From the IMG/VR virus record IMGVR_UViG_3300021959_000074, positions 1-48,386 of that record: a stretch of 48,386 nt of DNA. The stretch is one strand, 5' to 3'. The notes beneath the pieces were generated by a model that saw nothing but the letters and a program-made list of their open reading frames with translations, ran no database searches and was not told the DNA's origin. The translations under genes and the position numbers were made by a program. Source of the stretch: a virus. Shown piece after piece: positions 1-48,386 of this stretch (its first letter is position 1; each line of letters opens with the position of its first letter).

Positions 1-357
1 TTTTTCAACTGTATCGTTGATATGGAATGTAATGAATACTGTATCATTTTGTAAAAATAAACCAAACTGACTTAGGTTAAAATCAATGTCTTGTACATTA
101 TAAACTCCACGTAATACATAGACATCGTCGTCATATTTACGATCTCGATTTTCTAAGAACAATAGATCTTGTATGTTAAACGGACTGTCGCTAGAATACG
201 TAGGAGTTGTGGGCGTTTCTTGATTAGAATCACCAGGTCCTATGTATTTGTGGATAAGTACATCAGTACCCCCTACTTGGAACATTTCCCAAGCGGTTTT
301 ATCGATGAATTTGTAATCGTTGCCCCTTTCCGGGCGGTATAAACTTAATCTAGGCAT
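1..357 (-). CDS. 14: Neck protein gp14-like, partial (3' end beyond window)
   Basis: The minus strand is open from an ATG at 357 to the window edge, giving the first 119 residues. The product resembles the T4 gp14 neck protein, which with gp13 closes the head after packaging and provides the tail docking site. A WEMFQVGGTDVLIHKYI stretch near residue 22 fits the 'AES.QMRGVECYYVPREY' region of T4 gp14, and NLSQFGLFLQNDTVFITF near residue 95 fits its 'SNFGMQVQDEVTLSI' stretch. It diverges from the gp13 gene, and a late promoter lies 8 nt from the start codon. The gp14 assignment is from remembered sequence; that the gene is a real virion gene is more certain. Confidence 0.7.
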   Translation of the reverse strand, partial: MPRLSLYRPERGNDYKFIDKTAWEMFQVGGTDVLIHKYIGPGDSNQETPTTPTYSSDSPFNIQDLLFLENRDRKYDDDVYVLRGVYNVQDIDFNLSQFGLFLQNDTVFITFHINDTVEK

Positions 358-365
358 AGTACTTG

Positions 366-373
366 TATTTACC
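366..373 (-). promoter_or_regulatory. T4-type late promoter for gp14
   Basis: GGTAAATA on the minus strand, with 8 nt to the ATG at 357. By T4 geometry (octamer at -13 to -6) transcription would start at 360, giving a 3-nt leader. It is divergent from the late promoter at 390-397. Confidence 0.6.
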
Positions 374-389
374 GTAAAGATAATGTAAA

Positions 390-397
390 GATAAATA
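390..397 (+). promoter_or_regulatory. Late promoter for gp13
   Basis: GATAAATA followed by 5 nt (GTTAT) and the ATG at 403. The predicted +1 is the A of the ATG, so the late mRNA would be leaderless. No Shine-Dalgarno sequence is visible before 403. Confidence 0.65.
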
Positions 398-402
398 GTT
401 AT

Positions 403-1161
403 ATGAGCCAAGTTGACCAATCAAAACAAAAAGTCTATGATTATTGTCGTACCTTATTAGGTGACGGCATGATTGACGTTGAATTAGATCCTGAACATTA
501 CGAAACAGCACTGGATAAAGCGTTAGGCGTCTATAGACAGCGCAGTGACGGAGCAGTTGAAGAAAGTTATCTATTCCTCAATCTTATACAAGACCAGAAT
601 GAATATATCTTACCTCAAGAAGTACAACAGGTAAGGCAGATATTTCGTAGATCGGTAGGATCACGTACAGGCGGCGGACAAGGCGGCACAGTATTTGAAC
701 CATTTAATCTTGCTTACACAAATACATACTTGTTAAGCTCGACCAACATGGGCGGACTAGCAACGTATGAGTTGTTTAGCCAATATCAAGAATTAGTAGG
801 AAAAATGTTTGGTAGCTTTATCAACTATACCTGGAACGCACAGAACAAAAAATTAGTGATACAACAGCGTCCAAGAACAGAAGAACAGGTAATGATACAG
901 GCATATAATACTAAACCAGACTTTACATTGATAGATGATGTTTATGCTGGACAATGGATCAAGGATTATACATTAGCAAATTGTAAGATGATGATAGGAC
1001 AAGCACGTGAGAAATTTGCTAGTATCGCTGGACCACAAGGTGGTACCGCACTTAACGGTCCTGCTCTAAAAGCAGAAGCACAAGCAGAAATGGATCAGTT
1101 GATTGTAGATTTAACAACATCAGTTGCAGGCGGTGGCGGCTATAGCTGGTTAATAGGATAA
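403..1161 (+). CDS. 13: Neck protein gp13-like
   Basis: A 252-aa protein that I assign to the gp13 neck (head-closure) family of T4-like phages. It acts at the portal vertex with gp14 to seal the filled head before the tail joins. The N-terminal helical region (YDYCRTLLGDGMIDVELD, then a 'DKALGVYRQRSDGAVEES' stretch) has the typical layout of this family, in which a short LG..(V/I)..VEL motif precedes an 'ALe.Y...s.dG..e' helix. The C-terminus is Gly-rich and ends in YSWLIG. It is divergent from gp14, an adjacency that also supports the neck assignment. The next gene follows after one base. Confidence 0.7.
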   Translation: MSQVDQSKQKVYDYCRTLLGDGMIDVELDPEHYETALDKALGVYRQRSDGAVEESYLFLNLIQDQNEYILPQEVQQVRQIFRRSVGSRTGGGQGGTVFEPFNLAYTNTYLLSSTNMGGLATYELFSQYQELVGKMFGSFINYTWNAQNKKLVIQQRPRTEEQVMIQAYNTKPDFTLIDDVYAGQWIKDYTLANCKMMIGQAREKFASIAGPQGGTALNGPALKAEAQAEMDQLIVDLTTSVAGGGGYSWLIG

Positions 1162-1162
1162 T

Positions 1163-1468
1163 ATGAAATTTAAAGAATTTGCGATAGAAGGCATAGAAGA
1201 ATTTTACGAAGCCATGGTATGGGGTAGAGGTAAAACTACACCTAGACACGGCACTGTTAAAATGAAATATCGTTGTCCAGCAGGACCACGTAAAAGCAGA
1301 CAGGTAAAACATCCCAGTGACTGCTACAAGCAATATGATGTAGCACAAGCACAGCGTATGAAAACTACACGTGCTAGAACAGGTCCACAACAAGCACGCA
1401 GACAATCTAGAACTAAAAATATCAATACAGCTACCAAATTGGTAAGAAGACTTAACAAATACCGTTAA
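1163..1468 (+). CDS. Small basic protein of the neck region, unknown function
   Basis: A 101-aa, strongly basic protein. Its centre, KYRCPAGPRKSRQVKHPSDC, has two Cys and a GPRK element; the C-terminal half is rich in Arg, Lys and Gln (TRARTGPQQARRQSR). Similar short basic proteins with an '(K/R)CxxGPRKGR' stretch are common next to structural genes in marine T4-like phages, as far as I recall. The N-terminus MKFKEFAIEG is like, but not a clean match to, T4 capsid-targeting leaders. It begins one base after the gp13 stop and so is probably cotranslated with it. A DNA- or RNA-binding virion role is plausible but unproven. Confidence 0.65.
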   Translation: MKFKEFAIEGIEEFYEAMVWGRGKTTPRHGTVKMKYRCPAGPRKSRQVKHPSDCYKQYDVAQAQRMKTTRARTGPQQARRQSRTKNINTATKLVRRLNKYR

Positions 1469-1473
1469 AATAC

Positions 1474-1502
1474 TTGACACGATAACTTCACAATAGTATA
1501 AT
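1474..1502 (+). promoter_or_regulatory. Consensus sigma-70 promoter for dNMP kinase
   Basis: TTGACA at 1474-1479, a 17-nt spacer, and TATAAT at 1497-1502. Both hexamers are perfect. The predicted start is near 1509, and a GGAGG Shine-Dalgarno sequence at 1511-1515 precedes the ATG at 1522. This is an early-type promoter placed among late genes. Confidence 0.85.
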
Positions 1503-1521
1503 AAACTATTGGAGGAAAGTT

Positions 1522-2151
1522 ATGATTATTGGAGTATGCGGTTTCATTGGCAGTGGTAAAGACACTATCGCTGATTATCTCGTTAATGTGCATGAATTTC
1601 GTAGAGAAAGTTTTGCTAACGCACTAAAAGATTCAGTAGCGGCTGTATTCGGTTGGGATCGAACAATGTTAGAAGGCCGTACTAAACAAGCCCGTGAGTG
1701 GAGAGAAGAAATAGATCCATGGTGGGCGAAAAGATTAGCGATGCCTACTCTTACTCCAAGATGGGTGCTACAGTATTGGGGCACTGAGGTGTGTCGTAAA
1801 GGATTCCATGACGATATATGGATAGCGGCATTAGAAAACAAATTACGACAAACTAAAGATAATGTAGTTATTAGCGATGTTCGGTTTCCTAATGAAATTC
1901 AATCTATTAAAAATTCAGGTGGAAAAATTATCTGGGTACAACGAGGTGAGTTGCCTGATTGGTATGATTCTGCTGTACAAGCAAATCTTGGTAGCAATAT
2001 AGGATTAAATGAAATGAAATATCGTAAGATTCACAGTTCTGAATGGGCTTGGGTTGGTACTGAGTTTGATTCTATTTTACAAAACAACGGAACTATGGAA
2101 GATCTTTATAAACAAGTTGAACAGAATTTAAAAGTCGCTGTCAGCAACTAA
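1522..2151 (+). CDS. 1: Deoxynucleoside monophosphate kinase (gp1-like)
   Basis: A 209-aa P-loop kinase. The N-terminus carries GFIGSGKDT at residues 7-15, which is a Walker A motif of the dNMP-kinase type. Members phosphorylate dNMPs to dNDPs for phage DNA synthesis, and T4 gp1 acts on dGMP, dTMP and hydroxymethyl-dCMP. The middle has an Arg-rich, LID-like stretch (WREEIDPWWAKRLA), and VVISDVRFPNEIQSIKNSGG near residue 115 is the conserved 'D.R.pnE...i...GG' segment of this family. It has its own consensus early promoter and strong Shine-Dalgarno. Its 3' end overlaps the convergent HNH-like gene by 24 nt. Confidence 0.9.
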   Translation: MIIGVCGFIGSGKDTIADYLVNVHEFRRESFANALKDSVAAVFGWDRTMLEGRTKQAREWREEIDPWWAKRLAMPTLTPRWVLQYWGTEVCRKGFHDDIWIAALENKLRQTKDNVVISDVRFPNEIQSIKNSGGKIIWVQRGELPDWYDSAVQANLGSNIGLNEMKYRKIHSSEWAWVGTEFDSILQNNGTMEDLYKQVEQNLKVAVSN

Positions 2152-2469
2152 ATCTCCTAGTTTCCATTCTACACCTTCTTTAGATAATACCGCAATACAA
2201 TTAGCACATACTGTTTTTAAATTTGTAGGACGGCAATTATCTAAATTTCCATCAACGTGTAATACCCGAAATACTTGTGTATGAGGACTACGAAATCCGC
2301 ATTTTTCACATTGAGATTTCATCTTATATCCAAACCTCTGCCATCTAGGTATTCCATAATATAACCCATTAGTCATACAGGCTTCACAAAGTTTACGATA
2401 GTAAATTTTGTTACCTTTCTTATAATTAACTGCACGGGGTCTTAAACCGCATTTACATAATGGTCTCAT
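2128..2469 (-). CDS. HNH-type zinc protein, probable homing endonuclease
   Basis: A 113-aa Cys-rich protein. The N-terminal half has a CxC pair and a CEAC pair, and the middle has CEKCGF, suggesting two zinc knuckles. The C-terminal part reads LHVDGNLDNCRPTNLKTVC then ANC. This fits the 'hHiDgN..N....NL..lC..C' shape of HNH nucleases, although the first catalytic His position (VLHVDG) has one His instead of two. It lies antisense between dNMP kinase and sheath, a typical place for a free-standing homing nuclease. A late promoter sits 5 nt from its start. Activity is uncertain because of the partial motif. Confidence 0.65.
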   Translation of the reverse strand: MRPLCKCGLRPRAVNYKKGNKIYYRKLCEACMTNGLYYGIPRWQRFGYKMKSQCEKCGFRSPHTQVFRVLHVDGNLDNCRPTNLKTVCANCIAVLSKEGVEWKLGDLVADSDF

Positions 2470-2474
2470 ACTAA

Positions 2475-2482
2475 TATTTACA
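2475..2482 (-). promoter_or_regulatory. Late promoter for the HNH-like gene
   Basis: TGTAAATA on the minus strand, then 5 nt (TTAGT) and the ATG at 2469. The predicted +1 falls on the A of the ATG, so a leaderless transcript is expected. Confidence 0.6.
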
Positions 2483-2534
2483 CCTTTTCTTCCCCTTTAT
2501 CTGCGTGTATAAACAGCTATTTTTGACAAATACT

Positions 2535-2542
2535 ACTAAATA
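2535..2542 (+). promoter_or_regulatory. Late promoter for tail sheath
   Basis: ACTAAATA with predicted +1 at 2548. Unlike several other late genes here, the transcript would have a leader of about 28 nt carrying AGGAGA at 2563-2568. That spacing favours translation from the ATG at 2576 over the one at 2570. Confidence 0.55.
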
Positions 2543-2575
2543 CAATGAGAAACACTGTAACCAGGAGAAATGGGA

Positions 2576-5500
2576 ATGGCACTAACATCACCAGGAGTTG
2601 AAGTCAGCGTAATCGACGAAAGTTTTTATACGCCTGCAGAACCAGGCACAACACCACTTATCGTTGTAGCGACAGGACAAGATAAAGCAAACGCGGCAGG
2701 CACAGGTACTGCTTCAGCAACATTAAAGGCTAACGTTAACAAAGCGTTCAAAGTAACTAGCCAACGAGAATTAACAGATATATACGGAGTACCGTTCTTT
2801 GAGAAAACAGTTTCTTCAAGTCCAGTACACGGTTCAGAAAGAAACGAATATGGTTTATTAGCGGCTTACAGCTTATTAGGCGTGTCAAATGCGGCCTTTG
2901 TTGTAAGAGCCGATGTAAACGTAGATGAACTTTCTCCAAACACCTCAATACCGGGAGCGAATCCAACAAATGGTCAGTGGTGGGTAGATACTACCACTAC
3001 AACTTGGGGGATCCAAGAATGGAATGGAGCATCAGCTTCAACCTCAGGTGGACAAAGATTTGCAACTAAAACCCCAATAGTATTAACAGATGACGATGAA
3101 GCAAAAGTAGCAAGCGGAGTTCCTAAAACATCAGTAGGTGCTATCGGTGATTATGCTATTGTTTTTCAAACAGTAGATGGCACAGGAACATTTACCGCTT
3201 CGAGAGAAGAAGCAACACTTTGGTATAAGTCAATTGGAAATACCGAAGCAGGCGTTGCGGCAGGTGACTGGGTACTAGTTGGTAGTAATGATTGGGCGTC
3301 AAGCCATCCTACAGTACAAGGTGCTAATTTTGGAACACCAACAGGAGGTACATTAACTATTAATGGTACTGCTGTTTCAGTTTCAGCTTCAGCTTCGATT
3401 ACCACTGTTGTTGCAACTATTAACGGTTTAGGTATCGGTGGTACTGATGAAGCAACTGGTGTTACAGCGAAAGCAGTAAGTGGTAAGATTTACCTTTATA
3501 CAAATGCTTCAAACGATGAAGGTGATACCCCAGACTCAACATTATCAAATGCTATCGTAATTGGTGGTACTGTAACAGGTACAGGTTTAACAGCAGGTAC
3601 ATACTACGGTCCAGCATTACAACAATCCGCACATACTAACGTTCCTGAATGGAAATCGGGTGATTCAAATCCACGTCCAACAGGAAGTGTATGGGTTAAA
3701 ACAACACAACCAAACGGTGGTGCTAATTGGAGAGTAAGTTCTTGGAATGAAGCTACAGAAACTTGGGTTTCAACTAGTGCTCCATTATATGCTTCAACTA
3801 CAGCGGCTAACTATTTCTTAGATAGAACCGGAGGCGGTGTTAATCTTCCAATAGGTTCATTATTTGTACAAACTAATAGCTCAGAGCATAGCGGTTATGA
3901 TGCTACACCTGAAACTGCTAAATTTAAAGTATGGTATCGTGCTAATACAGGCAATACAACAATGACTTCGGCTGTTATTACTACAGGTAGCTTAACAGGT
4001 GGTACTAATACATTTACCATCGCAGAATCATTAAAAACATCAGCAACTGTAGATACAGCAAAAACAGTAAGTTTCACAGCATTAGGCACTGCGGCTGACG
4101 CAGATTTAATGGCGGCGGCAGTTAATGCGGCGGGCTTTACCAATGTCGAAGCTAGTGTTAATGCTGATAACAAAGTTTTAATCTTCCATAAACTAGGTGG
4201 TGATTTCCGTATTACAGACGGTACAGCAACACCAGTAGCAAATGTGTTTACTGCATATAACATTAACACATTACAAGGTACTAACATGTACGCACTTCCA
4301 GCAGGTGCTGATGAAGATTGGGTAGCTACTAATTGGAGACCATTTGCGGCTTACGATTTTAAAGCAAAATCTATTGCTCCAACAAATGAACCAGCAGACG
4401 GACAACTTTGGTATAATCCAACAGTTGGAGAAATTGATTTAATGGTTCATGACGGTAATAAATTTGATGGATATTTAAATGTTTATGCATCAACTGATCC
4501 AGAAGGTCCTCTAGTATCTGCAACAGAACCAGCAGATGGTGACAGAAGCGATGGTGGCAATTTAGCTGATAACGACATTTGGGTTGATACTTCTAACTTA
4601 GAAGATTTTCCAAAAGTTTATAGATATCAATATTCTGGAACAGCAGACGAAGGTTGGTATCCAGTAGATGTAACAGATCAAACTACCGAAGATGGAATAT
4701 TATTCGCTGATGCTAGATTTGGTTCTTCTGGTGCTACTGGTAACACAGCGGCAACAATAATAGATCTATTATCAACTGATTATGTTGATGTAGATTCCCC
4801 AGATCCGGACTTATATCCAAAAGGTATGTTGCTATGGAATACACGTAGAAGTTATGGTAACGTAAAACGTTATTCTAACAATCATGTTGATACTACAGCA
4901 CTAAATGTACGATATGGAAATCAATCAATGTCTGGTTATGCTACAGATCGTTGGGTAACTGCAAGTCCAAACGCAGAAGATGGATCAGGACAATTTGGTC
5001 GTAAAGCACAACGTGCAGTTGTTGTAGCGGCACTAAAATCAACGATTGATACTAGCCAAGAAATCCGTGACGAAGAACGCAGAAATTTCAACATTATTGC
5101 GTGTCCAGGTTATCCAGAAGTAATGACTAACTTAGTGAACTTAAACACTGATAGAGGATTAACAGCGTTTGTAGTTGGTGATACTCCATTACGTTTAGCA
5201 TCTGATGCTACAACGTTAACAAATTGGGGCACTAATGCTAATTTAGTTACAGATAACAGCGATGCTGGTTTAGTAACATATGATGAATACATAGGTGTAT
5301 TTTATCCAAACGGATTCACAACAGACCTAAGTGGTACTAACGCAGTAGTTCCAGCATCACACATGATGTTAAAAACTATAGCGTTAAGCGACAACGCTTC
5401 TTATCCATGGTTTGCACCAGCTGGTACAAGACGTGGTGGTATCACAAATGCTACTTCAGTAGGTTATATTCAAGCATCAACCGGTGAATTCCAAACAGTA

Positions 5501-5932
5501 GCGTTGAACGAAGGACAAAGAGATACATTGTACAATCTTAAAGTAAACCCAATAACATTTTTTAACGGTGTTGGCCTGATTAACTTTGGTCAGAAAACTC
5601 GGGCAAGAAATGCAAGTGCTTTAGATCGAATCAATGTTTCACGTTTAGTTGTTTATTTACGTAGCCAATTAGACAAACTTGCTCGTCCATACATCTTTGA
5701 ACCAAATGACAAGATCACAAGAGACGAAGTTAAACAAGCAGTTGAGAGCTTATTACTAGAACTAGTAGGTTTGAGAGCCTTGTATGACTTTGCCGTGGTT
5801 TGTGATGAGACGAACAATACAGCCGCAAGGATCGATCGTAATGAGTTGTGGGTAGACATAGCGATTGAACCAGTTAAGGCAGTTGAATTCATTTACATAC
5901 CATTGCGTGTCAAAAACACAGGGGAGATTTAA
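2576..5932 (+). CDS. 18: Contractile tail sheath gp18, enlarged
   Basis: The polymer around the tail tube that contracts during injection. The N-terminus MALTSPGVEVSVIDES is the typical sheath start, and the C-terminal third (about residues 805-1118: FGRKAQRAVVVAALKSTIDT, IIACPGYPE, GLINFGQKT, VSRLVVYLRSQLDKLARPYIFEPND) is the conserved sheath core with the sheath lattice arm. At 1118 aa it is far longer than T4 gp18 (659 aa). The extra material, residues about 130-800, consists of Thr/Gly/Ala-rich beta domains. Within it a 'G..W(V/Y)(D/K/N)T' element recurs near residues 130, 370, 606 and 665, and a TLTINGTAVSVSAS segment near residue 258 resembles flagellin IN-type motifs. The start at 2576 is chosen for Shine-Dalgarno spacing; 2570 would add two residues. 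Confidence 0.93.
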   Translation: MALTSPGVEVSVIDESFYTPAEPGTTPLIVVATGQDKANAAGTGTASATLKANVNKAFKVTSQRELTDIYGVPFFEKTVSSSPVHGSERNEYGLLAAYSLLGVSNAAFVVRADVNVDELSPNTSIPGANPTNGQWWVDTTTTTWGIQEWNGASASTSGGQRFATKTPIVLTDDDEAKVASGVPKTSVGAIGDYAIVFQTVDGTGTFTASREEATLWYKSIGNTEAGVAAGDWVLVGSNDWASSHPTVQGANFGTPTGGTLTINGTAVSVSASASITTVVATINGLGIGGTDEATGVTAKAVSGKIYLYTNASNDEGDTPDSTLSNAIVIGGTVTGTGLTAGTYYGPALQQSAHTNVPEWKSGDSNPRPTGSVWVKTTQPNGGANWRVSSWNEATETWVSTSAPLYASTTAANYFLDRTGGGVNLPIGSLFVQTNSSEHSGYDATPETAKFKVWYRANTGNTTMTSAVITTGSLTGGTNTFTIAESLKTSATVDTAKTVSFTALGTAADADLMAAAVNAAGFTNVEASVNADNKVLIFHKLGGDFRITDGTATPVANVFTAYNINTLQGTNMYALPAGADEDWVATNWRPFAAYDFKAKSIAPTNEPADGQLWYNPTVGEIDLMVHDGNKFDGYLNVYASTDPEGPLVSATEPADGDRSDGGNLADNDIWVDTSNLEDFPKVYRYQYSGTADEGWYPVDVTDQTTEDGILFADARFGSSGATGNTAATIIDLLSTDYVDVDSPDPDLYPKGMLLWNTRRSYGNVKRYSNNHVDTTALNVRYGNQSMSGYATDRWVTASPNAEDGSGQFGRKAQRAVVVAALKSTIDTSQEIRDEERRNFNIIACPGYPEVMTNLVNLNTDRGLTAFVVGDTPLRLASDATTLTNWGTNANLVTDNSDAGLVTYDEYIGVFYPNGFTTDLSGTNAVVPASHMMLKTIALSDNASYPWFAPAGTRRGGITNATSVGYIQASTGEFQTVALNEGQRDTLYNLKVNPITFFNGVGLINFGQKTRARNASALDRINVSRLVVYLRSQLDKLARPYIFEPNDKITRDEVKQAVESLLLELVGLRALYDFAVVCDETNNTAARIDRNELWVDIAIEPVKAVEFIYIPLRVKNTGEI

Positions 5933-5935
5933 GAT

Positions 5936-6586
5936 ATGCCTATAACATCACTTAACAACTTTACAGTACCTACAAATGGAGCCGCAACAACACAAGTGTT
6001 GTTGATGCCGAAACTCAAGTATCGCTTCCGGGTGACACTGTTAGGTTTTGGTGTTGCGGCCGCTACTGAATTAACCAAGCAGGTAATAGATGTAACAAGA
6101 CCAACCGTAAATTTTGAAGAAATTGAAATTCCGGTTTATAACAGTCGTGTTTATCTAGCAGGTAAACCACAGTTTGAAACAATCACACTTAATTTGCGTG
6201 ATGATGCTAGTGGGGAAGTTCAGAAACTTGTGGGACAACAAATACAGAAACAATTCGATTTCATTGAGCAAGCGTCAGCACGTTCAGGTATCGATTACAA
6301 ATTTACAACTAGAATTGAAATCTTAGACGGTGGTAATGCTCAATTAGAACCACAAGTTCTTGAGACAACAAATATGTATGGTTGTATATTAATGAATACT
6401 AACTTTAATGATCTAAACTACGGCACTAACGATCCGGTTACAGTTTCATTAACTATCAGATTTGATAATATGGAACAATGGGGTGCAAATGCTACAAACG
6501 TATCACTAGAAGGTGGTATTGGAGCGGCAGTTGGACGTCAAGTAGCTACAGAAGCAGTAACAGGCGCTTTAGGTCAGCAAGGCTAA
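5936..6586 (+). CDS. 19: Tail tube protein gp19
   Basis: A 216-aa tail tube subunit that stacks as hexamers inside the sheath to form the DNA channel. It shows the family's beta-strand plan: MPKLKYRFRVTLLGFG near residue 28, an IPVYNSRVYLAGKPQFETIT strand pair near residues 64-83, and a C-terminal PVTVSLTIRFDNMEQW. T4 gp19 is 163 aa, so this copy is slightly longer, with a Gly/Ala-rich C-terminal extension. It begins 3 nt after the sheath stop, behind GGGGAG, as expected for 18-19 coexpression, and is followed by a strong terminator. Confidence 0.9.
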   Translation: MPITSLNNFTVPTNGAATTQVLLMPKLKYRFRVTLLGFGVAAATELTKQVIDVTRPTVNFEEIEIPVYNSRVYLAGKPQFETITLNLRDDASGEVQKLVGQQIQKQFDFIEQASARSGIDYKFTTRIEILDGGNAQLEPQVLETTNMYGCILMNTNFNDLNYGTNDPVTVSLTIRFDNMEQWGANATNVSLEGGIGAAVGRQVATEAVTGALGQQG

Positions 6587-6605
6587 TAGTAATTAACTTA
6601 GAAAG

Positions 6606-6633
6606 AGCCCGGACTAAAACCCGGGCTTTTTTT
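6606..6633 (+). terminator. Intrinsic terminator after tail tube
   Basis: AGCCCGG at 6606-6612 pairs with CCGGGCT at 6621-6627 (7 bp, G+C-rich), followed by a run of 7 T. It ends the sheath-tube unit. The next late promoter begins 5 nt downstream. Confidence 0.9.
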
Positions 6634-6637
6634 GTGG

Positions 6638-6645
6638 TATAAATA
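6638..6645 (+). promoter_or_regulatory. Late promoter, perfect TATAAATA
   Basis: An exact T4 late consensus octamer, followed by 4 nt (CAGT) and the ATG at 6650. The predicted +1 is within one base of the start codon. It sits immediately downstream of the terminator, so the next gene is an independent, near-leaderless unit. Confidence 0.75.
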
Positions 6646-6649
6646 CAGT

Positions 6650-7726
6650 ATGGCCAATAAATTTACAAGATTTCTAAACGGTTTTGTCACAGGTTTAACT
6701 AATCCTAAAGGGATTATGGGCGACTGGAGACACGCTACTAGGTTGTTCATTGATGACACAATGCGACTTGCACCTAGAACTAAATTCAATTTTTATGTAA
6801 ATTTTGAAATAGATCAGTCAGCAATTAAAGCACCTAACTTTGACGCTACTAAGATATTAGAAGCAGGGCTATTAGCGAAAAGAGCAGATCTTCCTAGATT
6901 CAACTTTGATACAAAAACGATGAATCAATATAATCGTAAAAAAATCCTGTATCAAATGATAAATTATGAACCAGTAAACATAACAATGCACGATGATGCC
7001 GCTGGAATTATCAATGCGATGTGGGCTATCTATTATGGATACTACATAGCTGATAGAGCAAATCCTCAATCTGCTTACGGTGCTAATCATTTAAGACCAG
7101 CAAAAACTATGTTAGATGGATTCCGTTACGGAATGGACAATAATATATCTACACCGTTCTTTAGAGCAGTTAATATCTATACCATGAGCCGTAGAAGATT
7201 TGTAGGTTACACTCTAGTAAATCCTCGAATTAAATCTTGGCAACACGGAGACGTAGATTATGGCGAAGGATCAGGTACTGTTGAAAGTGCCATGACCCTA
7301 GAGTACGAAGCAGTACGATATTCTTCAGGAATAGTGTCTTTCGGATCACCAAAAGGGTTTGCAACATTACATTACGATACTGTGCCTAGTCCATTATCAG
7401 TAGCAGGTGGCGGAACTGAAACATTATTAGGCCCTGGCGGTGTGTTAGACGGATTAGAAAGTATTTTTGGTGATGTATCATCAGGAAAAACTTTTGGTAG
7501 TTTTGGTGGATTCTTAGGAACAGCAATTAAAACTGTAAATACATATCAAAATGCAAAAGGATTAAGTAAAGACAGTCTTAAAGCAGAAGCAGTAAATATT
7601 TTAAGCAATCCTCAAAATGTAGCAAGAGGGGTTTCAACTGTAAGTGGTGCAATAGGTTCTGTTTTTCCAAAATCTAATAATTCTGCAAGTACAACCCCAT
7701 CATTATTAAAATCATTTAAAAGATAG
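6650..7726 (+). CDS. Baseplate tail-tube initiator-like protein (gp54-like)
   Basis: A 358-aa protein distantly related to the tail tube subunit: the stretch RTKFNFYVNFEIDQSA, then KRADLPRFNFDTKTMNQYNR and PVNITMHDD, follows the same strand order as gp19. In marine T4-like phages proteins of this type are annotated as the baseplate tube initiator or cap (gp54/gp48), from which the tube polymerises. The C-terminal 100 residues are low-complexity (Gly, Ser, Ala) with SLLKSFKR at the end. A start at 6632 would overlap the terminator and promoter, so the ATG at 6650 (MANKFTRFLNG) is preferred. Whether it is gp54 or gp48 cannot be settled here. Confidence 0.7.
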   Translation: MANKFTRFLNGFVTGLTNPKGIMGDWRHATRLFIDDTMRLAPRTKFNFYVNFEIDQSAIKAPNFDATKILEAGLLAKRADLPRFNFDTKTMNQYNRKKILYQMINYEPVNITMHDDAAGIINAMWAIYYGYYIADRANPQSAYGANHLRPAKTMLDGFRYGMDNNISTPFFRAVNIYTMSRRRFVGYTLVNPRIKSWQHGDVDYGEGSGTVESAMTLEYEAVRYSSGIVSFGSPKGFATLHYDTVPSPLSVAGGGTETLLGPGGVLDGLESIFGDVSSGKTFGSFGGFLGTAIKTVNTYQNAKGLSKDSLKAEAVNILSNPQNVARGVSTVSGAIGSVFPKSNNSASTTPSLLKSFKR

Positions 7727-7728
7727 AT

Positions 7729-8097
7729 ATGGCTAGTAATTTACCAAATACCATTATTAACGACAGTGCCGCTGGTACGAAATTGTTTTTCGACAGCTAC
7801 GGTCAAGAACCATTGGAATTTAATGCTAATGATGTTGATGCATCTTATTCATTTTTTACAGCAAAAGGATTCAGTGAAGAAGCATCATTGACAGTTTCGT
7901 CAGTATTACTAAAACAAGCAAAATTAGATGGTACACCAATATTTGAAATACTCGACACTATATCGGGATATGATAAAGCGTCATTAAGTAGACTGGTTGG
8001 CGAAATACTTAACAACAATAGAGTAAAAACTTCAACATTAGGTTTTAGAACCGATCCTGTAAATCCTGAACAAATTGCAAGGAATATTGCCGCTTAA
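7729..8097 (+). CDS. Conserved structural-region protein, unknown function
   Basis: A 122-aa acidic protein. The segment LFFDSYGQEPLEFNANDVDA, then FFTAKGF and LVGEILNNNRVKTSTLGFRT, looks like a widespread conserved protein found beside baseplate genes in marine T4-like phages; no function is known to me. No membrane segment or signal peptide is visible. It starts 3 nt after the tube-initiator gene and ends 3 nt before gp4, so it belongs to the same late operon. A baseplate or tail assembly role is inferred from position only. Confidence 0.7.
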   Translation: MASNLPNTIINDSAAGTKLFFDSYGQEPLEFNANDVDASYSFFTAKGFSEEASLTVSSVLLKQAKLDGTPIFEILDTISGYDKASLSRLVGEILNNNRVKTSTLGFRTDPVNPEQIARNIAA

Positions 8098-8099
8098 TC

Positions 8100-8540
8100 A
8101 TGGTTAAGTTTGCACAAGGACGTTTCCAGATGAAGAATCCGGAAAAGTATGTAGGCAAGAAAACTCCACTATCTAGATCCAGTTGGGAATTCGTTTTTAT
8201 GCGTATGCTTGACGAACATCCAGGTGTAGAAAAATGGGCTAGTGAAAGTGTACAGATTCCATATCGTGATCCGTTAACAGGAAAACAAACAATATATGTT
8301 CCTGATTTTTTTATAGTTTACATAGACAAAAATAAAAAGAAACACGCTGAACTAGTTGAAGTAAAACCAAGCAATCACACTCTAAGAGAAAAAGTAGGAA
8401 AGAGCCGGTACAATCAAGAACAATATATCAAAAATCTAGCCAAGTGGGAAGCCGCTGGTAAATGGTGCAAGCAACAAGGTATCCGATTCCGTGTCGTAAC
8501 CGAAGATGAAATTTTTCATAATGGAAATAAAAGGAAGTAA
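8100..8540 (+). CDS. 4: Head completion protein gp4 (gp50), TnsA-like nuclease fold
   Basis: A 146-aa protein, close to the 150 aa of T4 gp4, which completes the head before tail joining. The order of segments matches T4 gp4: SSWEFVFMRMLDEHPGVEKW (T4 'SNWEKFFFEWLDKNPEI.AW'), SESVQIPY, YVPDFFI, a basic KKKHAELVEVKPS strand (T4 'QEFFIEIKPK'), then KWEAAGKWCKQQGIRFRVVT and EDE. The E/D-(x)-ExK pattern (VPDFF...ELVEVK) is the PD-(D/E)xK-like core of a nuclease fold. It overlaps the next gene by one base. Confidence 0.88.
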   Translation: MVKFAQGRFQMKNPEKYVGKKTPLSRSSWEFVFMRMLDEHPGVEKWASESVQIPYRDPLTGKQTIYVPDFFIVYIDKNKKKHAELVEVKPSNHTLREKVGKSRYNQEQYIKNLAKWEAAGKWCKQQGIRFRVVTEDEIFHNGNKRK

Positions 8541-9115
8541 TGCATTATTCACAAGTTGGACAAGATTTATTTGCTTTAGAAGTTTCTAAAAATAAAACCT
8601 ATATCGAAATAGGTGCCGCAGACCCTTTTAACTATAGTAATACATATATATTAGAAAAAAATGGTTGGACAGGAATAAGTCTAGAAATTGATGACAAATT
8701 CAAAGAAGATTGGCTTAAGAACAGAACTAATCCTTGTTACTATACTGATGCTGTAACATACAAGTATGATTCTCCACAGCGCATCGGTTATCTAAGTTGC
8801 GATATAAATCCTCCGGAATTAACATTAGAAGCATTAAAAAATGTTATAGATCAAGGAGTTATATTTGACTGTATTACATTCGAACACGACGATTACTGGC
8901 GAGAAGAAAAAGGGTTCGCTGAAACTTGTAATGTCGCTAAAGAATACTTAGACAAGCAAGGATACAAAGTTGCTGTTGATAATGTCTTTGCTATGAGAAG
9001 AAGAAAAGCATGGTACGGGGAATGTCATTATGAAACTTGGTATGTAAACAAAGACATAGAGTTCAATACCATAGAATATAGAGACTGGGCGGCAAATGCA
9101 GGATTTTTTCAATAA
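8540..9115 (+). CDS. FkbM-like methyltransferase
   Basis: A 191-aa SAM-methyltransferase-like protein. The N-terminus has SQVGQDLFAL, IEIGAADP at residues 22-29 (motif I) and SNTYILEKNGWTGISLEID (motif II). This is the classic FkbM opening 'SQ.GQD.f....vdiGA.dg..SNT..LE..GW.Gi.iE'. FkbM enzymes O-methylate sugars and related hydroxyls. It sits in a structural operon between gp4 and gp16, with the neighbouring glycosyltransferase overlapping by 20 nt, so the pair looks like an inserted glycan-modification cassette. The acceptor is unknown. Confidence 0.75.
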   Translation: MHYSQVGQDLFALEVSKNKTYIEIGAADPFNYSNTYILEKNGWTGISLEIDDKFKEDWLKNRTNPCYYTDAVTYKYDSPQRIGYLSCDINPPELTLEALKNVIDQGVIFDCITFEHDDYWREEKGFAETCNVAKEYLDKQGYKVAVDNVFAMRRRKAWYGECHYETWYVNKDIEFNTIEYRDWAANAGFFQ

Positions 9116-9881
9116 TATTAAAATAGTAAAATCTCCAAAATCTAAATCTGTTGTAATTTTTCAATGTGACGAAAGTTTTTTTAATAACTATGGAATTTAC
9201 AATCTAGCATCTTGTGAAAAAAATAATTTAGATGTACATATACATTTTATTAATGTTGATGAAGATTTTTTAAATAAAATCAACAGTGTTGATATAGATA
9301 TAAATTTATCGTACAGTACCGAAACAATAGATACTAATATAAACTTTTATAAATTAAAAAGTTATTATTTCTGTTCAAGATATTTTATCACAAATTATCT
9401 ATTTGACAACAAAATGATAGAAAGTGCTTTTATAACAGATGCAGATATTATTTTTATTGAACGGATAGAAATTCCGAAAGAAAAAAAATTAGGGATATTA
9501 TACTATCCTGATCAGACCAATTTATGGAAACAAACCGGCGCAAACATTTCTTATATACATAAAGAAAAACAGTCTTTTCTTAAAACAGTTATAGAACTTT
9601 ATAATCAACGATTAGAAAGTACAGATTTTAACACTATAAATGATGATATGGATAAGTTCGAACGGGCTAATCTTTACGCACTCGACCAAGTTTGTATGTC
9701 ATTAGCATTACAAAATAATTTCATAGATTCTCAATTTTTAAATTTAACAACAATAGACAATTTTATTGGTAAAAATAAAAATACAAAAATTTGGTCTTTA
9801 ACTGGAGGCAGACAAAAATCTAATCCTGATCTAAAAAAAATATTAGACGACACATTACCAACTAAATATAAACATGACTAA
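9096..9881 (+). CDS. GT-A glycosyltransferase-like protein
   Basis: A 261-aa, very A+T-rich, Asn/Lys/Ile-rich coding region. FITDADIIFIERI places a DxD metal/nucleotide-sugar motif at D115-A-D117, preceded by the YYFCSRYFITNYL helix usual in GT8-like and related small phage glycosyltransferases. It overlaps the upstream methyltransferase gene by 20 nt and the downstream gp16 gene by 8 nt, so all three are probably translationally coupled. Base composition is more A+T-rich than the flanking virion genes, suggesting later acquisition. Sugar donor and acceptor cannot be inferred. Confidence 0.65.
   Translation: MQDFFNNIKIVKSPKSKSVVIFQCDESFFNNYGIYNLASCEKNNLDVHIHFINVDEDFLNKINSVDIDINLSYSTETIDTNINFYKLKSYYFCSRYFITNYLFDNKMIESAFITDADIIFIERIEIPKEKKLGILYYPDQTNLWKQTGANISYIHKEKQSFLKTVIELYNQRLESTDFNTINDDMDKFERANLYALDQVCMSLALQNNFIDSQFLNLTTIDNFIGKNKNTKIWSLTGGRQKSNPDLKKILDDTLPTKYKHD
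9861..9868 (+). promoter_or_regulatory. Late promoter for gp16 inside the preceding gene
   Basis: ACTAAATA, then 5 nt (TAAAC) and the ATG at 9874. The predicted +1 is exactly the start codon. It lies in the last codons of the glycosyltransferase gene, so terminase expression does not depend on readthrough of that cassette. Confidence 0.55.
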
Positions 9882-10395
9882 GAAATTAGAAGATTTATTC
9901 AATTTAGATACTGCGCAAGAAACAGAAGTTTCTAAGGAAGAACCTATCGAGCAAAAGAAAGAGGTAAGTCCTGAAATAACTAAAGCCGCACACGAGGAAG
10001 TCCGTAGCATAGACGATCAAGCCAAAGCTATCGCTCAAATAACCAAAGATTTACCTCAAATTAGAGAATTAGATCTATTAGATGACAAAGAACTTGACCA
10101 TTTAGCACAAAAATCCGAAGATGCCTATGACGATCTAATGGATCTAGGTATGAACGTAGAAGTTAGATATGCCGGACGAATCTTTGAAGTTGCTAGTAGC
10201 ATGATCCGTAACGCCATAGATGCAAAAACTTCAAAAATGGATAAGAAATTAAAAGCCATCGACCTACAATTAAGAAAATTAAAAATAGATCAAAGCAATA
10301 GAACAGACAGCGACGATGATGAAATCGTAAATGGAGAAGGTTACGTGATATCAGACCGCAATGAGTTACTTAAAAAATTAGGTAAAAAGGACTAA
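9874..10395 (+). CDS. 16: Terminase small subunit gp16
   Basis: A 173-aa acidic, highly helical protein, near the 164 aa of T4 gp16, which binds concatemeric DNA and stimulates gp17 ATPase. The N-terminus KKLEDLFNLD is typical of gp16; the centre (IRELDLLDDKELDHLAQKSE, then MNVEVRYAGRIFEVASSMIR) forms the long helical hairpin used for ring assembly, and the C-terminal part (KLKAIDLQLRKLKID) is a predicted coiled coil. The order 16, three small genes, 17 is like other marine T4-like phages rather than T4 itself. Confidence 0.75.
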   Translation: MTKKLEDLFNLDTAQETEVSKEEPIEQKKEVSPEITKAAHEEVRSIDDQAKAIAQITKDLPQIRELDLLDDKELDHLAQKSEDAYDDLMDLGMNVEVRYAGRIFEVASSMIRNAIDAKTSKMDKKLKAIDLQLRKLKIDQSNRTDSDDDEIVNGEGYVISDRNELLKKLGKKD

Positions 10396-10398
10396 ATA
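10391..10398 (+). promoter_or_regulatory. Late promoter for the 193-aa protein
   Basis: ACTAAATA, with 7 nt to the ATG at 10406; predicted +1 at 10404 gives a 2-nt leader. It overlaps the gp16 stop codon. Confidence 0.55.
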
Positions 10399-10405
10399 CA
10401 TTACT

Positions 10406-10987
10406 ATGAAAACATTTAAAGAATATCTCGCCGAAAGCAAAAAAACTTATAGTTTTAAACTAAAAGTAGCAGGTGAATTGCCTGAAAACTTTGAAAAAAG
10501 TTTGAAAGCAAAGTTAGACAAATGCTCTCTAGCAACATTTGAGAAAATATCAACTACTCCTGTACAAGAACTTCCTTTAGATTTTCCAGAATTAGAAAAT
10601 AAAGAAGTTCATATTTTCGATATGATGTGTGAATACCCAATTACACCACACGAAATCGCTACGCATCTTACAGAAATGGGATTAGATGACTGCTGTTTCC
10701 GTGTGCGTGGGGCAGGGGAACCGTCAGAAGTAGATCAAATGACTATGCAAGAAACCCCATCAGGTGCCGCAAAGTTGTCTGATCCAACTTACAAGGAAGA
10801 TGCTGTAGTAGCAAAACACAAAGACTATTTCGGTAATGATTACAACAAATCATTCTTAAAAGAATTAGAAAAAGTGTCTAAAGAACGTAAAAAAGAATTG
10901 GGGCAGGATAAGGGCAAGCCTGATGTATTAGGGTCTGCACCTAAAGTTAAAACTAAAGAGGGTGCTAAAAGCCCTATGGGGAGTTAA
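10406..10987 (+). CDS. Putative internal-head or virion protein with capsid-targeting-like leader
   Basis: A 193-aa protein of unknown function. Its first residues MKTFKEYLAE|S are strikingly like the T4 capsid-targeting leader MKTYQEFIAE|A of internal proteins, which the prohead protease gp21 cuts after (L/I)xE. The middle (HIFDMMCEYPITPHEIATHL) appears globular, while the C-terminal 60 residues are Lys-rich and probably disordered. It lies between the terminase subunits with its own late promoter. A role as an injected or core protein is an inference from the leader and the late expression. Confidence 0.7.
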   Translation: MKTFKEYLAESKKTYSFKLKVAGELPENFEKSLKAKLDKCSLATFEKISTTPVQELPLDFPELENKEVHIFDMMCEYPITPHEIATHLTEMGLDDCCFRVRGAGEPSEVDQMTMQETPSGAAKLSDPTYKEDAVVAKHKDYFGNDYNKSFLKELEKVSKERKKELGQDKGKPDVLGSAPKVKTKEGAKSPMGS

Positions 10988-10989
10988 TT

Positions 10990-11598
10990 ATGGATTTTAA
11001 TCAATTAATGGCAAAGATGCGTGAACTTGACATCGCTGAGGAAATCAAAGATGAAGAAGTTGAGGCACCTGTAGAAGAAACCACTGAAGAAATCGTTGAA
11101 CCGGCAGTAGAAGAAACAGCTGAAGAAACCGTTGAACCAGCAGTAGAAGAAACAGCTGAAGAAACAGAAGAAACAGTAGAAGAAGAAGGTGTTGAAGAAT
11201 GCCCAGGAGAAATGTCAATGGGTCCAGAAGCACACGACGAGCCAAAGCCAACTATGAATGTTACTATGACAGCTCAAGGTGTTGAAGAAATCGGTGAATT
11301 GATGAAACTGTTTACTAAAGTGAATCCAGATATGATCAATCAGCCTGAAAAACCAATGGAGTTGCCTAAAATAGTTAAACTTCCATTAGACATGGACGAT
11401 AAAGAAGAAGAAGCGTATTCAAATGAACCAGATGAAGTAAAACATTCTGATAATGTTCATAACGGTGATGATCTTAACAAGAAAAAAGGCACATATCCTA
11501 AAGTAGCAGGTGGTGATAACCCAATGCAGGATATGAGAGAAAGCATTAAAGCAGAATTACAACAAAGACTTGCAGAACTTAAGAAGGGAGCTGAATAA
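10990..11598 (+). CDS. Acidic repeat protein, unknown function
   Basis: A 202-aa strongly acidic protein. Residues about 20-70 are Glu/Val/Thr-rich with near-perfect repeats of VEPAVEETAEE (two full copies, preceded by a degenerate one). A second acidic stretch is near residue 137, and the C-terminus (SIKAELQQRLAELKKGAE) is a short amphipathic helix. No Cys-based or enzymatic motif is visible. Scaffold-core proteins of T4-like heads are also Glu-rich and helical, so a core role is possible but unsupported by homology. It starts 2 nt after the upstream gene and its stop overlaps the next start by one base. Confidence 0.65.
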   Translation: MDFNQLMAKMRELDIAEEIKDEEVEAPVEETTEEIVEPAVEETAEETVEPAVEETAEETEETVEEEGVEECPGEMSMGPEAHDEPKPTMNVTMTAQGVEEIGELMKLFTKVNPDMINQPEKPMELPKIVKLPLDMDDKEEEAYSNEPDEVKHSDNVHNGDDLNKKKGTYPKVAGGDNPMQDMRESIKAELQQRLAELKKGAE

Positions 11599-11984
11599 TG
11601 GCAACGGTAACTAAATCAAACCCAATTATTGATGTAACATCAATATCATACAATGGTAATAAACCATTAACATTGTTTGAAGTAGATTTTGGCACAGCAG
11701 TAAATGGCCAAACTGCACCAGGTAAAGCGATTGATAGAGTTATCGGTATTGTATCTAAGTACGCCACTATAGTTATCCGCGGTGATCTACATTCAACAAA
11801 TCAAGTGATGGCATTTGCTGTTGAACAAACTAACGAATCGTTAGATTGGGACGGGTCAGGCGCTGAAACGTTAGTTGAACAGATCGAAGATGAGATTATC
11901 GCATTAACAGATTTAAGTGGTTCTGGTGAAATTGACTATACTGGAGTATCAGCGTTAGTTAAAACATCATTCAACTTTGCATAA
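11598..11984 (+). CDS. Hypothetical late protein
   Basis: A 128-aa protein that I do not recognise. It is predicted to be mostly beta-strand (TSISYNGNKPLTLFEVDFG, then SKYATIVIRGDL), with an acidic C-terminal half and a final TSFNFA. No membrane segment or signal peptide is visible. A GAAGGGAG Shine-Dalgarno sequence lies just upstream, inside the end of the acidic repeat protein gene. It is the last gene before a strong terminator, so it shares the late unit that starts at 10391. A small virion protein is the likeliest role by position only. Confidence 0.65.
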   Translation: MATVTKSNPIIDVTSISYNGNKPLTLFEVDFGTAVNGQTAPGKAIDRVIGIVSKYATIVIRGDLHSTNQVMAFAVEQTNESLDWDGSGAETLVEQIEDEIIALTDLSGSGEIDYTGVSALVKTSFNFA

Positions 11985-11998
11985 TCGTTAGAAATTCC

Positions 11999-12026
11999 AA
12001 ATAGGCTCGCCAGAGCCTATTTTTTT
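11999..12026 (+). terminator. Intrinsic terminator before gp17
   Basis: AAATAGGCTC at 11999-12008 pairs with GAGCCTATTT at 12013-12022, a 10-bp stem with loop GCCA, followed by a T-run through 12026. The gp17 late promoter begins 2 nt later. Confidence 0.9.
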
Positions 12027-12027
12027 C

Positions 12028-12035
12028 TGTAAATA
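12028..12035 (+). promoter_or_regulatory. Late promoter for gp17
   Basis: TGTAAATA, then 5 nt (CTTGT) and the ATG at 12041. The predicted +1 coincides with the ATG. No Shine-Dalgarno can exist on such a transcript. Confidence 0.7.
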
Positions 12036-12040
12036 CTTGT

Positions 12041-13630
12041 ATGGCAAAATCCTTAGACGGTAATTTAATCAAGAAAGCACACAAAGCTCAAAAGTATACA
12101 CTTGAGCAAGTCGAGCATCTAGAAAAATGTATGGATCCAAATGAAGGAGCTCTATACTTCTGTAAAAATTTCTTAAAAATTCAACATCCAGTATTAGGTA
12201 ATATTCCTTTTGTTCCTTACGGCTTCCAAGAACACTTAATACGTGCTTACAATGATCACAAATATACTATCGCTATGTTACCAAGGCAAATGGGTAAGAC
12301 TACCTGTGCTAGTGGTTACTTATTATGGTACACTATGTTTGTTCCTGAAGCACAGGTACTAATAGCCGCGCACAAATACACAGGCGCACAAGATATTATG
12401 AATAGATATCGTTTTGGTTATGAGAACTTACCTGATTTTATACGTGCCGGTGTTTACAGTTACAACCGTAATACCATTGAATTTGATAATGGTGCTAGGA
12501 TACAAGCAACCACTACAACAGAAAACACTGGTCGTGGTAAATCACTTTCATTGATATACTGTGACGAGTTTGCTTTCGTACAACCTCCTGAAAAAGCCAA
12601 AGAGTTCTGGACTGCGTTATCTCCAACCTTATCAACAGGCGGTCGTTGTATAGTTACATCAACACCAAACTCAGACGAAGATCAGTTTGCTATGTTATGG
12701 ACAGAAGCAAACAAAAAATTTGACGAATACGGTAATGACCAGCTAGTAGGAACAAACGGGTTCTACCCTTATTTCGCTCCCTGGACTGATCATCCTGATA
12801 GAGACGATGCGTGGGCTCAGCAGGAGCGTGCTAAAATCGGTGAAGAACGTTTCCGACGTGAGTTTGACTGTGAGTTCTTGATCTTCGATGAAACTTTAAT
12901 TAACAGTGTTAAGTTAGCAGAGCTAGAAGGAAAAGAACCTGTAAGCACTATGGGGCAGACACGCTGGTATAAAGATATCGATCCGAAATCAACTTATCTA
13001 GTAAGTTTAGATCCTAGTTTAGGCACGGGCGGTGACTATGGTGCCATACAAGTATTTGAAATGCCTAGCATGGAACAGGTAGCAGAATGGCAACACAATC
13101 TCACTCCGATCCAACAGCAGGTAAAAGTTTTGAGAGATATAACAAGACATATACATGAAAGAGCTGTAGAAAAAGGAAACAGTAACATACAGATTTATTA
13201 CTCTGTAGAAAACAATACTTTAGGTGAAGCCGCACTCGTCTGTATAGATAACATGGGTGAAGAAAATATACACGGGCTGTTCTTAAGCGAACCCATACGC
13301 AAAGGACATGTGCGTAGATTCCGTAAAGGTTTTAATACCACACACAGGACTAAAATAAGTGCTTGTAGCCAACTTAAAAATCTATTAGAAACACGCAAGA
13401 TGTCATTGCATTCCAAGCCTTTGATTTCAGAACTTAAAACTTTCGTAGCACATGGCACAGGCTTTGGCGCTAAGACTGGAGAACATGACGATCTAGTATC
13501 TGCTATGCTGTTGATTATTAGGATGGCTAGTGTATTAAGTGATTGGGATCCTAAGATCTATGAAAAAATGACGGATAAGATGAGCGACGAAGAGTTACCA
13601 TTGCCAATATTCGTTAGCGGAGGTTATTGA
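12041..13630 (+). CDS. 17: Terminase large subunit gp17
   Basis: A 529-aa packaging ATPase and nuclease. The Walker A motif PRQMGKTT is at about residues 82-89, and the Walker B IYCDEFAF is near residue 173, followed by the coupling motif (IVTSTPNS). The C-terminal nuclease domain shows the three acidic positions of the RNase H-like fold: VSLDPSLGTGGDYGAI, YYSVENNTLGEA, and HDDLVSAMLL. It cuts concatemers and drives DNA into the prohead through the portal. T4 gp17 is 610 aa; shorter forms of about 530-560 aa are usual in marine relatives. The gene is a single unit bounded by a terminator and its own late promoter. Confidence 0.95.
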   Translation: MAKSLDGNLIKKAHKAQKYTLEQVEHLEKCMDPNEGALYFCKNFLKIQHPVLGNIPFVPYGFQEHLIRAYNDHKYTIAMLPRQMGKTTCASGYLLWYTMFVPEAQVLIAAHKYTGAQDIMNRYRFGYENLPDFIRAGVYSYNRNTIEFDNGARIQATTTTENTGRGKSLSLIYCDEFAFVQPPEKAKEFWTALSPTLSTGGRCIVTSTPNSDEDQFAMLWTEANKKFDEYGNDQLVGTNGFYPYFAPWTDHPDRDDAWAQQERAKIGEERFRREFDCEFLIFDETLINSVKLAELEGKEPVSTMGQTRWYKDIDPKSTYLVSLDPSLGTGGDYGAIQVFEMPSMEQVAEWQHNLTPIQQQVKVLRDITRHIHERAVEKGNSNIQIYYSVENNTLGEAALVCIDNMGEENIHGLFLSEPIRKGHVRRFRKGFNTTHRTKISACSQLKNLLETRKMSLHSKPLISELKTFVAHGTGFGAKTGEHDDLVSAMLLIIRMASVLSDWDPKIYEKMTDKMSDEELPLPIFVSGGY

Positions 13631-13636
13631 TAAATA
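13629..13636 (+). promoter_or_regulatory. Late promoter overlapping the gp17 stop
   Basis: GATAAATA shares its first two bases with the gp17 TGA stop, then 5 nt (CTACT) and the ATG at 13642. The predicted +1 is the A of that ATG. This decides the start of the next gene: a TTG at 13627 in the same frame would lie upstream of the transcript. Confidence 0.65.
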
Positions 13637-13641
13637 CTACT

Positions 13642-15312
13642 ATGGATGCTACAAACAATATCGCGACTGATTTATTCTACAAAGTAAGAAGTAGATTTTC
13701 AGGTTTAAAACTAGGTGCCGAAACAGGTGAGATTACCATCAACCCTGAAGAAGCTAGATTCTTTGACTTTAATTACATGGAAGGCGAGAACGCAATAGGA
13801 CACGTAACAGTTAGTCTTGCTGAGCCTAATTCTATGAAAGTTTATTTCAGCAACGGTATCACCGAAGGCATGGACGATGAACAGAAAGATAAATGGTACG
13901 GTTTCTTAAAAGAATTAAGAGCATTTGCTAAACGCAGACTGTTAAATTTTGATACACGCGATATCGCTAAAGATAGTTTAGACAAAAGAGATTACGCATT
14001 TTTAAGCCAATATGCTAATCCACAACCAACATCAAATAACGCAATACAAAAACCTGTCGGAGAAGGTGTAATGAACGAAAGTAATTTATATGGAACTAAA
14101 ACACAGAGTTTCCAAAAACTAGAAGATACTAGATTAATCATCAAACACAGCAAAACGCTAGAAGATGATCAGCAACCGGGTGCTAGATCGAGAAACATTT
14201 CAGCATTGTTTGTTGAGAATCAAGAAGGTGAAAGATTTAAATATCCATTCATTCATCTAGCAGGCGCTCGTGCTATGCAACGTCATGTTGCTAACGGTGG
14301 CTTACCGTATGACGAGATTGGTGAAAGCATCATCCAGATGAGCGAAGAAATAGCACAATTAAAAAGTTTCACTAACTATGTGGTACGCAACGATTTAATG
14401 AACAGCGATACTAACTCATTAGTAGAGAGAGGCAAAGGACAGTTAGATGCTTTGCGTGAAAAAATTCAAAAGTTAAGCAAGCAAAGCCATTACGAAGAAT
14501 ATAAAGAATCATTTGAGGCAAAACCACAATATGATGTTCCAGAAGAAATAGCAGAACAATTCAAAGAACAATTTACAGTGAAAAATTTCAAAGAAGATAT
14601 CGCTAGTGTTTTCCCAGTTCTATATAGATTGATGCAGGAAGAAAACACCATAGGCTATGACGACATAGTCGCTATGACAACAGAAGATGAAGAGGTCGCA
14701 GGCGAGGATGTAAAAACAGAAAAAGAAGACGTATTTTCAAAATTCGAAGAATGGGCTATGAACTTAGGAGAAGGCAGTGCTATTGCCAGCCAAGATCCTG
14801 AAGAACAGAAACTAGCAGTAAAAGAATTACAAGAATTAGTAGGGCAAGAATTTCCATTAGGAGTTGATGGCTCAAATGCTATCAATAGTTTAAAAGGCAT
14901 TATAGAAGATCCTGAACTATACAAGGCTATCAAAGATCAATCAAAACAAGATACAGATAGCGATGGCAGAACTTTAGTAAAAACTTGGCTAGAAAACAAT
15001 GCTCCAGAAGTAGTAGATCAATTAGATTTCGGAGATATGGAAACTTCAGTAGAATCATCTGAGGAAGAAACAGATGAGCCACAACGATTAAACACAAAAG
15101 AATTAGCAGAATTTATCATGAGCTTTTATGATAAAGAATCAAGTAGTTTTCCAAAAGGCCCAGAAGGTGTATGCACAATGGTAGGCAAAAAGTTTGGTGA
15201 ACAGGCTGAATCAGTGGCACGTAAATTTGTAGAACGTATGGCACCACATCAAGAACAAGGCGCTGACGAATTAGAAGAATTAGCTCGTATCAAAGAGCTA
15301 GCGGTGAAGTAA
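13642..15312 (+). CDS. Large acidic late protein, unknown function
   Basis: A 556-aa protein that I do not recognise functionally; large proteins containing 'NLYGTKTQSFQKLEDTRLII' and 'SRNISALFVENQEGERF' segments appear in marine T4-like phages without assigned roles. The first 300 residues look globular; residues about 345-380 and 460-490 are Glu/Asp-rich and probably disordered. The C-terminal block LNTKELAEFIMSFYDKESSS, then EGVCTMVGKKFGEQAESVARKF, looks like a small helical domain. The ATG at 13642 is chosen over the TTG at 13627 because of the late promoter. A virion or packaging role is inferred from late expression next to gp17. Confidence 0.75.
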   Translation: MDATNNIATDLFYKVRSRFSGLKLGAETGEITINPEEARFFDFNYMEGENAIGHVTVSLAEPNSMKVYFSNGITEGMDDEQKDKWYGFLKELRAFAKRRLLNFDTRDIAKDSLDKRDYAFLSQYANPQPTSNNAIQKPVGEGVMNESNLYGTKTQSFQKLEDTRLIIKHSKTLEDDQQPGARSRNISALFVENQEGERFKYPFIHLAGARAMQRHVANGGLPYDEIGESIIQMSEEIAQLKSFTNYVVRNDLMNSDTNSLVERGKGQLDALREKIQKLSKQSHYEEYKESFEAKPQYDVPEEIAEQFKEQFTVKNFKEDIASVFPVLYRLMQEENTIGYDDIVAMTTEDEEVAGEDVKTEKEDVFSKFEEWAMNLGEGSAIASQDPEEQKLAVKELQELVGQEFPLGVDGSNAINSLKGIIEDPELYKAIKDQSKQDTDSDGRTLVKTWLENNAPEVVDQLDFGDMETSVESSEEETDEPQRLNTKELAEFIMSFYDKESSSFPKGPEGVCTMVGKKFGEQAESVARKFVERMAPHQEQGADELEELARIKELAVK

Positions 15313-15330
15313 GAAGCACTAAAGCGTAGA

Positions 15331-15362
15331 AAAGAAAGGTATCTTCGGATACCTTTTCTTTT
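15331..15362 (+). terminator. Intrinsic terminator with TTCG loop
   Basis: AAAGGTATC at 15335-15343 pairs with GATACCTTT at 15348-15356 around a TTCG tetraloop, flanked by A-rich and T-rich arms. It ends the gp17-side late transcript before the gp32 promoters. Confidence 0.9.
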
Positions 15363-15396
15363 GGCAAACAAAGTCTAAAAAAATATCAAATTACTA

Positions 15397-15425
15397 TTGA
15401 CAATGCTAAATAGATAACGCATAAT
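15397..15425 (+). promoter_or_regulatory. Sigma-70 promoter for gp32
   Basis: TTGACA at 15397-15402, a 17-nt spacer, and CATAAT at 15420-15425. The predicted +1 is near 15432, leaving a leader of about 54 nt with a strong AGGAGG at 15474-15479. The spacer contains a late-type promoter (15405-15412). Confidence 0.75.
15405..15412 (+). promoter_or_regulatory. Late promoter embedded in the gp32 early promoter
   Basis: GCTAAATA within the -35/-10 spacer of the sigma-70 promoter. Its predicted +1 is 15418, the first base of the inverted repeat at 15418-15437, so late gp32 mRNA would begin with a hairpin. Confidence 0.5.
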
Positions 15426-15437
15426 ATAACTTATGCG
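15418..15437 (+). promoter_or_regulatory. Inverted repeat at the gp32 promoter (operator or 5' hairpin)
   Basis: CGCATAA at 15418-15424 and TTATGCG at 15431-15437 form a perfect 7-bp inverted repeat with a 6-nt centre. It overlaps the -10 box and start site of the early promoter. It could be a repressor operator in DNA, or a stabilising 5' stem in late mRNA. T4 gp32 regulates itself through a leader structure, but the sequence here is different. Confidence 0.55.
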
Positions 15438-15485
15438 TAAGGCATATTACATTTTAACAATAAGGCTAAATTTAGGAGGCTTATA

Positions 15486-16481
15486 ATGGCAACATTAGCA
15501 GAAATTCGTGCAAAACTTCAAGAAGCACAAAACAATACAAGCGGTACCCGTCAAACATCAGGTGGTGATAACGCAATCTATCCACACTGGAACATGCAAG
15601 AAAACAAAGAAGCGGTACTAAGATTCTTACCAGACGGTAATACAGACAACACTTTCTTCTGGGCAGAACGTGCGATGATTAAATTACCATTCGCAGGTAT
15701 CAAGGGTGAAACAGATTCACGTCCAGTACAGGTACAAGTACCATGTGTAGAAATGTACAATGATGGTACAGCATGTCCAATCTTATCAGAAGTGCGTGGT
15801 TGGTTCAAAGACAAATCACTAGAAGACATGGGTCGTAAGTATTGGAAAAAACGTTCATACATTTTCCAAGGATTTGTAGTTGAGGATCCACTAGGTGAAG
15901 ATACAACTCCAGACAATCCAATCCGTAGATTTATTATTGGACCACAGATTTTCCAAATTATTAAATCTGCATTGATGGATCCAGAGTTAGAAGAATTGCC
16001 TACAGATTACCTACGTGGCGTTGACTTTAGAATCGCTAAAACATCAAAAGGTGGATTTGCAGATTATTCAACATCAAAATGGTCACGTAGAGAACGTGCA
16101 TTAGATGATGCAGAAAAAGCGGCGCTTGATGCACACGGATTATTCAATTTGTCAGATTTCCTTCCTAAAAAGCCAACTGATGTTGAACTTAAAGTGATGT
16201 ATGAAATGTTCCAAGCATCTGTAGATGGTGAAGCATATGATCCAGAAAGATTTGGACAGTATTTCCGTCCAGCAGGAATGTCACAACAAACAGGTGATCC
16301 AAATACACAATCGTCTGCTCCTGCCGCGGCTCCGGCAACTACTGTAACAGAAACTCCTGCTCCTGTACAAGAAGCTCCAGCAGTTCAATCTACTCCTACA
16401 CAAGAAGTATCAACAGAAGGCGGAGAAGATAAAAGCAGAGCACACGATATTTTAGCAATGATCAGAAACAGACAGAAGTAA
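15486..16481 (+). CDS. 32: Single-stranded DNA-binding protein gp32
   Basis: A 331-aa ssDNA-binding protein that coats replication and recombination intermediates. The N-terminal segment (AEIRAKLQEAQ) corresponds to the cooperativity domain. The core carries KEAVLRFLPDGN, then C87 and C97, matching the C-x9-C spacing of the T4 zinc site, though the nearby third Cys of T4 is absent. Aromatic-rich segments (YWKKRSYIFQGFVV, then FIIGPQIFQIIKSALMD) line the binding cleft. After residue 265 there is an Ala/Pro/Thr linker and an acidic stretch (STEGGEDKSR), ending in a short helix, as expected for the partner-binding tail. It is preceded by a strong AGGAGG. Confidence 0.92.
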   Translation: MATLAEIRAKLQEAQNNTSGTRQTSGGDNAIYPHWNMQENKEAVLRFLPDGNTDNTFFWAERAMIKLPFAGIKGETDSRPVQVQVPCVEMYNDGTACPILSEVRGWFKDKSLEDMGRKYWKKRSYIFQGFVVEDPLGEDTTPDNPIRRFIIGPQIFQIIKSALMDPELEELPTDYLRGVDFRIAKTSKGGFADYSTSKWSRRERALDDAEKAALDAHGLFNLSDFLPKKPTDVELKVMYEMFQASVDGEAYDPERFGQYFRPAGMSQQTGDPNTQSSAPAAAPATTVTETPAPVQEAPAVQSTPTQEVSTEGGEDKSRAHDILAMIRNRQK

Positions 16482-16490
16482 TTAAAAATA

Positions 16491-16516
16491 GTGCGGGTTC
16501 GCCCGCACATTTTATT
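16491..16516 (+). terminator. Terminator or attenuator between gp32 and uvsX
   Basis: GTGCGGG at 16491-16497 and CCCGCAC at 16502-16508 form a perfect 7-bp stem around TTCG, followed by ATTTTATT. The interrupted T-run and the lack of a clear uvsX promoter suggest partial readthrough, giving more gp32 than UvsX. Confidence 0.75.
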
Positions 16517-16527
16517 AGGGAACTATT

Positions 16528-17658
16528 ATGGCAAAAGCATTTGATGTAAGTAAATTTAGAAAAAGTATTACTAAAAGTATCACAGGACTAGGTATCGGAT
16601 TCAACGATCCTACAGATTGGATATCAACAGGTAACTATGCTCTTAACTATCTAATTAGTGGAGATTTCAATAAAGGTATTCCGTTAGGTAAAGTAACTGT
16701 GTTCGCAGGAGAGTCTGGAGCAGGTAAATCATATATCTGTTCAGGAAATATCATCAAACACGCACAAGAACAGGGAGTGTTTGTAGTATTAATTGACAGC
16801 GAAAACGCATTAGACGAAGCATGGTTGAAAGCACTCAATGTAGATACTTCAGAAGATAAGTTGTTAAAACTTAATATGGCGATGATCGACGATGTAGCAA
16901 AAACTGTTGTTGAATTTATGAAAGAGTATAAAGAAATGGCGGATGAAGATCGTCCTAAAGTATTGTTCGTTATCGACTCTCTAGGTATGTTATTAACTCC
17001 TACAGATGTTAATCAGTTTGAAGCAGGTGACTTAAAAGGTGATATGGGCCGTAAGCCTAAAGCACTAACAGCGCTTGTTAGAAACTGCGTTAATATGTTC
17101 GGAACCGCTAACGTAGGACTGGTAGCAACTAATCATACATATGCATCGCAGGATATGTTTGATCCAGATGACAAAATTAGTGGTGGTCAAGGCTTTATCT
17201 ATGCATCCTCTATCGTTGTAGCAATGAAGAAACTTAAACTTAAAGAAGATGAGGATGGTAACAAAGTTACAGATGTACGTGGTATCAGAGCCGCTTGTAA
17301 GGTTATGAAAACACGTTACGCAAAACCATTCGAATCAGTACAAGTTAAGATTCCATATGAAACAGGTATGAATCCTTACAGTGGTTTAGTTGATCTTTTC
17401 GAAGCAAAAGGACTACTGAAAAAAGACGGCAATAGGCTTAAATACATTGACCTTAACGGTGAAGTGCATTTAGAATATCGCAAAAATTGGGATGGTGAGA
17501 AATTACATATGGTGATGCAAGATATAGCCAAAAAACCAACCATGGTCGATGCCGAAGAGGTAAATGAAGATGTAGAAGAAGTTGTAGACGGACACGGTGA
17601 CGTTCACACATCAACTATTGAAACTACTCAACAACCATCGGAGACAATCGAAGAATGA
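16528..17658 (+). CDS. uvsX: RecA-like recombinase UvsX
   Basis: A 376-aa strand-exchange protein. Walker A GESGAGKS lies at about residues 62-69 and the Walker B-type strand KVLFVIDSLGMLL near residue 147. ATNHTYAS and the KISGGQG loop are typical of phage UvsX. It forms filaments on gp32-covered ssDNA for recombination-dependent replication and repair. The last 40 residues are Glu/Val-rich and probably disordered, as in T4. It starts 19 nt after the gp32 attenuator with AGGG as ribosome binding site, and its stop overlaps the next start by 4 nt. Confidence 0.93.
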   Translation: MAKAFDVSKFRKSITKSITGLGIGFNDPTDWISTGNYALNYLISGDFNKGIPLGKVTVFAGESGAGKSYICSGNIIKHAQEQGVFVVLIDSENALDEAWLKALNVDTSEDKLLKLNMAMIDDVAKTVVEFMKEYKEMADEDRPKVLFVIDSLGMLLTPTDVNQFEAGDLKGDMGRKPKALTALVRNCVNMFGTANVGLVATNHTYASQDMFDPDDKISGGQGFIYASSIVVAMKKLKLKEDEDGNKVTDVRGIRAACKVMKTRYAKPFESVQVKIPYETGMNPYSGLVDLFEAKGLLKKDGNRLKYIDLNGEVHLEYRKNWDGEKLHMVMQDIAKKPTMVDAEEVNEDVEEVVDGHGDVHTSTIETTQQPSETIEE

Positions 17659-17891
17659 ATGAAGATTTAATTGCAGATATCTGGATCATGATAGTTGAAA
17701 AACTTCCTGAGAAAGCAAAAGACGAAACAGCTATGGAATACGTTAATCTTTTGTTGGATCATGATATAAAAGAATCTGCTCTCGCAAATCTCGAAGGCAT
17801 CGATCCACATCTTGACACAGCGATAGAATATGCGATTGATGGTGAAGAAATAGAGAGCGATGATGAATACTATGATGATGACGAGGATTAA
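17655..17891 (+). CDS. Small acidic protein between uvsX and uvsY-like gene
   Basis: A 78-aa highly acidic protein. It is predicted helical through residue 60 (DIWIMIVEKLPEKAKDETAM, then YVNLLLDHDI) and ends in an acidic tail with DDEYYDDDED. The start ATG overlaps the uvsX stop (ATGA) and the stop abuts the next start codon, indicating tight translational coupling in the recombination operon. No function is known to me; charge mimicry of DNA or a UvsX/UvsY accessory role is possible but unsupported. Confidence 0.65.
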   Translation: MNEDLIADIWIMIVEKLPEKAKDETAMEYVNLLLDHDIKESALANLEGIDPHLDTAIEYAIDGEEIESDDEYYDDDED

Positions 17892-18347
17892 TTGAACTGG
17901 TACGATAAAATTTCTAAGGATGTCTCAAACATACCCGATGCGGTAGCATACTACGAAGCTGAGCTATTACAGGCCAAGATAGATGTCAAAGTATCAGGCA
18001 GTATTGAAAAAGCATCAGCACAGATGCCCGGCATAGTAGAAAATAGATTTAATCAGTTGCAGGAAATAGAAGCGATCCTCGAATATCTTAACATCGAACT
18101 GCGTAGATTACGTAGTCAAAATTTTCGCAAGTATCTCGAGAATTATCAGCGTTCGTTGAGTTCTCGAGACTGTGAAAAGTTTGTGGATGGTGAATCGGAA
18201 GTAGTAGACTTTGAAAAAATAATCAACGAAGTTGCGTTGTTGAGAAACAAATGGCTAGGTGTTATCAAAGGACTAGACATTAAACAATGGCAATTATCTA
18301 ATATCGTAAAACTAAGAACAGCAGGACTAGAAGACGCCTCTCTTTAG
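17892..18347 (+). CDS. uvsY: UvsY-like recombination mediator
   Basis: A 151-aa, nearly all-helical protein in the position of uvsY, downstream of uvsX. It resembles the marine T4-like phage proteins annotated as UvsY, which load UvsX onto gp32-covered ssDNA. Recognised stretches are NRFNQLQEIEAILEYLNIEL, YLENYQRSLSSRD and LRNKWLGVIKGLDIKQWQLS. T4 UvsY is 137 aa and its sequence differs, so the name rests on context and remembered annotation. The only reasonable start is a TTG at 17892, directly after the upstream stop; the next in-frame ATG is about 45 residues in and would remove a conserved helix. Confidence 0.65.
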   Translation: MNWYDKISKDVSNIPDAVAYYEAELLQAKIDVKVSGSIEKASAQMPGIVENRFNQLQEIEAILEYLNIELRRLRSQNFRKYLENYQRSLSSRDCEKFVDGESEVVDFEKIINEVALLRNKWLGVIKGLDIKQWQLSNIVKLRTAGLEDASL

Positions 18348-18366
18348 TTATTCATACTTTTATCTA

Positions 18367-18375
18367 TGATATAAT
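18367..18375 (+). promoter_or_regulatory. Extended -10 promoter for the glycan island
   Basis: TGATATAAT fits the extended -10 form TGnTATAAT without a recognisable -35. The predicted +1 is near 18382, overlapping the late promoter at 18383-18390, so the first island gene appears to have both early and late promoters. Confidence 0.5.
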
Positions 18376-18382
18376 ATGCGTA

Positions 18383-18390
18383 GATAAATA
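18383..18390 (+). promoter_or_regulatory. Late promoter for the nucleotidyltransferase-cupin gene
   Basis: GATAAATA, then 5 nt (TCACT) and the ATG at 18396. The predicted +1 falls on the start codon. Confidence 0.65.
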
Positions 18391-18395
18391 TCACT

Positions 18396-19160
18396 ATGAA
18401 AACTATTGTAGTAGTAACAGGAGGATTCGATCCTCTGCATTCTGGGCATATCGCATACTTCGAATCGGCTAAAAAACTTGGAGATATTCTATTAGTCGGA
18501 GTGAACAGTGATGCTTGGTTATCCCGTAAAAAAGGAAGATCTTTCATGCCCGTCTCGGAAAGAGTTAACATCATAAAACATCTAAAGATGGTAGATCATA
18601 CAGTGTTGTTTGACGATTCTGACGGCAGTGCTAAGGAAGCGATACGTAATGCTAGACTACTATATCCAGATGATAAAATTATTTTTGCAAATGGTGGAGA
18701 CAGAACTAAAGAGAATATTCCAGAAATGGATAGTGGTGTTGATAATATTGAATTCGTATTTGGAGTTGGAGGCGAAGACAAAAAGAACTCTAGTTCATGG
18801 ATACTAGAAGATTATAAAGCACCCAAAACAATACGAAATTGGGGATATTATAGAGTTCTACACGAAGTCCATGGTCCATTAGAACCAACTATGGTTGTTA
18901 AAGAATTAACTGTAGATCCTGGTAAATCTTTAAGTATGCAGTATCATAATTACAGAAATGAATACTGGATAGTATCAGAAGGTATAGCTACTCTTAAAAG
19001 AAATGATTCTAACGATGTTGTTATCATGCACAAACATGAAAATACCACAATCAATAAAAAAGAATGGCACCAATTATCTAATGAAACTACAGAACCGTTG
19101 CGTGTAGTAGAAATACAGTATGGAGATATATGCATAGAAGAGGATATTATTAGATCATGA
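18396..19160 (+). CDS. Sugar nucleotidyltransferase-cupin fusion
   Basis: A 254-aa two-domain protein. Residues 1-145 are a cytidylyltransferase-like domain: TGGFDPLHSGH at residues 8-18 contains the HxGH nucleotide-binding signature (H15-S-G-H18), as in the RfaE C-terminal domain and glycerol-3-phosphate cytidylyltransferases. Residues 155-254 are a cupin like the C-terminal domain of type II mannose-6-phosphate isomerase/mannose-1-phosphate guanylyltransferase: SLSMQYHNYRNEYWIVSEGI, then WHQLSNET and PLRVVEIQYG. Such a protein would activate a sugar phosphate and isomerise or bind a related sugar. It is the first gene of the island and overlaps the next at ATGA. Confidence 0.8.
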   Translation: MKTIVVVTGGFDPLHSGHIAYFESAKKLGDILLVGVNSDAWLSRKKGRSFMPVSERVNIIKHLKMVDHTVLFDDSDGSAKEAIRNARLLYPDDKIIFANGGDRTKENIPEMDSGVDNIEFVFGVGGEDKKNSSSWILEDYKAPKTIRNWGYYRVLHEVHGPLEPTMVVKELTVDPGKSLSMQYHNYRNEYWIVSEGIATLKRNDSNDVVIMHKHENTTINKKEWHQLSNETTEPLRVVEIQYGDICIEEDIIRS

Positions 19161-19963
19161 CCGACTGGATATTTTTAAGTAAAGAGCATTCAGACGAATA
19201 TGTTAATATGTTTGCAGAGGGATGTAGAACAAGAACAACCGACACTAATACATTTAAGTATGACAGTTCTAAAAATCCATTAGTAATACGTGGAATATTA
19301 AAGAAAAAATTCATGTTACAATGTTGGAAAGACAATAGAGATTTCTATTATATAGATACCGGCTACTTCGGAAATGAAGTAACAAAAAGTAATCCTAACG
19401 GTTGGAAATATTGGCACAGAATTGTAAAAAATGATTTACAGCATGGAAAAATTATTTCAAGACCATCTGATAGATTTAAACAATTCGGAAAATCAATTAA
19501 TCCTTGGAAGAAACACGGTAGAAAGATTTTACTTGCCGTTCCTGATGAAAAACCTTGTAAGTTTTACGGAATAGATTTACACGACTGGATTCGTGACACG
19601 ACTAATGAAATTAGAAAGCATACCGATCGACCGATTGAAATAAGAAAAAGAGACCCGTTACGAACTAATAGAATAATAAGCGATACTCTAGAACAAGCAT
19701 TAAACAATGATGTTTTTGCACTGGTAACTTTTAATTCAGTAGCGGCTGTTGAGTCTATTTTTCACGGTATACCTTCTTTTACATTAGCGCCTGCAAATGC
19801 GGCTAGTCCTGTATCTTTACAGGATCTAAGTAAAATAGAAAATCCTTTTTATCCAGACCACGATCTGCGATATCAATGGGCTTGCCATTTAGCTTATGGA
19901 CAATTTCATATTAGCGAATTAAAGTCAGGCAAAGCAAAAGAAATGTTAGAGGAATTAAAATGA
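19157..19963 (+). CDS. Putative GT-B-like glycosyltransferase, island family copy A
   Basis: A 268-aa member of a six-copy family in this window. The N-terminal half has FYYIDTGYFGN and KYWHRIVKN; the C-terminal half has KILLAVP, a 'DLHDWIRDTTNEIRKHTDRP' helix, then TFNSVAAVESIFHGIPSFTL and CHLAYGQFHISELKSGKA. The order KILL...W...T..EI..HTDR...NS...E...GIP recalls the C-terminal Rossmann domain of capsule glycosyltransferases of the KpsC/KpsS type (PF05159-like). In this copy the RPHP motif of some paralogs is replaced by IRKRDP. The protein lacks a signal peptide and would act in the cytoplasm on nucleotide-sugar donors. ATGA overlaps join it to both neighbours. Confidence 0.6.
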   Translation: MTDWIFLSKEHSDEYVNMFAEGCRTRTTDTNTFKYDSSKNPLVIRGILKKKFMLQCWKDNRDFYYIDTGYFGNEVTKSNPNGWKYWHRIVKNDLQHGKIISRPSDRFKQFGKSINPWKKHGRKILLAVPDEKPCKFYGIDLHDWIRDTTNEIRKHTDRPIEIRKRDPLRTNRIISDTLEQALNNDVFALVTFNSVAAVESIFHGIPSFTLAPANAASPVSLQDLSKIENPFYPDHDLRYQWACHLAYGQFHISELKSGKAKEMLEELK

Positions 19964-20643
19964 AAGTATTTGTAGGATACGACCCAAGAGAAGATATTGC
20001 ATATCAGGTTTGCAAACATAGTATCTTAAAAAGAAATAAAGACATTGTTGTAACTCCGTTAATTCAAAAAGAATTGAGAGAACAAGGATATTACGACAGA
20101 CCGGTTGATAAACTAGCATCAACAGAATTTACTTTTACAAGATTTTTGGTTCCTGAATTATGTAATTTTAATGGATGGGCCGTTTTTATGGATTGCGATA
20201 TGATATTACAAACGGATATTGCAGAATTATTTTCGCAAGCAGATAATAAGTATGCTGTGATGTGTGTACATCATGATTACACTCCTAAAAAAGGAATCAA
20301 AATGGATGGAAAAGCACAGACGGTATACCCACGAAAAAACTGGTCGAGCGTTATGTTGTTTAATTGCAGTCATCCAAGTAATCAAAATTTAAATGTAGAA
20401 TTAATTAATAATCCAGATACAACAGGAAAATACCTACACAGATTTAGTTGGCTAAAAGATGAAGAAATTGGAGAACTATCCCCCGAATGGAATTGGTTGG
20501 TAGGTTGGTATAAAGAACCTGAAAACGGAAAACCTAAACTAATTCATTATACCGAAGGCGGACCATGGTTTGAAAATTATAGAACTTGCGAGTATCATAG
20601 AGAATGGAAAGAAGAGCTCTACAACATGATGGAGTCAGAATGA
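19960..20643 (+). CDS. GT-A glycosyltransferase, GT8-like
   Basis: A 227-aa glycosyltransferase. FVGYDPREDIAYQVCKHSI at residues 4-22 is the common start of this phage/bacterial family. The DxD motif is D78-C-D80 (VFMDCDMIL), and IHYTEGGPWFENYR near residue 190 gives the C-terminal His metal ligand and acceptor region. Family members transfer hexoses from UDP-sugars to lipooligosaccharide or related acceptors. The start is an ATGA overlap with copy A and the stop is an ATGA overlap with copy B, so the three are an operon with coupled translation. The donor is not predictable. Confidence 0.85.
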   Translation: MKVFVGYDPREDIAYQVCKHSILKRNKDIVVTPLIQKELREQGYYDRPVDKLASTEFTFTRFLVPELCNFNGWAVFMDCDMILQTDIAELFSQADNKYAVMCVHHDYTPKKGIKMDGKAQTVYPRKNWSSVMLFNCSHPSNQNLNVELINNPDTTGKYLHRFSWLKDEEIGELSPEWNWLVGWYKEPENGKPKLIHYTEGGPWFENYRTCEYHREWKEELYNMMESE

Positions 20644-21389
20644 GAGAAGATAAAATTTCTATAGAAGATACTTTTAAAAGTTCAGTAAGAAAAGATATTA
20701 ACGTATATAGAGGTGTGATTAAAATAGATCATATGAATCGATGTAAAGAAAATAACGAAGATTATTATTACATCGATACAGGATATCTAGGTAATTTTCC
20801 AAGTCCAGGAAACCTTGGTGGAAAAAAGATTTGGCATAGAATAGTGAAGAATGAAATGCAACTTTCAAAATTAAGAAGTGTCCCCGACGATAGATGGAAA
20901 AAACTATTAGCACAAGATCCTAGATTGGAATTCAAGGGTAGAAAAAATTACGATAAGAAAATATTACTAGTAATGCCAAATCCTAAAGCCTGTAAAGCAT
21001 ATAATATTGATTATGACACTTGGTGTGAACAAACTACTAACGATATTAAAAAATATACTAATCTTCCTGTAGAAATTAGAATAAAAGGTTCTAGAAGCGA
21101 AAGAAATCACGGATATTCTATATATGATGCGTTTGATTCGGGGGTATATGCTACTGTATCACTTAATAGTATAGCATCATTGGAATCAGTATTATATGGC
21201 ATTCCGTCGTTTGTGTCAGTCCCTTGTTCAGCAACTCCTTTAGCAAATACTGATTTATCTAAACTCAATGATCCGTTTTTTCCGTCTAATGATATCATAG
21301 AGCAACACTGTCGAAGCCTAGCCTACGGACAGTTTACTATGGAAGAAATTACTAATGGAACTGCTTGGAACATTTTAGAAAAATATTAA
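20640..21389 (+). CDS. Putative GT-B-like glycosyltransferase, island family copy B
   Basis: A 249-aa protein, closest to copy A: YYYIDTGYLGN and IWHRIVKNEM in the N-terminal half, KILLVMPNPKACKAYNIDYD, a WCEQTTNDIKKYTNLPVEIR helix-strand, SLNSIASLESVLYGIPSF, and CRSLAYGQFTMEEITNGTAW at the C-terminus. As in copy A, the RPHP motif is changed (IRIKGS). The ATG at 20640 overlaps the upstream TGA (ATGA); an in-frame ATG at 20604 would sit inside the upstream gene and is not preferred. The function is inferred from the fold-level resemblance described for copy A. Confidence 0.6.
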   Translation: MREDKISIEDTFKSSVRKDINVYRGVIKIDHMNRCKENNEDYYYIDTGYLGNFPSPGNLGGKKIWHRIVKNEMQLSKLRSVPDDRWKKLLAQDPRLEFKGRKNYDKKILLVMPNPKACKAYNIDYDTWCEQTTNDIKKYTNLPVEIRIKGSRSERNHGYSIYDAFDSGVYATVSLNSIASLESVLYGIPSFVSVPCSATPLANTDLSKLNDPFFPSNDIIEQHCRSLAYGQFTMEEITNGTAWNILEKY

Positions 21390-21391
21390 AA

Positions 21392-22483
21392 ATGAAATTA
21401 TTATTAAACAATAAAGAAATCGCACATTTTTTATTAAGCCTTATAGATCATTTACCTGCAGTAAAAGATATTAATTATCATCCAGACAACGAATTTATTG
21501 TTAAAAAATATATAATCGAAGAAAAAGGCAAAGCAAAATACAGTCTCGTTAAAATGAGAAAAAAATTCAAAGATAAGATACTATCTGCTGTAACTCGTGA
21601 TATGAAACATTATCGAGATAAAGTTAATCAAGAGCTAGAGAATAGAAGAAATTTTTATTATGAAAAGGTTCATGGAAACATAGAATTTTTTATTAAACAC
21701 TTTGGTTTAGAATTTATTTTAGAAAACTACAAAAAAAATAAAAAACAAAATTTTGTAAAAAGTGTAGGATTTGATCTTGATAAAAATGCAGTTATGGTAC
21801 GCAGAACAGAGTTTACTGACTATTCAGAAAATTGTTTAATTAGAAATACCGTTGGTAATGAAAAATTATTAGTTACCAAAGTAGATAATAATTATCCTTT
21901 CTGGTTTATAGATAGCGGATATACTAATTTTTTAGAACCAAACAAACGTTGGCATCGATTAATACAAAATCATTTGCACTATGGGAAACTGTTCGAGGCG
22001 CCTGTAGATAGATTAGGAAATTTTAAATCTTTTCCAGCACAATGGAGAGAAAACGGTGAATATATTCTAATCATAGAACCAGGACCGTTCGCGGCTCAAA
22101 TTTTTCATTGCGATCTGAAAACATGGAAGTATGATGTTGAAAAAGAGTTAAAACAATATACAGATAAAAAAATTAAATTTCGTGAAAAAGCACCTAAAAA
22201 TGAAAGAACCAATCTTTACAAAGAATTATGCGATGAGGATTATTACTGTATAGTAAACATTAATAGTAATGCCGCTACCGAAGCGATATGGGCAGGAATT
22301 CCGGCGATTACTTTAGATCGCCATATTACTAATCCAGTAACCGTGAACAAATTAAGTGATGTAAACAACTTGTATCGAGGAAATTTAGCAAATTGGTTAT
22401 GTGCATTAAGTTACAGTCAGTTTACAAAAGAAGAATTATTAAATGGTACAGCGTTAGCTGTAGTACGAAAATATCATGTTTAA
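21392..22483 (+). CDS. Putative GT-B-like glycosyltransferase, island family copy C
   Basis: A 363-aa copy with an extra N-terminal region of about 135 residues, Lys/Asn/Glu-rich and helical (KMRKKFKDKILSAVTRDMKH). The family core follows: FWFIDSGYTNF, KRWHRLIQNHL, YILIIEPGP, an LKQYTDKKIKFRE segment, then NINSNAATEAIWAGIPAITL and CALSYSQFTKEELLNGTAL. The ATG at 21392 just after the copy B stop is preferred to a TTG at 21365 in the same frame. It overlaps copy D by 8 nt. The long N-terminal extension, absent from the other five copies, may carry acceptor binding; this is an inference. Confidence 0.58.
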   Translation: MKLLLNNKEIAHFLLSLIDHLPAVKDINYHPDNEFIVKKYIIEEKGKAKYSLVKMRKKFKDKILSAVTRDMKHYRDKVNQELENRRNFYYEKVHGNIEFFIKHFGLEFILENYKKNKKQNFVKSVGFDLDKNAVMVRRTEFTDYSENCLIRNTVGNEKLLVTKVDNNYPFWFIDSGYTNFLEPNKRWHRLIQNHLHYGKLFEAPVDRLGNFKSFPAQWRENGEYILIIEPGPFAAQIFHCDLKTWKYDVEKELKQYTDKKIKFREKAPKNERTNLYKELCDEDYYCIVNINSNAATEAIWAGIPAITLDRHITNPVTVNKLSDVNNLYRGNLANWLCALSYSQFTKEELLNGTALAVVRKYHV

Positions 22484-23396
22484 GGCCGTGGCATATTATG
22501 GTGGAATTCCTGCAAGGAATAATAATCCGGAAAAACCGTTAATACTTGACAATTTTTTAACAGGCGTTAGGGCTAGTGGTGACGAAGCAATCGCACATAG
22601 AGGGATGAATCCTATTCCTTGTGATGTTGCACTTATACAAGGTTTCGTACACGAACATGGAAAAACTGCTCCTCATTTAATATTAAGAGCTCAAGCCATA
22701 GAAATGCAAAAAAACAGCGGTAAAAAATCTTTAATTGTAGATAGTAATTTATTCTTATATGCAGATCCGGGAAATACAAAAACCTATTTAAGATATAGTT
22801 TCGACGGAGTATTTCCCACAACTGGATTTTATTTTGACGATGCACCAGATCCGTTAAGATGGCAGAAAATTAGTACTAATTTAGGGATCTCATTAAAACC
22901 TTGGAGAACATCAGGTCAACATATTTTAATCTGTTTACAAAGAAACGGCGGATGGTCCATGAGGGGGTTGCCTGCACAGGTTTGGTTAGATCAAACTATC
23001 GTCCAAGTAAGACAATACATGCCTACAATGCCAATAATTATTAGATTGCATCCTGGTGATAAAAAAATGCCTAGGATGATAAGAATAAATCATAAAAATG
23101 TAACCATAAGTCGCAATCCGAGATTAACAGACGATTTACAGAATGCTTGGGCTACTGTAGTTTATAATAGTAGTCCTAGTGTCGCTAGTATTATAGAAGG
23201 AATACCAGCATTTCTTACCGATCCTCAACCGATGTATAGTCAAAGTTACCCTGTATCTAATTTAAATCTTGCTGATTTACCAAATCCTAAATTACCTGAA
23301 AGACAGAGCTGGATTGAAAAAATTTCTATGTGCCATTGGAATTTTAATGAAATGAAATCAGGAGAGGCTTGGCAGTTTTTTAGAAGATTTATCTAA
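22476..23396 (+). CDS. Putative GT-B-like glycosyltransferase, island family copy D
   Basis: A 306-aa copy with the family's clearest bacterial-type motifs: HILICLQRNGGWSMRGLP, then PIIIRLHPGD near residue 189 (RPHP-like, with L for P), then VVYNSSPSVASIIEGIPAFL near residue 228 and CHWNFNEMKSGEAW at the C-terminus. The RxHP and NSS...GIP elements are those of KpsC/KpsS-like capsule transferases and CDP-glycerophosphotransferase-like GT-B proteins, and they link the divergent copies A-C to a known fold. It starts inside the copy C stop region and its 3' end overlaps the convergent minus-strand glycosyltransferase gene by 8 nt. Confidence 0.65.
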   Translation: MFKAVAYYGGIPARNNNPEKPLILDNFLTGVRASGDEAIAHRGMNPIPCDVALIQGFVHEHGKTAPHLILRAQAIEMQKNSGKKSLIVDSNLFLYADPGNTKTYLRYSFDGVFPTTGFYFDDAPDPLRWQKISTNLGISLKPWRTSGQHILICLQRNGGWSMRGLPAQVWLDQTIVQVRQYMPTMPIIIRLHPGDKKMPRMIRINHKNVTISRNPRLTDDLQNAWATVVYNSSPSVASIIEGIPAFLTDPQPMYSQSYPVSNLNLADLPNPKLPERQSWIEKISMCHWNFNEMKSGEAWQFFRRFI

Positions 23397-24228
23397 ACTG
23401 TTGCCAGTAAGGTTCTGTACGTTGTATTTTTAAATCATCTCTTTTGCTTTTGCCTAAATGTTTCCTTCCACCTTTAAGATGATCTAACCAAGCACCCCAC
23501 TCGCAGTTGATTAACGGATGGCCTTCTCCTGTTGACATTCGAGGGTTAGGTCTTAGATCTGATAACGATTCACTCCAATTAAATGAATTTAAATTAAATT
23601 TTTCACGAACCCTATCAAACACAAAACTATCGTGCCATTCTGCCATAGTAAAAATTCCAGTTTCTGCTTCGTCATAGACACGCTGAAATTCCTTGAGAAA
23701 TTCTCTACATCCTGGAGTGGTTAGATGCATCGCATAGAGTCCGCATTCGCTGTACTTTCCTTTTCTACCAAGATAACAAAGTTCTTTCTTACCTGGAAGC
23801 ATTCTGTTAATGTCTTTCAGTGTGATTGGACTATGACATATAGTATCGGCATCCATCCACAACAGCCATTCTGTATTACATTCGTTAGCACAAGAAAAAA
23901 TACTGTAAACTTTGTGTGCAAATCTAATGGCGTGCCATTTGAATCCTTTACCCGAATCTTTTCTTTTACTTCTAATAGGATCAGCACTAACATCTCCATT
24001 TGCTTTTGGAATATTTTTCCACTTTTCTTTGAATGCAACTAGTTCAGGACTTGAAGAATGTAAATCTTTAACGATAAGATTAGGTGCAGATTCTGTCACT
24101 TCGCAATCTTCAGCATAGACATACAACTTTATATCACTAGGCCAATTTTTTAAAAAAGTTTCGATCATTCTTTTTCCATAAAGATCGTATCCTGCTTTAT
24201 GAAAAGTAGTTATTACTGAAATTGTCAT
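23389..24228 (-). CDS. GT-A glycosyltransferase with DAD motif (paralog of the one at 30179)
   Basis: A 279-aa protein. SVITTFHKAGYDLYGKRMIE is the N-terminal strand-helix of the nucleotide-sugar domain and the metal motif is D126-A-D128 (LLWMDADTICH). A conserved tail follows: CYLGRKGKYSECGLYAMHL, EWHDSFVFDRVR and DHLKGGRKH. The same block order is seen in the 234-aa protein at 30179-30883, so the two are paralogs. The ATG at 24228 overlaps the upstream stop (ATGA); an earlier in-frame ATG at 24243 would add only five residues. It lies on the opposite strand to most of the island. Confidence 0.75.
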   Translation of the reverse strand: MTISVITTFHKAGYDLYGKRMIETFLKNWPSDIKLYVYAEDCEVTESAPNLIVKDLHSSSPELVAFKEKWKNIPKANGDVSADPIRSKRKDSGKGFKWHAIRFAHKVYSIFSCANECNTEWLLWMDADTICHSPITLKDINRMLPGKKELCYLGRKGKYSECGLYAMHLTTPGCREFLKEFQRVYDEAETGIFTMAEWHDSFVFDRVREKFNLNSFNWSESLSDLRPNPRMSTGEGHPLINCEWGAWLDHLKGGRKHLGKSKRDDLKIQRTEPYWQQFR

Positions 24229-24623
24229 TTTCCCTGTTTCCATACATGAAAAGTTTTAAATTGCGAAATTGCTTGAAACCTATAGGTGTATAGTAATTTT
24301 GATTTATCTCTGCCTATAATATCTCTGCCTTCGATTAGTATCATAGAGTTGCCTTTAACTAGTATCGGAATCAATGGCGACAAATCATTAGTTTTATCTT
24401 TATCAACAAATGTCATCGTAATACCTGTAAAATCATTCAACTGATGTAAATCTGGAAGATAAACAATATTTTTTGCTCTAACTTTTAATGGATCATTACT
24501 TAAAACAAATACAGTATTAAAGAGATCTAAGATTTCTTCTAATTTATTAAATGCAGTTCCGTAGATAATAGCATTGTCTAAATCATTTGTAATTTTGGAT
24601 AATCTTTTTTTAAATTTACTCAT
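24225..24623 (-). CDS. Hypothetical protein paired with minus-strand glycosyltransferase
   Basis: A 132-aa protein of unknown function. It is predicted alpha/beta: KITNDLDNAIIYGTAFNKL, a TVFVLSNDPLKVRAKNIVYL segment, and GNSMILIEGRDIIGRDKSKL. No catalytic motif is visible. The stop overlaps the glycosyltransferase start (ATGA), so both are translated from one message. A TATAAATA late promoter lies 16 nt upstream of its predicted leader. An accessory or regulatory role for the glycosyltransferase is suggested by coupling only. Confidence 0.6.
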   Translation of the reverse strand: MSKFKKRLSKITNDLDNAIIYGTAFNKLEEILDLFNTVFVLSNDPLKVRAKNIVYLPDLHQLNDFTGITMTFVDKDKTNDLSPLIPILVKGNSMILIEGRDIIGRDKSKLLYTYRFQAISQFKTFHVWKQGK

Positions 24624-24630
24624 AATTCTA

Positions 24631-24638
24631 ATTAAATA
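24631..24638 (+). promoter_or_regulatory. Possible late promoter for copy E
   Basis: ATTAAATA with predicted +1 at 24644, 16 nt before the ATG at 24660. It lies in the divergent gap with the minus-strand late promoter and is a weaker match than most here. Confidence 0.35.
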
Positions 24639-24644
24639 CTCAGT

Positions 24645-24652
24645 TATTTATA
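24645..24652 (-). promoter_or_regulatory. Late promoter TATAAATA, minus strand
   Basis: A perfect late octamer on the minus strand, predicted +1 at 24639, giving a 16-nt leader to the ATG at 24623. No clear Shine-Dalgarno is present in that leader. Confidence 0.55.
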
Positions 24653-24659
24653 GAAACCT

Positions 24660-25490
24660 ATGAACTTTAGATTATATCGCGAATACGGAGCACTCAACAG
24701 CCATCCTGTGTTTGATGCATTTGAGCAAGGACTCAAGTCTCTTGGACATCATATCACTAATGATGGCGTTCCTGTTATTTGGTCAGTGTTATGGAATGGA
24801 AGAATGGCGCAAAACAAAGCCATTTACGATAACTGTCGTATTAATTTAAAAAATATTATTATCATAGAAGTAGGCAATCTTAGAAGAAATATAACCTGGA
24901 GAATTTCTATAGGGCATATTAATAATCTAGGACAATTTGCTAATGAGAATGACTTAGATCTAGATAGACCTAAAAAATTAGGCGTTTCTTTAAAAGAAGA
25001 AAACAAAAATAGAAAATCTGAAATCTTATTAGCTACACAACATCAAAAAAGTCTTCAGTGGCAAGGTATGCCTCCAATGGATCTTTGGGTAAAACAAACA
25101 GTCGATGAAATAAAAAATCATACTGATAGAAAAATCATAGTAAGACCTCATCCTAGATCACCGTTGAAACTAAATTTGCCAAATGTTGAAGTAGAAATTC
25201 CTAAACAGATACCCGGCACCTATGATGACTTTGATATAGATTACAATTATCATTGTGTTGTAAATCATAATAGTGGTCCTGCATTACAAGCCGCAATCAG
25301 CGGCGTTCCATGTATCTGTGATTTGAGTAGTTTAGCATATCCTGTATCGTCAAAGTTTGAAGAAATTGAAAAAATTTCACTTCCGGATAGAGAAGAATGG
25401 TTCTTAAAACTTTGCCATACTGAATGGACCGTAGAAGAAATAGCCCAAGGTATTCCGTTAAAACGCTTAGAACCCTTTATTAATGCTTGA
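24660..25490 (+). CDS. Putative GT-B-like glycosyltransferase, island family copy E
   Basis: A 276-aa copy with an intact RPHP motif: KIIVRPHPRSPLK near residue 160, preceded by EILLATQHQKSLQW and LWVKQTVDEIKNHTDRK, and followed by VVNHNSGPALQAAISGVPCI and CHTEWTVEEIAQGIPL. The N-terminal half has VIWSVLWNGRM and IIIIEVGNLRRNITWRISI, close to the capsule-glycosyltransferase '(v)E.GfLrr..' region. This copy is the best link between the family and KpsS/KpsC-type transferases. It diverges from the minus-strand pair and is followed by a consensus sigma-70 promoter. Confidence 0.68.
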   Translation: MNFRLYREYGALNSHPVFDAFEQGLKSLGHHITNDGVPVIWSVLWNGRMAQNKAIYDNCRINLKNIIIIEVGNLRRNITWRISIGHINNLGQFANENDLDLDRPKKLGVSLKEENKNRKSEILLATQHQKSLQWQGMPPMDLWVKQTVDEIKNHTDRKIIVRPHPRSPLKLNLPNVEVEIPKQIPGTYDDFDIDYNYHCVVNHNSGPALQAAISGVPCICDLSSLAYPVSSKFEEIEKISLPDREEWFLKLCHTEWTVEEIAQGIPLKRLEPFINA

Positions 25491-25515
25491 CATAGCATTT
25501 TAAACTTGTTATAAT
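25487..25515 (+). promoter_or_regulatory. Consensus sigma-70 promoter, leaderless geometry
   Basis: TTGACA at 25487-25492, a 17-nt spacer, and TATAAT at 25510-25515, both perfect. With the -10 box ending at -7, +1 is 25522, the A of the next ATG. No Shine-Dalgarno sequence is present. Confidence 0.8.
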
Positions 25516-25521
25516 ATAAAA

Positions 25522-26712
25522 ATGTCTCAGAGTTCATACATAGAAGATATCTTTCTCGAATTTTATTCAACCATATTGGTCCAAGGTGTAGTCATACAGC
25601 ATCAAGATAGAACTGCGGCTTCTAGTTTTTATACTACTATATCAAACGGCAACGCTCTTACGAAAAATCAAGGAAATTATATTTTAAGAATACTAGAGAA
25701 ATATAAAAATACTATGGCCGACATAGGTGTTGATTATATCGAGGATATAAAAAATCCTCAATGGGCACAACCGTTCCGTGTCATAGATATGAGCAAGAAA
25801 GTTTTCGTAGAAACTGATAATGAAAAAAATATTAATGTCTGTTTAAAGTTCCCTTATCAATTATTAGAAGCATTTGATGTTGAGTTGTTTCCCACAACAA
25901 ACGAATCCGCAAGAGCTATGTGGCATCCAGAACGGAAGATTAGAACCATAAACATCTATGAAGCCAATCTAATACACATTTATGAATTTTGTAAGAAATA
26001 TGAATTTGAAATAGATGAAACTTTCATGGTAGCACTAAGTGAAGTGGAAGAGATATGGCAAAATCAAGAAGATATACTTCCTAGATGTACAGTGTTCGAT
26101 AATCAAGTCATCCTCAAAAATGTAAATGAAGAAACACAACAATGGTTCGATAATAATAAAAATGGAAATATCAATAATGATTTATTTCTAGCCAAAAGTA
26201 TGGGATTGTTATATGACAAAAACCCTATTACTCACATGGAACGTATAGCATCTACAAATACCAATATGTTCTTTTGGAAACATAATACTAGAGAACTTTT
26301 TGAGATGTGCCTGGATATAGAAGGAAAAATAGCTATTATAATGGATCGATCTCAAGACGGATTAGATTGGATTGAACAGATTACATCTTCAGCAGAAGCC
26401 GCAGGATATAAAAATACAGATATCAAAGTTGGATTTAGAACTAGAGCCAATGACGAATCTAATTTTAACGAATGGGTAGCGAACAAAGGATACGGTGGAA
26501 AAATGTTAGATGGTAAGATATACATTTTTAACCATAAACCACCTAAGTGGTTGTTTAAAGATAACATTTCTGTTAAAATGTTAATAACAAACGCATTAAT
26601 TCCAGCGAGTACAAGGTTAACTAGAGAATGGATTTCTAGTCATCCGTGTGTTGTATTTGCTAATGAGTTTGAACCAACCCCGTACAGTGAGGTAGAGATT
26701 GGCAAATTGTAA
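25522..26712 (+). CDS. Conserved replication-region protein upstream of uvsW, unknown function
   Basis: A 396-aa protein that I do not recognise. The N-terminal 90 residues (SSYIEDIFLEFYSTILVQGV, then GNYILRILEKYKNTMADIG) look helical; the rest is mixed alpha/beta with Trp-rich acidic segments (NMFFWKHNTRELFEMCLDIE, then KIAIIMDRSQDGLDWIEQI). The C-terminus has SVKMLITNALIPASTRLT and HPCVVFANE, suggestive of a Rossmann-like strand order. It is driven by a perfect early promoter with no leader, and its 3' end overlaps uvsW by 14 nt, so a role linked to DNA repair or replication is likely. The short spacing suggests cotranslation with UvsW. Confidence 0.7.
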   Translation: MSQSSYIEDIFLEFYSTILVQGVVIQHQDRTAASSFYTTISNGNALTKNQGNYILRILEKYKNTMADIGVDYIEDIKNPQWAQPFRVIDMSKKVFVETDNEKNINVCLKFPYQLLEAFDVELFPTTNESARAMWHPERKIRTINIYEANLIHIYEFCKKYEFEIDETFMVALSEVEEIWQNQEDILPRCTVFDNQVILKNVNEETQQWFDNNKNGNINNDLFLAKSMGLLYDKNPITHMERIASTNTNMFFWKHNTRELFEMCLDIEGKIAIIMDRSQDGLDWIEQITSSAEAAGYKNTDIKVGFRTRANDESNFNEWVANKGYGGKMLDGKIYIFNHKPPKWLFKDNISVKMLITNALIPASTRLTREWISSHPCVVFANEFEPTPYSEVEIGKL

Positions 26713-28153
26713 ATTAGTAATTAAAGACGAAGTTAACATTAAGTTAGATGGACTTGCTGTCGAAACACGGAGAAAAATAGCGAACAAACTAAAGTATGAA
26801 TTGCCATATGCCAGACATATGCCTGCTTATAGATTAGGAAGATGGGACGGCACTGTAAGCTTCTTTGGAATAGGCGGTACTGGATTCTTAGCACATCTCG
26901 AAACTATTCTTCCGATAGTAGAAGGCGACGGTTATGAAATAGAAGTTGAGGACTTACGACATCCTACTACGTTTGACTTCAAAAAGATAGACGAAAATTA
27001 TTGGGCAGATCAAGAAAAAGTATGGCCTAAAGGACACGGCGAAGAAGGTAAGCCTATCGTGTTACGTGACTATCAGTATGATGTAGTTAATAAGTTTTTG
27101 GAGAATCCGCAGTCATTACAAGAAGTCGCTACTGGTGCTGGAAAGACTATTACCACAGCAACACTAAGCCAACTGTGTGAGCCGTATGGTAGGACTATGG
27201 TTATCGTTCCTAACAAGAGTTTAGTAGTCCAGACAGAAGAGGATTACATCAACTTAGGATTAGATGTGGGTGTGTACTTCGGTGACAGAAAAGAACTAGG
27301 ACGCACACACACTATCTGCACTTGGCAGAGTCTAAATGTTTTAGATAAAAAGAGTTATGATTCAGACACATTATCTCTAGCAGAATTCGCAGAAGGAGTT
27401 AGTGCTATAATTATTGATGAAGTCCATCAGGCAAAAGCAGATGTTCTCAAAAAATTATTGACACAAAATTTTAAAAACTGTGTAATACGTTGGGGACTTA
27501 CAGGAACGATTCCTAAAGAAGAATGGCAATATCAAAGTTTGTTAGCCAGCATAGGACCTGTTACAAATAGAGTCAGTGCATATGATTTGCAACAAAAAAA
27601 TGTTTTAGCAAATCTACAGATTAATATTTTACAGAGTGTAGATGTAGAACAATTTAGAAACTATCAGGAAGAGTATACTTTTCTTGTTACAGATGATACT
27701 AGACTAACATGGATGGCAAAAACTATCAATGATGTTAGCCAATCAGGAAATACTCTAGTACTAGTTAATAGGATTGATACTGGAAATAAGCTAATGGAAC
27801 GCTTACCGGATGCTGTATTCATTAGCGGATCTGTAAAACTAGACGAACGCAAGGAGGAGTATGATGAAATTAAAACGAGTGATAACAAGATTATTGTTGC
27901 TACTTATGGTGTTGCCGCTGTTGGTATTAATATCCCTAGGATTTTTAACCTCGTTCTTATTGAACCTGGTAAGTCATTTGTTAGGGTTATCCAGAGTATC
28001 GGGCGTGGCATTCGCAAAGCGGAGGACAAAGATTTCGTGCAAATCTGGGACTTAACGTCAACCTGTAAGTATGCCAAGCGTCATTTAACAGAACGTAAGA
28101 AATTTTACAAAGAAGCGAAATATCCATTTACAATTACAAAGATTAATATTTAA
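26699..28153 (+). CDS. uvsW: UvsW-type DNA/RNA helicase
   Basis: A 484-aa superfamily 2 helicase that unwinds R-loops and branch-migrates recombination intermediates in T4, ending origin-type replication. The N-terminal region (KLKYELPYARHMPAYRLGRW, then TVSFFGIGGTGFL) is the UvsW-specific domain. Helicase motifs are Walker A ATGAGKT at about residues 144-150, DEVH near residue 240, a TGTIPKEEW motif III near residue 268 and QSIGRGIR motif VI near residue 430. The start is a TTG at 26699 inside the preceding gene; no in-frame ATG exists near it. T4 UvsW is 502 aa. Confidence 0.92.
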   Translation: MANCKLVIKDEVNIKLDGLAVETRRKIANKLKYELPYARHMPAYRLGRWDGTVSFFGIGGTGFLAHLETILPIVEGDGYEIEVEDLRHPTTFDFKKIDENYWADQEKVWPKGHGEEGKPIVLRDYQYDVVNKFLENPQSLQEVATGAGKTITTATLSQLCEPYGRTMVIVPNKSLVVQTEEDYINLGLDVGVYFGDRKELGRTHTICTWQSLNVLDKKSYDSDTLSLAEFAEGVSAIIIDEVHQAKADVLKKLLTQNFKNCVIRWGLTGTIPKEEWQYQSLLASIGPVTNRVSAYDLQQKNVLANLQINILQSVDVEQFRNYQEEYTFLVTDDTRLTWMAKTINDVSQSGNTLVLVNRIDTGNKLMERLPDAVFISGSVKLDERKEEYDEIKTSDNKIIVATYGVAAVGINIPRIFNLVLIEPGKSFVRVIQSIGRGIRKAEDKDFVQIWDLTSTCKYAKRHLTERKKFYKEAKYPFTITKINI

Positions 28154-28788
28154 TGTATCCTTTAGAACCTACTACCTTTAAAGAAAATCCATTCGAATGG
28201 GAATGGTTTGATAGAGACTTTTTTTGCAGTCCAGATGGAACTAAGGAATTTCCAAATCATCATTGTAAATTAACTTGGATTAAAAGTATTCCTTATATAA
28301 AAAATTATCGAAATGCTGTAGATATCGGATGTCGTGATGGAGAGTACACAAGATATCTTCATAAAGATTTTAATCATGTATTTTGTTTTGATTATAGAAA
28401 AAGAAAACTTTTTCATAAAAACGTAGATTTAAAAAAGATAACACATTTTAAATGCGGACTAGCTGACGAACATAAGATAGAAAAAGTAAGTGGCGGCGGA
28501 AGCATGACCGCTGGAAAAATTCCTAAAGAGAATTGGTACGAAGAACAACTTTATACCTTAGACGAATTTAATCTTCCAGATATAGATTATATTAAAATTG
28601 ATGTAGATGGATATGAACTTAAAGTTTTAAAAGGGTGTGTTAATACCATAGAAAAATACTCGCCTTTATTAATAATAGAACAAGAAGGAACTGATAGAGA
28701 TGCTATTGCTTTCTGTCAAACACTTGGATATCAGATAAGTGATTGGGACGATGATCACAGAAATGTAATTATGAGGAAAACTAAATGA
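28153..28788 (+). CDS. FkbM-family methyltransferase
   Basis: A 211-aa SAM-dependent methyltransferase. Motif I is AVDIGCRDGEYTRYL near residue 56, and the FkbM signature DYIKIDVDGYELKVLKG is at about residues 150-166, where the D and E residues contact substrate and cofactor. C-terminal PLLIIEQEG completes the fold. Sugars or sugar-linked hydroxyls are the usual acceptors. The ATG overlaps the uvsW stop (TAATG), so the second part of the island continues directly from uvsW. A 28785 overlap joins it to the next gene. Confidence 0.8.
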   Translation: MYPLEPTTFKENPFEWEWFDRDFFCSPDGTKEFPNHHCKLTWIKSIPYIKNYRNAVDIGCRDGEYTRYLHKDFNHVFCFDYRKRKLFHKNVDLKKITHFKCGLADEHKIEKVSGGGSMTAGKIPKENWYEEQLYTLDEFNLPDIDYIKIDVDGYELKVLKGCVNTIEKYSPLLIIEQEGTDRDAIAFCQTLGYQISDWDDDHRNVIMRKTK

Positions 28789-29291
28789 AAATATTAACGT
28801 TAGAAAATAGAGCATTTGATCTAAATGAATTGCCAGAGGAGGTAGATGAGGGTACGAGATTTAATGTTTTAGACAACAGCAATCCTCAAGAGCCGGATTT
28901 CTTTTTTATGCCTCTTATATTTTTAGAATCATTTAACAGTCCTGCAATACTGTTAAACATAGGAGGATACGAAGTACAGATGCCTTTGGATTGGTGTATG
29001 GTTGTAGCAGATAGCGAATCCGGATTAGATCCAGAAATACTTCCGCTGACATCAATCAATGAGCGTGGGTTTGACGCAATGGTTTTCAATCCAATTGCAG
29101 GATATCGAACAGAATATATGCCTATTGAAATACTTAACATCTATCAAGATGTTAAATGGTATTTTCCTAAAATGAAAAACGGACAATTATTAACTGTTCC
29201 GTTAAATGATGATTTAAATCCTCCGTGTGCATATTTTGTTAAAGAAGTTTCTAGACAGAGCGAAATTATACAACTGGACAAATTGCTCTAA
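28785..29291 (+). CDS. Conserved T4-like phage protein, unknown function
   Basis: A 168-aa protein of unknown function. It resembles a widespread protein of marine T4-like phages from the region near uvsW: DFFFMPLIFLESFNSPAILL, then GGYEVQMPLDWCMVVADSES, LPLTSINERGFDAMVFNP and VKWYFPKMKNGQLLTVPL. It has no membrane segment or recognisable enzymatic motif. Unlike its neighbours it is not obviously a glycan gene, so it may be the core phage gene into which the island has been inserted. Both ends overlap neighbouring genes. Confidence 0.7.
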   Translation: MKILTLENRAFDLNELPEEVDEGTRFNVLDNSNPQEPDFFFMPLIFLESFNSPAILLNIGGYEVQMPLDWCMVVADSESGLDPEILPLTSINERGFDAMVFNPIAGYRTEYMPIEILNIYQDVKWYFPKMKNGQLLTVPLNDDLNPPCAYFVKEVSRQSEIIQLDKLL

Positions 29292-29797
29292 TGGCGAATA
29301 GCAATGATAGATTAATTGTTCCACGAACTATAGAATGGAATAGAAAGAAAAGTAGTAGAAGACATGTTCTTCAGTGGTTAATAGAAACTTATAACTGTAA
29401 CACTATGATAGAAATTGGTGTGAGAAACGGAGGTACTTCGTTTTATCTTCTTGATCTGTTTCCTAATTTAACAGTATATGGCATAGATACTAATATTAGT
29501 CAATTTTATTCTTCTGAAATACAAGAAAAATATGGAGATAGATTAATAGTATTAAAAGGAATGAGTCATACATTGGCTGATTTTATTCCAGATAACTCCA
29601 TTGATATCATTTTTATAGATGGTAATCATAAGTATGAATTTGTAAGAAAAGATATACAATTATATACTCCTAAACTGAAAAAAGGAGGATTGATAACAGG
29701 ACATGATATTGACTACCCAGGTGTAAATCAAGCAGTAACCGAGTTAGTAAAGAAATATGATGTCGGTCCTAACAATGTGTGGTTCAAAAAACTCTAA
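29291..29797 (+). CDS. SAM-dependent methyltransferase (CmcI/Methyltransf_24-like)
   Basis: A 168-aa methyltransferase. NTMIEIGVRNGGTSFYLLDL near residue 36 is motif I, followed by VYGIDTNISQF (motif II) and IDIIFIDGNHKYEFVRKDIQ near residue 112, the metal-linked 'DG.H.Y..v..D' of the CmcI/cephalosporin-hydroxylase-like and Methyltransf_24 groups. GGLITGHDIDYPGVNQAV then completes the core. Such enzymes commonly methylate sugar hydroxyls in phage and capsule clusters. The gene overlaps the previous one by one base and is followed by a new late promoter. Confidence 0.8.
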   Translation: MANSNDRLIVPRTIEWNRKKSSRRHVLQWLIETYNCNTMIEIGVRNGGTSFYLLDLFPNLTVYGIDTNISQFYSSEIQEKYGDRLIVLKGMSHTLADFIPDNSIDIIFIDGNHKYEFVRKDIQLYTPKLKKGGLITGHDIDYPGVNQAVTELVKKYDVGPNNVWFKKL

Positions 29798-29805
29798 GGT
29801 AAATA
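29798..29805 (+). promoter_or_regulatory. Late promoter for the cupin gene
   Basis: GGTAAATA with predicted +1 at 29811, giving a 21-nt leader with AAGGG at 29822-29826 before the ATG at 29832. This late gene therefore has an ordinary Shine-Dalgarno leader. Confidence 0.5.
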
Positions 29806-29831
29806 AACAGAGCACTTAATTAAGGGTAGTT

Positions 29832-30182
29832 ATGATAGAAGGAAAAGTCTGGGGTCAAACTGAACTCATAGAAGCAAATTCTAGTTTAGAATTCCATCGT
29901 ATAGATATTAAAAAAGGTGGAACTTGTTCTAAACATAAACACAAATTTAAATTCAACGGATTTTATGTTGTATCTGGTAAACTATCTGTAAAAGTTTGGA
30001 AGAACGACTATGACTTAGTAGATGAAACAATAGTCACAGAAGGCCAATACACTGTCGTAAGACCGGGAGAATATCATCAGTTCGAAGCATTAGAAAATAC
30101 GTTAGCTTTTGAATTATATTGGGCACATTTCGATCACGACGACATTGAAAGAACAAGCGTAGGATATATTAGTAAAAAATGA
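29832..30182 (+). CDS. Single-domain cupin
   Basis: A 116-aa cupin barrel. Metal-binding positions are suggested by CSKHKHKFKFNGFYVVSGKL (motif 1, residues 37-56, HxH-type) and VVRPGEYHQFEAL (motif 2, 'PG..H.f.'). It is similar in style to the cupin domain of the fusion at 18396 and to phosphomannose isomerase-like cupins near sugar pathways, but it lacks a nucleotidyltransferase domain. A sugar-phosphate isomerase or epimerase role is a reasonable guess. It is translated from its own late promoter and overlaps the next gene by 4 nt (ATGA). Confidence 0.75.
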   Translation: MIEGKVWGQTELIEANSSLEFHRIDIKKGGTCSKHKHKFKFNGFYVVSGKLSVKVWKNDYDLVDETIVTEGQYTVVRPGEYHQFEALENTLAFELYWAHFDHDDIERTSVGYISKK

Positions 30183-30883
30183 AAATCGGACTAGTTTCAA
30201 CATTTAGTGATACCGGATATAACGAATATGCACACGTGTTTGTTGATGGTATAGAAAAGTATTTTGATTCAAGCATTGTTATAAATTTGTATACCGATAA
30301 TGTAAAAATTAATAGTCCAAAAATTAACACCATACCTTTAGAAAATTCAATTCCAGACTTAGTTAAATTTAAAAATAGAAACAAAAATAAATTACATAAA
30401 AACTTTTTGTTTGATGCTGTAAGATTTAGTCATAAAAGTTATGCTATTTGGCATGCTTCAGAAAACATTAATACAGACATTTTAATATGGTTAGATGCTG
30501 ATACGTTAATTAAAAAAGAAATCACTTCGGATTACTTAAAACAATTTCTTCCTAAAGGATACTTTACAAGCTATTTAGGCAGAGCAAGAAATTATACTGA
30601 AACTGGTTTTTTAGCATTTAATTTAGGACATCCTTATAGAAAAGAGTTTTTCGAAGAATATAAAGGGTATTATGATAGTGATAAAATTTATACACTAAAC
30701 GCATTTACAGATTGTCATGTTTACGATGCCACAAGGATTAACTTTGAAAATAATAAGAAAATTAAATCTTTTAATTTAACTCCTGCATTGAATAAAAATA
30801 ATTTTAATAAAACATTTGTCGGACATATGATTCATTTCAAGGGCGATAAAAAAACAAAAATGTCACAAGGAAGTTTAAAATGA
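30179..30883 (+). CDS. GT-A glycosyltransferase with DAD motif (paralog of the one at 23389)
   Basis: A 234-aa glycosyltransferase. The metal motif is D106-A-D108 (LIWLDADTLI); SYLGRARNYTETGFLAFNL and FTDCHVYDATR correspond to the same blocks in the 279-aa paralog on the minus strand, and a GHMIHFKGDKKTKM tail ends it. It lacks the longer C-terminal extension of that paralog. Divergence between the two copies is large, suggesting different donors or acceptors. ATGA overlaps join it to the cupin upstream and to the dehydratase gene downstream. Confidence 0.75.
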   Translation: MKIGLVSTFSDTGYNEYAHVFVDGIEKYFDSSIVINLYTDNVKINSPKINTIPLENSIPDLVKFKNRNKNKLHKNFLFDAVRFSHKSYAIWHASENINTDILIWLDADTLIKKEITSDYLKQFLPKGYFTSYLGRARNYTETGFLAFNLGHPYRKEFFEEYKGYYDSDKIYTLNAFTDCHVYDATRINFENNKKIKSFNLTPALNKNNFNKTFVGHMIHFKGDKKTKMSQGSLK

Positions 30884-31848
30884 AAAAAATAGCGTTTGTT
30901 ACCGGATTAACCGGTCAAGACGGTCCGTATCTATCAAAATTTTTGTTAGAGAAAGGATATGAAGTCTACGGTCTTATAAAAAGATATTCCAATCCAAATT
31001 TAGATAATATTAAATTTTTAGGAATTGAAAATGATATAGAATTAATTACTGGTGATATCACTGATGAAAATTCTATGAATCATATCATTAAAACTATTAA
31101 ACCAGAAGAATTTTATAATTTAGCGGCACAGAGTTTTGTTGGCGCTAGTTGGGAACTTAATAAATTAACAACAGAAACAAATTCTATGGGTCCGTTGAAC
31201 ATACTAAACTCTATTAGATTGAATAATCCTAGTACACGATATTATCAAGCAAGTACCAGTGAAATGTATGGAAACAGTGACGGTACTAAACAGCATGAAA
31301 ATACTCCGTTTAAGCCAAGAAGTCCGTATGGTGTATCAAAACTATATGCTTATTGGATCACTATTAATTTTCGTGAAAGCTACAGTCTTCATGCTTCAAA
31401 TGGTATTTTGTTTAATCATGAATCTCCATTAAGAGGAATAGATTTTGTTACAAGAAAAATAACCGACGCTGTTGCTAGAATTAAATTAGGGCTTTCAGAT
31501 ACGATAACTTTAGGTAACTTAGATTCTAAAAGAGATTGGGGATTTGCTGGCGATTACGTTGAAGCGATGTGGATGATGGTACAACAAAAAGAACCAGGCG
31601 ATTATGTTATATCAACTGGCGAACAACATAGTATAGGAGAATTATTAGACGTAGCATTTAATCATGTCGGTATTACTGATTATCAAAAATACGTAAAATC
31701 AGATCCAAGATTCAAACGCCCTGCAGAATTACATAGTCTCTGCGGAGACAGCTCAAAAGCAACAGCGTTGTTAGGATGGACTCCTAAAGTAACATTTGAA
31801 GAATTAATAAAAATGATGGTCGATGCAGATATTAAAAGATTATCTTAA
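30880..31848 (+). CDS. gmd: GDP-mannose 4,6-dehydratase
   Basis: A 322-aa short-chain dehydrogenase/epimerase-type enzyme that converts GDP-D-mannose to GDP-4-keto-6-deoxy-D-mannose, the branch point to GDP-fucose, rhamnose and perosamine. TGLTGQDGPYLSKFLLEKGY at residues 8-27 is the NAD(P)-binding glycine motif. FYNLAAQSFVGASW, STSEMYGNS and the catalytic SPYGVSKLYAYW (Y-x3-K) follow, as do GILFNHESPLRG and RDWGFAGDYVEAMW, all diagnostic of Gmd. The length is a little below the usual 345-370 aa. No fucose synthase or perosamine synthase is in the window, so the product's fate is unknown. Confidence 0.93.
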   Translation: MKKIAFVTGLTGQDGPYLSKFLLEKGYEVYGLIKRYSNPNLDNIKFLGIENDIELITGDITDENSMNHIIKTIKPEEFYNLAAQSFVGASWELNKLTTETNSMGPLNILNSIRLNNPSTRYYQASTSEMYGNSDGTKQHENTPFKPRSPYGVSKLYAYWITINFRESYSLHASNGILFNHESPLRGIDFVTRKITDAVARIKLGLSDTITLGNLDSKRDWGFAGDYVEAMWMMVQQKEPGDYVISTGEQHSIGELLDVAFNHVGITDYQKYVKSDPRFKRPAELHSLCGDSSKATALLGWTPKVTFEELIKMMVDADIKRLS

Positions 31849-31881
31849 TAAACAATATTACAATATAGTAAGAAGAAAATA

Positions 31882-32454
31882 ATGGCATTAGAAAAACACT
31901 TAGGCGGGCATGCTGATAAAACACATTTAGATCATGGTGCTTTAACATTTTTAAAAAATACCTTTAACGCAAAAAGCTATTTAGATATAGGCTGTGGTCC
32001 CGGAGGAATGGTACAATTAGCAGAAGAAATGGGTCTGGATTCAAAAGGCATAGATGGAGATTATACTGTTAATCGATACAACGAAGATAGATTTCTAATA
32101 CACGATTTTACTAAAGGACCAGCACCTTTGTCAGGAACATACGACATAGGATGGAGTGTTGAATTTGTTGAACATGTCTATGAACAGTATATTCCTAATT
32201 TCATAAAAGCCTTCCAATCTTGCAAAACTATATTAATGACGTATGCTCCTCCTGGTTGGGAAGGCCATCATCATGTCAATCTACAAGAAGAAAAATATTG
32301 GATCGATACTTTTAAAAATTATGGGCTGATCTATAATGAGGACTATACTAAACAAGTTCGAGTAGCATCAACATTAAACCTTAAGGTTAAAAAAGGAAAA
32401 AAAGCGTTTGTGAGAAACCGAGGGTTATTATTTATGAATTCAAATGTAAATTAA
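31882..32454 (+). CDS. SAM-dependent methyltransferase
   Basis: A 190-aa class I methyltransferase. YLDIGCGPGGMVQLAEEMG at about residues 34-52 is motif I, GIDGDYTVN is motif II, and the SGTYDIGWSVEFVEHVYEQY segment is the conserved post-IV region ('D..w..e..EHv'). MTYAPPGWEGHHHVN then suggests a substrate loop. The C-terminal tail is basic. It is separated from gmd by 33 nt containing an AAGAAG ribosome binding site, so it is transcribed in the same unit. Acceptor unknown; sugar or lipid-linked intermediates fit the context. Confidence 0.78.
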   Translation: MALEKHLGGHADKTHLDHGALTFLKNTFNAKSYLDIGCGPGGMVQLAEEMGLDSKGIDGDYTVNRYNEDRFLIHDFTKGPAPLSGTYDIGWSVEFVEHVYEQYIPNFIKAFQSCKTILMTYAPPGWEGHHHVNLQEEKYWIDTFKNYGLIYNEDYTKQVRVASTLNLKVKKGKKAFVRNRGLLFMNSNVN

Positions 32455-32464
32455 TGTTACTGTT

Positions 32465-33127
32465 ATGATTATTAATAAATCTAATTATAATATAGCTCAT
32501 TTTATAGATAGTCAATTAGTTACTCCCTCTGCTGTTAAAAATGGAACTCACAGATACAATCATTTAAAATTTGCGATGGAACAGGTATCTATTACTGGAG
32601 AAGTATTAGAATTCGGAGTGTATAGTGGTGCTTCAATTAATATGATAGCTGAGAAATTTTTAGAAGACATAGTTCATGGTTTTGATAGCTTTGAAGGATT
32701 ACCAGAAGCGTGGGCAATGACTAAAAAAGATATTACTAGAGGAAATCCTAGAGTAGCCAAAGGACATTTTTCAGTAGGCCAATTACCTAGTGTACATTCT
32801 AATGTTCGGTTATGGAAAGGATGGTTTAATTCTACACTTCCACTACATATTAAAGAAATTGCTCCGGCACAGATTAAATTTTTACATGTAGATTGTGATT
32901 TATATTCTAGCACAAAAACTATTTTCGATTTGTTAAACAATCACATTGTTAAAGAAACAGTTATTGTATTCGATGAATTTTATCCATTCAGAGACAAAAC
33001 AGAATATGAACTCTGGGAACGTCACGAATACAAGGCCTTGAAAGAATGGGTTGAACGGTATGATCGAGAATTTACAATATTAGGACGTAGTAATTATCAA
33101 CAATGTTCGATAAAAATATTAAAATAG
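32465..33127 (+). CDS. TylF/MycF-type sugar O-methyltransferase
   Basis: A 220-aa protein that matches the macrocin O-methyltransferase (TylF/MycF) type, which is metal-dependent and methylates deoxysugar hydroxyls. EFGVYSGASINMIAEKF near residue 49 is the SAM-binding motif, HGFDSFEGLPEAW the following strand-loop, and IKFLHVDCDLYSSTKTIFDL near residue 140 the metal-binding 'H.D.DlY.ST'. IVFDEFYPF holds the catalytic-site Asp/Glu pair. The family link to deoxysugars fits the nearby gmd, which makes a deoxysugar precursor. It overlaps copy F by 25 nt. Confidence 0.85.
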   Translation: MIINKSNYNIAHFIDSQLVTPSAVKNGTHRYNHLKFAMEQVSITGEVLEFGVYSGASINMIAEKFLEDIVHGFDSFEGLPEAWAMTKKDITRGNPRVAKGHFSVGQLPSVHSNVRLWKGWFNSTLPLHIKEIAPAQIKFLHVDCDLYSSTKTIFDLLNNHIVKETVIVFDEFYPFRDKTEYELWERHEYKALKEWVERYDREFTILGRSNYQQCSIKILK

Positions 33128-34023
33128 TTGCCATTAAAGAATTGTTATGGGCTTATCATCCGTTACCTAATGATGTAATTATAGTACCATTTGACAATAA
33201 ATCTGTTATAGATTCTGCAGACATATTATTACAAACAAATATTAAAGGCGGAAAACGAGAGAAAAAACTGGGTAAAATATATCAATATGTTATAGATAGC
33301 GGTAAGCCTTTTATCTGTGTAGAGTCAGCGGTGTTTAGAAGAAATATGCCAACTCCTCCAAACCCAATGGCATATCATCGATGGAGCTGGACTAGTTACT
33401 TTCGAGACGAGGGAGACTATTGTAATGAAAATAGCCCGCCTGATAGATGGAATCAAATTAAAACAGATCAAAATATTGAAATAAAATCTTGGAGGACAGA
33501 AGGAGAATATATCCTTCTTCTTTTACAGAGACCCGGAGATACCAGTTTAACTAAATTAATAGACAAACACGGTTCTTATGAAAACTTTGTATCATATACA
33601 ATTAAAGAAATTAAAAAAAATACAGATAGAGATATATTAATTAGACCTCATCCAAGCAGAAAACAAGCACAAATAAAAATTATAGAATCACTGAATCTAA
33701 CAGGAATAACAATAAGTAACACCCCTTCTAAAGAAGGTTCATTATCAGGAGGTGATGGACTTTATACTGATTTTAGTAATGCATGGGCAGTTGTTGGATT
33801 TAACTCCAACGCATTAACAGAAAGCGTGTGTGAAGGAATTCCAACGTTCAGTATGTGTCCAAGCTCAATGGCATGGGATGTATCAAACAAAAGTTTAGAA
33901 GACTTAGAAAGTCCAATGTTATTTGAAAGACAGCAATGGTTAAATAATCTTGGATATTGCCAGTGGCGAGAAGACGAATGTTTAAATGGAGATCCTATTA
34001 AACATCTTTTAAAACGGAGATAA
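33103..34023 (+). CDS. Putative GT-B-like glycosyltransferase, island family copy F
   Basis: A 306-aa copy with an intact RPHP: DILIRPHPSRKQAQ, preceded by YILLLLQRPGDTSL and NFVSYTIKEIKKNTDRD, and followed by VVGFNSNALTESVCEGIPTF and NLGYCQWREDECLNGDPI. The N-terminal half has FICVESAVFRRNMPTPPNP and YHRWSWTSYF, like the 'E.g.lrr' region of capsule transferases. It is some 8 kb from copy E and flanked by methyltransferases, so the family was spread through both halves of the island. The 25-nt overlap with the TylF-type gene indicates coupled translation. Confidence 0.65.
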   Translation: MFDKNIKIVAIKELLWAYHPLPNDVIIVPFDNKSVIDSADILLQTNIKGGKREKKLGKIYQYVIDSGKPFICVESAVFRRNMPTPPNPMAYHRWSWTSYFRDEGDYCNENSPPDRWNQIKTDQNIEIKSWRTEGEYILLLLQRPGDTSLTKLIDKHGSYENFVSYTIKEIKKNTDRDILIRPHPSRKQAQIKIIESLNLTGITISNTPSKEGSLSGGDGLYTDFSNAWAVVGFNSNALTESVCEGIPTFSMCPSSMAWDVSNKSLEDLESPMLFERQQWLNNLGYCQWREDECLNGDPIKHLLKRR

Positions 34024-34024
34024 A

Positions 34025-34624
34025 ATGAAAGAACAAGAATACAAAGATAAAATGTGGGAAATAGCAAAGAGATACGATAAAAAAGCCCGCGGATCAAAAT
34101 ATGTACGTAGGTGGGACCACTTCTGGGACGAAAAACAATTAATAGCAGACTTATCTTTGTTAGAAGGAAATAACATTAAAAGTGTTCTAGATATCGGAAC
34201 AGGTGTAGGAATGTTACCTTTTATCTATGAACAAAGAGGGCTTGAAGTTGAGGGCACTGATATTACCGAGGATATTACAGGAAAAATGTTTATAGAATGT
34301 TGTCAGCTTATTAATTTAAAAAGATTTGAACTCTGGGTAAAACCAAATCAGCCTATGAATTTACCAAGAAAATATGACATGATTGTAGCAACTAGAACAG
34401 AGTTTGATAGACAGGAAAACTGGGATTGGAAATACTTCTTAGATGACTGTTTCAATTATTGCAATAGAGTGTTTTTTAAATTAAACGAAGGCGGCAGTCT
34501 AAAGAAATACAATCCAGGATTTGCCAAAATATTGTTTAACAAAAAACCCGACGACACGTCTATCGGACACTGGTGTTTGAAAATAGATGAGGCTGAATGG
34601 AAGGAAATTAGGAAAACCTTTTGA
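34025..34624 (+). CDS. SAM-dependent methyltransferase
   Basis: A 199-aa class I methyltransferase. SVLDIGTGVGMLPFIYEQRG near residue 55 is motif I, EVEGTDITE motif II, and KYDMIVATRTEFDRQENW the motif IV region. The N-terminus is basic (KRYDKKARGSKYVRRW), as in some sugar and lipopolysaccharide methyltransferases. It lies one base after the copy F stop and overlaps the next gene by 4 nt. It is a separate type from the FkbM and TylF enzymes nearby, with no close paralog in the window. Confidence 0.75.
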   Translation: MKEQEYKDKMWEIAKRYDKKARGSKYVRRWDHFWDEKQLIADLSLLEGNNIKSVLDIGTGVGMLPFIYEQRGLEVEGTDITEDITGKMFIECCQLINLKRFELWVKPNQPMNLPRKYDMIVATRTEFDRQENWDWKYFLDDCFNYCNRVFFKLNEGGSLKKYNPGFAKILFNKKPDDTSIGHWCLKIDEAEWKEIRKTF

Positions 34625-35262
34625 TTAATCTTCTTATATCTTGTGATCAATCTTATTACGAACTATGGGGAGAAACTTGTTTAAAAAGTATACAAAAATT
34701 TTCGCCAGCAGTTAAATTACACGCCAACATAGTTAATGCAACAAAAATAGAAGAACTTCCTGGGGTTAAGTATCATTATGATTCTCAAGAATTTTCATCA
34801 GAAGATCATAGAATTGGATATTTACAATGCTCTAGATTTATCAAATCTGCGGAGTTATTTCAAAATAAAGAACCGGTGGTAACTATTGATTGTGACACAA
34901 TTTGTTGGAGAGAAATTACGGTTGAGCAATGGAATCGACTTTCATCTAACATTTATGTTCTTAGGCATCATAAAAAACCTAGATGGTTAGCAGGTCTAGT
35001 TAGTTTTGGTAGAGATAATAGTTTTCGAGAAGATCTAAAAAAACGATTATTAGAGTTTCCGTTTGACAGACTAAGATCAGGTATTGACCAAAAAGTTTTA
35101 AGAAATCTTTCCGAAACGTATGAATTTCATGAAACAATAGTCGGAGACATAATGAGCTTCTATAGAGGGCATGCTCCTTTAGTAACATTTAAAGGAGAAC
35201 AAAAAGATCACAAAGAAAGTATGTTACACTATCATACCGTAAAGAGAAGTTTAGGATTATGA
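34621..35262 (+). CDS. GT-A glycosyltransferase with DCD motif
   Basis: A 213-aa glycosyltransferase-like protein. NLLISCDQSYYELWGETCLK is the first strand-helix, and VVTIDCDTICW carries the DxD motif at D90-C-D92. The C-terminal GIDQKVLRNLSETYEF helix and SMLHYHTVKRS (a terminal His like the metal ligand of GT8-type enzymes) match the fold. The start is a TTG at 34621 whose T and G belong to the upstream TGA; no upstream ATG is possible without long overlap. The last codons overlap the next methyltransferase gene by 4 nt. Confidence 0.7.
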   Translation: MINLLISCDQSYYELWGETCLKSIQKFSPAVKLHANIVNATKIEELPGVKYHYDSQEFSSEDHRIGYLQCSRFIKSAELFQNKEPVVTIDCDTICWREITVEQWNRLSSNIYVLRHHKKPRWLAGLVSFGRDNSFREDLKKRLLEFPFDRLRSGIDQKVLRNLSETYEFHETIVGDIMSFYRGHAPLVTFKGEQKDHKESMLHYHTVKRSLGL

Positions 35263-35810
35263 TTTCAGATAGTTATAAAAAAATCTATACAGAGATACAC
35301 GCTAAAACTAAATTTGGAAAAAGATCAAAAATTCCGGATTTTCTGCCTGTCTTTATAGAAAAAATATCTCCAACAAGCATTTTAGACTTTGGGTGTGGCA
35401 AAGGAAATCTAGTAGAAAAATTAAAAGAAGTTTATCCCAAAACAAATATCTTAGGATTTGATCCTGCCAACCCTAAGTTTGATAATTTACTATCTCAAGT
35501 AGACCTAATCATATCAACAGATGTTTTAGAACATATTGAACCCAATCTAATCGATCAAACATTAGAAGAAATAGCAGATAATTGCAATCATACCTATCAT
35601 TTAATAAGTTGCGCACCTGCTAAACTTATTTTACCAGACGGTCGTAATGCTCACCTTATACAAGAAACTCCAGAGTGGTGGCGCAAGAAGTTTTTAGATT
35701 TAGGATTTAATATATACAAAGAACACTATGTAGAATTTGAAAAATTTTCAAAACAGCTTAACAAAAAACTTCCTGTAAAAAATTACTTCATTATGGGATC
35801 AAAACTATGA
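35259..35810 (+). CDS. SAM-dependent methyltransferase
   Basis: A 183-aa class I methyltransferase. SILDFGCGKGNLVEKLKEVY near residue 40 is motif I, NILGFDPANP motif II, and DLIISTDVLEHIEPNLIDQT near residue 85 the catalytic-region 'D...S.dVLEHi'. Its centre has the pattern of small Methyltransf_11/23-type proteins. It is coupled at both ends by ATGA overlaps to the GT-A gene and to the FkbM gene, so it belongs to the same translation-coupled glycan string. Acceptor unknown. Confidence 0.78.
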   Translation: MISDSYKKIYTEIHAKTKFGKRSKIPDFLPVFIEKISPTSILDFGCGKGNLVEKLKEVYPKTNILGFDPANPKFDNLLSQVDLIISTDVLEHIEPNLIDQTLEEIADNCNHTYHLISCAPAKLILPDGRNAHLIQETPEWWRKKFLDLGFNIYKEHYVEFEKFSKQLNKKLPVKNYFIMGSKL

Positions 35811-36451
35811 AATTTGTTAACGGGTGGGCTTTTCCGTTATTTGATTCTCATTTTAAAAAATACGTTAGTAACTACCCAGAAACTTTTTATCAACAAGAAG
35901 TATTCGAAGAATCATTAAAGTATGTAAAAGATTTCAAAGTAGCTATTGATGCTGGAGCTAATGTAGGGCTACATTCTGTAAGATTTGCAAAAAAATTTAA
36001 TAAGGTATATTCGTTTGAACCCTCTGCTGAAAACTTTATATGTTTAGAAAAAAATTGTGGAAACGATAAAAACATAAAATTGTATAATCTAGGGTTAGGC
36101 AAAATCCAAGAAGATAAAAAATTAAAACTTCCAAAACTTTCTAATAATTGTGGATTGTTTTCTACATCTGAATATAATCTATTAGATGAAAGTAGTTTAA
36201 AAGAAGAACAAATAAAAATTATTACAATAGATAGCTTAGGGTTAGAAACAAATTTAATAAAAATTGATACACAGGGTTCGGAATTAGAAATTTTACAAGG
36301 AGCCGAAAATACTATTAATAGTTATAAACCTGTGATAACAGTAGAACTTGAAAGAAAAAAAATAAGAGAAGATGTTTCTATTTTTTTAAAAAAATTAAAA
36401 TATAAATTAGTTAAAAAAATTGGAAAAGATAATATTTGGATATCATTATGA
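35807..36451 (+). CDS. FkbM-family methyltransferase
   Basis: A 214-aa FkbM methyltransferase with the typical order: AIDAGANVGLHSVRFAKKFN near residue 47 (motif I), KVYSFEPSAENFICLEKN (motif II), the ITIDSLGLETNLIKIDTQGS segment near residues 140-159, and SELEILQGAENTI. The aspartate and QG-S-E residues are the signature of the family. It is the last glycan-island gene and is A+T-rich and Lys/Asn-rich. The next gene's ATG overlaps its stop (ATGA). Third FkbM-type protein in the window and the most canonical one. Confidence 0.88.
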   Translation: MKFVNGWAFPLFDSHFKKYVSNYPETFYQQEVFEESLKYVKDFKVAIDAGANVGLHSVRFAKKFNKVYSFEPSAENFICLEKNCGNDKNIKLYNLGLGKIQEDKKLKLPKLSNNCGLFSTSEYNLLDESSLKEEQIKIITIDSLGLETNLIKIDTQGSELEILQGAENTINSYKPVITVELERKKIREDVSIFLKKLKYKLVKKIGKDNIWISL

Positions 36452-36681
36452 CAGACTCATACATTTATGAATCTCCCGACGGGGGTGAAACAATATATCG
36501 TAGGAAATTTTATTCTGATAAAAAAGAAAAAGTCGGAGTATCGAAAAATGCCCGCATTAAAGAAGAAGAAGCACATTGGAAAGAAATATTGGAGGCCGCA
36601 GAAGACAATCCGGTCTTGCAAAATGCTATAGAACGTGTTAAAATGTTATATCATTTAACTAAAAAAGACACAAATGCCTAA
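36448..36681 (+). CDS. Small conserved T4-like phage protein, unknown function
   Basis: A 77-aa protein. TDSYIYESPDGGETIYRRKF at the N-terminus and an acidic helix EAAEDNPVLQNAIERVKML resemble a short protein found near replication genes in marine T4-like phages; no function is known to me. The ATG at 36448 overlaps the upstream stop (ATGA); a TTG at 36436 in the same frame is less likely. It marks the return from the glycan island to core phage genes. The stop overlaps the next start by 8 nt. Confidence 0.75.
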   Translation: MTDSYIYESPDGGETIYRRKFYSDKKEKVGVSKNARIKEEEAHWKEILEAAEDNPVLQNAIERVKMLYHLTKKDTNA

Positions 36682-37150
36682 CAAATATGTAGATTTATTC
36701 AAAGATATGATACCCGCAGTCGATATGGGTATCAAAGAACTGTGGGATGCCGCCACAGACGAAGGCAAGAAAGAAATCAAATTAGATTTTTGGAATCTTA
36801 ATCGGTATATCAGTAACGTCAAAACAAACAACAGAGAGCTTCAAGAACATTATGTTCTAACAGTTAATGAGTTCTATAATAAAAATTGGAATGAGATACA
36901 AAAGCATCCTAAGTTAGTTTGGATGACTCTAGCGATGTGCGGACATGAAAGCAAAAAAACACACTTCCATGAATGGATTCCTTTAAAAAGACAAAAAAAC
37001 AAAAAAGAAGAATTCTTAGCTAACTTGTTTCCGGATATGAAATATGCAGATATCGAAACTATGGCTAAGATAACTTCGGACAAAGAAATCAAAAACTATT
37101 GCGAAAGTTTAGGTTGGGATAAGAAACAGATCAATGCTATCAAGTTTTAA
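36674..37150 (+). CDS. 62: Clamp-loader small subunit gp62-like
   Basis: A 158-aa helical protein that I assign, with reservations, to the gp62 family, the small clamp-loader subunit that works with gp44 to place sliding clamp gp45 on DNA. The stretch KLDFWNLNRYISNVKTNNRE fits the conserved 'F.vNR.lS' region of gp62, and KYADIETMAKITSDKEIKNY fits the C-terminal 'YyGyS..ka...l' helices. T4 gp62 is 187 aa. In T4 the order is 45-44-62; here the genes upstream are the glycan island, so gp44 and gp45 must lie elsewhere. It overlaps the next gene by 17 nt. Confidence 0.5.
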   Translation: MPNKYVDLFKDMIPAVDMGIKELWDAATDEGKKEIKLDFWNLNRYISNVKTNNRELQEHYVLTVNEFYNKNWNEIQKHPKLVWMTLAMCGHESKKTHFHEWIPLKRQKNKKEEFLANLFPDMKYADIETMAKITSDKEIKNYCESLGWDKKQINAIKF

Positions 37151-37817
37151 ATGTGAATATTGCGAAAAAGAGTTCGTCAAAGAAAAAACTTTGGCTGTGC
37201 ATGTCTGCGAACAAAAACGTAGGTATCTCGCTAAGAACGAAAAACACACACAGATGGGATTAATGACCTATCAAAAGTTTTATGAATTCACACAAAAAGG
37301 TAAAACAACAAAAACGTTTGATGATTTTGTAAAGAGTCCTTATTACACAGCATTTGTGAAGTTTGGTAGCTTCATGGTTAATACAGCGCCAATATATCCT
37401 GAGCTGTTTGTAGAATATGTTGTTAAAAGCGGAGTGAAGCTAGACCACTGGTGTCGTGATGAATTGTATGAAAAATATATCGCTGACTTGATTAAGAAAG
37501 AACCAGCAGATGGTGCTATACAGAGAACACTTAAAACTATGATGGATTGGGCGGACGATCAGGAAGCACCATGGGAACATTATTTTAAATATGTAAATCT
37601 TAATCGAGCTACACACGATATTAAAGAAGGGTTAATAAGTCCTTGGGTGTTATTAAATACTAAGTCAGGCAAAGAAATGTTAAGGCAAATGAATGACGAA
37701 CAATTAGAAATAGTAGGACCTATGATAGATCCTAAATTTTGGATGAGCAGATTCAAAGCAGTTCCTGCTGATACGGAATTAGTCAAAGACGTAATACACG
37801 AAGCGAGGATACTGTAA
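37134..37817 (+). CDS. Zinc-finger-containing conserved phage protein
   Basis: A 227-aa protein. FKCEYCEKEFVKEKTLAVHV with the following CEQKRR gives C7-x2-C10...H23-x-C25, which fits a C2H2/C2HC zinc knuckle. The rest is helical (YTAFVKFGSFMVNTAPIYPE, then KTMMDWADDQEAPWEHYF). Similar proteins with an N-terminal CxxC finger lie near replication genes in marine T4-like phages, without known function. A DNA-binding role is suggested by the finger. The gene overlaps the gp62-like gene and abuts a small acidic gene. Confidence 0.7.
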   Translation: MLSSFKCEYCEKEFVKEKTLAVHVCEQKRRYLAKNEKHTQMGLMTYQKFYEFTQKGKTTKTFDDFVKSPYYTAFVKFGSFMVNTAPIYPELFVEYVVKSGVKLDHWCRDELYEKYIADLIKKEPADGAIQRTLKTMMDWADDQEAPWEHYFKYVNLNRATHDIKEGLISPWVLLNTKSGKEMLRQMNDEQLEIVGPMIDPKFWMSRFKAVPADTELVKDVIHEARIL

Positions 37818-38056
37818 TGAAAGACAAAAAGAAACCGCCATTGATTATAGAAGATTTAGAAGAACTAGAAGAAAATGAAGAGTATCTTAGTCCTGCAGAT
37901 TTAGAGTTAGTAATTTTTGCAGTAGAAGAAGACGAAGCACCTGCAGTCTATGTTAAGATAATGAATTTTGATGATATAGAAGATGCAGAAGATTATGCAG
38001 AAACACTTAAGAAAAACCTTCCTTTATTATTATTAGAAACTACGATAAAACACTAA
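37817..38056 (+). CDS. Small acidic protein, unknown function
   Basis: A 79-aa protein with many Glu and Asp residues (LEELEENEEYLSPADLELVI, then VEEDEAPAVYVKIMNFDDIE). It is predicted to form a small alpha/beta fold with no recognisable motif. It overlaps the zinc-finger gene and the DnaE-palm gene by one base each, so all three are translationally coupled. A regulatory or partner role for the DnaE-like protein is possible; nothing in the sequence proves it. Confidence 0.6.
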   Translation: MKDKKKPPLIIEDLEELEENEEYLSPADLELVIFAVEEDEAPAVYVKIMNFDDIEDAEDYAETLKKNLPLLLLETTIKH

Positions 38057-38637
38057 TGCCTGATATAGATATAGATTTTTTAGATAGAGAAAAAGCACTC
38101 GAACTGTTTGATCATGTAGTTGCTAGTCGTATTGAAGATGGCAAGATGGTTAAACACAACACAGGTGTGTATCTGCATGATGTACCAGTTAATGCAGTAG
38201 AAGGACTATGTAGTGTTCCATATGATCAAGCGGACGAAGAGGGTTTCTTTAAATTGGATTTTCTAAATGTAGGCCTGTACAAAGGCATACGTGACGAACA
38301 ACATCTTGTAGAACTAATGAATCAAGAACCTATGTGGGGACTGTTAGAAGAAGATGATTTTACAGATATGTTGTTCCACGTTAATGGACACGGTGAAATA
38401 CTAAGGAAGATGAAACCCACTTCTATTCCACAACTAGCGGCAGTGTTAGCAGTAATACGTCCTGCTAAAAGATATCTCGTAGGTAAAGATTGGAACACAG
38501 TAATGCAGGAAGTATGGCAGAAACCAGAAGGTGATGAATACTTCTTTAAGAAGTCACATGCTACTGCTTATGCTGTTGCGATCGTTGTACAGATGAATCT
38601 AATCTGTGATTTTACAGTCCAATCAGGTGAGGAATAA
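38056..38637 (+). CDS. Miniature DnaE-like (DNA polymerase III alpha palm) protein
   Basis: A 193-aa protein resembling the palm of bacterial DNA polymerase III alpha. PDIDIDF at residues 2-8 matches the DnaE 'PDxDxDF' catalytic strand (D401/D403 in E. coli). NTGVYLHDVPVN matches 'kTGiHagGvvi', and GFFKLDFLNVGLY near residue 70 matches the 'lvKfDfLGLr' strand with the third catalytic Asp (D555). AVLAVIRPA and FFKKSHATAYAVAIVV then match the 'alfRPG' and 'NKSHaaaYalvsy' fingers motifs. PHP, most of the fingers and the clamp-binding regions are missing. Similar short proteins are known to me in marine T4-like phages without a demonstrated activity. Its 3' end overlaps a convergent SGNH gene by 26 nt. 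Confidence 0.75.
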   Translation: MPDIDIDFLDREKALELFDHVVASRIEDGKMVKHNTGVYLHDVPVNAVEGLCSVPYDQADEEGFFKLDFLNVGLYKGIRDEQHLVELMNQEPMWGLLEEDDFTDMLFHVNGHGEILRKMKPTSIPQLAAVLAVIRPAKRYLVGKDWNTVMQEVWQKPEGDEYFFKKSHATAYAVAIVVQMNLICDFTVQSGEE

Positions 38638-39424
38638 ACTGTTCAGCTATTTCTTTGTGGAATGAATAATCATAATGTTCTTGATCATCACCTACATGAT
38701 GTTTTAAATGATCAATACCTTTTTCCTTTAAAAACTCAATACATGGTGTTCTTTCTAAAACAATATCTAGATCCCCGTAAACATCTAACTCGGTAGGTAT
38801 GAACACATCTTTATTGAGTCTCCACATATAAACTTTAACATTTTTTTCTTTACACATTCTATCTATTAGACATAAATTTCTTGTATAATTTTGTTTAGAT
38901 ATGAACGTTTCCAATTCATTAAAAACTTTCATCTGTAGATAGTTTGCTGTTTCGAATGGCTCTGGTTTTTCTACATCAGGTAATATCAAATGATCCATGT
39001 GCCCTGGATATGTTTTAGCATGAAATAAGTAATGACCATTACAATCTTGTTGTATGTTGTCCATAAATCTATCAATATTGTCGTATTGGTCTTGATGAAC
39101 CGTAAAGTTATCTAATGGAATCTCTTCTTCAAAGGTGCTATATAGATTGCTAGACAGCATCCAGCGATTCCAATATGTTGTTTGTAATATCAGTTTATCT
39201 ATGTCAGGATACATATCAAGACAAAATCTAATCCAGTCGGGATACCTATCGTTTCCAACTCCTGGAGTCGCATATATTACACCATCTATATTATGTTTTT
39301 TACAGTATATTTCTGCGTAGTTATTAGGATGCCAAACTTTTGGAATGAAGATATCGGGCATAGGACCTTGGTCAATACTATATCCCGAAGTGTGACTGTC
39401 ACCAATAAAAAGTATTTTACTCAT
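38612..39424 (-). CDS. SGNH-hydrolase-like protein
   Basis: A 270-aa protein. IGDSHTSGYSIDQGPM at residues 7-22 has the GDSH block I of SGNH/GDSL hydrolases; TPGVGNDRYPDWIR provides the GN of block III, and HYDYSFHKEIAEQFIPHL at the C-terminus has a D-x-x-H-like element for the catalytic Asp/His. Such enzymes remove acyl or acetyl groups from sugars and lipids, and phage members act on capsule or lipopolysaccharide O-acetyl groups. It is minus-strand, 14 nt downstream of another minus gene, and convergent with the DnaE-like gene. A link to the glycan theme of the window is plausible. Confidence 0.75.
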   Translation of the reverse strand: MSKILFIGDSHTSGYSIDQGPMPDIFIPKVWHPNNYAEIYCKKHNIDGVIYATPGVGNDRYPDWIRFCLDMYPDIDKLILQTTYWNRWMLSSNLYSTFEEEIPLDNFTVHQDQYDNIDRFMDNIQQDCNGHYLFHAKTYPGHMDHLILPDVEKPEPFETANYLQMKVFNELETFISKQNYTRNLCLIDRMCKEKNVKVYMWRLNKDVFIPTELDVYGDLDIVLERTPCIEFLKEKGIDHLKHHVGDDQEHYDYSFHKEIAEQFIPHLIGL

Positions 39425-39438
39425 ATAGAGTAATTATC

Positions 39439-39810
39439 TTATTTGGTTTTTCTAACGAGTGTAATTGATTTACGTTTGATTCTTTTTGTGATTATATCGT
39501 TTAAACTTACTACAGGACCAAACAATACTTTAATATCCTTGGTATTAAAATTACGAATAGCGTATCGATAAGACATAATCTCCCTAGAAAGAAATATATT
39601 AATAGGAATTTGCCTATTGGATTCCCACCACCAAGCTTCTCCTAGTTCTAAGAATCTCTTTTTTTCTTCCTCTGAACGGATTGAAGTATAGTCGTACATA
39701 CTAGTTATTTGAGCATCTTGATTAATAATTATACCAACGTACTCTTTATCTACGTGATTGACACACGCAATAAATGGGAAGTTTTCTTTTAGATTATCTG
39801 TAATTTTCAT
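39439..39810 (-). CDS. Hypothetical protein, possible glycan-related
   Basis: A 123-aa protein of unknown function. It begins MKITDNLKENFPFIACVNHV and contains YVGIIINQDAQITSMYDYTS, a Trp-rich acidic region with AWWWESNRQIPINIFL, and a basic C-terminus RIKRKSITLVRKTK. Predicted mostly beta. It lies 14 nt upstream of the SGNH gene on the same strand, so the two are probably one unit. No clear late or sigma-70 promoter is seen before its ATG, whose upstream region overlaps the divergent late promoter at 39812. Confidence 0.6.
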   Translation of the reverse strand: MKITDNLKENFPFIACVNHVDKEYVGIIINQDAQITSMYDYTSIRSEEEKKRFLELGEAWWWESNRQIPINIFLSREIMSYRYAIRNFNTKDIKVLFGPVVSLNDIITKRIKRKSITLVRKTK

Positions 39811-39811
39811 T

Positions 39812-39819
39812 GATAAATA
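39812..39819 (+). promoter_or_regulatory. Late promoter for the baseplate-type gene
   Basis: GATAAATA with predicted +1 at 39825 and a 13-nt leader. The leader carries AAAGG near 39825-39829 before the ATG at 39838 (a second, out-of-frame ATG is at 39834). It overlaps the region just upstream of the divergent minus-strand gene. Confidence 0.5.
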
Positions 39820-39837
39820 TTAGTAAAGGTCCAATGT

Positions 39838-40698
39838 ATGCAATTAAGTTCAGTTTATTTATTATCAAACAAAATAGACGTATTCACGAATGCGTTGGCT
39901 TCCTGGCAAACTGAGAGGTATCGTAGAGTGTATAATCGCAACTTAAAAATTTATCGTAGTGTTGACAATCGTATTGATATACAGGTACGTAACTCAGATC
40001 AAAAAGCGCAAAACGTGACTGGGTCTACACTGGTATTTAACCTGATCTCTAGAGAGGATAAAAATTTAATTCTATCTAAAGATTGCATAACAGTAGATGC
40101 TGTAAAAGGTCGAGTTTATGTTAATTTGACCAAGGCTGAATTAGAAGATATTGAAAAAGGATTCTATGCATACAGTGTAGTGTCTGAAACTAGAACATCT
40201 GTAAATACAGATAGCACCACGGATGAATATACAGTATCAAATAGAAAAGCACTATATATTGATAGTCAATATGGTGTTGTTAGTCCTATAGAAGTGTCCG
40301 GGGATGTTTTAGGAGATACCACACAAACATTAACTGTTAATAAGTTTGAATATGTAAATCCTGCTACATTAGGAGAATCAGATCCAGACTATTATATTTC
40401 TAGTATTATAGACACTAAAGGCGAAAACGAAGTACCGCAAAGTCTGCACACTTTCCAATTTAACTTTAACAATTACATTGGGCAAGTTACTATTCAGGCA
40501 AGTTTAAACGAAGGAGGTGTACCTCACGAATGGGTTGATGTACAATCCTCAGATGTAACCCCGGGTTCAAATACATTTTCTGTTTCACTAGAAACTACAT
40601 TATATAAAAATGTGGTAGGTAAATGGAATTTCTTTAGAATCAAACATATTCCGAACAATTCGAACACAGGAACGCTTGACACGATATTATACAGATAG
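39838..40698 (+). CDS. Virion structural protein, baseplate/receptor-binding-type
   Basis: A 286-aa, beta-rich protein. Residues 35-110 (NLKIYRSVDNRIDIQVRNSD, then TGSTLVFNLISREDKNLILS and GRVYVNLTKAELEDIEKGFY) have the layout of BppU-like N-terminal domains that attach phage baseplate and fibre proteins. The C-terminal half (HTFQFNFNNYIGQVTIQASL, then GGVPHEWVDV and NVVGKWNFFRIKHI) is a second beta sandwich. Such two-domain proteins are common in marine T4-like phages as structural proteins of unknown location. It is a single late gene with its own promoter, followed by an early promoter for primase. Confidence 0.7.
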   Translation: MQLSSVYLLSNKIDVFTNALASWQTERYRRVYNRNLKIYRSVDNRIDIQVRNSDQKAQNVTGSTLVFNLISREDKNLILSKDCITVDAVKGRVYVNLTKAELEDIEKGFYAYSVVSETRTSVNTDSTTDEYTVSNRKALYIDSQYGVVSPIEVSGDVLGDTTQTLTVNKFEYVNPATLGESDPDYYISSIIDTKGENEVPQSLHTFQFNFNNYIGQVTIQASLNEGGVPHEWVDVQSSDVTPGSNTFSVSLETTLYKNVVGKWNFFRIKHIPNNSNTGTLDTILYR

Positions 40699-40704
40699 TA
40701 CAAT
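40676..40704 (+). promoter_or_regulatory. Sigma-70 promoter for primase, leaderless geometry
   Basis: TTGACA at 40676-40681, a 17-nt spacer, and TACAAT at 40699-40704. The predicted +1 is 40711, the A of the primase ATG. It is embedded in the last codons of the structural gene. Confidence 0.7.
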
Positions 40705-40710
40705 ATATGT

Positions 40711-41736
40711 ATGACTCTGGTAATCGATTCTTTTAGAAAACTACTCCCTGCGAGAGCAAAATCCAATCCTAGCGGTTGGACATCATTTAACGCCCCTTGT
40801 TGTCAGCATCGAGGACATAGTCCAGATTCTCGCAAACGAGGTGGTATTAGATTTGCTGACGGTATTGTCTTTAACTGTTTTAACTGTAAATTCACTGCTA
40901 GTTGGCAACCAGGACGTGGGTTGTCTGAGAAATTTAAATCGTTGTGCCGATGGCTAGGTGCAAATGAAGATATGATCAAGGATCTTGTGTTCGAGGCACT
41001 CAAGACTGAATCCCCCGAATACAAACCAGAGTCTTTCAAGCCAAAAGTAGAATTCACCAAAAAGGATCTTCCCGAAGGCAGTCTTAGATTGCTAGATTGG
41101 ATTGATACTGATCTGCCTAGTGATATCGAAGAAAAGATTGCAGAAGTCATAATGTATCTAGAAAGCCGAGGGCAAGATCCTTTGAGTGGTGATTTTTATT
41201 GGTCACCGTTAGGAGGATTTGATAAACGTGTAACTATTCCATTTACATATAAAAACGAGATAGTTGGTTATACATCAAGACGTGTTGATAAAGGAAAACC
41301 AAAATATCTCAGCGATCATCATAACGGATTTGTTTTTAATGTAGATAATCAAAAAGAAGAACAAAAATATATTTTTGTTGTAGAAGGTCCGTTTGATGCA
41401 TTAAACATTGGAGGAGTAGCATTACTCACTAACGATGTTAATGACACACAGGCTAGGATAATTAATAGTTTAGGGCACGAAGTTATCGTTATTCCAGATC
41501 AAGATAGTGCTGGATTAAACTTAGTATCTAAAGCCGCAGAGTTAGGTTGGAGTGTAGCATTTCCAAACTGGGATGATCATATCAAAGATGTCAGTGACGC
41601 TGTACAACAATACGGTAAACTTTTTGTAATTGTTGATGCCATTAAAACTGCACAACAAGGACAAATTAAAATTAATGTTGCAAAACATAAAATGGAACAA
41701 AAAATAGAAAGGTTAGAATATGAAGAAAATAATTGA
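40711..41736 (+). CDS. 61: DNA primase gp61
   Basis: A 341-aa primase that makes RNA primers with helicase gp41 (T4 gp61 is 342 aa). The N-terminal zinc domain has C30-C31-x-H33 and C56-x2-C59 (NCFNC), followed by a basic loop. The TOPRIM domain is marked by VVEGPFDAL near residue 225 (catalytic Glu) and IPDQDSAG near residue 261 (metal-binding DxD). The C-terminal helix KMEQKIERLEYEENN may contact the helicase. A small gene and a carbamoyltransferase lie between it and gp41. The start codon coincides with the predicted transcript start. Confidence 0.93.
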   Translation: MTLVIDSFRKLLPARAKSNPSGWTSFNAPCCQHRGHSPDSRKRGGIRFADGIVFNCFNCKFTASWQPGRGLSEKFKSLCRWLGANEDMIKDLVFEALKTESPEYKPESFKPKVEFTKKDLPEGSLRLLDWIDTDLPSDIEEKIAEVIMYLESRGQDPLSGDFYWSPLGGFDKRVTIPFTYKNEIVGYTSRRVDKGKPKYLSDHHNGFVFNVDNQKEEQKYIFVVEGPFDALNIGGVALLTNDVNDTQARIINSLGHEVIVIPDQDSAGLNLVSKAAELGWSVAFPNWDDHIKDVSDAVQQYGKLFVIVDAIKTAQQGQIKINVAKHKMEQKIERLEYEENN

Positions 41737-41833
41737 ATGGCTTCTTAAACCCTATCGCAAATTCCAACAGCATAGACAATTTAAGAAAAGAATTAAACAA
41801 CTTAAAAAACAGGATCCTTTTATATACAAATGA
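41720..41833 (+). CDS. 37-aa conserved small basic protein
   Basis: A short reading frame starting with an ATG inside the primase 3' end. It encodes MKKIIEWLLKPYRKF, then an RQFKKRIKQLKKQ helix and DPFIYK at the end. The '(K)KRi..LkkqDPFIYk' C-terminus is one I recall as a conserved short phage protein in marine T4-like genomes. The gene overlaps primase (17 nt) and carbamoyltransferase (ATGA, 4 nt), so it fits into a coupled primase unit. Function unknown; the amphipathic basic helix could bind membrane or nucleic acid. Confidence 0.65.
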   Translation: MKKIIEWLLKPYRKFQQHRQFKKRIKQLKKQDPFIYK

Positions 41834-42795
41834 TTACTTGGGGAATAAACGCACTCAATCACGATGCTAGTATCGCTGTTGTTAAAGATGGCGAACTGAT
41901 TTTTTGGAAACGTTCTTCAGAATATACCAATGTAGTTGGCGATCAGTTCTTATGTCGTCAGCTCATACAGGATGCTACAAAAGCAGGTGGTTGTCATCCT
42001 AACGAAGTCGTCTGGTATGAGAATGCTTGGTTAAAGAAAACCAGACAATTATATGCAGGACAATATCGTTGGGCTTTTAGTTACAGCGAACTTCCTAAAG
42101 TATATTTGAAAAAATTAAAAATTAAATATCGTAAATTTAAATATGTTCCGCATCACTTATCGCACGCGGCCGCTGGTTACTTAACTTCTCCATTTAAGAA
42201 TGCTGTTATCGTAGTGTTAGATGCACTAGGAGAATGGGAATCAAGCACTATATGGTATGCACGTGGTAGGACTTTTGAGAAAGTGTGGAGCCGTAAATAT
42301 CCAACTAGTCTTGGATTATTTTATTCAGCATTTACAGATCTAATAGGACTAAAACCTATCAGTGAAGAACACGAACTACAAAAATTAAGTGATCAAGGAA
42401 ATCCTACTAGATACAAATTATTAGTTAAAGATTTTTGGACTAGCGATTGGCAATTAAGACAGAATTTACACAAAGGTGTTAGAGACTGGAAAGGTTATTT
42501 CCAATATTCTGATCGTGCAGATGTTGCCGCGGCAGTACAGGAAGTATTCGAAAAACAGGCACAGAAAGTTTTTGATATCGCTAAAGAATACAGTGATAAT
42601 TTAGTATATATGGGCGGATGTGCTATGAACAGCAAGTTTAATAAAAAATTAGAGAATCAGTTCAAAGGCATATGGAGTTTACCAGTACCTGGAGATAGCG
42701 CCAGCGCTATAGGATGCGCTTTATATAGCCAAAACACTAGAATAGAGTGGAAAGGTTCACTTGCAAAACACATTAAAATCAAGTATAATAATTAG
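41830..42795 (+). CDS. Carbamoyltransferase (NodU/CmcH-type), short form
   Basis: A 321-aa protein of the NodU/CmcH/HypF-like family, which transfers carbamoyl groups to sugars or other hydroxyls. The N-terminus GINALNHDASIAVVKDGEL is the family's 'G...g.HDaS.a...dG.l' opening. HHLSHAAAGYLTSPFKNAVI near residue 112 holds the catalytic 'HH..HA..a' metal and acceptor site, followed by LDALGEWES and, near the C-terminus, VYMGGCAMNSKFNKKL. Full-length members are about 550-600 aa with a C-terminal YrdC-like part; this is a short version, as in other T4-like marine phages. Its position between primase and helicase is unrelated to replication and suggests a glycan role. Confidence 0.85.
   Translation: MITWGINALNHDASIAVVKDGELIFWKRSSEYTNVVGDQFLCRQLIQDATKAGGCHPNEVVWYENAWLKKTRQLYAGQYRWAFSYSELPKVYLKKLKIKYRKFKYVPHHLSHAAAGYLTSPFKNAVIVVLDALGEWESSTIWYARGRTFEKVWSRKYPTSLGLFYSAFTDLIGLKPISEEHELQKLSDQGNPTRYKLLVKDFWTSDWQLRQNLHKGVRDWKGYFQYSDRADVAAAVQEVFEKQAQKVFDIAKEYSDNLVYMGGCAMNSKFNKKLENQFKGIWSLPVPGDSASAIGCALYSQNTRIEWKGSLAKHIKIKYNN
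42761..42789 (+). promoter_or_regulatory. Sigma-70 promoter for gp41, near-leaderless
   Basis: TTGCAA at 42761-42766, a 17-nt spacer, and TATAAT at 42784-42789. The predicted +1 is 42796, 2 nt before the ATG at 42798. It lies within the end of the carbamoyltransferase gene. Confidence 0.6.
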
Positions 42796-42797
42796 AT

Positions 42798-44222
42798 ATG
42801 CAAAACAACGATTACGGACCAGAAGTACAAAAACTATATCTTGAACTGATGCTTTCAAATGCTGAAACATTTGTTAGATGCCAAGGTATCTTTGATCACA
42901 CATTGTTTGATCGCAAACTACAAGATGCGGCGGAGTTTATCAACGAATATACCAAACAATACAGCGTGATGCCTGACTTTGATATGGTTAATACACATTG
43001 CCGTACAGATCTAAAGAAGCCAGAAGAGATCAAAGAAGGACACTTAGATTGGTTGATGGATGAATTTGAACAGTTTACTAGACACAAAGCATTAGAACGT
43101 GCGATCATCAATTCAGCAGATCTATTAGAAAAGAATGATTATGGACAGGTAGAATCCATGATCAAAGAAGCAGTACAGATAGGATTAGCCAAAGACTTAG
43201 GTACAGATTACTTTAGTGATCCTAGAGCTAGGCTACAGGGATTGCGTGACAAGAACGGACAGATTTCGACGGGATGGCCAGCGCTTGACAATCGTTTGTT
43301 CGGTGGCATGAATCGAGGCGAGTTGAATATTTTTGCGGGAGGATCAGGTGCTGGCAAATCCTTGTTCTTGGCAAATCTAGGTGTTAACTGGGCGTTACAG
43401 GGACTCAATGTTGTTTATCTAACATTAGAACTTTCAGAAGCGTTAGTTAGTATGCGTATCGATAGTATGATCACAGGCATTCCAACACGTGAAGTGTTTA
43501 AGAGCTTAGATGATGTCGAGATGAAAGTTAAGATGATAGGCAAGAAATCAGGTAGCCTACAGGTAAAATATATGCCAAGTGGTAAGACATCTAATGATGT
43601 TAGAGCATATCTAAAAGAGTATGAGATTAAAGTAGGCAAGCGTGTAGATGTGTTGTTGGTAGATTACTTAGATTTATTAATGCCTAACAGCCGTAAGATA
43701 TCTCCAGCGGATCTATTCATCAAAGACAAGTATGTAAGTGAAGAATTGCGTAACCTAGCGATGGAATTAGATTGTGTGTTCGTGACAGCGGCACAGTTAA
43801 ACAGGGGTGCTGTAGAAGAAGTAGAATTTGATCACAGCCATATCTCAGGTGGTTTGAGCAAGATACAGACAGCAGATAACGTATTTGGTATCTTTACATC
43901 AAGAGCTATGCGTGAGCGTGGTAGATATCAGATACAGTTAATGAAGACCAGATCAAGCAGTGGTGTTGGTATGAAGGTTGATCTAGAATACAACATGGAA
44001 ACACTACGCATTTCAGATCTACCAGAAGACGAGCAGGAACACTCAGGATCAGCACCAAGAGGCACATCTAGTATCATAAACGACATCAAACGAAAATCTA
44101 ACGTAAATCAAGAAAACAGAGAAGAACCTACACAAGGCGTACCAGTAGGACGAGTCAAGGCACATGTTGAAAGCACCAAGTTAAGAGAAATATTAAACAA
44201 CATGGGCGGAGATGAAGACTAG
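42798..44222 (+). CDS. 41: Replicative DNA helicase gp41
   Basis: A 474-aa DnaB-type hexameric helicase that unwinds the fork ahead of the leading strand and works with primase gp61. The N-terminal helical domain occupies residues 1-150, and the RecA-like domain begins with ISTGWPALDNRLFGGMNRGE. Walker A GGSGAGKS is at about residues 180-187 and Walker B VDVLLVDYLDLLM near residue 283. FVTAAQLNRGAVEEVEFDHS carries the H3-like sensor, and the C-terminal 60 residues are charged and possibly disordered. T4 gp41 is 475 aa. The stop overlaps the next gene by 11 nt. Confidence 0.94.
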   Translation: MQNNDYGPEVQKLYLELMLSNAETFVRCQGIFDHTLFDRKLQDAAEFINEYTKQYSVMPDFDMVNTHCRTDLKKPEEIKEGHLDWLMDEFEQFTRHKALERAIINSADLLEKNDYGQVESMIKEAVQIGLAKDLGTDYFSDPRARLQGLRDKNGQISTGWPALDNRLFGGMNRGELNIFAGGSGAGKSLFLANLGVNWALQGLNVVYLTLELSEALVSMRIDSMITGIPTREVFKSLDDVEMKVKMIGKKSGSLQVKYMPSGKTSNDVRAYLKEYEIKVGKRVDVLLVDYLDLLMPNSRKISPADLFIKDKYVSEELRNLAMELDCVFVTAAQLNRGAVEEVEFDHSHISGGLSKIQTADNVFGIFTSRAMRERGRYQIQLMKTRSSSGVGMKVDLEYNMETLRISDLPEDEQEHSGSAPRGTSSIINDIKRKSNVNQENREEPTQGVPVGRVKAHVESTKLREILNNMGGDED

Positions 44223-44451
44223 AAAGATACATTTGGCGTTTTGGGAAGAAACCTACGAATCTGAAAACATAGACGTAGATTGGCCTAGGATACAGCGTGA
44301 GCTAGGACAAGATCATCTAGAGTGGTTATTATCTCTGCCTCACGAGCGAGGACAGCTAATGGTAGAAAGATCCAATGGTAGGTATAATCTAGTAGCCGAA
44401 TTCTACGATGATGTTACCGCTGTAGATTACCATTTAAGGTGGGCTAAATAG
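44212..44451 (+). CDS. Hypothetical protein downstream of gp41
   Basis: A 79-aa protein that I do not recognise. It has KIHLAFWEETYESENIDVDW near the N-terminus, RELGQDHLEWLLSLPHE in the middle and YHLRWAK at the end. Mixed alpha/beta, weakly acidic, no motifs. Its ATG is in the last codons of gp41 and its stop codon overlaps the late promoter of the next gene. Coexpression with helicase is therefore likely. Confidence 0.55.
   Translation: MKTRKIHLAFWEETYESENIDVDWPRIQRELGQDHLEWLLSLPHERGQLMVERSNGRYNLVAEFYDDVTAVDYHLRWAK
44443..44450 (+). promoter_or_regulatory. Late promoter for the nucleotidyltransferase gene
   Basis: GCTAAATA, then 4 nt (GTGT) and the ATG at 44455. The predicted +1 is within one base of the start codon, so this would also be leaderless. 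It overlaps the preceding stop. Confidence 0.55.
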
Positions 44452-44454
44452 TGT

Positions 44455-45177
44455 ATGCTTCTAAGAGAACTATACAACCTACACGAAGAACTTGACGGCG
44501 TCACGGTCAATCGTGACCTCAATCCTAAAATATGGTCAGATAACGGATTAAAACCCGAGATAACTGCCAAACTAAAGAAAATAGCAGATAGTTTTGAAAC
44601 ATTCATAGGCATAGATCTCGACATAGTCGATCTAACGCTGACAGGCAGTAACGCTAATTACACCTGGACACCTTACAGTGATCTAGACCTGCACCTAATG
44701 GTCGAAGGTGAAGTCACTGATGCTATGCGTGAATTGTTCAATGCTAAAAAAGCACTGTGGAACGAACAGCACGATATCAAGATCAAAGGTATACCTGTAG
44801 AAGTCTATGTACAAGGCACCCAAGAAGAACATCACAGCACGGGCGTTTATAGCATCAACGACAGCCAGTGGTTGGTCGAGCCCGTGAAACAGCGACCCGA
44901 GGTAGATGACTCTGCTATACAGGCCAAACAGGCCAGCATGATCCATGACATACAGCTAGCTCTAACTAACAGCGATCTAGATGATTTACGGACAGTAAAA
45001 GATCGTTTAACGAACATGAGAAAAGCTGGACTGGCTCGCGGAGGCGAATGGTCAGTGGAGAATCAAGTGTTCAAAAACCTAAGGAATCTAGGTGTCATAG
45101 AAGAGATAGTTGAAAAGATAAGAGCGTTAGAAGACCAAGAATTAAGCCTAGAGCAACAGACTCCCAGTTTAGATTAA
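44455..45177 (+). CDS. Pol-beta-superfamily nucleotidyltransferase-like protein
   Basis: A 240-aa protein with a nucleotidyltransferase signature: TLTGSNANYTWTPYSDLDLH has G64-S65 and D76-x-D78, the 'GS...(S)DlDl' metal-binding motif of the pol-beta/MNT fold. A third acidic residue is expected in the following strand GIPVEVYVQG (E at about residue 120). The C-terminal half is helical (MIHDIQLALTNSDLDDLRTV, then VKDRLTNMRKAG). Members attach NMP to RNA, antibiotics or proteins. Late promoter geometry implies late, leaderless expression. Its stop codon overlaps that of a convergent minus gene (shared TTAA). Confidence 0.72.
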   Translation: MLLRELYNLHEELDGVTVNRDLNPKIWSDNGLKPEITAKLKKIADSFETFIGIDLDIVDLTLTGSNANYTWTPYSDLDLHLMVEGEVTDAMRELFNAKKALWNEQHDIKIKGIPVEVYVQGTQEEHHSTGVYSINDSQWLVEPVKQRPEVDDSAIQAKQASMIHDIQLALTNSDLDDLRTVKDRLTNMRKAGLARGGEWSVENQVFKNLRNLGVIEEIVEKIRALEDQELSLEQQTPSLD

Positions 45178-45383
45178 CCCTGCCTCGTCGAAGGCGTGTA
45201 TTCCACCAAAAACCCCTGCCACGGCTCTCCAGTCCTTTCAGTCAAGGTCTGCGCTAACTGATCAGCCTGTGCCTGTGCTAATGCACGCTGGCTGTGCGGT
45301 ATGTGATAACCATCTAGATTCTGCGTCTTTTGTGTAGCACCTGATAGGGTGTTACGGGCTTTGGGTAATAGATATGTTGGCAT
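45174..45383 (-). CDS. Small late protein, unknown function
   Basis: A 69-aa protein, basic, with a Gln/Ala-rich middle (HSQRALAQAQADQLAQTL) that may form a short helix. GGGAGGAG lies before the ATG at 45383, so this late gene has a normal ribosome binding site, and a GATAAATA late promoter is upstream. No motif is recognised. The stop shares bases with the stop of the convergent nucleotidyltransferase gene. Confidence 0.6.
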   Translation of the reverse strand: MPTYLLPKARNTLSGATQKTQNLDGYHIPHSQRALAQAQADQLAQTLTERTGEPWQGFLVEYTPSTRQG

Positions 45384-45399
45384 AATTGCTCCTCCCGTG

Positions 45400-45407
45400 T
45401 ATTTATC
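45400..45407 (-). promoter_or_regulatory. Late promoter for the 69-aa gene
   Basis: GATAAATA on the minus strand with predicted +1 at 45394, an 11-nt leader and a GGGAGGAG ribosome binding site. It marks a late unit transcribed toward 45174. Confidence 0.55.
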
Positions 45408-45542
45408 AGCCGCAGAGCGGTAAAGCGATTTTTACAGAGCTACGAAGTAGCTGAGCGATAGCGCAAAAAATTTGGTAGCGACAGCTAGCGTGGCTGGTTA
45501 ACAGATCAGATAATACCAGCAGAGTTGCTCCTGCTGGGTGCT
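45408..45542. other. Non-coding stretch with several hairpins
   Basis: I see no convincing gene here. AGCTAC at 45438-45443 and GTAGCT at 45447-45452 form a tight hairpin, and CCAGCAG at 45516-45522 with CTGCTGG at 45531-45537 forms a 7-bp stem with an 8-nt loop. It could hold a structured RNA, or simply be leader DNA. No tRNA-like cloverleaf is seen. If the doubtful 64-aa frame at 45543 is not real, the gene-free stretch runs to 45788, about 380 nt. Confidence 0.4.
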
Positions 45543-45737
45543 CTACCTTGCTGATGAGGATGAACGTCGCACTAAGGTCGATTGTGCAAGGATTAGTAGT
45601 ATATATGCACTAATACCAACAATAATAACAACAACACTACTATAGTCATGATTGGGTCGGGTTTTTTCACAGTAATTAAAAAAGCATGCTGTACAGTGCT
45701 TAGGGTTACATAGTGCTGTCAGCACGATATCGGACAT
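45543..45737 (-). CDS. Possible Cys-rich small membrane protein
   Basis: A possible 64-aa gene. Its N-terminal half has ALCNPKHCTACFFNYC, four Cys in a zinc- or disulfide-like arrangement, followed by SSVVVIIVGISAYILLILAQ, a hydrophobic membrane segment, then a short basic, Ser-rich tail. No Shine-Dalgarno or promoter is clear before the ATG at 45737, and a GTG nine bases upstream is in frame. Its reality is uncertain, but the Cys plus TM design is not typical of a random antisense frame. Confidence 0.3.
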   Translation of the reverse strand: MSDIVLTALCNPKHCTACFFNYCEKTRPNHDYSSVVVIIVGISAYILLILAQSTLVRRSSSSAR

Positions 45738-45788
45738 AGCGTTCACTGGCTGGCATGCTTTATAGTATATATCGGAAAACAGCAGAAA

Positions 45789-46349
45789 CTAGCCAAAATT
45801 GACGGTTAATGACGCTCTAGGACAGCGATGGCTCACTACTTGATGCAGGGTGCCAGCGGGTACAGCAACGGCTGAACTGCCCGTGAGCAGAACACTATCT
45901 TCACCTAAAAGCCACGTACACTCTCCATATAACTGCTTTACTATGACGTCATAAGGGTGCGAATGTGGTGGAAAGCTAGCGGCTCCACGATCCTGCTGTG
46001 ACATGTATATGTTAGCGGTAAACTGCTGTCCGTATGCACGCAAGGTAGTGTCTATGGTGCGCAGATCAGGGTGTATATCCAATACGTCAATGAGCTGTAT
46101 GGTATAGCCCGCGGTGTATATGTCCATGAAGCTACGGTAATCCAAGTATCCGTCCATGCTGTACATGCGTGCTACGAACTGGCGCTCTAACAGTCGACCT
46201 TCCCAGTCTATGACTGCTATGCTACCGTATTGATCAGTGTGCGAGTAGCGGAAAGGCCATCGCTTGCGGTTCTGTAGCTGATCTAATAGGAACGCTTCCG
46301 TGATATCCACGGACAACGTGTTTAAGTGTGTAACGAACTGATCCTGCAT
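45789..46349 (-). CDS. JmjC/Cupin-like oxygenase-type protein
   Basis: A 186-aa protein. SFPPHSHPYDVIVKQLYGEC near the C-terminus matches the '(F)gPH.D.yDvf..Q..G...W' core of Cupin_4/RoxA-type 2-oxoglutarate Fe(II) oxygenases, here with HxH instead of HxD, and VPAGTLHQVVSH provides the second His motif. Ribosomal oxygenases of this type hydroxylate protein side chains; other cupins bind sugars. The N-terminal 90 residues (RKRWPFRYSHTDQYGSIAVI and onward) are less distinctive. A substrate cannot be named. It is at the left end of the higher-G+C block and no clear promoter is seen upstream, so it may be transcribed from the 46.4-kb gap. Confidence 0.6.
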   Translation of the reverse strand: MQDQFVTHLNTLSVDITEAFLLDQLQNRKRWPFRYSHTDQYGSIAVIDWEGRLLERQFVARMYSMDGYLDYRSFMDIYTAGYTIQLIDVLDIHPDLRTIDTTLRAYGQQFTANIYMSQQDRGAASFPPHSHPYDVIVKQLYGECTWLLGEDSVLLTGSSAVAVPAGTLHQVVSHRCPRASLTVNFG

Positions 46350-46508
46350 CTAGTATGTATCAAAATGGGTGTACAGCCCAAAAAAAAATGGCCGCGCAGT
46401 TTTTTTATCATGCTGAAATGGGTCTGCAGGGGGTAAAAATCTGCTGTGCAAAAAATTATAGGGAAGTACTTATCTTTTCAGGGTGGTGATTTACAACCCC
46501 ATACCAAA
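46350..46508. other. Intergenic region upstream of the cupin-like gene
   Basis: About 160 nt without a supported gene. It contains A- and T-runs (46381-46389 and 46402-46408) and G-runs, and a TATAAT on the minus strand near 46454-46459 without a good -35. It probably holds the promoter for the cupin-like gene at 46349, but no strong match was found. Confidence 0.4.
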
Positions 46509-46533
46509 TAAAAAACGCACTATTGTAGTGCGT
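46509..46533 (-). terminator. Intrinsic terminator of the minus-strand small-protein block
   Basis: ACGCACTA at 46515-46522 pairs with TAGTGCGT at 46526-46533 (8 bp, 3-nt loop). On the minus strand the stem is followed by a run of T (the A-run at 46509-46514). It ends the genes transcribed from the right end. Confidence 0.85.
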
Positions 46534-46581
46534 AATATATTGCCCCTGCCCCACCATTGCCTCCGATGGACTCCGATGGTG

Positions 46582-46767
46582 TCAGCATCTGTCCGTCATC
46601 TCAGGTGTCCTGTCTTCGATCCTGACCTGACCGCCACATCTCACAGTGGCTTCGCCTTCCCAGTTGGCTATCTGATCCATCAGACCATGGTCGTTATTAG
46701 TAGCGCAGGCTGTTAACTGCGCTACACATAGTAACAGTACTAGCCTAGAAGTGGCTAGCAACCGCAT
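46582..46767 (-). CDS. Small lipoprotein
   Basis: A 61-aa predicted lipoprotein. Basic MRLLATSR, then LVLLLCVAQLTAC, which ends in a perfect lipobox L-T-A-C at residues 18-21, and a short polar domain ATNNDHGLMDQIANWEGE containing two further Cys, one of them the last residue. It would be cleaved and lipidated at C21 by signal peptidase II. It overlaps the end of the two-TM gene by 23 nt in another frame. Small phage lipoproteins act in superinfection exclusion or lysis; neither can be chosen here. Confidence 0.65.
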   Translation of the reverse strand: MRLLATSRLVLLLCVAQLTACATNNDHGLMDQIANWEGEATVRCGGQVRIEDRTPEMTDRC

Positions 46768-46909
46768 CTTTCAATCCCCATACTGCTATAGCTATGCCAC
46801 CTAGGGCTAATACTATCAGCTCCTGAGTGGTTACGATGCCGTTATAGAACCAGCCGTTAGCTACTATGAATGTTACCAAGCCTGCCATTATCCTTACTGT
46901 GCCTCGCAT
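46745..46909 (-). CDS. Small two-transmembrane protein
   Basis: A 54-aa protein with two hydrophobic segments: IMAGLVTFIVANGWFY (about residues 7-22) and LIVLALGGIAIAVWGL (about residues 31-46), with a positively charged N-terminus (MRGTVR). It could be a small holin-like or immunity-type protein, but no lysis gene is next to it. The start at 46909 is chosen for a GAGAGG ribosome binding site; an ATG at 46945 in frame, coupled to the upstream stop, would add 12 hydrophilic residues. The following lipoprotein gene overlaps it. Confidence 0.6.
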   Translation of the reverse strand: MRGTVRIMAGLVTFIVANGWFYNGIVTTQELIVLALGGIAIAVWGLKDAVASHF

Positions 46910-46944
46910 AATATCTTCCTCTCTGTGTATGTGTGTTGATAACA

Positions 46945-47295
46945 TTAAAACAAGTCAGCTTCTGTTAGCTCTGACTCTAGCTTAAATCCCATAGCCGCTA
47001 CAACATATCTCTTGCCTTGTAGCTCTACTACATCTCCCATCGATGTTGAACGCAATCCCCAAGTACGACCATCTTCATCACGCTCTAGCATCGTGGTTAA
47101 CTGTATGTCTTCGTTATAGTCTGGGTTTGGTTCTCCACCGTCGAAGTATTCACCTTTAGACCAGCTACCCTCTATGTTCTGTGTTACTCTATACACATAC
47201 TCTAGTGCAGACATGCCAGTGCGGTTACCCACGTCTATCTTAGCTACTTGTTCTGGTTCATCGTTGAATGCTGAGTGTATTAAAGTTGCTATCAT
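46945..47295 (-). CDS. Hypothetical early protein
   Basis: A 116-aa acidic protein that I do not recognise. It has IATLIHSAFNDEPEQVAKID near the N-terminus, ALEYVYRVTQNIEGSWSKGE in the middle and RYVVAAMGFKLESELTEADL at the end; mixed alpha/beta and no membrane segment. Short proteins of this general shape are frequent in the early regions of marine T4-like phages. It has a strong AAGGAG ribosome binding site and a perfect sigma-70 promoter 30 nt upstream of its start. Confidence 0.7.
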   Translation of the reverse strand: MIATLIHSAFNDEPEQVAKIDVGNRTGMSALEYVYRVTQNIEGSWSKGEYFDGGEPNPDYNEDIQLTTMLERDEDGRTWGLRSTSMGDVVELQGKRYVVAAMGFKLESELTEADLF

Positions 47296-47324
47296 ATCCG
47301 GCTCCTTGTTTAGTTAGTATAGTT

Positions 47325-47353
47325 ATTATATGATCTTTCTGCCAAAATGTCAA
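47325..47353 (-). promoter_or_regulatory. Consensus sigma-70 promoter, minus strand
   Basis: TTGACA, a 17-nt spacer and TATAAT read on the minus strand from 47353 to 47325, both hexamers perfect. The spacer and flank resemble the promoter at 48253-48225 (shared TTTTGG near the -35 and ATCATATAATAAC around the -10), suggesting duplication. Confidence 0.85.
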
Positions 47354-47360
47354 CCAATCG

Positions 47361-48029
47361 CTAGGCCTTTTTGCCTAATAGGAAGTTGGCTATTCTAGCA
47401 TCCGCTACATCTACTTCCCTGGCATCCAAGCAGGCTAGACTGCTATCCGCGATGTATTTCTGTGCTCGATCCTTGCTGATGCGGCTCCAATCTAGGTTAA
47501 ACAAGCAAAGACCCGCACCTGAGCTGGTGACCCGGATGTCTCTGTTTATCCGTTCGCCTCTGGTAGAGGTCTTTATGGTCACTGACTCCCAACGGACTCG
47601 GTTCTCTTTCATCTGCTTGGCCGCGGCTACCATGCGATTGATTATGGTCTTGGCTAATACTGCTCCCACGGGCTTGTCAGCTTCACGTGCTTCGCGGCGG
47701 ATGCGTTCTTCTTCATCACGGGCCTGCTGTCTGGCGGCGTTAGCTATACTGTACTCGCGCTTGACTTCATCTATGTTCTCGTAGAAGTTCTCTACTATCT
47801 TCAATGCCCTGTGGCTGGATTCAACGAAAGCGCGGCTACGTTCTAGGCTACCCACGGCGTTATCTATCCTAGTCCATGAGTCAGAGGTGATATAGCAATG
47901 GAAGCCCTGCTCGCGGTCGATCTCCGTCTTTACTTCTATAGGTTCGCTCACATAGCCCTTTACCGGGATCTTGATGCGGTCCTTGGCCATCTCGTTCCTT
48001 ACTGCGGTTAATAGTTGTGGGTATAGCAT
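47361..48029 (-). CDS. Hypothetical early protein with coiled coil
   Basis: A 222-aa protein of unknown function. The N-terminal part (MLYPQLLTAVRNEMAKDRIK, then GFHCYITSDSWTRIDNAVG) appears globular. Residues about 85-150 (LEKSRAFVES-like charged region, then QQARDEEERIRREAREADKP) are strongly helical and a likely coiled coil. The C-terminal part contains AGLCLFNLDWSRISKDRAQK and a basic LLGKKA tail. The start ATG at 48029 has AAGGAG; an earlier in-frame ATG at 48095 lacks one and runs into the lipoprotein gene. It follows a lipoprotein gene by 10 nt and so belongs to that unit. Confidence 0.65.
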   Translation of the reverse strand: MLYPQLLTAVRNEMAKDRIKIPVKGYVSEPIEVKTEIDREQGFHCYITSDSWTRIDNAVGSLERSRAFVESSHRALKIVENFYENIDEVKREYSIANAARQQARDEEERIRREAREADKPVGAVLAKTIINRMVAAAKQMKENRVRWESVTIKTSTRGERINRDIRVTSSGAGLCLFNLDWSRISKDRAQKYIADSSLACLDAREVDVADARIANFLLGKKA

Positions 48030-48039
48030 AGTCGGCTCC

Positions 48040-48204
48040 TTATGGTAATTGTCCCTGTTGGACTTTAGCGTTGATGTGTCGTATGCGATCAACATGCTCC
48101 TGCACGCCTTGCATGGTGTCGTGATAACCTGGCACTGATGAGCAGGCTGTCAAGAACGGTAATACTATCAAAAATGCTATGGCTATCGTAAGTTTGGTTT
48201 TCAT
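48040..48204 (-). CDS. Small lipoprotein
   Basis: A 54-aa lipoprotein gene. MKTKLTIAIAFLIVLPF leads into the lipobox L-T-A-C at residues 18-21, then SSVPGYHDTMQGVQEHVDRI and a Gln-rich end. GGAGG lies before the ATG at 48204, and a consensus promoter is just upstream. It shares the LTAC lipobox with the lipoprotein at 46582, but the mature parts are unrelated in sequence. Function unknown. Confidence 0.7.
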   Translation of the reverse strand: MKTKLTIAIAFLIVLPFLTACSSVPGYHDTMQGVQEHVDRIRHINAKVQQGQLP

Positions 48205-48224
48205 GATCGCTCCTCCATATTGTT

Positions 48225-48253
48225 ATTATATGATCATTTTACCAAAAAGTCAA
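48225..48253 (-). promoter_or_regulatory. Sigma-70 promoter inside the 47-aa membrane protein gene
   Basis: TTGACT, a 17-nt spacer and TATAAT on the minus strand from 48253 to 48225. It overlaps the end of the 47-aa gene at 48234 and drives the lipoprotein and coiled-coil genes. Near-duplicate of the promoter at 47353-47325. Confidence 0.8.
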
Positions 48254-48377
48254 TCAAAATATAACCACAGAATCCGATGCCGAATCCCCATACCGTAGCG
48301 GCTAGACAGGATAAGATGTAATCTAATCTATCTAGCTTCCTTAGTACTCTTTCATAGGCTTGTTGTGTTTCGTGCAT
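48234..48377 (-). CDS. Small membrane protein
   Basis: A 47-aa protein. The N-terminal half is a charged helix (QQAYERVLRKLDRLDYI); the C-terminal half is one hydrophobic segment, SCLAATVWGFGIGFCGYILI, ending in DFLVK. GGAGTG lies five bases before the ATG at 48377, near the window edge. Genes of this size with a single membrane segment are often early phage proteins acting on the host envelope. No family is recognised. Confidence 0.6.
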   Translation of the reverse strand: MHETQQAYERVLRKLDRLDYILSCLAATVWGFGIGFCGYILIDFLVK

Positions 48378-48386
48378 AATCACTCC

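Follow-up and report, generated by a model that had tools for sequence, protein, structure and literature searches.

A putative metal-binding half of a split, minimal DNA polymerase III alpha core in a T4-type environmental phage

The window studied here, i.e., the whole stretch of DNA that was analysed, is a virus record of 48,386 bases from a T4-type phage in which terminase, gp32, UvsX, UvsY, UvsW, primase and a gp41-like helicase are recognisable. Our analysis is centred on a gene, referred to here as B, that begins with an ATG codon at position 38056, extends to position 38637 of the plus strand and encodes a protein of 193 amino acids. This protein belongs to phrog_11778, a family annotated as "DNA polymerase", and its match to this family covers residues 3-187 (E = 6e-66). 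On the minus strand of 38056-38637, we found no competing long open reading frame except one of 58 amino acids, and in the frame of B that strand is interrupted by stops. When the B protein was compared with the sequences in the PDB by phmmer, only Pol III alpha chains (5lew and 7pu7) were retrieved; these matches are weak (E = 1.3 and 2.7), and they align MPDIDIDF, LFHVNGHGEILRKMKPTS..RP and FFKKSHATAYA in the correct order.

B is embedded in a conserved block with the gene order UvsW-P-Z-S-B-M (minus strand)-V-primase-gp41. In the window, the upstream landmark of this block is a gene for a UvsW-like helicase (26699-28153, plus strand), and on the same strand lie P (36674-37150; 158 amino acids, phrog_11758), Z (37134-37817; 227 amino acids, phrog_11058, with an N-terminal C2H2-like zinc finger that scores below the Pfam cut-off) and S (37817-38056), which encodes a small acidic protein of 79 amino acids. 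Downstream of B follow the convergent gene M (39439-39810, minus strand; 123 amino acids, phrog_11637), a gp61-like DNA primase (40711-41736, plus strand) and a DnaB-like replicative helicase resembling T4 gp41 (42798-44222, plus strand). Z and M each occur in 85 of 86 B loci, P in 82, the primase in 78 and a blastp homologue of S in 55. The coupling of B to an acidic and a zinc-finger gene, as put forward in the initial annotation, is borne out at the nucleotide level: the TAA stop codon of S overlaps the start codon of B (TAATG), and Z overlaps S in the same way (TAATG). Z may represent a further subunit. In Salicola phage SCTP-2, the gene that overlaps the start of B (L085, 6485-7960) encodes a protein of 492 amino acids with a weak match, below the cut-off, to the primase subunit PriX (E = 0.0014).

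Several other features of the window deserve a brief description. A gene for a protein of 270 amino acids (38612-39424, minus strand) shares 26 bases with the 3' end of B; by eye, its N-terminus (FIGDSHTSG) resembles that of an SGNH hydrolase, Pfam and PHROG gave no match, and none of the 86 related loci contains a homologue. The gap between B and M is variable among the relatives and consequently looks like an insertion hot spot. The window virus differs from its relatives by a variable gene inserted after B and by the last approximately eight residues of the B protein, which are unlike those of the related proteins. Between the primase and the gp41-like helicase, a carbamoyltransferase (Carbam_trans_N, E = 2.8e-33) is encoded at 41830-42795, with a homologue in 60 of the 86 related loci. 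Between UvsY and the replication genes lies an extended block (18396-36451), interrupted by UvsW, of glycan and small-molecule genes; it includes a confirmed GDP-mannose 4,6-dehydratase as well as proteins that by eye resemble glycosyltransferases, FkbM methyltransferases and capsule proteins.

The B protein can be placed on the DnaE protein of Escherichia coli through a series of landmarks that comprise MPDFDVDF (399-406), HAGGVV (511), KFDFLGL (553), the segment from VFQLES to FRPGP (608-642) and FNKSHSAAYA (756). A local hhalign alignment of B with the single DnaE sequence spans only residues 55-138, and the other motifs were assigned by motif identity. The start codon of B corresponds to Met399 of DnaE, so that the palm is cut at this position, and the N-terminal MPDIDIDF motif (38056-38079) contributes D3 (38062-38064) and D5 (38068-38070), the counterparts of D401 and D403; D7 is likewise invariant. 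The sequence HNTGVYLHDVP (H34-P44; 38155-38187) corresponds to the palm strand that begins with HAGGVVIAP at residue 511 of DnaE, and KLDFLNV (38251-38271) provides K66, the equivalent of K553, and the third aspartate D68 (38257-38259), the equivalent of D555. D401, D403 and D555 are the established catalytic residues of DnaE. The segment LFHVNGHGEILRKMKPTS...IRPAK (38371-38469) aligns to the first part of the fingers (DnaE 608-642), and FKKSHATAYA (38545-38574) to the helix FNKSHSAAYA (756-765). All of these motifs are on the plus strand. In a set of 50 diverse homologues with identities down to 36%, the residues D3, D5, D7, H34, G37, K66, D68, R135, P136, K138, F164, H168 and N181 are invariant, which upholds the original proposal of a DnaE palm with three metal-ligand aspartates. 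D10 and R11 are about 90% conserved. In the mycobacterial DnaE1 protein, D424 and D426 are equivalent catalytic aspartates, and D10/R11 of B correspond to its template-groove residues D431/R432 (PMC12641269).

B thus holds the Mg2+ ligands, palm strands and a trimmed fingers region. As judged from its length and the alignment, DnaE residues 1-398, approximately 410-508 and 643-755, together with everything that follows the KSHA helix, are absent, in agreement with the earlier view that the protein lacks the PHP domain, most of the fingers and the clamp-binding part. About 113 fingers residues (DnaE 643-755, including RR709-710) have shrunk to a short link in front of FKKSHATAYA. According to published domain limits, the thumb comprises residues 433-509 of DnaE and the contact to tau residues 657-667 (PMC4703070); the latter lie within the missing 643-755 region. 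Accordingly, the PHP domain, the thumb, the RR709-710 pair, the tau contacts and the clamp motif of DnaE have no counterpart in B. The GRGS (GS nucleotide-binding) motif is also located outside the B chain.

Structure prediction, proposed at the outset as a check of these assignments, yielded a confident AlphaFold2 model of B (mean pLDDT 91.9, pTM 0.78). In a Foldseek search of the PDB, the 14 best matches of this model were all Pol III alpha (E from 6e-3), and among viral predicted structures, phage DnaE proteins were found as well. On the basis of this model, B is predicted to possess a DnaE palm fold.

Relatives of B are present in 90 phage records of jumbo phages, including those of 121Q, GAP32, CBB, PA5oct, Atu_ph07, SCTP-2 and Vibrio phage 2.275; each of them covers at least 80% of B, and all are less than 60% identical to it. 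Phages of both alpha- and gammaproteobacteria are represented in the family, and at least 549 IMG/VR stretches encode it. A scan of genome contigs for cellular homologues gave four weak matches among the matches listed, with 26-33% identity over part of the query. For both B and its partner A (see below), dN/dS values of about 0.03-0.27 were obtained from pairs with unsaturated dS, and these sequence comparisons indicate that the B family is under purifying selection. The notion of a degenerate remnant or pseudogene has consequently to be abandoned, since the B family is maintained at full length in the 90 jumbo-phage records with invariant residues, dN/dS is well below 1, and at least 549 relatives exist in IMG/VR.

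Nor does B appear to stand alone; it is probably the conserved, C-terminal half of a minimal Pol III alpha that is split into two genes. In the genomes of the relatives, a second small gene, A (phrog_11127, about 170 amino acids), is found far from B and carries the DnaE segment that precedes B, including GRGS, which is invariant in 48 A sequences. When 12 genomes with B were searched with PF07733, nine contained a separate, distant small open reading frame that matches profile positions 11-98, i.e., the region just before MPDID. The A proteins end with ...GVGRGSSVASYVLYLIGVHKIDSLKYNLDWREFLR, and the A profile can be aligned to the DnaE of E. coli as far as residue 393. With MPDFDVDF beginning at residue 399, the split point of the palm falls between 393 and 399, so that A stops five residues before B starts, and the native Met399 has become the start codon of the second gene. 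The AlphaFold2 model of A is confident as well (pLDDT 90.3), and its 16 best hits in the PDB are chains of Pol III alpha and PolC (E from 2e-3). For A and B alike, the fold matches are specific, with modest scores (E about 2e-3 to 6e-3, and TM about 0.45-0.55 when normalised by query length), as expected when partial domains are matched to chains of 900-1200 residues; nothing else competes with them.

Both genes are present in 20 of 20 records longer than 285 kb, with one clear copy each; one further, weak A match (E = 0.0075) occurs in record W05. That one half is sometimes missing from shorter records is expected, since these are fragments. In the phage collection, B and A matches number 34 and 34 for Escherichia, 8 and 8 for Erwinia, 8 and 8 for Salmonella, and 11 and 10 for Klebsiella; the A search also picks up phages with a full-length DnaE. 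The distance between the two genes varies, being about 31 kb in the E. coli phage 121Q, where the two halves are encoded by genes 16 and 56, and more than 100 kb in Phosso, Atu_ph07 and SCTP-2. In 121Q and Paride, A lies close to the gene for the gp44 clamp loader, and in other relatives it lies near genes that by annotation or appearance are GroES- and MazG-like. In the 48-kb window, A is absent (the best tblastn match has E = 0.013, and no frame contains a GRGS-like motif); it would lie outside of this fragment, and its existence in the window virus is therefore deduced from the relatives.

Other arrangements of the two halves were considered. No fused A-B gene was seen, the B reading frames being 188-246 and those of A 155-181 amino acids long. 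An intein-split DnaE does not fit either, because the A and B proteins that were read carry no intein-like extension; A ends after EFL(R/K) and B starts at the native Met. A third gene supplying the missing fingers or the PHP domain was not found in the genomes searched: PHP was not detected in 10 related genomes, and matches to PF17657 were sub-threshold throughout, all but one of them at the B gene itself.

The initial annotation had also argued that B is not the main replicase, and this view holds. A family B DNA polymerase is absent from the 48-kb window; of 12 related genomes, 10 contain one, and the remaining two are contigs of less than 200 kb. Most of the family B sequences that were read contain the SLYPS and YxDTDS motifs, some stretches being too short for every motif; where they could be examined, the motifs are intact. 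Between UvsY and UvsW, 121Q and Vibrio phage 2.275 encode an exonuclease of the DnaQ type (RNase_T, E about 1e-15; L084, 2802-3617; L086, 2923-3726) that may serve the split Pol III for proofreading. In Vibrio phage 2.275, this exonuclease occurs even though a family B polymerase with a DIET exonuclease motif is present.

Collectively, these data lend themselves to a model in which B would form the metal-binding half, and A, the product of a distant gene of the same phage, the other half of a minimal catalytic core of the C-family (Pol III alpha) type. As A ends at the equivalent of DnaE residue 393 and B starts at Met399, the two chains together should restore the palm site, to which A would contribute GRGS, and B D3, D5, D68 and K66. 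Since all catalytic elements are conserved in two genes that are not linked, and most other parts of DnaE have been lost, we infer a heterodimer that rebuilds a Pol-beta-type active site and that would be active as a nucleotidyltransferase in concert with the T4-type replisome. This model is supported by the fact that the A and B structure models each independently find Pol III alpha as their best PDB matches; it is further supported by the position of B between UvsW and the primase/helicase genes, and by that of A close to the clamp-loader gene (gp44) of 121Q and Paride. With the thumb, the fingers arginines and the clamp and tau sites gone, the enzyme would be slow and distributive, and an accessory function (primer extension, gap filling, repair or damage bypass) appears likelier than that of a replicase, a task that the family B polymerase should fulfil. 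We consider it probable that A and B form a catalytically active heterodimer, which most likely acts as an accessory DNA polymerase; complex, catalysis and role are deduced from the findings described above.

As to whether such an enzyme would copy a template, the features of B point both ways. The first fingers segment, the position of D10/R11 near the template groove and the KSHA helix speak for an engagement of DNA. Efficient polymerisation is made doubtful by the lack of the thumb and of the fingers arginines; in the absence of the thumb (DnaE 433-509) and of fingers residues 643-755 from B, templated synthesis may be poor or impossible. The chief rival to our model is a template-independent nucleotidyltransferase formed by A and B that retains the Pol-beta-type catalytic site and, after loss of the thumb and of the part of the fingers that grips the dNTP, adds nucleotides to the ends of DNA or RNA, or to another acceptor. 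In its favour, the catalytic and GRGS residues are invariant, the counterparts of approximately DnaE 410-508 and 643-755 have shrunk to short links, and no other thumb, fingers or PHP fragment was found in the genomes searched. We nevertheless regard it as unlikely, given the conservation of the first fingers segment, the RP motif, the FKKxHA helix and, at about 90%, D10/R11 (corresponding to D431/R432 of mycobacterial DnaE1; PMC12641269), and given a neighbourhood made up of replisome genes.

Less probable still is a polymerase-derived protein without catalytic function that serves the phage replisome as a scaffold or regulator; the loss of the thumb and of the fingers arginines and the tight linkage to Z, primase and helicase would suit such a function, but the three metal-ligand aspartates, K66 and GRGS are absolutely conserved across the aligned A and B sequences. 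The suggestion that B inhibits the host Pol III, or acts as its decoy, through host DnaN or DnaX/tau draws on its homology to host DnaE, but we consider it very improbable because the host-contacting surfaces are precisely the deleted parts (the tau-contacting residues 657-667 of DnaE and its C-terminal tail, as well as the clamp motif; PMC4703070), and because a decoy would need neither the partner A nor an intact active site, whereas the family occurs in phages of alpha- and gammaproteobacteria with invariant residues of its own, the catalytic ones included.

Returning to the A-B heterodimer, a bolder version of our model, which we consider slightly less likely than not, envisions a working two-subunit C-family enzyme that is thumbless and almost fingerless, represents the smallest Pol III-type catalytic core and operates beside a family B replicase within the same replisome, perhaps as a template-independent nucleotidyltransferase or as an enzyme dedicated to primer extension or gap filling. 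Provided that it is active, the A-B pair would reveal the capabilities of a Pol III core without a thumb, full fingers and a clamp site, and it would put to the test the proposal that minimal split forms model the ancestral Pol III (PMC7824862). It also raises the question why a large group of phages, some of which infect E. coli, Klebsiella, Pseudomonas and Erwinia, retain a split family C core in addition to their family B replicase, a question that can be addressed in a laboratory host, since the E. coli phage 121Q carries both halves.

The split Pol III as such was predicted in 2021, and the gene in the window is a new environmental example of it. In an independent computational study, a phage-specific minimal Pol III catalytic subunit was described for the jumbo phages of group 2.2; it is split into separate proteins that are encoded by distant genes alongside a family B polymerase, and cooperation in the synthesis of one strand or in repair was suggested as its role (Iyer et al., 2021; Viruses 13:63; PMC7824862). 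This is the only report on the split that we found in the open-access literature, in which we found no experimental study. The A-B pair belongs to the same family, with the same division into NTP-binding and Mg2+/template-binding halves from distant genes (for the window, A by way of the relatives), and it keeps the same company of a family B polymerase, seen in the relatives, and a T4-type replisome. To this description, our analysis adds the exact cut relative to E. coli DnaE, the invariance of residues, the co-occurrence of both halves in 20 of 20 records, structure models and the selection data. With the bacterial DnaE proteins (C-family, with a Pol-beta-like palm), the pair shares the palm strands, D401/D403/D555, K553, part of the fingers, the FNKSHxxAY helix and, in A, GRGS; unlike DnaE, it consists of two polypeptides and lacks the PHP domain, the thumb, the RR709-710 fingers segment, the OB domain, the tau-binding tail and the clamp motif. 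A DnaE that is divided into two adjacent genes occurs in Microbacterium phage Krampus (L244, 2974-6325), with the A-like segment mostly in the second gene; this is a tandem split of Pol III alpha, unlike the distant split into A and B. Finally, PolX of ASFV, a minimal family X polymerase described as consisting of a nucleotidyltransferase fold and fingers only (PMC11646218), resembles the A-B pair, as far as this description goes, in being a viral minimal polymerase with a Pol-beta-type fold, and differs from it in being a single chain of family X.
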